In this document: in pieces, positions 1 through 33,332 of the stretch
How positions within the stretch are numbered: the stretch's first letter is position 1
How the letters are laid out: every line of letters begins with the position of its first letter
Assembly: GCA_902785055.1 (NCBI GenBank)
Contig: CACZXG010000017.1
Coordinates: forward strand, 1-33,332
Reading direction: 5' to 3'
DNA length: 33,332 nucleotides
Source of the DNA: an uncultured Lachnospiraceae bacterium
GTDB lineage: Bacteria > Bacillota > Clostridia > Lachnospirales > Lachnospiraceae
Made by a program: the position numbers and the translations under genes
Notes under the pieces: model-generated
The model's input: the letters and a program-made list of their open reading frames with translations, nothing else
Databases searched by the model: none
Told to the model about the DNA's origin: nothing

Positions 1-2067
1 ATCGTCACTGACCTGCTCAAGAAAGAATTAGGATATGACGGCTTGATTATCACCGATGCTATGGAAATGAAAGGCGTGCGCAACCAGAACCGCTTCGAAG
101 GCGATGTGGAAATTCGCGCCTTGCTGGCCGGAGCCGACATCCTGCTGCTCCCCGGCGAAACCGACTCCGTCATCGCGGCTATCAAACGGGCGGTGGAAGA
201 GGGTGTCATATCCGAAGAACTCATCAATGAGCGGTGCTTACGCGTGCTACAGTTCAAGGAAAGCCGCGGTATCACGAACTACGCTTCCACCAACAGTGCA
301 GAAATCAATAAATGGATGAACCGTTCGGAAGCGGTCTGGGTCAACCGCCAGATCGAGGAAAAAGCCCTCACGTTGCTGAAGAACGACGACGATATGCTGC
401 CCTTGAATGCCAAAACTGCCGGAAACACGGCGTTTCTGTGTGTTGATCGCAAGGCTTACCAGAGCGAATACAAGCGAATTGTGGGCGAGTACAGTCTACC
501 ATATTATTATGTGGATAAGAAAATTTCCTCCAAGGAGCAGACCAATATCCTCACCAAACTGGCCCCGTACAAACAAATCATCGTGGCATTCGGTGGCTCC
601 AATCAATTGGGCGGTTCCGGCTACGGCATCGACATGTCGTCGGTGCGGCTGCTCAACCGATTGGCCAAGGAGAAACAAGTGATTCTCATTCATTTAGGGA
701 ATCCATACGCACTCAACTACTTCGATTCGTTGACCAACTACCGCGCCGTCATCGATGCCTACCAGTTCACGCCCTCCACTGTGGCGGCGGCGATGAAAGC
801 CTGCTTCGGACAGATTGTCTGTGAGGGTACGCTGCCCGTCAGCATCAACGAATATTCCGCCGGCAGCGGCATCCTGATGAACAAATCCGTCGAAAACTTC
901 TCTGTTTTACCTGACAATATCACGCAGCAGCTCGACAAGATGCTGCAAGACGGCATCCAGAATCACATTTATCCGGGTTGCGAAGTCATCGCCCTGCACC
1001 ACGGGCAGCCCATCTATCACAAGGCTTTCGGCTACCTCGACTACAATCAGCAGGACAAGGTGACGCCGCAGACGATGTACGACATCGCCTCGCTGACCAA
1101 GGTTGCGGCCACCACCTTGGCGGTCATGAAGTTGTACGATAACGGGGAGATCCACCTGACGGACAGAATCGGCAAGTATTTGCCCTATCTGGCTGGTACC
1201 GACAAAGCGAGTCTCACGCTTGAGGAACTGCTGACGCATACGTCGGGGATGCCCGCCTTCATCCCGTTCTACAAGTCCATCCAAGGCAATGAAAAGTACC
1301 TCCGCACCAGCAAAAGCGAGAACTTCAACACCCAAGTGGCGGACAACCTCTATCTTCGCAATGATTATCCCGACACTATCCGCTACAGGGTGGCCCATTG
1401 TAAACTGAAAGAGAAAAAGTACGAATACAGCGACCTTAACTTCCTGTTGCTCAAAGACATGGTGGAGAACGTCACGATGCTGCCAATCGAGCAGTTCCTG
1501 GCCGAAACGTTCTACCAGCCGATGGGGTTGTCGCACACGTCGTTCAGACCGCTGCAGCACGGATTCCACAAGCAGGAGATCGCCCCGACGGAGAAAGACG
1601 AGACGTTCCGCAAGCAGTTGGTCCACGGTTACGTGCATGACCAGACCTCCGCGCTGATGCACGGCAACGCCGGCAACGCGGGTTTGTTTTCCACGGCGGA
1701 GGAAGTCGCCGCCATCTTCTTGATGCTGCAGAACGGCGGCGTTTATGAAGGTACGCGCTATCTGTCAGAGAATACCGTGAGGGAGTTCACGAAGATGCAT
1801 TCCCTGCACGGATGTCAAGTTCGCGGCTACGGCTTCCATACTCCGAAATCCTCCGGTGAATCCTCCATCGTGCCCATTGGCGCCTCTACCCACATTTTCG
1901 GTCACCAGGGTTTCACCGGCACCGTGGTCTGGTGCGACCCGAAAGAAGAGCTGATTTTCGTCTTCCTTTCCAACCGCGTCTGCCCCAATGCCGAGCCCAA
2001 CAATCTGGCCAAGAGCGGAATACGATTGAAAGTGCACGATCTCATCTACCGAGGATTAAAACGTTAA
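1..2067 (+). CDS. GH3 beta-N-acetylhexosaminidase-type / serine beta-lactamase-family fusion (5' partial)
   Basis: The frame is open from base 1 with no start in view, so the gene begins upstream; the ATG/TTG near 43 is internal. The first residues read as the end of a glycoside hydrolase family 3 catalytic domain: GLIITDAMEMKGV carries the conserved Asp of the TDA(M/L) motif. A GH3 C-terminal-like domain follows to about base 900. The second half, from about base 925, is a class C beta-lactamase/transpeptidase-like domain: the SxxK motif is SLTK (in DIASLTKVAATT), the YxN-like motif is YSD (KYEYSDLNF), and HQGFTG stands in the third-motif position. Fusions of this type are common in Bacteroidales and probably act on peptidoglycan or amino-sugar glycans in the periplasm. 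That role is family knowledge, not shown here. It lies just upstream of tsaB on the same strand. Confidence 0.85.
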   Translation: MVTDLLKKELGYDGLIITDAMEMKGVRNQNRFEGDVEIRALLAGADILLLPGETDSVIAAIKRAVEEGVISEELINERCLRVLQFKESRGITNYASTNSAEINKWMNRSEAVWVNRQIEEKALTLLKNDDDMLPLNAKTAGNTAFLCVDRKAYQSEYKRIVGEYSLPYYYVDKKISSKEQTNILTKLAPYKQIIVAFGGSNQLGGSGYGIDMSSVRLLNRLAKEKQVILIHLGNPYALNYFDSLTNYRAVIDAYQFTPSTVAAAMKACFGQIVCEGTLPVSINEYSAGSGILMNKSVENFSVLPDNITQQLDKMLQDGIQNHIYPGCEVIALHHGQPIYHKAFGYLDYNQQDKVTPQTMYDIASLTKVAATTLAVMKLYDNGEIHLTDRIGKYLPYLAGTDKASLTLEELLTHTSGMPAFIPFYKSIQGNEKYLRTSKSENFNTQVADNLYLRNDYPDTIRYRVAHCKLKEKKYEYSDLNFLLLKDMVENVTMLPIEQFLAETFYQPMGLSHTSFRPLQHGFHKQEIAPTEKDETFRKQLVHGYVHDQTSALMHGNAGNAGLFSTAEEVAAIFLMLQNGGVYEGTRYLSENTVREFTKMHSLHGCQVRGYGFHTPKSSGESSIVPIGASTHIFGHQGFTGTVVWCDPKEELIFVFLSNRVCPNAEPNNLAKSGIRLKVHDLIYRGLKR

Positions 2068-2088
2068 CCTTCTAACCCTATAACCGTA

Positions 2089-2096
2089 TAACTTTG
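2089..2096 (+). promoter_or_regulatory. Bacteroidetes-type -7 promoter element
   Basis: TAACTTTG lies 9 bases before the tsaB start and matches the TAnnTTTG -7 consensus of Bacteroidetes promoters. The AT-rich leader has no Shine-Dalgarno sequence, again typical of that phylum. I could not identify a convincing -33 TTTG element, so this rests on the -7 match and context. Confidence 0.5.
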
Positions 2097-2105
2097 TAAT
2101 CCAAT

Positions 2106-2810
2106 ATGATACCAACAATATTACATATCGAAACTGCCACCGACGTATGTTCTGTGGCCTTGTCGCGAGGCGCGGAAGTCATCGGTCTGAAAGAGGAGGC
2201 CGGCGGCAACAACCACGCCAAGCACCTGCTGCCTTTTGTAGAGGAAGCGCTGAAGCAGGGCGGCTGCACCGTCAAGGACCTCAACGGTGTGGCGGTGAGC
2301 GTCGGCCCCGGCTCCTACACGGGCCTGCGCATCGGCGTATCGACCGCCAAGGGCATCGCCTACACCGCCGGAATCCCTGTAATGGCCATCGGCACGTTGG
2401 AGGGTATCGCGCAGGGAGCCAAAGCCTTATGGACGGGAAGCGACGACGTACAACCGCAGATTGTCCCGATGATTGATGCCCGCCGCATGGAGGTTTTCAC
2501 CGCCTGCTACGATTTCGCGATGAATATGATGGAGGAGGTCTCCTCCAAAATCGTGGACGAGAACACTTTCGCGGAGCTTTTAGCCACGCAGACGGTTGTC
2601 TTCTGCGGCAACGGGATGCCCAAGTGCCGCGAGCTCCTCTCCGCCAGTCCGAACGCCCGTTTTGTTGATGCCCCCGTCTCCGCGAAGAACTTGCTGCTCC
2701 CCGCCCTCAAGAAATGGCAAAACCAGGACTTCGAAGACGTAGCCTACTTCGAACCCTTCTACCTGAAGGAGTACGTGGCGGCCAAACCCGTGGTAAAAGG
2801 ATTGAGATAG
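2106..2810 (+). CDS. tsaB: tRNA threonylcarbamoyladenosine biosynthesis protein TsaB
   Basis: This 234-residue protein has the expected TsaB length. The N-terminal ILHIETATDVCSVAL is the ASKHA-fold phosphate-1 region, and the signature VGPGSYTGLRIGV near residues 65-77 is highly conserved in TsaB. TsaB is the non-catalytic partner of TsaD and TsaE in making the t6A modification at position 37 of ANN-decoding tRNAs in the cytoplasm. The ATG at 2106 is preceded by a Bacteroidetes-type promoter element and lacks a Shine-Dalgarno. Sequence style (short hydrophilic C-terminus, KEYVAAKPVVKG) fits Bacteroidales orthologues. It is essential housekeeping DNA and so marks this stretch as chromosome rather than phage. 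Confidence 0.93.
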   Translation: MIPTILHIETATDVCSVALSRGAEVIGLKEEAGGNNHAKHLLPFVEEALKQGGCTVKDLNGVAVSVGPGSYTGLRIGVSTAKGIAYTAGIPVMAIGTLEGIAQGAKALWTGSDDVQPQIVPMIDARRMEVFTACYDFAMNMMEEVSSKIVDENTFAELLATQTVVFCGNGMPKCRELLSASPNARFVDAPVSAKNLLLPALKKWQNQDFEDVAYFEPFYLKEYVAAKPVVKGLR

Positions 2811-2861
2811 TTATATTCCTTGAGCAGCCTCGAAGAGGCAAAACGCGCGAAGCGCAATTAA

Positions 2862-2945
2862 CCCCACACAAGGCGAAGCCGCAGTGTGGGGCGTAAAAGA
2901 CGAAGCTGCAGTGTGGTGCGAAATGGGCGAAGCCGCAGAGCAGAA
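2862..2945. repeat. Short degenerate repeats with an inverted repeat
   Basis: Three imperfect copies of a unit of about 26 bases built on GGCGAAGCCGCAGTGTGG lie in tandem between tsaB and the next frame. The first copy is bounded by CCCCACAC (2862-2869) and GTGTGGGG (2884-2891), which can pair as an 8-bp stem with a 14-base loop. There is no T-run behind it, so it is more likely an intergenic repeat family of the Bacteroidales genome than a terminator. Confidence 0.5.
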
Positions 2946-2977
2946 GCTACCGATAGAACTCGAAAAAACAAACGAAT

Positions 2978-3517
2978 ATGGAAGTACACGAACCGATAAA
3001 ACGAGACCGCAACCTGAACATCACGGTCATTGCCGACGACTCCCGCGTCGGGAGGGTCGCAGTGGACCATGGTGTGATGCTGGCTGAGGTGTTCCAAGCC
3101 TCGCTGACGGTCATGACGAACTTCGGGTTCGGATTCGGACTGCCCGAATCCCGCCATATTCCCGATGACAGTGGCTATCTGAAGGAGATCCGGGATATGT
3201 ACCGGACGACACAGGTCTACAGGGACAAGAACAATGGGAAGCGCCCCGTGATCGGGGCAAATGGCCAGGTGGCCGTGATCAAAGACTACGACGCTGAGAA
3301 AGCAGGCCTCCATTTCATGGTGGAAGCCTTTGTCCAGCCCAAACTGGATGATCCTGAGCTGATGGATTATTACGGCGTTATTGACGTCCTGGAGATGCCC
3401 TACATCCTGTTTGCAGACAAAGAGGAATTTGATTATGCAGATGACTGCCTCATGATCGCCCTCGGCCTGAAAGAACAGCAGGATGAGAAAGATATCGTTG
3501 ACGAAGTAAAAAACTGA
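2978..3517 (+). CDS. Chimeric frame: universal-stress-type N-terminus joined to phage tail assembly chaperone
   Basis: The continuous 179-codon frame appears to be two proteins. Codons 1 to about 52 (EPIKRDRNLNITVIADD, then VAVDHGVMLAEVFQASLTV) look like the start of a Bacteroidales UspA-like protein, with no Shine-Dalgarno before the ATG. From about codon 60 (GYLKEIRDMYRTTQVYRD onward) it resembles an XkdN-type tail assembly chaperone. It sits directly before the tape measure gene and ends in a -1 slippery site, both defining features of that gene. The capsid, sheath and tube genes expected upstream of a chaperone are missing and replaced by chromosomal genes. I infer that the true phage start codon is lost at the join near 3130-3170. 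The Usp assignment is moderate and the chaperone assignment strong. Confidence 0.75.
   Translation: MEVHEPIKRDRNLNITVIADDSRVGRVAVDHGVMLAEVFQASLTVMTNFGFGFGLPESRHIPDDSGYLKEIRDMYRTTQVYRDKNNGKRPVIGANGQVAVIKDYDAEKAGLHFMVEAFVQPKLDDPELMDYYGVIDVLEMPYILFADKEEFDYADDCLMIALGLKEQQDEKDIVDEVKN
3508..3514 (+). promoter_or_regulatory. Programmed -1 ribosomal frameshift site A_AAA_AAC
   Basis: The heptamer AAAAAAC is in the exact X_XXY_YYZ phase relative to the upstream frame (GTA AAA AAC TGA), with the zero-frame stop immediately after it. Slipping back one base gives AAA AAA CTG ATT and enters a 69-codon open frame that runs to the TAG at 3718. Long-tailed phages conserve such a shift in the chaperone gene just before the tape measure gene, to make the short G and extended GT products in a fixed ratio. 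Confidence 0.9.
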
Positions 3518-3720
3518 TTACAGGCGATACAGACGACCCGGATTCCAATGATTGGTTCTGGGCGCACCTGCTGTGGCAGAAACGGGGCCTACGCATGGAA
3601 GAATTCGCGGAGATGCCCCGGAGCATGCAGCTGGCCTATATCGCCTCGGAACAGGTGGCTATGGAGTATCCTGCAAACTCCATGGACAGAATGGCTAAAG
3701 TATATATCAAAACAGATTAG
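3514..3720 (+). CDS. Tail assembly chaperone, frameshift-only C-terminal extension (T part)
   Basis: This frame has no usable initiation site of its own at its 5' end and begins where the -1 shift lands. It encodes LITGDTDDPDSNDWFWAHLL followed by a tail with AEMPRSMQLAYIASEQVAMEYP, ending at TAG 3718-3720. A short domain rich in W and Y with a SMQLAYIASEQ-like helix is typical of the T extension of Gram-positive contractile phage chaperones. The extended protein is thought to bind the tape measure protein and recruit tail tube subunits. The tape measure gene starts 21 bases later. Confidence 0.85.
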   Translation: MITGDTDDPDSNDWFWAHLLWQKRGLRMEEFAEMPRSMQLAYIASEQVAMEYPANSMDRMAKVYIKTD

Positions 3721-3741
3721 ACAGAAGGGAGGTGAGGCGGT

Positions 3742-6700
3742 GTGGCAGATATACAGACCACATTGAGGTTAAATGACCAGGCATCAAATGTCCTGCAGAA
3801 GGTCGCTAATACTGCGAAACAGGTTTCATCCCAGATGCAGGCGACAGGGAATGCGATTGACAGAGCGTTTACATCGAGCGCACCTTCGTCCTTCGCCTCC
3901 CAGGCGGGAAACGCGATCCAGTCTGTGGAGGGGCAGGCAGCATCCCTGGGGATGGCGGTTGACCGCATATTTGAGGAACCGAATACATCCGGATTCCTTG
4001 CAGAAGCGGAGGCGGGATTCGGAAGTGCATCGGCGGGAGCGGAGGAATTGGCGGGAGCCGCCGAGACTGCTGGAAACGCCATTGATGAGGCGGCGTCAGC
4101 TGCGGAAGGACTGGGAAACAGCACCGACGGGATGGGCGATAATAACGGCCTTGACGAACTTGGAAATGATGCCAGAGGCGCCGGCGCTGAAATGGACAGT
4201 GCCTCCGAAAAAGCGTTTTCCCTTGGTGAGGCCGTTAAGAAAATGGCACTTGCCATAGGAGCGGTCAAGATAGCGAATGGGTTCAAGAACTTTGTTCAGG
4301 AAAGCATAGGCATTGGGACGGAATATACCCATATGATGGCGGAAGTCGCGGCCATCTCCGGAGCGACCGGGGATGAGTATGCTATGTTGCAGCAGACTGC
4401 CAGAGACTACGGAGCCAGTACGATATTTACCGCCACGGAGTCGGCTGAGGCGCTGAAATACATGTCTCTCGCAGGCTGGTCAGCACAGCAGTCCGCAGAA
4501 GGCCTCCCCGGCGTCCTGAACCTTGCTGCTGCCTCCGGAATGGAGCTCGGCGCGGCGTCGGATATGGTCACCGACTACCTGACCGCATTCGGCATGGAGG
4601 CAGGGCAGGCAACCTACATGGCAGATATGCTCTCTTATGCACAGTCGAACAGCAACACGACCGCACAGCAGTTGGGAGAGGCGTACCTGAATTCTGCGGC
4701 TGCCATGCATTCTGCAGGACAGGATATCGAGACAACCACCGCTATGATGGAGGCTATGGCTAACCAGGGTACGAAAGGATCCCGGGCAGGCACCCAGATG
4801 GCCGCAATCGTAAGGGATATCACCCAGAAGATGGAGACCTACAGCACGGCAGCGGATCTGGCCAAGGCATCCAGCTCCGGACTCAGCTCCGTGACCGGAG
4901 ATATGAACGATCTACTCGGGGCCTCCGCGATCCAGATTGGCAATATGCTGGTCCCTGTATCCGATGCGAAAGGCAACTTCCGAGACCTGACCGATATCAT
5001 GACCGATGTGGAAACATCCCTTACCGGCCTTGGAACAGCAGAAGCATCCGCGGCTCTGATGAACACCTTTACTGACAGATCCGTCAGGGGTGTACGCCAG
5101 ATCCTGACCGAAGGAATGGAAAACGTAGCGGAATATGAGGATAGGCTGAGACATTCTGCAGGTGCTGCCCAGGATGCATCGGACAAGATGAACGATAATC
5201 TTGCAGGAGACACTGCAATGATGACATCCGCATTCCAGGAAATGCAGCTCCAGGTCTTTGAGGGCCTTGAGGGCACACTCAGGGGCGGCACGCAGTATCT
5301 GACGAACACGGTCATCCCGATTTTGACAGACTGGGTGCCAGATGCAGCGGGTACGATAGCAGGAGGAATCAGCAGGATTGGACAGGCGCTTGCACCGATG
5401 CTTGAAACGGTTCTCCGGAACCCCCAGGCAGTGGCAACAGCGTTCTCATCGATCGGCACGGGACTTGCGGCTTTTGGCGCTGTGAACCGTATCTCTTCCG
5501 TCATGAGTGCCTTTGATGCCGGAAATCTGAGCGGAGCAGGAGGACTGATTGGTGCTATTTCCAAGTTCGGAGGCGTCCTTACCGCACATCCCTGGGCGGC
5601 AGGAGCGGCGGCTGTTGTTGGTGCGATTACGGCTGTTGGTCTTGCCTGGAAGCACTATAATGACCAGCAGATAGAGGAAAATTTAGCGGAAAGATTTGGA
5701 AAAATAGAACTTACTGCTTCACAAATCGGCGAGCTTGCAGATATGACGGTCAATGCAGACTGGAAATTAAATGTGGATTCCTCCCTTGCGAATTTCCAGG
5801 AGGCGGGCAAATTGGCCGAGCAGGCCAGACAGGCGCTGACATCGAACGACTCTATCGAATGGAAAGCAAGAATCGGCTTAGATCTGTCTGCGAATGATAT
5901 CGAAACGTATAAGTCGAATATCCAGGAGTACGTCACATCCAGCATAAAGGCCATCGAAGACCAGTCATACGCCATGTCCTTGTCACTCGAGACCATGGAC
6001 ATCAGAATGGTGGATGGGAGCAGTTTTGCTGACAAGGTTAATGAGTGGGCTGCTGGCGATGTTGCAGAAGCCCAGGGTCTTAGTGATCAGCTGACACAGG
6101 TTGTTCAGAATGCACTTGAAGACGGAATCATGAGCGTTGACGAGCAGGAGGCCATCAATCGCTTGCAGGACAAGATGAACAATATCCTTGCCGGTTGGAA
6201 GCTCGCAGAATCCAAAGCAAGGATGGATATGATTGAGGATGAATTTGGAAGACTATCAGGCAGAGACCTGACGGTTGATTCATTCACTTCCTTAATCGAG
6301 AAATCTCGTGAGGCTAGGCAAGAAGCCATGAGTGCTGCTGACGAGAATAGAGCTGCGTTATATTCAACGTTGGAAGCGGCTGCGCAGAGAGAAGAGAACA
6401 GAAATGATTCAAGATGGGATACAAGCGAAGCGGCCCGTGAAGAATATGAGGCAGCCAGAGCTAGAGGCGAAAAAACAGAGAATGAGTACTGGAACGCAAG
6501 ACATCAGATTGCAGCTGCTGCGGTTAATGAAGAGGCCGGTATTCTGGCCAGTACTCTCGAATTAAGCAACAATACTCTGGACGACAAATATGGAGATCAG
6601 ATAGCAAAATCTACCGCAAGTACAGAGTCTGCAATACAGCGCCAGTTAGCGAATATGGATAGTGCTTTCAAATCCGGAAACACAGACAACATGTTTAATA

Positions 6701-8574
6701 TCGGCGAGATGATTGGAAATGCCACTGCAGGAAGAAATGCCGAGATGGGCAAACTCTGGAAAACTCTTCAGCCAGATGTGCAGGATGCGAAGACTCTTAT
6801 GGATCAGTACTCCAATCTTGGAGAACAGGCACCGCAGTCATTCTATGACTCCTACTGGCACGCAATGGAAGTCGGTGCGGCAGCGGGTGATTCTGGTGCG
6901 GCGATGGAACTCGCAGCGAAACAACTTGTAGGGGATGAATCTAAGCAGGCCTTAAAGAACGCGATCATGGACGGTACAGCCAATGTCCCACAGGATTTCA
7001 AAGAGGCAGTCGAGAGAGCTGCTGTTGCAGCTTCCGAAGATCCCCCTACATTTGAAGGAGTCCGGGGAAAAATAGAAAGCATGGAAGTTGAATTCGACGA
7101 GGCAAATGTCCAGAGAATCCTCGCTGACACCGTGCAGGGAATATCAGCCACTGGCCAACAGATTGAGGTTAACGCAGGTGAGGTCGGCGTGGAGTATGAA
7201 ATCACCACAGAACCCATTTCAGCCGGAGACCTCGCAGAGAAACTTGGAAAATCGGTTGATGAGGCTTTTGCAAATCAGCCGGAGATCACCGCAGACACAG
7301 AATTACAGGTTGGAACAAAGATAGTCGTATCGGAGTCCGGCATCACTGTTGAGACTGGGAATACCGGTGTAGCGGTCGAAGAGGCGAAGTCGCAGATCGC
7401 TGCAGAGGCCGAAGGGGCTGCCTCAGATCCGATAGAAGTGGAGCAGGCAGTCAACACGACAACAGTCGCTGGAGAGACAGATACCTCTGCTACACAGGAA
7501 GCAGTGGAGCTTGCGGCGGCGGATCCTGTGGATCAGACAGTACCGGTCAACGCCAAGTATGAAATAGCCTCTACGGACGCATCCCAGCTGGGCGAAGCGG
7601 TCAGCTCAGCGTTGCAGACGCAGGAGGCGGCAGAGATCACTATACCTGCAAATGTTACAATTACTGCCGGCACGGTAGTCGCAGAGGAGGCTTTGTCGGC
7701 TGCACAGTCCGCGATTACATCCAGCTTTGGCAGCACATTCGAAGCCGCCGGGCAGGTCAATGTCACCCTGACCAAGGCAAGCGACAATATCGATGCTGTT
7801 TACAATCAGGTTGGAAGCGAGATCAATTCCAAATTCTCGCATGACTACCATACGACCGCAAATCTTCACGTGAGCATTCATGTGGATTACAGTATTGCCA
7901 ACCCTACTAAGACTGTCACATTCAGCGGTGCCGGCAGTGGCTCCGGAACCATCCATGCCCACGCGCTCGGTGGTTATTTTGACGAGCCCCATATCGGCCT
8001 TGTGGCTGAAGCAGGTGCCGAGTACATTATCCCGATGAACGGGAGCAACCGCAGTATTGAGATGTGGAGAGATGCCGGTGAGATGCTGGGTGTCAATCTC
8101 CAGGACTATTTTGGCCGGGCGGTGGCCAACGGCTCCAATCCTTTTGAGGAGCCCTATGTCATACCGCATGCAGACGGAGGGATCTTTGACGAACCTCACC
8201 TGGGGCTTGTGGCCGAGGCTGGTCCGGAAGCGGCGATCCCGCTCGATGGTTCTGACCGTTCTCTCGGATTATGGGAGCAGGCAGGAGCCGCCCTGGGAGC
8301 TCTCCCTCGCCCTCAGTTGCCCGCTGGCTTTGGGGCCGGAGGATTTACTGCCCCTGGGCAGCCCTCCCTTCCTGCGGCCTCTCAGGCGCCTTCAGGAAGC
8401 AATGAGAAAACCATCAATATCAACATTGGCGGGAACGGCACCCTCCGTGTGACGGACGGAAGCGTGGACAAGGAAGCGGTCGTCGAAATGATGATGGACA
8501 ACTTCAAGGATGTCTTCATGCAGATCGTAGAGCAGGAAATCGTAGAAGAAGGAGAGGGGGTATACGTGTACTGA
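3742..8574 (+). CDS. Phage tail tape measure protein (TP901 core type)
   Basis: This 1610-residue protein starts at GTG 3742 behind a GGGAGGTGAGG ribosome binding site. The N-terminus is a long Ala/Ser-rich helical region (DNQAS/VANTAKQVSSQMQ style). Residues about 185-460 form the TP901 tape measure core, with EYTHMMAEVAAISGATG, LSYAQSNSNTTAQQLGEAY and NQGTKGSRAGTQMAA. A hydrophobic segment lies near residues 610-640 (AGAAAVVGAITAVGLAW). The C-terminus carries two copies of a GG(Y/I)FDEPH(I/L)GLVAEAG motif (about 7969-8060 and 8173-8265), typical of tape measure tails. It scaffolds tail tube length and is ejected at infection. At roughly 0.15 nm per residue it would imply a tail of about 240 nm, an inference from the known scaling. 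Confidence 0.95.
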   Translation: MADIQTTLRLNDQASNVLQKVANTAKQVSSQMQATGNAIDRAFTSSAPSSFASQAGNAIQSVEGQAASLGMAVDRIFEEPNTSGFLAEAEAGFGSASAGAEELAGAAETAGNAIDEAASAAEGLGNSTDGMGDNNGLDELGNDARGAGAEMDSASEKAFSLGEAVKKMALAIGAVKIANGFKNFVQESIGIGTEYTHMMAEVAAISGATGDEYAMLQQTARDYGASTIFTATESAEALKYMSLAGWSAQQSAEGLPGVLNLAAASGMELGAASDMVTDYLTAFGMEAGQATYMADMLSYAQSNSNTTAQQLGEAYLNSAAAMHSAGQDIETTTAMMEAMANQGTKGSRAGTQMAAIVRDITQKMETYSTAADLAKASSSGLSSVTGDMNDLLGASAIQIGNMLVPVSDAKGNFRDLTDIMTDVETSLTGLGTAEASAALMNTFTDRSVRGVRQILTEGMENVAEYEDRLRHSAGAAQDASDKMNDNLAGDTAMMTSAFQEMQLQVFEGLEGTLRGGTQYLTNTVIPILTDWVPDAAGTIAGGISRIGQALAPMLETVLRNPQAVATAFSSIGTGLAAFGAVNRISSVMSAFDAGNLSGAGGLIGAISKFGGVLTAHPWAAGAAAVVGAITAVGLAWKHYNDQQIEENLAERFGKIELTASQIGELADMTVNADWKLNVDSSLANFQEAGKLAEQARQALTSNDSIEWKARIGLDLSANDIETYKSNIQEYVTSSIKAIEDQSYAMSLSLETMDIRMVDGSSFADKVNEWAAGDVAEAQGLSDQLTQVVQNALEDGIMSVDEQEAINRLQDKMNNILAGWKLAESKARMDMIEDEFGRLSGRDLTVDSFTSLIEKSREARQEAMSAADENRAALYSTLEAAAQREENRNDSRWDTSEAAREEYEAARARGEKTENEYWNARHQIAAAAVNEEAGILASTLELSNNTLDDKYGDQIAKSTASTESAIQRQLANMDSAFKSGNTDNMFNIGEMIGNATAGRNAEMGKLWKTLQPDVQDAKTLMDQYSNLGEQAPQSFYDSYWHAMEVGAAAGDSGAAMELAAKQLVGDESKQALKNAIMDGTANVPQDFKEAVERAAVAASEDPPTFEGVRGKIESMEVEFDEANVQRILADTVQGISATGQQIEVNAGEVGVEYEITTEPISAGDLAEKLGKSVDEAFANQPEITADTELQVGTKIVVSESGITVETGNTGVAVEEAKSQIAAEAEGAASDPIEVEQAVNTTTVAGETDTSATQEAVELAAADPVDQTVPVNAKYEIASTDASQLGEAVSSALQTQEAAEITIPANVTITAGTVVAEEALSAAQSAITSSFGSTFEAAGQVNVTLTKASDNIDAVYNQVGSEINSKFSHDYHTTANLHVSIHVDYSIANPTKTVTFSGAGSGSGTIHAHALGGYFDEPHIGLVAEAGAEYIIPMNGSNRSIEMWRDAGEMLGVNLQDYFGRAVANGSNPFEEPYVIPHADGGIFDEPHLGLVAEAGPEAAIPLDGSDRSLGLWEQAGAALGALPRPQLPAGFGAGGFTAPGQPSLPAASQAPSGSNEKTININIGGNGTLRVTDGSVDKEAVVEMMMDNFKDVFMQIVEQEIVEEGEGVYVY

Positions 8575-8575
8575 T

Positions 8576-9265
8576 ATGGCATATAAGGTATGGCTGAATT
8601 ATGACAACGATAAGCAGAAGTATATATTCCCGGTAACTCCGGAGAAGATCACCTGCTCGGTGAACGGGATTAACACATCAATATCCATCGACAAGCTTGG
8701 TGAGATTTTTCATAAAGGCAGAAGAGAGGCGATCACGGTTTCGTGGTCGTCTTTTTTTCCGGCAAGATACAGTGACCAGTACTGTTCATGCGGCAAGAAG
8801 AATTTCCATTCGCCGAAAGGGTCGCACAGCTGGCTTCTGTGGATGATGCATGTCTCCAACCCTGCGCACCTGGTTGTAACAGGCGGCCCCCTGAACCTAA
8901 ATATGTTTGTCGTCATTAAATCATACAAGGCATATGAGCAGGGAGGTGATGTTGGCTCCATAAACTATACGATTGAAATGAAGGAATACCGGAGTGTATC
9001 CGTGACCAAGATCACCCGTAAGCAAAAGGTGACCAAGACGGTAAAAAAGCGGGTGAACAATACTGTCAACAAGAGGATCTATATAGTGAAAAAAGGTGAC
9101 ACTCTCCGTAAGATCGCCAAGAAATACTACGGACATAAGCATTTATGGAAGAGGATCTACAAGGCGAATCACGACCTGATCCACAAAACAGCAAAGAAGC
9201 ACGGCCACAGGCACAGCCACTATGGTAAATATATCTACCCGGGCTGTAAGTTTGTAATTCCGTAA
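8576..9265 (+). CDS. LysM-domain tail protein (XkdP-like)
   Basis: The 229-residue protein begins one base after the tape measure stop, so the two are translationally coupled. Residues 1-140 form the N-terminal domain seen in XkdP-like tail proteins (FPVTPEKITCSVNGINTS, then SINYTIEMKEYRS). A very basic linker follows (TRKQKVTKTVKKRVNNT). The C-terminal ~60 residues are a LysM domain: IYIVKKGDTLRKIAKKYYGH through IYPGCKFVIP. It is probably a baseplate or tail-tip component that contacts peptidoglycan. Gene order (tape measure, LysM protein, hub) matches PBSX-type contractile phages. Confidence 0.88.
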   Translation: MAYKVWLNYDNDKQKYIFPVTPEKITCSVNGINTSISIDKLGEIFHKGRREAITVSWSSFFPARYSDQYCSCGKKNFHSPKGSHSWLLWMMHVSNPAHLVVTGGPLNLNMFVVIKSYKAYEQGGDVGSINYTIEMKEYRSVSVTKITRKQKVTKTVKKRVNNTVNKRIYIVKKGDTLRKIAKKYYGHKHLWKRIYKANHDLIHKTAKKHGHRHSHYGKYIYPGCKFVIP

Positions 9266-9279
9266 AGGAGCAGGCAGCT

Positions 9280-10266
9280 ATGAATAATCTGACAGTACTC
9301 GTTGGAGGAGGAAACTCATGGTATGACTACTCGAACCTGGTAGAGAAGGTTGTGTGGACAGGCAGAAAGGGCGCAGCCCCCAGGACTGCAACGATCACCT
9401 TTGCGGATTCAGAGGGGTATAAGCTGGACCGCGTCAATGCCAATGTGGCAGCCGGACAGAGAGTCCAAATCTTTGAGGCCGGGAAAGAGATCTTCCGTGG
9501 GCTCCTGATGACAGAAACCATGAACAACAGCAGGAAGCTGGTGGCCAAGGCCTATGACAGCCTGGTTCGCATGACCAATAATAAATCTTCTTTTTCCTAC
9601 AAGAAGAAACGCGCTGACCAGATTTTTGCAGATTGCTGCAAGCAGCTGGGGCTGACGGTCGGCGGGGCGGACAATACCGGCAAGGTCCTGTCAGAGGTCG
9701 CAAAGAGCACCTGCACCTATTGGGACATCGTCCAGGAAGCACTAAGCCAGACCTATAAGGCTACTGGCAGGAGATACTACGTTTACTGTGACAAAGGAAA
9801 GGTGTATCTCAGACGCAGGACTCTGCCGGCCCAGAGCCTCGTCCTGAGCATCTGGTCGAATACCGTTTCTTACGAACGCACTCGGTCAATCTATGAGACC
9901 AGGACCCGGATGAAGGTAGTTACTTCGAAGAACAAGACAAAGAAGACCTGGAAGAACACAGAGCTTGAAAAGAAGATTGGCGTTTTCCAGGAGGTCCAGA
10001 GTGTGGATAAGGACATCACAAAGACAGAGCTGAACCAGATTGTTGAAACATTCAAGAAAGAGAAAGCGGTCGTGAACGTCTCCATGACATGGGAAGGCCT
10101 CGGAGATAATTCGGTGATTGCCGGCGGGGTTGTCCAGATCGCAAATGACCATCTGGGTCTATACAGACAGGCATATGTCGATGAGGATACCCACACATGG
10201 CAGAAGGGCTCTCACACAATGAAGCTGAAACTGAATTTTGCGGCAAACATTGACGCCGCGGGATAA
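9280..10266 (+). CDS. Baseplate hub protein (XkdQ/gpD-like)
   Basis: The 328-residue protein is preceded by an AAAGGAG site at 9264-9270. The N-terminal half (NSWYDYSNLVEKVVWTGRKG, TITFADSEGYKLDRV, then GQRVQIFEAGKEIFRGLL) matches XkdQ/YqbQ proteins, which are structural relatives of the gpD/gp27 trimeric hub. The middle (ADQIFADCCKQLGLTVG and CTYWDIVQEALSQTYKATGRRY) is also typical of the family. It would form the centre of the baseplate beneath the tail tube. It lies between the LysM protein and the DUF2577 protein, as in related phages. Confidence 0.88.
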   Translation: MNNLTVLVGGGNSWYDYSNLVEKVVWTGRKGAAPRTATITFADSEGYKLDRVNANVAAGQRVQIFEAGKEIFRGLLMTETMNNSRKLVAKAYDSLVRMTNNKSSFSYKKKRADQIFADCCKQLGLTVGGADNTGKVLSEVAKSTCTYWDIVQEALSQTYKATGRRYYVYCDKGKVYLRRRTLPAQSLVLSIWSNTVSYERTRSIYETRTRMKVVTSKNKTKKTWKNTELEKKIGVFQEVQSVDKDITKTELNQIVETFKKEKAVVNVSMTWEGLGDNSVIAGGVVQIANDHLGLYRQAYVDEDTHTWQKGSHTMKLKLNFAANIDAAG

Positions 10267-10278
10267 GGAGGTGCAGGC

Positions 10279-10530
10279 TTGGCGACTTCAATTAAAGAGA
10301 TGATACAGGGGATTGCCATGAAGAATATGCCCAACATAGTGATTGGAGCAGTGACCCAGCTGGCACCGTTGCGGGTGACCATGCTGAACGACATGGCGGT
10401 CAATCTGTCTGCGGCATCGCTGACCATCCCCAAGAGGCTTAAACCGCTTGTCCTGGGGAGGCAGTATTATATGCTGTCCTTTGATATGGGAAATTCATGG
10501 TACATGCTCGATGAAGCAGATGAGGTGTGA
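10279..10530 (+). CDS. DUF2577 baseplate protein (XkdR-like)
   Basis: The 83-residue protein starts at TTG 10279, chosen because AAGGAGGTG (10265-10273) is correctly spaced and no ATG is nearby upstream. The sequence MATSIKEMIQGIAMKNMPNI, then APLRVTML and LTIPKRLKPLVLGRQYYMLS, is the small OB-like DUF2577 family. These proteins sit in the baseplate between the hub and DUF2634 protein genes of PBSX-like phages. It is followed after one base by the next gene. Confidence 0.85.
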   Translation: MATSIKEMIQGIAMKNMPNIVIGAVTQLAPLRVTMLNDMAVNLSAASLTIPKRLKPLVLGRQYYMLSFDMGNSWYMLDEADEV

Positions 10531-10531
10531 G

Positions 10532-10963
10532 ATGGCTGATACTACATTGATGAACGAAGAGGATATGCTCTCCGAAGAAGAACTGGAGCAACTGGCGCCG
10601 GTTTATAGGACATATGGGATGGACCATGAACACAACCGGATCCGGGGCATGATTGACGGTGAAGAGGCCTGCCGGCAGGCAATCTGGAAGATCCTGTCCA
10701 CGCGGAGATTTGCCTATTTCCTGTACGACGACCAGTATGGGAGCGATGTTTTCAATAAGATCGGGGATGTTGGTCTGACTCCGGAATACCTGGACGCAGA
10801 TATCCCTGCCATGGTAGAAGACGCACTGACCTACGATGCGCGGGTCACCGGAGTGAGGGATTTTACATATGAGAGGGTCGGACAGGACTCGGTTCATGTG
10901 GCATTCATTGCAGATACAATCTATGGAGAATTGGAAATGGAGGGTGTGCTGACAAATGGTTAG
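10532..10963 (+). CDS. DUF2634 baseplate wedge/sheath-anchor protein (XkdS/gp25-like)
   Basis: I chose ATG 10532 (143 residues) over the in-frame upstream ATG at 10448, which overlaps the DUF2577 gene. The GAGGTGTGAG just before 10532 provides a ribosome binding site. The protein has an acidic N-terminus, then YGMDHEHNRIRGMIDGEEAC and ILSTRRFAYFLYDDQYGSDV, the hallmark of DUF2634/XkdS, which resembles the gp25 lysozyme-like wedge component of contractile tails. It ends eight bases inside the baseplate J gene, implying coupled translation. Confidence 0.87.
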   Translation: MADTTLMNEEDMLSEEELEQLAPVYRTYGMDHEHNRIRGMIDGEEACRQAIWKILSTRRFAYFLYDDQYGSDVFNKIGDVGLTPEYLDADIPAMVEDALTYDARVTGVRDFTYERVGQDSVHVAFIADTIYGELEMEGVLTNG

Positions 10964-12053
10964 AAATATTGAGGATCTTAAACTGGATGAGATCACCGAG
11001 GAAACACTTCTTGAGCAGGCGATTGCCATGGGTGAAGAACTTGGTGTGGATACGAACCAGGGATCTGTTTACCGGGATGCCTGCGATGGGCATGTGACAC
11101 GCACATCGGATTTCTTCGATGATCTGAGCATGGTCGCAGAGATCATCTCCATCAATACTTGTACAGGGGAAATCTTGGATGAACGGCTGGCAGAACAAGG
11201 CATGGCGAGAAATCCTCCCGAGGACACTCCCGCGACCTATTATGTGGAGTTTGTCGGTGCCTCGCCGGAGATTGGCGATCTTGTAAGCTGCGATGACCAT
11301 TTCTTCAACACGGCAAAGGACACCGAAGGCAATTGGGTTATCGTCTCCCAAGAGACCGGCACAGAGATGAATTCCCTTGTGCCCGGCCTGCCGGTCATCC
11401 CGGAGCGTGATGTAGACGATATGATCAGCGCCACTCTCGGTTCTCTGGCTATTCCTGCGGTCGATACAGAGGATGATGACTCGGCCCGGGCCAGGTTTCT
11501 GGAAAAGATCGCCGGGCCCGCTGAAAACGGGAATGCTTCCCAGATTAAATCATGGTGCGAAGGGATTTCAGGAGTTGGCAGGGCGAGGATCATAAAGCTC
11601 TGGGATGGCCCCGGAACCGTGAAGGCAGTCATCACCGCAGTGGACGGGACAGCGCCGTCAGAGGATATTGTTAATCAGGTCCAGGATACCCTCGACCCGG
11701 GCGCATCTGGCTTAGGGGAAGGCCTTGTTACGATAGGGTGCTTCTTTACAGCAGTAGCATCGGTGGAAGTACCTATCAGTCTCTCCGTGGAAGTAACAAA
11801 GACCGCAAACGGTTCCTTCGCCGCCATAAAGGATGACATAGAAGCAGCCTTGAAGGTCTATCTGAAGGGGCTGGCACTTGCGGCCGCAGACGAGACCACT
11901 GTGAGAGTGAATTCTATCGGGTCATTGATCGCGAATGTGTCCGGCGTTGTTGACTACGAAAACCTGCTGGTCAACGGAGGCACAGACAATGTGCCGATCA
12001 GCGTGTATCAGGTTCCGGTTGCCGGGGAGGTGATAGTGGATGGACATATTTAA
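10956..12053 (+). CDS. Baseplate J-like protein (XkdT-like)
   Basis: This 365-residue protein starts at ATG 10956, overlapping the previous gene by 8 bases, with a GGAGGG site in the earlier frame. Features of the baseplate_J/gp47 family include the early helical stretch, TYYVEFVGASPEIGDLVSCD, the RARFLEKIAGPAENGNASQIK segment and GVGRARIIKLWDGPGTVKA. It forms the wedges that link hub and tail fibres in contractile tails. It overlaps the DUF2313 gene by 14 bases, so 10279-13017 reads as one tightly packed operon. Confidence 0.9.
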   Translation: MVRNIEDLKLDEITEETLLEQAIAMGEELGVDTNQGSVYRDACDGHVTRTSDFFDDLSMVAEIISINTCTGEILDERLAEQGMARNPPEDTPATYYVEFVGASPEIGDLVSCDDHFFNTAKDTEGNWVIVSQETGTEMNSLVPGLPVIPERDVDDMISATLGSLAIPAVDTEDDDSARARFLEKIAGPAENGNASQIKSWCEGISGVGRARIIKLWDGPGTVKAVITAVDGTAPSEDIVNQVQDTLDPGASGLGEGLVTIGCFFTAVASVEVPISLSVEVTKTANGSFAAIKDDIEAALKVYLKGLALAAADETTVRVNSIGSLIANVSGVVDYENLLVNGGTDNVPISVYQVPVAGEVIVDGHI

Positions 12054-13017
12054 CAACCGGGAAATCCCCGGATATGAGGAGCTTGTAAGCTACGGGCCAT
12101 CCTGGTGGACGGAATACCGTGAAATGGATGCCATCTACCGTTTTGCCGGCTGGACGCTCGACTTGATGGCCCTGTGGCTCGAAAAGATCGTCCTGAACCA
12201 GTTCCCAATCTACGCAGATGAGGAGACTATAGCCTTGCTGGAAAGAATCCTCGTCCTGGAACCGGAGCCCGGGGACAGCCTTGATGAAAGGCGCAGAACT
12301 GTAGCTGCCTATTATCCAGGAAACGGAAAATTCGGGGCATCGACGATCAAGTCGATCATCAAGGCTTACTCCGGATGCGATTCGGAAATCTGGTGGGAGG
12401 ATAACATTCTCCAGATCCGGATCATTCTTAACGAAGATGCCGTATTCTCGGCACGTAAGATTGAAAACATCGTGCTCCGGAGGCTGCCTGCACATGTAGC
12501 TACATCTTTCCGCGATCTTCTGGTCATTTTTGTACTGACAGAAAACATCACCGAACGGATCACGCTCCGCACCCCAATCAGCGCGTGGCAGGGGCTTTTG
12601 GATGGCAGCAGACTTCTGGACGGAACGTATCTGCTCGATGCAGAGCTGCCGACCAGGATTACTTTTGTTCCAAAACTCACCTTGGCCAACGAGAACAGTT
12701 GGGCATATGCCGTTGCAAACAGGTTCATATCCCGGACATCGGCAGACGAGGGCCTGACTCTGACAGATGTTCATAAAGTCGATGCTGTCTGGTGGGATGC
12801 AGCAAGGCTCCTCGGAGGCTGGGGAGCGCTCAATGGAGAGGGGAACCTTGACGATGTACTCCCGCCCGACATCAACGTAAATGCCTGGCGATATTCTTTG
12901 CCTGACAAAGAAACTGCTGTATTTAACTGGTACGTCCCGGCAGAAGCGGTGCCCCTCACAGGCGCGGTACTGCTGGATGGAAACATTAACCTGAACTCAG
13001 GAAGGGAGGAATTGTAA
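12040..13017 (+). CDS. DUF2313 tail protein (XkdU/YmfQ-like)
   Basis: The protein is 325 residues. Residues 1-170 contain the DUF2313 features YREMDAIYRFAGWTLDLMAL, LERILVLEPEPGDSLDERR and AYYPGNGKFGASTIKSIIKA. This family sits after baseplate J and is a small baseplate/fibre-connector protein of roughly 200 residues. Here a C-terminal extension of about 130 residues (LLDGSRLLDGTYLLDAELPT and later repeats) resembles a fibre-attachment or collar segment. It ends directly before the ATG of the next gene. Confidence 0.83.
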   Translation: MDIFNNREIPGYEELVSYGPSWWTEYREMDAIYRFAGWTLDLMALWLEKIVLNQFPIYADEETIALLERILVLEPEPGDSLDERRRTVAAYYPGNGKFGASTIKSIIKAYSGCDSEIWWEDNILQIRIILNEDAVFSARKIENIVLRRLPAHVATSFRDLLVIFVLTENITERITLRTPISAWQGLLDGSRLLDGTYLLDAELPTRITFVPKLTLANENSWAYAVANRFISRTSADEGLTLTDVHKVDAVWWDAARLLGGWGALNGEGNLDDVLPPDINVNAWRYSLPDKETAVFNWYVPAEAVPLTGAVLLDGNINLNSGREEL

Positions 13018-13401
13018 ATGGCATCAGGAACTGTAGTAACGACCAGGGCAAAGAAGAAAATGCTTCTTGCCCGCGCAGGGGAACAGGCCCTGCCTAAAAT
13101 CGTCGGCATGGCTTTCGGAGATGGAGGAGTGAACAGCAGCGGCACAGTGATCCCGCATTCTGCGGACAGCAATGCCCTGCACCACGAAGTGCTCCGTAAG
13201 ACGGTTGACGGCCATGAGGTCATCAGCGACACAAAAGTCAGATATCGCTGCACAATTGGCGCCAATGAACTGAGCAACACCTATATCTCCGAATGCGGCA
13301 TCTATGATGCGGATGGGGATTTCGTGGCGCTGAAAGCCTTCATGCAGAAGGGGAAAGATGCGGATATGGAAGTTATCTTTGAGTGTGACGATACCTTCTG
13401 A
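13018..13401 (+). CDS. Tail fibre/collar-type protein
   Basis: The 127-residue protein starts immediately after the previous stop with AAGGGAGGAATTG upstream. The motif MAFGDGGVNSSGTVI and the ISECGIYDADGDFVALKAF stretch are typical of the N-terminal domain of phage tail-collar fibre proteins (DUF3751-like), which attach fibres to the baseplate. It is short compared with full fibres, so receptor binding is probably left to the following DGR-diversified protein. Confidence 0.75.
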   Translation: MASGTVVTTRAKKKMLLARAGEQALPKIVGMAFGDGGVNSSGTVIPHSADSNALHHEVLRKTVDGHEVISDTKVRYRCTIGANELSNTYISECGIYDADGDFVALKAFMQKGKDADMEVIFECDDTF

Positions 13402-13423
13402 CACCGCTTTCTTTTGCACATAG

Positions 13424-13446
13424 AATAACGGATATTGTTATTTTTT
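13424..13446 (+). terminator. Weak stem-loop with T-run before the DGR target gene
   Basis: AATAAC (13424-13429) pairs with GTTATT (13437-13442) and six T residues follow from 13441. It is AT-rich and weak, perhaps an attenuator separating the baseplate operon from the DGR target gene. The 95-base gap is the largest in the tail module, so the next gene may have its own promoter; I see no convincing -35/-10 pair. Confidence 0.4.
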
Positions 13447-13496
13447 AACCTTTTTACACAAATCATAGTATTGGAAATATCATACGGGAGGAAATA

Positions 13497-15182
13497 ATGT
13501 CGAATTTTGATACTTCCGGGGCATCGTTCAATGCAAACCTGCGGATGCTTGAAACATCGGATCCGTGTCATGCAGATACGTTCAATGCCCTCTTTGCCCA
13601 GCTGATCAACAATGATGTTGCCATCCAGAAAGCTGCCGGCGGCTTTGCTGCAGATAAGAATGCTCAGGCAAAATTTCTGCTGGACATGCGCAGAACCGGA
13701 AAGAAGTACGGTGTCCATTGGGACGCCTTTGATATCAACCCTTCATCGATCGGGACCAGGCTGTATGACAATGTCGGTAAGGTGTGCGAGCCCTCGACCA
13801 ATACCGTTCAGGGTAGGAACGATCTCGAAGGGGAGTCGGTCTTTTTTCATCTGGAGGTAAACGGCTATGTCGATGAGGATGGCGAATTCCAGGTTCAGTA
13901 CATCCGTGGGGTCGACAATGAGTTCTCACGGACAGAGCGCGATGTATGGTGCCTGTTCCTGACACAGTGGATTAAGATCGAGATCACAGCAACAGGAGAA
14001 AACCTGATTTTGTCCGACATGGCGCATGAGGGATTTTTCCCGGAGGGAGGTGCAATCAGACCGGACGGGACCATCCGCCCTTATGTAGCTATCGCCAAGT
14101 ACCAGGATTCTTCAGAGTCTTCTGGAACGCCCAATTCCGTCAGCGGCTTCAACCCGAGTTACAACAACTCACACAACAGCATCATCACAAAGTTCCACAG
14201 AAAAGGGAGCCAGTACTGTGGAACAACAGCGCAGGACTGGCAGCGGATGACGAACCTCTTCGATATCGCCTTTGCGACAAGAGACAGCCAGAGCATTATG
14301 CGTGGAGCTACCGGGTACTATCTTCAGTATCCCGCAACCGTAGAGGAGGCGGACGTCGAGAGAATTATCATTGCAAAGTCTCAGGCGGCCAATCTCCTGG
14401 TTGGTTCCTGTGTATCGATCGGAAATGCAACTACTCTTAACGGAGACCATACCGCTGGCAATATCGACGGAGGACAGGCTGGCATGCATGCGAAAGCCAA
14501 CAGAGTCCTGATCACGAAGATTGAGGATTATGACGACAATAATGCTGCTGTATATGTTGACAATGGCGGAAGTGCATTTTCAACAGCAAAAACTGTTGTT
14601 GACAATATTGACTGCCCGACATACATCTCGACGATGCCCTGGTACACCGGCGCGTGTGATGATGTCCTCGGAAGCTGCGGATCGCCCAGCAGTAACTCAT
14701 CCGGCAAAGAACCCTACATCCTGTTTGGCGTAGAGCTGGCGCTTGGCCAGTATGAAGTATGCTCTAATACGATCATGAACATCGTCGATGGCGTAATGCG
14801 GCCGTACATTTGCTACGACTGTACAAAGCTGTCCGCAAGCGCACCCACGGCAGATTACGAGGCAGTGGCATATACGCTTGCCCTGACGGACAATGCCTGG
14901 AAGTATATCTCAGTGCTTGGCTATGACCCGGACAATCCAATGGTGAGACATGGAACGGAAGTGAATGCTACCTCCTCGACTGGATATGCAGATTGCCAGA
15001 ATACAGGAAGCGTCGATGAAACGACGAACGCGAAGCGTGAGGTCCTGCTCGGCGGCTACCTGGGCACCGGGGCTCGCGCCGGGCGCCGCTCCGCGTACCT
15101 GAACTTTTCGCTGTCGATCGCGGGCTGGGGCTATGCCGCGCGCCTTTCTGCTTCTGGACGCTGCGCTCAAAGCGCAGCGTAA
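13497..15182 (+). CDS. DGR target protein: tail fibre/receptor-binding protein with variable C-type lectin-like C-terminus
   Basis: The 561-residue protein starts at ATG 13497 with GGGAGGAAA upstream. The first ~500 residues do not match a family I can name but read as a tail-fibre-like beta-rich protein (FDTSGASFNANLRMLETSDP at the start). The C-terminus is the DGR variable region: LLGGYLGTGARAGRRSAYL to WGYAARLSA, residues 516-553, matching the conserved G-G...AGRR...W.YAAR frame of DGR C-type lectin-fold (formylglycine-enzyme-like) domains. Variable residues by comparison with the template are Y521, G523, T524, R527, S532, Y534, N536 (unchanged), F537, I541, G543, G545, L550, A552 and S553. 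The scaffold residues between them are invariant. The likely role is host receptor binding at the tail tip. Confidence 0.93.
   Translation: MSNFDTSGASFNANLRMLETSDPCHADTFNALFAQLINNDVAIQKAAGGFAADKNAQAKFLLDMRRTGKKYGVHWDAFDINPSSIGTRLYDNVGKVCEPSTNTVQGRNDLEGESVFFHLEVNGYVDEDGEFQVQYIRGVDNEFSRTERDVWCLFLTQWIKIEITATGENLILSDMAHEGFFPEGGAIRPDGTIRPYVAIAKYQDSSESSGTPNSVSGFNPSYNNSHNSIITKFHRKGSQYCGTTAQDWQRMTNLFDIAFATRDSQSIMRGATGYYLQYPATVEEADVERIIIAKSQAANLLVGSCVSIGNATTLNGDHTAGNIDGGQAGMHAKANRVLITKIEDYDDNNAAVYVDNGGSAFSTAKTVVDNIDCPTYISTMPWYTGACDDVLGSCGSPSSNSSGKEPYILFGVELALGQYEVCSNTIMNIVDGVMRPYICYDCTKLSASAPTADYEAVAYTLALTDNAWKYISVLGYDPDNPMVRHGTEVNATSSTGYADCQNTGSVDETTNAKREVLLGGYLGTGARAGRRSAYLNFSLSIAGWGYAARLSASGRCAQSAA
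15042..15155 (+). repeat. DGR variable region (VR)
   Basis: This 114-base segment aligns without gaps to the template at 15290-15403 (offset 248). It differs at 21 positions, every one an adenine in the template; the other 86 template bases are all conserved. Substitutions go to G, C and T alike. The identical GC-rich run TATGCCGCGCGC (15132-15143) is the best candidate for the initiation-of-mutagenic-homing sequence, although adenine-only differences continue beyond it. Confidence 0.95.
15158..15180 (+). promoter_or_regulatory. DGR homing hairpin/cruciform downstream of VR
   Basis: A perfect 10-bp GC-rich inverted repeat with a three-base loop: ACGCTGCGCT (15158-15167), CAA, AGCGCAGCGT (15171-15180). 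It begins three bases after the VR and lies inside the last codons and stop of the target gene. In the Bordetella phage DGR a GC-rich hairpin of similar stem length just downstream of VR is needed for efficient retrohoming. Position and form match here; function is inferred. There is no T-run, so it is not an ordinary terminator. Confidence 0.82.
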
Positions 15183-15289
15183 GGGGGTGAATGGCCGCCC
15201 CGAGGGCGGTCAGAGGGGATCTCCCCTATGAAACTATTACCCGCGAAGCGGGTCGAATTTTATAAGGACTCATGACACTGTCGGCTTGT
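15183..15289 (+). ncRNA. Structured spacer between DGR target gene and template repeat
   Basis: About 107 bases without a gene hold three further stem-loops: CCGCCC/GGGCGG (15195-15209, loop CGA), AGGGG/CCCCT (15213-15226, loop ATCT) and ACCCGC/GCGGGT (15239-15253, loop GAA). They lie immediately 5' of the template repeat and may be part of the DGR transcript or shield it from translation. Some could equally act as gene-end signals; none has a T-run. Confidence 0.5.
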
Positions 15290-15403
15290 GTCCTGCTCGG
15301 CGGCAACCTGAACAACGGGGCTAACGCCGGGCGCCGCTACGCGAACCTGAACAATTCGCTGTCGAACGCGAACTGGAACTATGCCGCGCGCAATTCTGAA
15401 TAA
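15290..15403 (+). repeat. DGR template repeat (TR)
   Basis: The TR lies between target gene and reverse transcriptase, in the same orientation. Read in the VR frame it encodes GGNLNNGANAGRRYANLNNS, then LSNANWNYAARNSE and a stop, with 11 AAY codons. AAY codons are the typical DGR substrate because adenine mutagenesis of them gives many amino acids but never a stop. It contains 28 adenines. It has no start codon of its own and is presumably transcribed as the RNA template for mutagenic reverse transcription. Confidence 0.95.
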
Positions 15404-15579
15404 TGTGTGTCATGTTTCGCTCCCTGGAGGAGCCTCATAAAGAGCTTGGGCGGAATGCCCGAAATTGATGAACCAGCATCGGGGAAGGGGATGACCCGGA
15501 TCCGGCCCTGCGGCGGAGTGGACGCAGGTGGGGGCTAGTAGTATACCCGAAAACCCTTGAATTCAGAAAGAAACTTATT
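15404..15579 (+). ncRNA. Candidate structured DGR RNA region between TR and reverse transcriptase
   Basis: About 176 bases without an open frame. Visible stems are GCTCC/GGAGC (15419-15433), TTGGGC/GCCCGA (15446-15462, one G-U pair) and CCTGCG/CGCAGG (15507-15528). It is GC-rich and starts directly after the TR. In the Bordetella system the RNA downstream of TR primes cDNA synthesis and binds reverse transcriptase and Avd, so I infer an equivalent role. No gene for an Avd protein lies here, and the reverse transcriptase start at 15580 lacks a strong ribosome binding site (AGAAAG only). Confidence 0.5.
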
Positions 15580-16953
15580 ATGAAAACCTACTGCAAAAAC
15601 CTTGATCTGACCGACGATGCATTTATTTACGAAGCAGTGTTTGACTACCTGCACGATAAGGTCCGGAAACGGTCTACTGTCCGGTTCATTTCCGGATATA
15701 CAGGATACAGTGAATCTTATGTTCGTCAGACACTGATCGGAGAGAAGAGAGAGGAAGGCGATGGCAAAGACAGATTCTTAAAGTCTGTCTGCACCAGGAT
15801 CTCAAAGGAAATGTCGGAGCATATCCGATACCGGACAGTACGGGAACACATTATGCAGAGATGTTATGGCGAAAAGGTCATAAGATACCTGGAAATTACG
15901 GACGTTGGAAGTAAGAAGCGGAGAGACCTTGGCCTCGAGGCAACAATTTTTCGCCTATATGAAGCAGTAGCGAACGAAGCTGCTCTCCCACTATTTCGTG
16001 CAAAAGTGGGAGAGTACCAGATTGGTAGCATCAAAGGAAAGGGTCAGGCATACGGCCGGAAAGCAATTCTTCGATGGATGAGCCGGGATCCGGAAGGGAC
16101 TAAATACGGGATTCAGGCAGATATGTCAAAATGCTACCCAAGCATCCCGCATGACAAGTTGCAGGCAATGTATCACAGAGATCTGCATAAATCCCATGAC
16201 CTCCTGTATCTTCTCGACACATTCCTGTCTCTTTACGAAGAATATCCGAACCCGAAGGCTTTGGATCCGTGCAAGGGTATCCTTATCGGATCCCCGATAT
16301 CCAAAGATTTGTGTAACTACTATGTCAGCAGATTGTACCATTATGCCTCGGAGGATCTGTATGTCGAAAAGAAACGACGAGGACAAGTACAGAGAATCAG
16401 GATGCTGGCGCACATCATCATCTACGCGGATGACATTCTTCTGTTTGGGCAAAACAAGAAATTGCTGCAGAAGAGTATGGATCTGATAATGAAGTATGCC
16501 AAAGACCAGCTTGGCATGACCGTCAAACCGGACTGGGTTAAATTCCGTACCCAATATAGCAGAGAGGGAGGGACCATATCCGGCCGTGTAATTGATTTCA
16601 TCGGCCTCCAGTTTCATGGAGGTGAGATTAAGGAAAAATACTACTTTAACAGGAGGACCAGGTACAGGAGAACACGGGTCACAATCCGTGGAAGGACATT
16701 TATCAAAGCCAGAAGAAAGCTGTCTCGCTTTACCAGAATGGTGAAACGAAGGACTGTAGTCACAGAGAAGTTCGCCAAAAGCGTTATCTCATATTACGGA
16801 TGTTTTACAACCACGGATTCCGCTACCTTCCGAAAAAAGAATAAGGTTGATCAGATAATGCGGATCGTGAGGCGGATTATCAGCGACTACGCGAAAGGAA
16901 AAGCATACGATCAAACCAAATACTACAATATGTGGAGGAGCAGAATAGCATGA
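15580..16953 (+). CDS. DGR reverse transcriptase
   Basis: The 457-residue protein carries the reverse transcriptase fold: SIKGKGQ at residues 150-156, the first catalytic Asp in QADMSKCYPSIPH (D181), and YADD at 282-285 (D284, D285). Motif 4 reads LIGSPISKDLCN (235-246), where most DGR enzymes have (I/V/L)GxxxSQ. An N-terminal region of about 140 residues and a basic C-terminal thumb (RTRYRRTRVTIRGRTFIKAR) extend the core. Its position directly behind a TR, with A-specific VR changes, identifies it as the mutagenic retrohoming enzyme. No Avd gene flanks it, so either the enzyme's own extensions or an unrecognised partner must replace Avd. The next gene overlaps its stop (ATGA). Confidence 0.92.
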   Translation: MKTYCKNLDLTDDAFIYEAVFDYLHDKVRKRSTVRFISGYTGYSESYVRQTLIGEKREEGDGKDRFLKSVCTRISKEMSEHIRYRTVREHIMQRCYGEKVIRYLEITDVGSKKRRDLGLEATIFRLYEAVANEAALPLFRAKVGEYQIGSIKGKGQAYGRKAILRWMSRDPEGTKYGIQADMSKCYPSIPHDKLQAMYHRDLHKSHDLLYLLDTFLSLYEEYPNPKALDPCKGILIGSPISKDLCNYYVSRLYHYASEDLYVEKKRRGQVQRIRMLAHIIIYADDILLFGQNKKLLQKSMDLIMKYAKDQLGMTVKPDWVKFRTQYSREGGTISGRVIDFIGLQFHGGEIKEKYYFNRRTRYRRTRVTIRGRTFIKARRKLSRFTRMVKRRTVVTEKFAKSVISYYGCFTTTDSATFRKKNKVDQIMRIVRRIISDYAKGKAYDQTKYYNMWRSRIA

Positions 16954-17615
16954 ATATTGTTAACAGCCCTGAGCCGCTTGAAAATGTGGCATATAAGATT
17001 GGAACCGACGGGATGGCCAATGTATGGATCCGGCAGGAAGCGTCCAGCCAGGAAACAGAAGAAGGCTACATAGCTGAGGAAGTCTACTTCAAGGTAACGC
17101 CTTCGGTTATCTCCAAGGAAGAAATACTGGCAGATTCCGGATTCTTCTTTACGGCAATGTGTGATGAGAAGCCCGGAAGCATGGCGGATCATCTGCAGCT
17201 GGAAGCGGTCCGGAAAGCAAAGAGGGATCAGATATCCGCTGCGTGCCAGGCAATAATCTTTGCAGGCATCGATGTTGAACTGAGTGAAGGGGTGCAGCAC
17301 TTCAGCCTGACCGAGACTGATCAGATCAATCTTTTCGGGAAAATGGCACAGCTCCAGTCGGGGGCAGAGAGGCTTGAGTATCACAGCGACGGAGCGCCCT
17401 GCTGTTTCTACAGCGCAGCTGACATGGCAAAAATCTGCGCGGAAGCAACAAAGTATGTCTCATTGATGACGACAATCTGTAACAGTCTTTTTGTGTGGCT
17501 GGCAAACTGCACAACACGAGGAGAAATTGCCGGTATCGAATGGGGCGCCGAGATTCCGGATGACTATAAGAGCGAGGTCCTTAAAGCATACCTTGCGGCA
17601 GATGCGGCAGAATGA
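16950..17615 (+). CDS. DUF4376-like phage tail/fibre-associated protein
   Basis: I chose ATG 16950 (221 residues) because GGAGGAG at 16934-16940 is well spaced and the ATG overlaps the reverse transcriptase stop as ATGA; an in-frame ATG at 16932 has no such site. The C-terminal half (ACQAIIFAGIDVELSEGVQH, FSLTETDQINLFGKMAQL and YHSDGAPCCFYSAADMAKIC) resembles DUF4376 proteins found downstream of tail fibres. They are often regarded as fibre-associated or assembly factors, and biochemical function is unknown. Overlap with the next gene (ATGA) suggests one transcript from the DGR to 18210. Confidence 0.65.
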   Translation: MNIVNSPEPLENVAYKIGTDGMANVWIRQEASSQETEEGYIAEEVYFKVTPSVISKEEILADSGFFFTAMCDEKPGSMADHLQLEAVRKAKRDQISAACQAIIFAGIDVELSEGVQHFSLTETDQINLFGKMAQLQSGAERLEYHSDGAPCCFYSAADMAKICAEATKYVSLMTTICNSLFVWLANCTTRGEIAGIEWGAEIPDDYKSEVLKAYLAADAAE

Positions 17616-18055
17616 GAGCGGTTCTTAAGAATGCTGTCCTCTGGGGGATTGGAGGCTTGCTATATTGCCTTCTGGAAGTGTTATTTCGAAGCAGGACACA
17701 CTGGAGCATGATGATTGTCGGAGGGGTTTGCTTCTTACTCTGCGGGATGATAAACGAGTATTATCCATGGGATATGCCCATGTTGGAGCAAATGACACTA
17801 AGCGCCATAGTTATCACCTCCATTGAATTCTGTTCCGGCGTTGTACTCAATCTTTGGTGCAAACTAAACGTGTGGGACTATAGCAATATCCCCATGAATC
17901 TGTTTGGCCAGATCTGCGCCCCTTTTGCAGCGGCCTGGTTTATCCTGAGCGGGGCAGCAATCGTGTTGGATGATTATCTGCGGTACTGGCTTTTCGAAGA
18001 AGAAAAGCCGCAGTACCAGTGGAGGGGAAAATGGATTCTTCCGAAGAAAAACTAA
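17612..18055 (+). CDS. Multispanning membrane protein (putative ABC-transporter type IV / DUF1113-like)
   Basis: The 147-residue protein starts in an ATGA overlap with the preceding gene. About four hydrophobic segments are visible (WGIGGLLYCLLEVLF, MMIVGGVCFLLCGMI, SAIVITSIEFCSGVVLNLW and ICAPFAAAWFILSGAAIVL). The ITSIEFCSGVVLNLWCKLNV and WDYSNIPMNLFGQICAPFA motifs match the family annotated as putative ABC-transporter type IV permease. Its occurrence just upstream of a lysis cassette suggests an accessory role at the membrane, for instance holin-like or exclusion; that is inference. Confidence 0.7.
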   Translation: MRAVLKNAVLWGIGGLLYCLLEVLFRSRTHWSMMIVGGVCFLLCGMINEYYPWDMPMLEQMTLSAIVITSIEFCSGVVLNLWCKLNVWDYSNIPMNLFGQICAPFAAAWFILSGAAIVLDDYLRYWLFEEEKPQYQWRGKWILPKKN

Positions 18056-18210
18056 AACAAGAACTCGAAGAAGTTACAAGCCTTTTAAAAACCTACATGA
18101 TTCTTTGCGACGAGCAATCGACTACCATTGAAACGATGGCAAAGGTAATCCATCAGCAGTCGATGAGGATCAGGGAGATGCAAGAAGTCCACGGTTTTAT
18201 CGATATGTGA
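18031..18210 (+). CDS. Small coiled-coil phage protein
   Basis: The 59-residue protein starts at ATG 18031 behind GGAGGGG (18021-18027), inside the end of the membrane protein gene. It is a single charged amphipathic helix (KLKQELEEVTSLLKTYMI, then TIETMAKVIHQQSMRIREMQ). I do not recognise the family. It is the last gene before a strong terminator, hence the end of the late tail operon. Confidence 0.6.
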   Translation: MDSSEEKLKQELEEVTSLLKTYMILCDEQSTTIETMAKVIHQQSMRIREMQEVHGFIDM

Positions 18211-18226
18211 ATTAAGGCGATAGAAG

Positions 18227-18248
18227 AGACCCGACAGGGTCTTTTTTT
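18227..18248 (+). terminator. Rho-independent terminator after tail/DGR operon
   Basis: AGACCC (18227-18232), loop GACA, GGGTCT (18237-18242), followed by a T-run. It separates the tail/DGR operon from the lysis genes. Confidence 0.88.
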
Positions 18249-18276
18249 ATTGCCGATTATTGAAAGGAGGAAATAA

Positions 18277-20031
18277 GTGGCAACGAAATGCACAGTATGG
18301 GACGTGCTGACGGCTGCGGCGAAATATGATGGATCCCCGACTGCACATGCAGATGTCGTGAAAACACTGATTGCCAAAGGGCATAGTGTGAAAATGACTG
18401 ATGCATGGTGCACTGAGGCCGTAATGGCAATCCTCTATAATGCCGGGGGAATCAGCCTTGTTGGCGGATTTACGCAGACTTCCGGCACCCTGAAGTCCCG
18501 TGCAGAGAAACTTGGTATCTGGAAAAAAGGGTCCGGAGACATCTTGCCAGGAGATATCGTTATCTATGGCACGAAGGAAGGTAAGCCCAACCATACAGAA
18601 CTGGCTTTGGGATCCAATGTGAACCTGTGCGGTAACTACGCCCAGATTAGCAAGGATACCTGCCAGCGCCGGAAGAGATCTGGAAGGACTATCATCGGCC
18701 GCGTGCGTCCGAAGTATGCCGCCATGTCCACAATGGACAACCTGCAGCGTACCATTGCTGCAGTAGACTGTATGCTCAATGTGTATGGGTCGAGCGACAC
18801 GAGGAAGAAGCAGCTTTCTGTCTTCGGCAGTAAGAACATTGCCTCTATCCAGGCAGAGGTCGACCGCGTATGGGGGAAAGAAGATCTCATTGCCCGTGAC
18901 ATGGCTGTTTACGTGATTGCTGGTCGTGCAGGGAAAGACCCTTACCGAAAGACCCGTCTCGGCAAGTACGCAGATAAGGCACAGGCAAGAGTTGAGCTTA
19001 TCTATGCCATGCGGGGCAAGACCGTCACGCAGGCCGCCAAGGATGTGATCAATGACAATTATGGAAAAGGCGCGGTCAGGGAACTGCTGTTGTCCTTCTG
19101 CAGGTATGATGCGAAAAAGGTACAGGCAGAGGTCAATAGGCTTCTGCAGCCGGCAGGACACACCAATACCGATACAAAATTCCGCATTCACATGGAGCAT
19201 TTCTGCCGAAAAGATGAATCCGCATATGGCGCATGTACGGCACTCCTGCAGTACGCTCCGGACGGTTCTGTGGCCAAGTGTGTCCTGATTGACACGGCCA
19301 TGGACAAGACCGCCAATGTCGTGATCGAGGACCTCAAAGCCCAGGGAGTGAAGCAGATAGATGCACTCTTTATCAGTCACGCTCACGGAGATCACTATGG
19401 TGGTCTCACAAAGGTAGCAAACGCTTTCCCAGTTAAATGGCTCTATCTTCCGGATCCGACAGAATTGGATAAGTACCAGAAGAGTTACGGGGACTCCCTC
19501 CGGAGACAGGCGAGGAAGGTCAAAAACTTTCGATGGTACAAACAGGGCGACGCTGCTGTAATCGGCGAGATCAAGTTCCGTTGCCTCTATGCTCCGAAGG
19601 CGAAAGACCTGAGAGAACATGACCCACATCACTACGTCAACAACATGAGTCCGTTCAACTACTTCGAGTGCGGCTCCTTTGTTTGGCACACGGCCGGCGA
19701 TGCACAGAACCCTGCGAACAATCTTTTTGTTTCATACGCTAAAAAAGAAGGAATCAGCATAAAATGCCACGGGCTGGAATTCCATTGGCACACGGACGGA
19801 AATGCCACCAATGACGAACTGATGCAGGCGACCCGTCCGAGGATCTGTGGATCCAACTACCATCATCCGGGATGGCACTCCGGTCGTAAAGGACCGAAGA
19901 AAATGGCAGAGGCCGTGGGTGCCACCTGCTACGCTACAGCCGATGATGGGCACATTGATATCGATATTGCCGGAAGGAAAGTCACTGTCACGACAACGAA
20001 ATCCGGCAAGCATGATACTTATACAATTTAA
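18277..20031 (+). CDS. CHAP-like amidase fused to metallo-beta-lactamase-fold hydrolase (lysis-associated)
   Basis: The 584-residue protein starts at GTG 18277 behind AAAGGAGGAAA. Residues 1-150 are CHAP/NlpC-like: DAWCTEAVM with candidate nucleophile C45, GDIVIYGTKEGKPNHTELAL with H106. Residues about 155-295 hold two helical repeats of the kind linking lysin domains (LNVYGSSDTRKKQLSVFGS; later GAVRELLLSFCRYDAKKVQAEV). Residues about 310-584 are a ComEC-like metallo-beta-lactamase domain: FISHAHGDHYGG (H368, H370, D372, H373), WHTAGDAQN (D475) and SNYHHPGWHSG (H529/H530) complete a two-metal site. It lies directly before holin and endolysin. A peptidoglycan hydrolase joined to this fold is unusual; the lactamase part might cleave teichoic-acid phosphoesters, as pneumococcal Pce/CbpE does, or nucleic acid. 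The substrate is unknown. Confidence 0.82.
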   Translation: MATKCTVWDVLTAAAKYDGSPTAHADVVKTLIAKGHSVKMTDAWCTEAVMAILYNAGGISLVGGFTQTSGTLKSRAEKLGIWKKGSGDILPGDIVIYGTKEGKPNHTELALGSNVNLCGNYAQISKDTCQRRKRSGRTIIGRVRPKYAAMSTMDNLQRTIAAVDCMLNVYGSSDTRKKQLSVFGSKNIASIQAEVDRVWGKEDLIARDMAVYVIAGRAGKDPYRKTRLGKYADKAQARVELIYAMRGKTVTQAAKDVINDNYGKGAVRELLLSFCRYDAKKVQAEVNRLLQPAGHTNTDTKFRIHMEHFCRKDESAYGACTALLQYAPDGSVAKCVLIDTAMDKTANVVIEDLKAQGVKQIDALFISHAHGDHYGGLTKVANAFPVKWLYLPDPTELDKYQKSYGDSLRRQARKVKNFRWYKQGDAAVIGEIKFRCLYAPKAKDLREHDPHHYVNNMSPFNYFECGSFVWHTAGDAQNPANNLFVSYAKKEGISIKCHGLEFHWHTDGNATNDELMQATRPRICGSNYHHPGWHSGRKGPKKMAEAVGATCYATADDGHIDIDIAGRKVTVTTTKSGKHDTYTI

Positions 20032-20046
20032 GGAGGATATAACAGC

Positions 20047-20481
20047 ATGGACATCATGGTATTTCTCAGCAACTTCAAATTCACGAATGAGATCTGGGTA
20101 CTGATCCTGCCGGTAGCCCTCATGGCAATCGACTTCATCACGGGCCTGCTTTATGCATGGTCGACATCAACATTTAAGTCCAAGAAAATGCGCTCCGGTC
20201 TTACGAAGAAAGTGGGAGAGATCGCGATCCTGGTCATCGGCGAGCTGTTTTCCTACGGAATGAGAATCCCGCCTTTTATTATGGCAGGCATCTCCGCATA
20301 TATCATCTTCATGGAATTTATGTCGATCATGGAAAATCTCAAAAAGATGGGAGTGCCGATTCCCGGAGCGATCAGCAAGGTACTTAACACAGTAGACCTC
20401 GCACTGAAAGAAGAGGATATTGCTGAGGCGCTGAAAAAAGTAGCGGAGTTGGAGAAAGAAATCGAAGCTTTGAAAAAATAA
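20047..20481 (+). CDS. Phage holin (phage_holin_4/toxin-secretion type)
   Basis: The 144-residue protein starts at ATG 20047, with AAGGAGG overlapping the end of the previous gene. It has two to three hydrophobic segments (WVLILPVALMAIDFITGLLY, IAILVIGELFSYGMRI, FIMAGISAYIIFMEFMSIM) and the family-typical DFITGLLYAW and STFKSKKMRSGLTKKVGE motifs. The C-terminus is charged and helical. It would form membrane lesions that release the endolysin encoded next. Confidence 0.9.
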   Translation: MDIMVFLSNFKFTNEIWVLILPVALMAIDFITGLLYAWSTSTFKSKKMRSGLTKKVGEIAILVIGELFSYGMRIPPFIMAGISAYIIFMEFMSIMENLKKMGVPIPGAISKVLNTVDLALKEEDIAEALKKVAELEKEIEALKK

Positions 20482-20494
20482 GACTAAACCGCTG

Positions 20495-20526
20495 GTGCCG
20501 AGAGTGGAAACACTCCCGGCACTTTT
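20495..20526 (+). terminator. Stem-loop between holin and endolysin
   Basis: A 12-bp stem with one mismatch (20495-20506 with 20511-20522), a GAAA tetraloop and four T residues. It may give partial termination, setting a holin-to-endolysin ratio, or act as a processing/stability element. Confidence 0.7.
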
Positions 20527-20543
20527 GCACAGAAAGGAGTATC

Positions 20544-21941
20544 ATGGCAACGAAAATAAGTGATTTTTCACAATTTAATCCCGTAAGGGATTTTAAAAAG
20601 GTGAAAGAAGCTGTTGACGCCGTTATCCTGCGGCTGGGATACAGGGGCGCGACCACGGCGACCATCACCTATGATCCGAAATATCAGGAGTACATGTCGG
20701 CCTGCCAGAAGCAGGGGATCCCGACAATGATTTACTTTTTCCCTTGTTCGATTTCCACAAAAGAGGCGGAGACAGAGGCGAATTTTATAATTTCCGCAGC
20801 AAAAAAGGTTGCTCTCTGTGGGCCGATATGGCTGGACAGCGAGGTTGTCTACCGGAATAAATCCGGGAGATCTGACAACCTCAGCAAAGACAGGCGCACA
20901 AGGTATCTCAACGTAATCTTGAAAAAACTCCATGAGGCTGGATATGAGTGCGGAGTTTACGCATCGGAGTCGTGGTTTTCCGGGAATCTCAATGACAGCG
21001 ACCTCGAGCCCTACTGCCTGCGCTGGGTGGCGCAGTGGGCAGACAAGCTGACTTATACCGCGCACGACGTGGCGCTCTGGCAATACACTAACAATGGGAC
21101 AATTCCGGGCGTAGATGGAAGGGTTGACTTATCTCGCGGGTATATCGCTCTCGGAGGAAACAGAAGCACACAGGTTTCAGATCCGAAAGTCACACGAAAG
21201 GATATTGTTGATCAGATCTGCAGCTGGGAGGGATACAGTGAGGCGAACGGCAAGCACAAGATTATTGTAGACATCTATAACTACTATCTGCCGACAGCCG
21301 CAAAGAGTGGAACACTTAACTACAAAGTCAAGTATAACGACGCATGGTGCGCGACTGCTGCAAGCGCCGCTTATATTCAGGTGGGAGCTCCGGAGCTTTT
21401 CCCGATTGAGTGTGGCTGCCCCAGAAACATCACCCTGGCCAAGAAGATGGGCATCTGGCAGGAAGCCGATAACCATGTGCCGAAGCTCGCCGAGGCTGTC
21501 CTCTATGACTGGGAAGATTCCGGATCCGGAGATAATAAGGGGACTCCTGATCACATCGGCATTGTCATTTCTGTGGATAAAGCTGCCGGCACCTTTGTCG
21601 TCATGGAAGGCAACTATGATGGGGCTGTGAAACGCCGCACAATGCGGATCAACGGCAAGTATATCCGTGGCTTCATTTGCCCCAAACTCGGTGATAAGGA
21701 TACGGCCTTGGTTGAGAAGCAGCTGACGGCAAGTAGCTCATATTCAAAGTCAGATACAGAACTTGCAGTGGAGGTTATGTTCCGCAAGCACGGGAACAAT
21801 CCGGAGAGGGCTCAAAAGCTCGGTTCCCGTGCAAATGCAGTGCAGAAACAGGTGGAAAGATTCTATAATAGCCTTCCAACGTATCAGGAGGCCCTCGAAG
21901 CATACTTGAAGAAATACGGATCAGATCCGCTGATTAAATGA
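20544..21941 (+). CDS. Modular endolysin: GH25 muramidase + CHAP
   Basis: The 465-residue protein starts at ATG 20544 behind AGAAAGGAG. Residues 1-205 form a GH25 lysozyme domain: SDFSQFNP with D7, and IWLDSEV with the catalytic D98/E100 pair, ending near VDGRVDLSRGY. Residues about 220-385 form a CHAP-like amidase/endopeptidase with candidate C269 (NDAWCATAAS) and H337 (TPDHIGIVIS). The C-terminus (MFRKHGNNPERAQKLGSRA and VQKQVERFYNSLP) is a Cpl-7-like helical repeat similar to the linker repeats of the protein at 18277, suggesting shared ancestry. It cuts glycan and peptide bonds of host peptidoglycan. There is no signal peptide, so release depends on the holin. Confidence 0.93.
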   Translation: MATKISDFSQFNPVRDFKKVKEAVDAVILRLGYRGATTATITYDPKYQEYMSACQKQGIPTMIYFFPCSISTKEAETEANFIISAAKKVALCGPIWLDSEVVYRNKSGRSDNLSKDRRTRYLNVILKKLHEAGYECGVYASESWFSGNLNDSDLEPYCLRWVAQWADKLTYTAHDVALWQYTNNGTIPGVDGRVDLSRGYIALGGNRSTQVSDPKVTRKDIVDQICSWEGYSEANGKHKIIVDIYNYYLPTAAKSGTLNYKVKYNDAWCATAASAAYIQVGAPELFPIECGCPRNITLAKKMGIWQEADNHVPKLAEAVLYDWEDSGSGDNKGTPDHIGIVISVDKAAGTFVVMEGNYDGAVKRRTMRINGKYIRGFICPKLGDKDTALVEKQLTASSSYSKSDTELAVEVMFRKHGNNPERAQKLGSRANAVQKQVERFYNSLPTYQEALEAYLKKYGSDPLIK

Positions 21942-21951
21942 ACATAGTGCT

Positions 21952-21965
21952 TGTCAGGCCTGACA
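21952..21965. repeat. 14-bp perfect palindrome
   Basis: TGTCAGGCCTGACA lies ten bases after the endolysin stop and just before its terminator. It could be an operator for the nearby HTH regulator (22117) or only part of the 3' end structure. Confidence 0.5.
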
Positions 21966-21973
21966 GCTATGTA

Positions 21974-22015
21974 CCCCCCTGGACTTACCATACCGGTTGG
22001 CCCAGGGGGTTCTTT
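21974..22015 (+). terminator. Rho-independent terminator of the lysis cassette
   Basis: CCCCCTGG (21975-21982) pairs with CCAGGGGG (22002-22009) across a 19-base loop, followed by TTCTTTTG. It closes the late lysis transcript. Confidence 0.85.
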
Positions 22016-22116
22016 TGTTTGTGCAGAAGTGCGTTCATATCAAGAAACGATATTTTATAACATTATTCCTTCCGATACTTCAAATCGCGCTACAATCAAA
22101 CGGAAGGAGCAATGGC

Positions 22117-22344
22117 ATGATAAAAATTCACTTGTCCAAAATGCTGGGTGAAAGGCGTATGACGCAGGCTGAGCTTTCGCGTCGCACTGGAATAAGAGCG
22201 AACACGATCGGTGAGCTGTACCATGAGCTGGCAGAGAGGGTCAATCTTGACCACCTGGATCGCATATGCAAGGTACTGAACTGTGAGTTGGGTGAGCTGA
22301 TCGAGTGGGTACCGGACTCTGATACTCAGAATGACGCTTCGTGA
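22117..22344 (+). CDS. Small Cro/CI-type HTH regulator
   Basis: The 75-residue protein starts at ATG 22117, preceded by GGAAGGAGC at 22102-22110; an overlapping ATG at 22112 closes at once. It is a lone HTH_3/YozG-like domain: RMTQAELSRRTGIRANTIGE forms helices 2-3, and LDRICKVLNCELGELIEWVP the C-terminal helices. The ~170-base leader is AT-rich. It faces the reverse-strand cyclotransferase across a shared terminator. A role in controlling lysogeny or the accessory operon is inferred from position only. Confidence 0.85.
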   Translation: MIKIHLSKMLGERRMTQAELSRRTGIRANTIGELYHELAERVNLDHLDRICKVLNCELGELIEWVPDSDTQNDAS

Positions 22345-22392
22345 TCCTGCACACGCAGCAGATACCGCTGCAACGGTATGGACAATGGCAAG

Positions 22393-22416
22393 AAAGAGGC
22401 TTAGCGCCTCTTTTTT
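22393..22416. terminator. Bidirectional terminator
   Basis: AGAGGC (22395-22400), loop TTAGC, GCCTCT (22406-22411), with A residues on the left and T residues on the right, so it can end both the HTH gene (+) and the cyclotransferase operon (-). The TAA stop of the reverse-strand gene lies in the loop. Confidence 0.88.
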
Positions 22417-22868
22417 GTTTGCCACTGCCCCATTTCATACTGATTGAGGCGGAGTGAATCCATCAGGAATCTGGCGTCAAGGTCGAAATCCTGATACCCT
22501 CTGTAAATCGTATCAATGTATCGCTCGGTGGGAAATCCCGGAACAGCATCCGGCCTCATGATATACGCCATGCCGGCTACCTTCTTACCGCCGTCCACAA
22601 GGACCTCTACGGTGTGTTTCTGGTAGAACGAAGGGAATCCCTCGTATCGGTCCAAAGCCCTCTCATCGGCCGCAGAGATCTTCCAGAGTCCGACAGGGAC
22701 ATACTTCCCAGGGGCTTTCCTGATAGTGGCATATGCCCCGGAGTAGCTTCTTCTGTAAATCAGTTCCCATCCCTCCAGCATTCCACTGGATATAATCTTT
22801 GCCTTCGGGCAGCGCCATGCCATCTGTTCTGTATCGAGGTTGCTTCCATATGCGACGTATACTTTCAT
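22401..22868 (-). CDS. Gamma-glutamylcyclotransferase-family protein (AIG2/GGCT-like)
   Basis: The 155-residue protein has AAGGAGG six bases before its ATG (22868). The N-terminal VYVAYGSNL is the YGSN substrate-binding loop of the GGCT fold (residues 7-10), and LDRYEGFPSFY carries the expected catalytic Glu (E76). Family members release 5-oxoproline from gamma-glutamyl amines, amino acids or peptides. It is the third gene of a reverse-strand operon whose first gene is an amidoligase that can make gamma-glutamyl-type amide bonds. The pair could therefore form and trim the same linkage. The substrate is unknown. Confidence 0.88.
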   Translation of the reverse strand: MKVYVAYGSNLDTEQMAWRCPKAKIISSGMLEGWELIYRRSYSGAYATIRKAPGKYVPVGLWKISAADERALDRYEGFPSFYQKHTVEVLVDGGKKVAGMAYIMRPDAVPGFPTERYIDTIYRGYQDFDLDARFLMDSLRLNQYEMGQWQTKKRR

Positions 22869-22885
22869 TGATATCCTCCTTATTC

Positions 22886-23092
22886 TCAGTCGATTTTCTT
22901 GATTTCACAGGTTATACCATCCACGTCCACTATTCTGTACAGTGATTCTTTCCATCTGATCTCCCTGATCCGGACGCTGGTGTATGCATTTGACTGCGAC
23001 TTATCAAAGATCACTTCTCCCCTGACCTCCATCCAGGAGGCCAGGTTGGAGAGGAGTCTTGTTTCGATTTCCATCTTTTCTGCGAAGTTCAT
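22886..23092 (-). CDS. Small uncharacterised protein in amidoligase operon
   Basis: The 68-residue protein has a ribosome binding site (AGAGGAAACA) before its ATG at 23092. It lies 15 bases after the amidoligase and 17 before the cyclotransferase, so it belongs to the operon. The first half is helical (MNFAEKMEIETRLLSNLASW) and the second is beta-rich (GEVIFDK, YTSVRIREIRWKESLYRIVD). I recognise no family. Given its company it may be the peptide substrate carrier or an accessory subunit, but that is a guess. Confidence 0.7.
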   Translation of the reverse strand: MNFAEKMEIETRLLSNLASWMEVRGEVIFDKSQSNAYTSVRIREIRWKESLYRIVDVDGITCEIKKID

Positions 23093-23107
23093 TGTTTCCT
23101 CTTTTCT

Positions 23108-24055
23108 TTATGCAATGTTTTCTGCCCCATTTGCAGTCCGGCTGTGGATACCAGCGTTCTTCTTGACGATGGCCATCATGTGGATACGGCAGGTCTTGAA
23201 TTCATCACCCTCAAGGCCGAGCCGGTTCTTAAGGAATGCTCTCATGGTATCGACCTTCTTCTTTTCGGTGGCTCCAGTCAGATCCTTGAAATAAACTCTT
23301 TTGGTGGAGATTGCCCATCCGCTGATCGCGAGGCAGAACTGGATATATGCTTTGATTTTTCCTGCATGGAGAGTGGAGTTGAACAGACGAAACTCGATGG
23401 TTCCCTTGCTGAAGAATGCATGCAGGTTGAGCCCGTGGTATCTGGTGGGATTATAGTGCGAGTGGTCGATCCTTCCGCAGTAGTTGTCATTAGCTTCGCT
23501 ATACCAGATCCTCTCGATATCGGAAAGGGCTTTGTGGTCCTTTTTTATTGCGTCCCTGAGGGAAACGGAGATTTTTCTGCACCAGCGGTGTGCCCTTGAG
23601 TTGTTATCGAGAGCATCGTAGATGAGGTCCTGCCTTGCTACGAAGAGTTCTGTGAGATTGAAAAGGGAGTTCGCTGTGTGGTTTGCCCCATCGATGTGGA
23701 TGTGGATTCCACAGCTTTCATTTACGCGGGCTCCGGCTTTTTTGAGTTCCCTAATAATTGTCTGGAGCTGAGGGATATCTTCGTAAGTAAGGATGGGGGA
23801 GACAAGCTCCACGGAGTACATCCGGTTTCCGGTAGGTGATCCGTCAGAGCGGGTTGTGCGGATGGATCCGTCGTGCTCACAGCTCCATTTCCTGCCATTG
23901 CTGTCGATTACGTAGTGGTTATCGTAGCTGTGTGCGCGGCCAGTATTCGTGGATTCGAGCACCTTTGCTACTGTTTTCTGAGCTCTTCCCTTTGTGATGC
24001 CTGTCATTTCAATTTCGATGCCAAATCTCTGGTTCTTGATCCATTCGTTCTTCAT
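23108..24055 (-). CDS. Amidoligase (glutamine-synthetase-like COOH-NH2 ligase family, Amidoligase_2)
   Basis: The 315-residue protein starts at 24055, with AAAGGA about ten bases upstream. Family motifs are clear: RFGIEIEM (E14, E16) on the first strand, SCEHDGS (E60, D62), ELVSP (E83), the CGIHIHID metal/ATP motif (residues 115-122), GLNLHAFF and the C-terminal EFRLFNSTLH. These are the acidic and histidine ligands expected of an ATP-dependent carboxylate-amine ligase of the glutamine synthetase fold. Such enzymes are predicted to form isopeptide or amide bonds on peptides or cell-wall components. Neighbour genes, including the GGCT homologue, fit predicted amidoligase operons known from comparative genomics. 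The reverse orientation within the prophage and a separate promoter mark it as a moron cassette. Confidence 0.9.
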   Translation of the reverse strand: MKNEWIKNQRFGIEIEMTGITKGRAQKTVAKVLESTNTGRAHSYDNHYVIDSNGRKWSCEHDGSIRTTRSDGSPTGNRMYSVELVSPILTYEDIPQLQTIIRELKKAGARVNESCGIHIHIDGANHTANSLFNLTELFVARQDLIYDALDNNSRAHRWCRKISVSLRDAIKKDHKALSDIERIWYSEANDNYCGRIDHSHYNPTRYHGLNLHAFFSKGTIEFRLFNSTLHAGKIKAYIQFCLAISGWAISTKRVYFKDLTGATEKKKVDTMRAFLKNRLGLEGDEFKTCRIHMMAIVKKNAGIHSRTANGAENIA

Positions 24056-24135
24056 TTCAGCTTGTCCTTTCTGTGGTTGTTATGTCCAGGGATTCGTCAG
24101 TTCCCGAACGGCTGTTTGTGTTTTCTGTTGTGTAT

Positions 24136-24163
24136 ATAGTATCACATGCCATAGCGAAGTCAA
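24136..24163 (-). promoter_or_regulatory. Sigma70-type promoter of the amidoligase operon
   Basis: On the reverse strand TTGACT (24163-24158) is followed after 16 bases by TACTAT (24141-24136), about 80 bases before the amidoligase ATG. It is divergent from the promoter of the HTH gene at 24284. Confidence 0.65.
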
Positions 24164-24181
24164 TGGTTTTTCCAAAAATAA

Positions 24182-24219
24182 TTTACCTGATATGTAAAAA
24201 AATAGCATTGACAGGTAAA
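24182..24219. promoter_or_regulatory. Candidate operator in the divergent promoter region
   Basis: TTTACCTG (24182-24189) and CAGGTAAA (24212-24219) form an inverted repeat with a 22-base spacer, and TTTAC/GTAAA (24182-24198) forms a smaller one. The right arm overlaps the -35 box of the HTH gene promoter and the left arm lies just upstream of the amidoligase -35. Binding by the adjacent HTH protein could repress both directions; inferred. Confidence 0.55.
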
Positions 24220-24236
24220 AAATAACGGTATACAAT
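24208..24236 (+). promoter_or_regulatory. Consensus sigma70-type promoter of HTH gene
   Basis: TTGACA (24208-24213), a 17-base spacer, then TACAAT (24231-24236). It lies about 48 bases before the GTG at 24284 and is one of the best promoters in the window. Confidence 0.8.
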
Positions 24237-24283
24237 AAAACCTGGACAAGACTGCGACATGCGCTGCTGAAAGGAGGGAACTT

Positions 24284-24490
24284 GTGATTTCGTTTAATCC
24301 GCTATGGAAAACACTGATAGACAAGAATATGAAGAAACAGGATCTGGCTGCCCGGCTGGGGGTTACGAAAAAATCTGTTTCCATGATGGCCAGGAATGAG
24401 CCAATCAGCATGAGGCTCCTGGACAAGATCTGCAAAGAACTGGGATGTCAAGTACAGGATGTGATAGAGTACGTTCCTGACGAGAATTAA
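24284..24490 (+). CDS. Small Cro/CI-type HTH regulator divergent from amidoligase operon
   Basis: The 68-residue protein starts at GTG 24284 behind AAAGGAGGGAAC. It is a single HTH_3 domain: KKQDLAARLGVTKKSVSMMA, then LDKICKELGCQVQDVIEYVP. It resembles the regulator at 22117 in its C-terminal helices (L(D)xIC K.L.C...(D/E)(V/L)IE(Y/W)VP). Divergent transcription and operator-like repeats suggest autoregulation and control of the amidoligase operon. Confidence 0.87.
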   Translation: MISFNPLWKTLIDKNMKKQDLAARLGVTKKSVSMMARNEPISMRLLDKICKELGCQVQDVIEYVPDEN

Positions 24491-24772
24491 CATCATATGA
24501 ATAAACTGAGACGTAGGAGACGAATATTCGTTGTGATGTTTAAATGATGTTGGGAATCTGGAGAAATGGAATCACTCTATATAATAGGAAGAAATAGTAA
24601 AAGAAGTGAGGATGCTAAAGATATGAAATTTCACGAATAACACGGCATGGCATTGAGTACGAATAATTTGCAAAATTGTATATTCCCACCCTCATTGATC
24701 CTGAAAGTGACAATTTAATTGAGCGTCACTTCAGCCATCTCTGAGGCTCAAAACGAACATAGCAAACCAAAG
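24491..24772. other. Gene-poor AT-rich stretch
   Basis: No convincing gene. It holds the 12-bp palindrome ACGAATATTCGT (24520-24531), near-inverted TTAACATCA/TGATGTTTAA ends around it, and an inverted repeat AAGTGAC/GTCACTT (24705-24731). A short untranslated transcript ending at the terminator at 24773 is possible, but I see no promoter I would defend. Confidence 0.4.
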
Positions 24773-24816
24773 AAGCCTTGTGCTGTGGAACCCCCACGGC
24801 ATAGGGCTTTTTTTGT
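24773..24816 (+). terminator. Very strong rho-independent terminator
   Basis: A 16-bp stem (24773-24788 with 24794-24809, three G-U pairs, five-base loop) is followed by seven T residues. No gene ends within 280 bases upstream on this strand except the HTH gene, so it may end that transcript or a small RNA. Confidence 0.85.
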
Positions 24817-24864
24817 TATCTGGCGCCTTGCAGGAGACCCTGACCCGGAGCCCGAAGCCCCCGG

Positions 24865-25183
24865 AAACCCGCATAAACAAAGGAAAAAACAAGAAAACAG
24901 GATAGCGCGAGGGGAGCCCCGGGATGAGCGCGGAGGCCCCGGATGGATGCAAGTTTGTGATGGGTTTGTGGGGAGAGTGATTGCTGGAAGGTGATTTGGG
25001 ATAGCTGTTCTGGCGGTGTGAAGACGCTCAAAGATTTTGTCATTTTCAGGCTCAACGAGGGTGGAAGGTGTCAAAAATCTTGAAAACCCGCATAAACACT
25101 GGGCTCCAGGACACGGGGGAGACGCTCTGATACTGTTTTGATACTATTCCTTACAGGTTTGAAGAATGATACCGAATCGTATC
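24865..25183. repeat. Cluster of direct and inverted repeats, possible attachment-site region
   Basis: AAACCCGCATAAACA occurs twice (24865-24879 and 25084-25098). TGATAC occurs three times (25128, 25139, 25167), with an inverted GTATC at 25179. AAGATTTT (near 25031) faces AAAATCTT (near 25073). There is no gene. Paired core repeats beside arm-like repeats are seen at tyrosine recombinase attachment sites, and this lies where phage genes give way to a mobilizable element. No integrase is in the window, so the assignment is tentative. Confidence 0.35.
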
Positions 25184-25275
25184 GAATCAGACAGATGGCT
25201 GTAAAGAAGAGTTATCTTTTCAGCACAATCGAACCCCGTGACTGATTATTCTTTAATAACAGAAGACATAAAAAT

Positions 25276-25313
25276 GCCCTCTGAGCAACGACAATGTTGT
25301 TCGGAGGGCTTTT
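25276..25313. terminator. Strong bidirectional terminator
   Basis: A 14-bp stem (25276-25289 with 25296-25309, two G-U pairs) with loop GACAAT, A residues upstream and T residues downstream. It could end transcription of the reverse-strand fragment at 25431 and of anything coming from the left. Confidence 0.83.
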
Positions 25314-25430
25314 TGCGTTGTGGAAAAGTTCAGAGACCCAGGTGTTGTCTGACCCGGGACTTTGGAACTGGGTCAGTACCAGCACAGTACGGTCAGACAG
25401 CTGTTTCTCTGATCAGAGCGGGCATGGTTG

Positions 25431-25610
25431 TCACTCTTCATTTGAGGAAGAGTTGTCCGTATTGCCGGACGGTTTCAGGGGCTTCAGTGTTGGTTTGACG
25501 ATCTCCCCTTCCGGGTAGTTGTAACGCCACCAGTCATAATCTTCCTTTGTGATTTCTCCCTTTTCGAGCTTTTTCATCTGTTTGAGCCAGGGGAGAAACA
25601 GATCGAGATC
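25431..25610 (-). pseudogene. C-terminal fragment of an unidentified reverse-strand protein
   Basis: Reading leftward from about 25610, the frame encodes DLDLFLPWLKQMKKLEKGEI, then TKEDYDWWRYNYPEGEIVKP, ending at a stop at 25433-25431. The W/Y-rich KGEIT..DYDWWRYNYPE tail reads like genuine coding sequence, with a stop followed by a terminator 120 bases on. An internal ATG at 25577 would give 48 residues, but the residues upstream of it look native too. To the right the frame runs into antisense of the relaxase, so the N-terminus is missing. I do not recognise the family. Confidence 0.5.
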
Positions 25611-26824
25611 ACGAATTATTCGATGATGCCCTAGCCAGGTACAATGCGAAGCAAAAGCGGTCAGACAGGAAGATTGAGAATTATTATGAGAAGATCTGTT
25701 CTGGAAAACAGGAGAAGCCTTTTCATGAGATCATCATTCAGATCGGCAACAAAGATACCTGCGCCGCTACAACTGAGGACGGGGCATTTGCCGCCAGGCT
25801 GTTGGATGAGTACATGAGGGGATTTCAGAAAAGGAATTCGACACTTCGTGTCTTTTCCGCCCATCTTCATATGGACGAGGCAACACCGCACCTGCACATT
25901 GACTTTGTTCCTTACACGACAGGCAGCAGAAGGGGCCTTGATACCAGGGTCTCTCTGAAAAAGGCACTGGAAGCCCTTGGCTTTAAGGGCGGCACCCGAA
26001 GTGATACGGAGTGGGATCAGTGGGCAAATGCAGAAAAGGAGCGTTTGGCAGAAATCATGCTGGCACACGGCGTCGAATGGGAGAAGAAGGGCACCCATGA
26101 GGAACACCTGTCTGTACTGGACTACAAGAAGAAGGAGCGGACAAAAGAAGTTGAGCTGCTTGAAAGACAAAAAGAAAAAATTGAACAGACGAAGGAAGCA
26201 CAGCTGAAGGCCTCTGCGCAACTGCATATGGAGCTTTCACAGGTAAATCATGAACTGACTGCACTGCGAAAGGAGGCAGCTGATGCCAGGGAAGAGAAAG
26301 AAGATGCCCTTCAGGCCGCTGCAACGGCAAAGAAGGAGGCTGAAGAAGCAGAGGCAGTAAAAGAAGAAAGCCAGAAGAAGGCTGACAGCTTAAAAACGTA
26401 CATCCGGACTTTTGAGAGAAATGTTCACGAATACGATGAAGCAAAGAAGTGGCAACTTCCGGAGCCGGATTTCATGATGGGAGCTGGGGCATACCGTGAT
26501 AAAAAGGCACGTCCCCTCGTCAATAAGCTTAAGGACGTAATTAAAAATCTCACTCTGCAGCTGATCCGTGCTTTGGCAGCAAACGAACGACTGCAACAGC
26601 GACTCAGAATGAGTGACCAGAAAGTTGAACGTCTTCTGAGCCGAATCAGTAATCTGGAGGAAAGAAATAATATTATGAATGAGCGGGCTCATATGCTGGA
26701 ACTGGTGGAGCATGCTGTCGGGGAAGATCAGGTGAACAGGATCGCCGACGAACAAAGCAAGCGTGAGGAATGGGAGAGAAATCAGAGGAACAGGCAGAGG
26801 GGCAGGGTAGAGTGGTCACTATAA
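25607..26824 (+). pseudogene. MobV (Pre/Mob) relaxase, N-terminally truncated
   Basis: The relaxase-like sequence begins without a start codon near HELFDDALARYNAKQKRSDR and continues for about 405 codons to 26824. The HLHMDEATPHLHIDF motif (about 25863-25907), the histidine-rich metal-binding motif of MobV relaxases, is intact, followed by GLDTRVSLKKALEALGF and GTHEEHLSVLDYKKKE. A long charged coiled coil (about 26140-26400) and a basic C-terminus complete the family architecture. MobV proteins begin about 60 residues earlier with a region carrying motif I; that part is replaced by the reverse-strand fragment. An internal ATG at 25802 would give 340 residues and lack the N-terminus. It probably cannot nick oriT and marks a decayed mobilizable element. 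Confidence 0.82.
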
Positions 26825-27200
26825 TGAAGGCATTCACAGGAATAGCTCGAATGATTTCATTTAAGTTATTTGAATGCAATATGGCTTCATAACACTATAG
26901 TATGTAATTGCCAACTTACACCTCGTGACATTCGTTGGATAAAAGCTATGCAGGATGCTATACTATGATTACTCTATATTTATAAGTGTCGATAGATTGA
27001 AATGAGTATCGCTTTTTTTATATGATGGAGAATCATTGGATCCTTATGGATATGATAGTTATGAGGAGTATTACGACATAATTGATTGGATTAAAACAGC
27101 AGAATCGGAACTGTCAAAAAGTGAATCAAATTACCCTGTTGGAAATAGAAATGGAATACATCCGGGTCAGTCAACAGACCGGACAGTAAAGGAGAAAGTA
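26825..27200 (+). other. Leader region of the giant adhesin with a possible gene remnant
   Basis: No complete gene. A promoter-like pair TTGGAT (26935-26940) and TATACT (26959-26964), 18 bases apart, lies 240 bases before the adhesin start. From 27006 the adhesin frame is open upstream of its ATG and encodes LYDGESLDPYGYDSYEEYYD and a helical continuation. An ATG at 27002 would join this frame only if the seven-T tract at 27013-27019 lost one T. This may be the remnant of another gene or a cryptic leader. Confidence 0.4.
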
Positions 27201-30200
27201 ATGAGCAGCCGAAAAAGCAGAAGCCAGATCGGATTCAGTATGAAAGAACGGATCCTTGCCAGGATCATGATTCTTGTTTTGACGGTAAGTATGATACCGT
27301 ATCAAACTTTTGCAGCTGATCCTGCAGTGGTGAAAACGGTACAATCGATTGAGGACATCCGGACAAAATATGAGGTGGATCACGGGACAACGTTAGATAA
27401 GATCGGTCTGCCTTCCTCCCTTTCGGCCGTTATTGAGACGACCCGGCTGTCAGACGGCAATACGGACGAAGAACCTGAAAGCACTGAAGAGACTGTTCAG
27501 GAGGACATCCGGTGGGAAGGAAAATATGACGGTAATTCTGCCGGCAAGTACAAGCTGGAAGCGAGGTTTGAGGACAAAGACCTGGTTTATAAAGATATGC
27601 CTGTCGTTACTGTGACCGTCCGCGAACCGGAAAGTGGATCTGCGGATGAACCGGATCAGTCTGAGAATCAGGAAAAACCGGATCAGTCTGAGAATCAGGA
27701 TGAATCGGATCAATCTGAAAATGAAGATGAACCGGATCAGTCAGAAAAGGAGGATGAACAGGATCAGTCCAGGTATGTGGACAAAACGGATCAACCTGAA
27801 GAGGAAGAAAAAGCGGATCAGTCTGAAGAGAAAGAAAAAAAGGATGAGCCTGAAGATAAAGCAGCTCAGTCTGAAAAAGAGGAAAAGGCAAATCAGTCTA
27901 AAGAAAAGGACAAAGCGGATCAGCCTGAAAAGGAGGATAAATCAGCGCAATCTGAAAATGCAGATGAAGCAGGGCAGTCCCGGAGTACCGATGAAGAGGA
28001 CAAACCTGAAACGGAAGCGGTAAAAGATATAGAACAGAATGCTGATTCAAATGTCCGAATGAAAAAGACCGAAAAGCGTTTCGCAGATGAGCCGGTGGAT
28101 GAGCCTTTCGCAGATGAGCCGGTGGATGAGCCTTCCGGTGATAGTAATTCTTTCACCACTCCGAAAAAGCAGGCTGAGATATATTACGGTGAGAATGGAA
28201 CTGCACGTACTTTCACGGTCACGCTCACAGATGACAAACACTTCACGGCTCCGAATGATGTGACCTGCGCCGGCGGCAATATCAGCTATAACATAAAAGT
28301 CAGCATGCAGGCTGCGGCTGTGTTCAAGTATGATGGATGTAATTCAGAGCCGATGTTCAGCGAGTGGAAGAACATCAGGATCTATCTGAAGCTTCCGGAG
28401 AATGTCAGGTTCACTGAGATCAAAACGCAGGGCGTTGCAGATCATTTTACGCAGATCGACGCGGAAAATAATATTTGGGAAATCGTCCTGACCAGAGACC
28501 ACAGGGATGCGACAAATGCCAATTCCATCAATCTGGACATTAATGCTAGGGTAGAGGGCAACGGCGAGCTCCCCGACGGCACTGTTCTCGGCGAAGCCGA
28601 AGTGACGTTCAGTGCTGATTTTGACGTGCGCATTAACGAAGACTGGACGACAAAGACATATTCGAAAACAGTAAAAGACACGACAGACCAGATCATTCTG
28701 TCTACGCCTGATGAGTGGATTCTGACCAAGTCTCCTTTTGGAGAGCCTAAGAACTATACGATCGATAAGAGCACGGACCCGGCAACGGTAACGGTTCATT
28801 ACCTGATCAAGTACGGCCTTAATGTAAACGATGTACCTACCGACGACGAGAATGTGTACACAAGACCCGGTCGTGTCCCTTACGAAAAAGATATCAAGCT
28901 GACGGATACTCCGACACTCACGCTCCATGACGGGAGAACACTTTCAGAGATATCCATGACAGTCACTCCCGCGGGGACTGGGTATGTTTACAAAGGCGGC
29001 AGCTCTGCCGATGAAGGGGATAATCCCAAGGCCATCACGGTGCAGCCGGGCACGGAAACGGTCCTTCCCTATGCTGTTGTGGGCAGCAATTCTAAGGGAG
29101 TGGCAGAGACTGCGCCCGCATATTCGGAATACAATGTGGATGTAGTCTATCCTTACGATGAGTTCATGATCTGGTATTACGAGAATGTCAGCAGGGACGA
29201 CGCCAAGGCGACAGCCGAGAACGAAGCGAAGATCAGTTATCAGCTGCATGGACAGAATACCGTCAAGGAGACGAGAGAAGACGACGCTGATACTACGGTG
29301 CCAGGTTATATTCCGCCGGGAAACATTAAGATTGAGAAATATATCGTTAATTATGACAGCGATTCCAAAAATCTGTATACAGCCGCTAAAGATTTTGTGA
29401 CGGGGCCTGCCACTTTTGAGGTCTGTGAGAGCGATGGTACAACACCGGCAGTCCTCTGGTACAAGGATGCTGCGGATAATAACAAGTTTAAAAAGATCAC
29501 GAGCGGAAATGTTGTGACGGTTGATCCTGCGCAGGCGAAGTCTGCATCGAATGGAAACGAGGGATGGATTGATTTCTATCTGAACGCGGGGACTTATGTG
29601 ATCAAGGAGACAGGGAGACCTGCCTATACAGAAGCACAGGGAAGCGCGAATAAGACGGTCACCGTCAATGAGAACGGAATAGCAAAGGCGTCGTTTGACA
29701 GCAAAGAGAAACTTGGGGAAGTCAAAGTTCTCAAGACAGACGACTCTAACAACGCTTTGCCTGTTCCGGAGGCTGTTTTCGGCCTGTATACAGACCGGCA
29801 GCATACACAGCCGGTCAAGGATGCAGCAGGAAATGAGCTCACCGCGACGACAGATAACAGCGGTGATGCGTCGTTTAAGCGCCTTGTACCCGGAACTTAC
29901 TATCTGTGGGAGATTTCTGCGCCTGAGGACTACATCAAATCTGAGGAAGTAAAGGAAGTTAGAGTCACGGCCAACAACACTTCTGACGCGGCAGTGCAGG
30001 TCATAAACCACCTGAACGAAGAGGAAATCTCTCTCCTGAAGCAGTACAGCACGGTTGCGGATCCCGACAATTTTAAGGACGTGACAGACGACTACCGGAA
30101 GTTCGCGAACGCATTTGTGCTGCAGCGCTGCGCCGCTCTGAACGAAGAGGGGACGAGCTGGACAGAATGGGAGGATGTGAGCACCCACAGCATCGGCAAC

Positions 30201-33200
30201 AAGGGCGGGACTTCGATCAAGGTCGCTGAGTATGATTCGCAGAACAGAAAGCTCAAATATCGCTTTATGGAGACGATCCCGAGCGACTATTTTGATCTTG
30301 ACGGAAATCCCGGAAACGGGAGCAATAAGGCTTACTCCGATGAGATCATACCTGCCAACGGGACCATCCTTGATCCTCAGAACAAAATTGTCATGAAAAA
30401 CCGCAAGGGCGGTTTTATCGAGCTGACCAAAAAGAAAGTGGAGCTGAACGTTGTCTCCGGCAAGTATACAGAAGCTGCGGGGGGCGACAAGGAGTTCAGG
30501 CTTTACCGCGTCGCAGCCGGAAACAATATAGCAGAAGCTGTCGACACCGGAACCACTGATGCAAACGGAAAGCTGACATTCAGCGGTCTTGTCTCTGCAG
30601 ACGCGAGGGGACAAATCTACACATATTATGTAGTGGAACAGAACCCGGATACGGGATACACCTGGATCACAGATTCCAAGATCACAATTGGCGGAGCAGA
30701 GACTGACGCTCTCAGTGTCGGCTCCTTTACGGCGCAGAGCGGCGGTACGCTGACGCCTGTGACTTACAACGTCAAACAGGAGATCCGGCTAGGGGTCATC
30801 AAGCAGGACAAGTTCAGCGACAGTACGCAGCTTTCCGGTGCGAAATTTGAGATCTCCGATGAAAGCTGGAATAAACAGATTGTAACGACTAAGGATTCCG
30901 GAGCAGTTTACGCGAAAATCGATCTCGGCCATGAATACACCGTCACTGAGACGGAAGTTCCTGTCGGGTATTACAAGGACGCGCAGCGGGTGATCATTGT
31001 TACCACAGGCTGGCGTGTCGAAATGGAGAACGGGAATTACAAGATCGTCAAATCGGACGGCACGGAGGTGAAAGAGAAAGACCTGGTCTTCACCTTTACG
31101 GACACGCCTTATCAGAAGATCCGGCTGCAGAAGAAGGTCAGGGGAGAAAATGAAACAGACGCACAGGCAAAGAAGCTGAGCGGTGTCACTTTCTCTGTCT
31201 ATGTCAAAGAGAACAATGCGTTCGTGCCTGTAAAAGATGCAAACGGAAATACTGTCACGATCAAAGCGGACGGCACATCAGCGGTGAGCCTTCCGGAAGG
31301 GAAGTATTATCTCCACGAAGATACCAAAGCGGAGGGCGTTGCTTATCCGGATGACCTGCCGGATCTCTATACAGGAAAAGGCGAGTACAGTGACGGCAAA
31401 TTCTATTTTGGCTCATACGAAGTAAAGAAACCGGCTCAGAGTCAGGATACAATGATCGATCTTAATGCGATCGTCAACATTTACAACAAGGGCGACCTTA
31501 TTGTCACCAAAAAACTGTTCGACAAGGACAACAAAGAGCTCACCGGCAGTGTGCTCAACGGATTCTCAATGGATGTCTATAAGGCAGATGAGAACGGAAA
31601 TCCTGTGGGCAATGCGATCAAGCGGGCAGTCACGGGCGCCAAAGACAGCCAGGGCACTTCTGTCGACGGTCAGGCTAAATTCGAGGGCCTTCCGGTCTAT
31701 GATGAAAACGGAAGCAGGATCAGCTATGTTGTAAAAGAGATCTACACAGCGGGCCAGGCTGATACCTACTATACAGACGATCCGATTTCAAGCAAACACC
31801 CTGTGCTGATCAGCGGCGGAACCGCAGATGCGGGATATATTGAGAACCATCAGTATATGTCCGTCGACGTGGTCAAAAAATACTACAATGCACGTGATTA
31901 CGAGCTCACGGGACTCAAATATGAGCTGGAAGGCGCCGAGATCGCGCTTTACCGAAATAACGGAGATGGGACTTATACCTATGAAGCTACCGGAGTGACC
32001 GATAAGAATGGCCAGGTCTCTTTTGGCAAACTTAAGTTTTCAGCGGACGGTTTTGTGGCCATCGAAGTCAGCATACCGGACCGTGAAGAGTATAAATACA
32101 TGGTGCCTGTAGAGGGCGATTATCTTCAGAAGATTGACGGAAGCTGCCCTCCGACACTGACACAGGCAGAAGTCGATACCCTCAGCAAGGCGGCGCTCAC
32201 CAGCGCGACGGATCCCAAGTACACGGGAGAGATCGACAACGAGATTCCCTGGACGCAGATCCACGTCACCAAATATGACGAGGGAAAACAGACCAAGCTG
32301 GACGGCGCTGATTTCACACTTTACAAACAGGTTCTTCCCAAAGGAACGACTGGGGGAGAGCTCACTTTTGATGCCGCAAACTGCACGGTTGTGGGACAGT
32401 ACACTTCCGGAATATGGATCCACAATGATGTAGCACAGACCGGCGAGTTCCAGACGGACATTCTGGAAAATGCGGACAATGTTGTCTATTGGCTGGTGGA
32501 GGACAAGGCTCCTGCGGGTTACACCATCAAGGATTCAGAGAATTATGTGCTCTTCCCGAATGAAGGGACGAACTATACAAATAACTCCAACGGCGGCAGA
32601 TCGACGAAGGTTTATCCCGGCGGCCTGAAGAAGAATACGATCAATTATTATGATGTTGAGAACGAAGAGGAGATAGGTCCCTTTGAACTGGACAACAGGG
32701 CCTATATCGAGTTCACCAAGTGGATGCAGAAGGAAGAGACGGCCGGCAAGCAGGATCTTGCAAGGAGTGACTTCAAGCTGATGCCCAACGCGACATTCGA
32801 ATTGTATGCTGTGAATGCATCCGACCACAACAAAGTCTATCTGCTCGATACGATCACCACCGGTGATGAAAACCTGGTCGACGGAGGTCCTGCGACCGGA
32901 TACGGCGTATCCCGCGCATTGGATGCATGGCAGATCTTCGACGAAATCGAGCGAAGATTCCCGGACCAGCGTGAGCATATCATCACATTCAAGAGTGCGA
33001 CGGATTCCGGCTACGATGTGGACTATCCGTATGTCGTGGGACCCGACGGAAAGCCGATTGAGGACGCGCAGGGAAATCGGACCAAGATCAAAGGTACCTT
33101 TGTGCTCAATGCGGTCCTGGTAGAGATATCCGGCTCGTCAAAATATGAACTTGACCTGCACGACCACAACCTGCAGATCACATTTATCCCCAGCTCCCTG

Positions 33201-33332
33201 AGCCTCGGAAATGCAAAATATGCGGTAGCAAATCTTGAAAACAGTTCCGCTGGATTCTGTGATGAGGCAGAGGGCATAAGGGATGATTATGAGGCAAACG
33301 ATTCGTCTTCCGTTGCGATTGTAGATTATCTG
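27201..33332 (+). CDS. Giant Cna-B/SpaA-repeat surface adhesin (3' partial)
   Basis: The frame is open for 2044 codons from ATG 27201 (AAAGGAGAAAGTA upstream) and runs off the window. Residues 1-39 form a signal peptide: KERILARIMILVLTVSMIPY, then QTFAAD with cleavage near A38. Residues about 148-270 are a low-complexity acidic stalk of DQSE-type repeats; a 26-base exact direct repeat (FADEPVDEP twice, 28078-28133) follows. An adhesin-like N-terminal domain (about 310-830) precedes roughly eight Cna-B/SpaA-like modules starting near 29713, 30409, 30784, 31119, 31491, 31857, 32256 and 32700. They contain (V/I)TK-type lysines and E.(K/S)AP(A/E).Y elements (EISAPEDY, EDKAPAGY), consistent with intramolecular isopeptide bonds. 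A C-terminal sortase signal is expected beyond the window. It is likely a wall-anchored host or mucus adhesin. Confidence 0.92.
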   Translation, partial: MSSRKSRSQIGFSMKERILARIMILVLTVSMIPYQTFAADPAVVKTVQSIEDIRTKYEVDHGTTLDKIGLPSSLSAVIETTRLSDGNTDEEPESTEETVQEDIRWEGKYDGNSAGKYKLEARFEDKDLVYKDMPVVTVTVREPESGSADEPDQSENQEKPDQSENQDESDQSENEDEPDQSEKEDEQDQSRYVDKTDQPEEEEKADQSEEKEKKDEPEDKAAQSEKEEKANQSKEKDKADQPEKEDKSAQSENADEAGQSRSTDEEDKPETEAVKDIEQNADSNVRMKKTEKRFADEPVDEPFADEPVDEPSGDSNSFTTPKKQAEIYYGENGTARTFTVTLTDDKHFTAPNDVTCAGGNISYNIKVSMQAAAVFKYDGCNSEPMFSEWKNIRIYLKLPENVRFTEIKTQGVADHFTQIDAENNIWEIVLTRDHRDATNANSINLDINARVEGNGELPDGTVLGEAEVTFSADFDVRINEDWTTKTYSKTVKDTTDQIILSTPDEWILTKSPFGEPKNYTIDKSTDPATVTVHYLIKYGLNVNDVPTDDENVYTRPGRVPYEKDIKLTDTPTLTLHDGRTLSEISMTVTPAGTGYVYKGGSSADEGDNPKAITVQPGTETVLPYAVVGSNSKGVAETAPAYSEYNVDVVYPYDEFMIWYYENVSRDDAKATAENEAKISYQLHGQNTVKETREDDADTTVPGYIPPGNIKIEKYIVNYDSDSKNLYTAAKDFVTGPATFEVCESDGTTPAVLWYKDAADNNKFKKITSGNVVTVDPAQAKSASNGNEGWIDFYLNAGTYVIKETGRPAYTEAQGSANKTVTVNENGIAKASFDSKEKLGEVKVLKTDDSNNALPVPEAVFGLYTDRQHTQPVKDAAGNELTATTDNSGDASFKRLVPGTYYLWEISAPEDYIKSEEVKEVRVTANNTSDAAVQVINHLNEEEISLLKQYSTVADPDNFKDVTDDYRKFANAFVLQRCAALNEEGTSWTEWEDVSTHSIGNKGGTSIKVAEYDSQNRKLKYRFMETIPSDYFDLDGNPGNGSNKAYSDEIIPANGTILDPQNKIVMKNRKGGFIELTKKKVELNVVSGKYTEAAGGDKEFRLYRVAAGNNIAEAVDTGTTDANGKLTFSGLVSADARGQIYTYYVVEQNPDTGYTWITDSKITIGGAETDALSVGSFTAQSGGTLTPVTYNVKQEIRLGVIKQDKFSDSTQLSGAKFEISDESWNKQIVTTKDSGAVYAKIDLGHEYTVTETEVPVGYYKDAQRVIIVTTGWRVEMENGNYKIVKSDGTEVKEKDLVFTFTDTPYQKIRLQKKVRGENETDAQAKKLSGVTFSVYVKENNAFVPVKDANGNTVTIKADGTSAVSLPEGKYYLHEDTKAEGVAYPDDLPDLYTGKGEYSDGKFYFGSYEVKKPAQSQDTMIDLNAIVNIYNKGDLIVTKKLFDKDNKELTGSVLNGFSMDVYKADENGNPVGNAIKRAVTGAKDSQGTSVDGQAKFEGLPVYDENGSRISYVVKEIYTAGQADTYYTDDPISSKHPVLISGGTADAGYIENHQYMSVDVVKKYYNARDYELTGLKYELEGAEIALYRNNGDGTYTYEATGVTDKNGQVSFGKLKFSADGFVAIEVSIPDREEYKYMVPVEGDYLQKIDGSCPPTLTQAEVDTLSKAALTSATDPKYTGEIDNEIPWTQIHVTKYDEGKQTKLDGADFTLYKQVLPKGTTGGELTFDAANCTVVGQYTSGIWIHNDVAQTGEFQTDILENADNVVYWLVEDKAPAGYTIKDSENYVLFPNEGTNYTNNSNGGRSTKVYPGGLKKNTINYYDVENEEEIGPFELDNRAYIEFTKWMQKEETAGKQDLARSDFKLMPNATFELYAVNASDHNKVYLLDTITTGDENLVDGGPATGYGVSRALDAWQIFDEIERRFPDQREHIITFKSATDSGYDVDYPYVVGPDGKPIEDAQGNRTKIKGTFVLNAVLVEISGSSKYELDLHDHNLQITFIPSSLSLGNAKYAVANLENSSAGFCDEAEGIRDDYEANDSSSVAIVDYL

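Follow-up and report, generated by a model that had tools for sequence, protein, structure and literature searches.

The 33,332-nucleotide stretch of DNA analysed here (the window) carries a reverse transcriptase (RT) gene next to two repeats, one of them at the end of a putative tail gene, and raises the question of whether these parts belong to a diversity-generating retroelement (DGR) and how such an element would confine its errors to adenines. With high confidence, we regard the element as a DGR; the phage lineage that carries it, from gut Clostridia, is probably temperate and seems to have a contractile tail. The cassette is of a known phage type that alters a probable tail protein at its end, and at adenines only. 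What is unusual, judging by its sequence, is an RT with lysine where most relatives have the glutamine once proposed to explain adenine-specific errors. The initial annotation had called the element a DGR, and this identification was borne out by the A-only differences between the template repeat (TR) and the VR, an RT homologous to the bRT of BPP-1, a hairpin after the VR, and relatives with the same anatomy. Its order of parts, that is, target, VR, hairpin, TR and RT, all on the + strand, was confirmed from the open reading frames and the repeats. The features are as follows.

2978..13401, + strand: PBSX-like contractile-tail module (Pfam hits of window ORFs)
13497..15182, + strand: DGR target gene for a putative tail protein of 561 aa; its 3' end contains the VR (ORF, PHROG matches and relatives)
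15042..15143, + strand: mutable zone of the VR (15 of 22 TR-adenine positions changed, the 80 others unchanged)
15144..15155, + strand: VR 3' end, likely IMH counterpart (nearly constant in the VRs of relatives)
15158..15180, + strand: hairpin directly after the VR (perfect stem of 10 bp, closed by a CAA loop)
15183..15192, + strand: GGGGGTGAAT directly 3' of the target stop codon (invariant in 12/12 compared loci)
15290..15403, + strand: TR, with the mutable-zone counterpart at 15290-15391 (repeat finder and position-wise comparison)
15404..15579, + strand: structured spacer RNA, from TR to RT (covariance-model match 15400-15580)
15580..16953, + strand: DGR reverse transcriptase, 457 aa (ORF, profile, motif and fold matches)

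Adenine-only divergence of the repeats

The repeat finder paired 15042-15150 with 15290-15398 (109 nt, 84%). Position-wise comparison of the VR (15042-15155) with the TR (15290-15403; 114 nt, offset 248) upheld the earlier claim of strictly adenine-specific divergence: 21 of the 28 TR adenines are changed (8 to T, 7 to G and 6 to C), as against 0 of the 86 other bases. Six of these differences fall at 15144-15155, in a VR 3' end that is nearly invariant among relatives, and for this reason the view that all 21 are products of mutagenesis was rejected and the clear mutable zone (15042-15143) was counted as 15/22 adenines and 0/80 other positions. A chance repeat was rejected on the A-only pattern and on its probabilities, namely, with boundaries set after the data were seen, 2.8e-17 for 21 random mismatches all falling on the 28 adenines of 114 positions and 4.9e-13 for 15 mismatches all falling on the 22 adenines of the 102-nt zone. 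The target is protein-coding and holds the VR within its 3' end, and the mutable codons of the VR zone are all AAY (10) or TAY (2), so that a change of adenine is unable to create a stop codon.

Repeats in tail genes can stem from duplication, and the TR and VR might be an ordinary duplication of a gene end, with differences owed to selection acting on the tail tip and not to mutagenic retrohoming. However, such a history is very hard to reconcile with the 86 unchanged non-A positions, with a TR that no ORF of at least 60 aa in the window list overlaps, and with the A-biased TR/VR pairs that the finder reports in 90 of 114 RT-bearing loci (one contig being counted twice, the contigs L039/L064 and L003/L062 being identical, and pairs with more than one non-A change per four A changes being discarded by the finder). 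In the other 24 loci the finder gave no pair; several of these have the RT close to a contig end. Queried against the window's own MAG, the VR returned two matches, itself and the TR, and a 39-nt degenerate TR/VR pattern found no further variants (0 matches) in the viral contigs searched.

The MAG consists of 196 contigs, the left 2.8 kb of the window looks foreign for the genus, and related contigs break at the VR, the two with the target gene most like the window's ending at or just before it. These facts could point to an assembly artefact in the TR/VR pair or in the contig as a whole. Yet the related contig L003 runs parallel to window positions 8785-20034 (collinear, 87% identity) and carries a TR and a VR of its own at the corresponding sites, and any chimera would be located near 2811-2977, far from the DGR; we consider an artefact extremely improbable and treat the pair as genuine.

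The VR 3' end and its hairpin

At 15144-15155 the VR reads CTTTCTGCTTCT, and the TR AATTCTGAATAA. On the VR side, CTTTCTGC is present in 11 of the 12 loci and ATTTCTGC in L065, while CTTTCTGCTTCTGG occurs in 6 of the 12. One of the six end differences, at position 15152, falls on the third position of an alanine codon and is T, A, C or G among relatives; it may reflect drift or mutation. From its conservation, 15144-15155 is likely to be the counterpart of the IMH, and on anatomy alone the locus has an IMH-type VR end, unlike the TR and followed by a hairpin. The last base of this hairpin is the first base of the target stop codon. As DNA it folds with a z of -4.7 (0 of 200 shuffles equally stable), and with RNA parameters the fold is at or below -17.0 kcal/mol in 10 of 12 loci, being weaker in L067 and L065. 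Covariation of the stem is weak in a fixed-column alignment (77.5% paired, with 27 of 500 shuffles as high). The consensus fold obtained from the VR-end alignment was set aside: it consisted largely of invariant long-range structure, and a single pair had two-sided changes.

A reverse transcriptase with lysine at the SQ glutamine

The RT matches the profile of BPP-1 bRT (99.2% probability, 258 columns) and PF00078 (47.5 bits), and its nearest NCBIfam model is a group II intron RT, at 56.6 bits far under the cut-off of 300. When its AlphaFold model (pLDDT 87.5) was searched with Foldseek, the DGR RT 8ub7 came sixth by E-value, preceded by five chains of group II intron RTs, and had the top TM by target length (0.77) among the 50 matches listed. 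The enzyme groups with RTs from loci bearing A-biased TR/VR pairs, in the DGR lineage; against plasmids it gave one record, a partial match.

Motif 4 of this RT is IGSPISKD and the active site is YADD. Lys242 (codon 16303-16305) replaces the usual Gln and lies opposite the bRT Gln in the profile match, so IGSPISK stands where the canonical (I/V/L)GxxxSQ of RT domain 4 would be. In the RT tree, which is without L039, L062, L082, L089 and L097 and whose input did not contain L003, the SK-type RTs form a 12-row clade that includes the window. Elsewhere the Gln is replaced by Leu, Ile, Pro or Cys with A-biased TR/VR pairs retained, and for Lys, Leu and Pro RTs related loci also differ from each other in the VR at TR adenines.

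In its passages on this motif, the DiGReF report gives (I/V/L)GxxxSQ for RT domain 4, with the variants SP, SH, NQ, PA, AQ and VQ in 15 of 155 DGRs; the SQ dipeptide is proposed to help restrict errors to adenines, and the variants still show adenine exchanges (PMC3521204). With 15 variants in 155, the motif is treated in those passages as typical, not obligatory, and SK is missing from the variant list given there. Another survey, where it deals with SQ variants, takes them as probable inactivation or sequencing errors (PMC4244168). An RT with Lys at this position, combined with A-only divergence, makes the Gln seemingly dispensable: the SQ glutamine does not seem to be required for adenine specificity. 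With Lys throughout a clade and other residues (Leu, Ile, Pro, Cys) in further RTs, natural enzymes can serve to test what causes adenine specificity.

A covarying RNA and the proposed mechanism

The spacer between the TR and the RT yielded an RNA model of 37 pairs in 7 helices. Scored on the same sequences from which the structure was derived, 94.3% of cells are paired and 18 of the 37 pairs have two-sided changes, while 0 of 500 shuffles are as high on any measure and slid controls reach at most 52% paired. Folded alone, the window spacer is not better than shuffles (z -0.30), so the case for an RNA is based on covariation together with the matches found at other loci. Covariance-model searches gave four matches at E 0.04 to 1 and fourteen at E 0.02 to 1, each weak singly. 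The sole match in an Rfam scan of the window spacer (E up to 10) was RF03021 RT-18 (3' part, 18.9 bits, E 0.77), below the RT-18 gathering score of 41.3. The covarying spacer offers a model for recognising DGR template RNAs and suggests that the RT-18 RNA of Rfam may be their 3' domain.

We propose that an RNA spanning the TR and the 3' structured domain (about 180 nt) would be transcribed, and that the RT (15580-16953) would bind the structured domain, copy the TR into cDNA and misincorporate at template adenines. The cDNA would then take the place of the VR in the target gene's 3' end. Two features, the near-fixed stretch 15144-15155 and the hairpin (15158-15180), would mark the site to be replaced and so keep the TR from being overwritten.

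Avd is present in many, not all, DGRs. The Pfam hits of the 20 window ORFs include no Avd model, and PF22296 (the bAvd model) matched only the BPP-1 control among 20 records; since it also missed SQ-type DGR records, the test is insensitive. PF05635, with no hit in 8 records nor in 10 further ones including BPP-1, whose Avd matches PF22296, was rejected as an Avd model. The element had initially been described as complete; an Avd gene was not recognised by this insensitive test, and a whole phage is not seen on the contig. A tentative reading, which we find somewhat doubtful, is that this gut phage lineage has an adenine-specific DGR with neither the SQ glutamine nor Avd, in which a Lys RT whose N-terminal region is longer, together with an enlarged structured 3' RNA domain of divergent RT-18 type, would do the work of the Avd and spacer of BPP-1.

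Activity in relatives and the state of the phage

The loci L063 and L064 have identical TRs and are 99.56% identical over 3,867 bp; 14 of their 17 mismatches are in the VR at TR adenines, with 0 of 81 other VR sites changed. Similarly, L003 and L059, with identical TRs and 98.1% identity over 7.2 kb, differ in the VR at 12 of 26 adenines and at 0 of 85 other sites. In the mutable zone of the K clade (12 loci pooled), 159 of 273 adenines and 3 of 940 other positions are changed, a count that leans to purity because the pair finder penalises non-A mismatches. Among 16 pairs with TRs at most 6% apart (pairs that are not independent, have 76-99.8% flank identity and come from a scan without L039, L062 and L003), VR differences occur at TR adenines in 16/16 and at other sites in 4/16 (1-2 each). 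Such divergence between close relatives supports an active DGR lineage within the RT clade. The assertion of recent activity is therefore supported for the clade, through L063/L064 and L003/L059, and not as a date read from this TR/VR pair alone, six of whose changes lie in the near-fixed end; none of the sequences compared showed VR variation of the window's own phage.

The tail module encodes an XkdN-like chaperone (below the Pfam cut-off), a tape measure, a LysM protein, YQBQ, a sheath initiator, Baseplate_J, Gp48 and a tail-collar fibre; the XkdN-like protein had no relative in viral contigs. The target gene lies downstream of the baseplate and tail-fibre genes, and its product matches phrog_17147 (unknown function, 534 bits) and, weakly, the tail protein phrog_5302 (51 bits). 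The C-type-lectin fold is common, not universal, among DGR targets. The structure model of the target is poor (pLDDT 55), and the first of its 135 PDB hits is the DGR variable protein TaqVP at E 0.02, none being at or below 0.001; the target sequence had 0 matches to solved structures. From this context the target is likely to have a tail-tip role. The idea that the phage diversifies its receptor-binding tip is favoured as far as the tail is concerned, by gene position and the weak PHROG match; given the poor model, receptor binding is a putative function of this tip.

Could the DGR have been active once and now be a fossil, its VR frozen in the tail remnant of a defective prophage? A tail sheath had no match in the window's MAG; it is present in 5 of 7 records of relatives (2 of the 5 being whole MAGs, which give presence, not linkage). 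With the foreign-looking left 2.8 kb, this means that an intact phage is not established. In addition, no window ORF matches the putative integrase-like ORF of L003, which lies beyond the end of the shared stretch. On the other hand, the RT frame is intact, the TR/VR differences are all on adenines with the 80 other zone positions unchanged, relatives of the same clade diversify, and the missing head genes may reflect assembly or binning. We therefore judge a fossil unlikely and favour a DGR of an active lineage.

Comparison with known systems

Like the RT-18 RNA (RF03021), which adjoins the RT start in 7 of 13 RT-bearing loci scanned, the window RNA leads up to the RT; unlike it, the window RNA has extra covarying 5' helices. 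The BPP-1 DGR (mtd, avd, TR and brt) shares with the window a TR-VR cassette, a VR in a tail gene, a homologous RT of its own and an inverted repeat after the VR, whose role in BPP-1 is described in PMC3240598. The window differs from BPP-1 in having no recognisable Avd, an RT of 457 aa with Lys at the SQ glutamine (328 aa in BPP-1), a 3-nt hairpin loop, CAA, instead of the 5'-GRNA loop consensus, and a target with no significant profile match to Mtd; neither covariance model, R1 or R2, matched BPP-1 at E up to 1. The DGR of Butyrivibrio phage Arawn (MN882550) has an RT with the canonical motif LGNYTSQW; aligned over 46% of the window RT, the two enzymes are 29.9% identical. This DGR has the same order of VR, TR and RT on one strand, with 9 of 24 adenines changed and 0 other bases.

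Results

The element is a diversity-generating retroelement (DGR) and ordinary in kind, with all of its parts on the + strand:

13497-15182, +, target gene (561 aa)
15042-15155, +, variable repeat (VR)
15290-15403, +, template repeat (TR)
15404-15579, +, spacer
15580-16953, +, reverse transcriptase (RT, 457 aa)

Direct comparison of the two 114-nt repeats, at an offset of 248, finds 21 of 28 TR adenines changed in VR and 0 of the 86 remaining positions (the repeat finder returned the first 109 nt). The adenine-only divergence in the initial annotation was exact, and its interpretation mostly right. VR occupies the 3' end of the target gene, downstream of a PBSX-like contractile-tail module, and as a query against the window's own metagenome-assembled genome (MAG) it matched only VR and TR. 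The VR-side 3' end is near-invariant among 12 related loci (CTTTCTGC in 11 and ATTTCTGC in L065, with CTTTCTGCTTCTGG in six), while its TR-side counterpart differs from it and is often A-rich. Six of the window's adenine differences fall at 15144-15155, and we read these mainly as the difference between TR and the VR-specific end (IMH), rather than as mutation products; the one at 15152, variable among relatives and in the third position of an alanine codon, may be either. This leaves a mutable zone, 15042-15143, with 15 of 22 adenines and 0 of 80 other positions changed. The variable codons of this zone, ten AAY and two TAY, are such that adenine change never yields a stop, and by arithmetic they allow 15^10 x 4^2 (about 9 x 10^12) protein variants.

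A single genome cannot date such changes, but comparison among relatives can. The IMG/VR contigs L063 and L064, from different data sets, have identical TRs and 99.56% identity across 3,867 bp (17 mismatches); their VRs differ at 14 TR-adenine sites and at 0 of 81 others. In L003 and L059 (RT identity to the window 78% and 79%), TR is again identical (98.1% identity across 7.2 kb), and VR differs at 12 of 26 adenine sites and 0 of 85 others. A scan for TRs at most 6% apart gave 16 mutually non-independent pairs, with flank identity of 76-99.8%; the residue at the glutamine of the RT's SQ motif was Q in 10, K in 2, L in 3 and P in 1. VR differed at TR-adenine sites in all 16; four pairs had a further one or two differences at non-adenine sites. 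The two contigs whose target genes are closest to that of the window (97% and 93% identity) end at or just before VR (L035 at 4797, L036 at 9518). Assemblies often break at repeats or variable sites, and as a sign of activity this is weak. In the related locus L039 the target gene, at 4572-6201, is split across two frames.

The RT begins 176 nt downstream of TR and its motif 4 reads IGSPISKD, with Lys242 at the glutamine position in alignments with relatives and with bRT of the Bordetella phage BPP-1. The typical motif is given as (I/V/L)GxxxSQ, with SP, SH, NQ, PA, AQ or VQ variants in 15 of 155 DGRs that retain adenine exchanges (PMC3521204); variants have elsewhere been interpreted as probable inactivation or sequencing errors (PMC4244168). 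The literature searched, mostly outside subscription journals and seen in part, yielded no mention of an SK form. A tree built from 109 RTs by a quick method and displayed with a midpoint root placed 12 K-bearing RTs, that of the window included, in one group (SH-aLRT 100) and put a separate K (L076) and the L, I, M, C and P RTs outside it; the Q label requires seven changes, at least six of them forced by starred branches.

TR/VR pairs by RT motif residue. Counts are within the pairs of a finder that favours adenine-only pairs.
Residue; TR adenines changed; other sites changed; loci with pairs
Q; 985/1532; 41/5151; 63/82
K; 237/375; 4/1192; 14/15 (L039 and L064, one contig, counted twice)
L; 64/114; 5/425; 5/5
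P; 71/124; 4/349; 4/6
I; 39/55; 0/153; 2/2
C; 14/28; 0/91; 1/1
M; no pair by finder; single locus
No readable motif; pair in one of two loci

Between the window and the related loci L037 or L038, DNA identity was detected in TR and spacer and none in the RT gene. RNAalifold on 11 spacers gave 37 pairs, 18 of them with two-sided changes, in a structure derived from these same sequences; 94.3% of cells were paired, as against at most 52% in slid controls, and none of 500 shuffles was as high on any measure. The window spacer alone folded no better than shuffles (z -0.30). A covariance model built from the 11 spacers was run on 62 sources (609 kb), 49 of them outside the K clade, and returned 34 hits with E no greater than 1, 13 in the K clade (11 being training sequences) and 21 outside. 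Seventeen of the latter had E < 0.01, several being near-copies of one another, and all lay on the + strand, which bears the RT in these loci; an automatic check put 13 of them between -30 and +120 nt from one of the RT frame's first three Met codons, and the other four (L044, L084, L085, L086) end 3 to 22 nt upstream of the start of the RT tblastn match. In a 27-sequence alignment, itself fitted to the model, 32 of the 37 pairs had two-sided changes. Applied to a further 81 sources, a second model produced 21 hits with E no greater than 1; seven had E < 0.01, and one of the seven (L108) is a near-copy of a training sequence. Seventeen of the 21 passed the position check; in L045 the annotated RT start lies within the last bases of the RNA match, L121 and L124 are near-copies of L045, and in L127 the match ends 107 nt upstream of the tblastn match.

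With E values up to 10 allowed, the window spacer had a single Rfam hit, RT-18 (RF03021), below threshold at 18.9 bits, in the matching place and strand; a scan of a wider stretch gave no match at E up to 1. At gathering level, RT-18 adjoins the RT start in seven of 13 RT-bearing loci (L113, L046, L149, L114, L144, L130 and L006), all seven with SQ in the RT and all except L046 and L144 with a finder TR/VR pair. Of another set of six loci, L046 and L113, both among the seven, carry it, and it was absent at this level from L003, L066, L071 and L090.

The relatives L066 and L067 belong to larger viral contigs that carry a sheath gene. Such a gene is found in five of seven records of relatives and had no match in the window's MAG (87% complete). 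In the L037/L066 contig the sheath gene is some 12.5-13 kb upstream of the target, a position that by arithmetic would fall near 0.5-1 kb in the window. There, at 1-2977 and directly upstream of the phage tail gene, the window instead carries TsaB and a protein with a PBP4B-like C-terminus and a glycosidase-like N-terminus (matches below cut-offs). The sign of the GC skew reverses near 3000. Assembly chimerism, misbinning of the contig or a deletion is possible. Of 61 other genomes in the assigned genus, 60 have a TsaB match (29-39% identity among the best matches listed), and identity is similar in the class at large (29-42% among matches listed); the other protein had no full-length match in 20 relatives. 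The interval separating tsaB from the first tail gene (2811-2977) holds short GC-rich, partly palindromic GCGAAGC-type repeats.

Downstream of the RT, 18277-20031 encodes a protein with endolysin PHROG matches, in which a CW_7 cell-wall repeat precedes a metallo-beta-lactamase-fold domain. On the minus strand, 22401-22868 and 23108-24055 encode a GGACT/AIG2-like gamma-glutamyl cyclotransferase beside an amidoligase, a pair conserved in the phage contig L003 (93.7% DNA identity over 21967-24666). Homology with L003 stops at 24666, and the L003 ORF beyond reads like an integrase. At 25802-33332, a protein of 340 aa that weakly matches MobV relaxase precedes an ORF of >2,000 aa, which continues past the window's edge and, judged by its sequence, is a putative Gram-positive surface adhesin.

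Discussion

The target is likely to serve in receptor binding at the tail tip, by position and analogy. Its place after the tail module favours the receptor-binding tip proposed initially; however, its predicted structure is poor (pLDDT 55) and the best PDB match, to the DGR variable protein TaqVP, is non-significant (E 0.02). Among PHROGs, it matches a family of unknown function and, weakly, tail families and others of unknown function.

Adenine-biased repeat pairs are kept with K, L, P, I and C, and adenine targeting thus seems independent of the motif glutamine. We infer that RT-18 and the spacer RNA belong to the same type of element, and in DGRs RT-18 may form the 3' domain of the template RNA. 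Neither spacer covariance model had a match in BPP-1 at E up to 1. Two features of the present DGR are unusual: an SK motif alongside intact adenine specificity, and a spacer RNA domain that is conserved.
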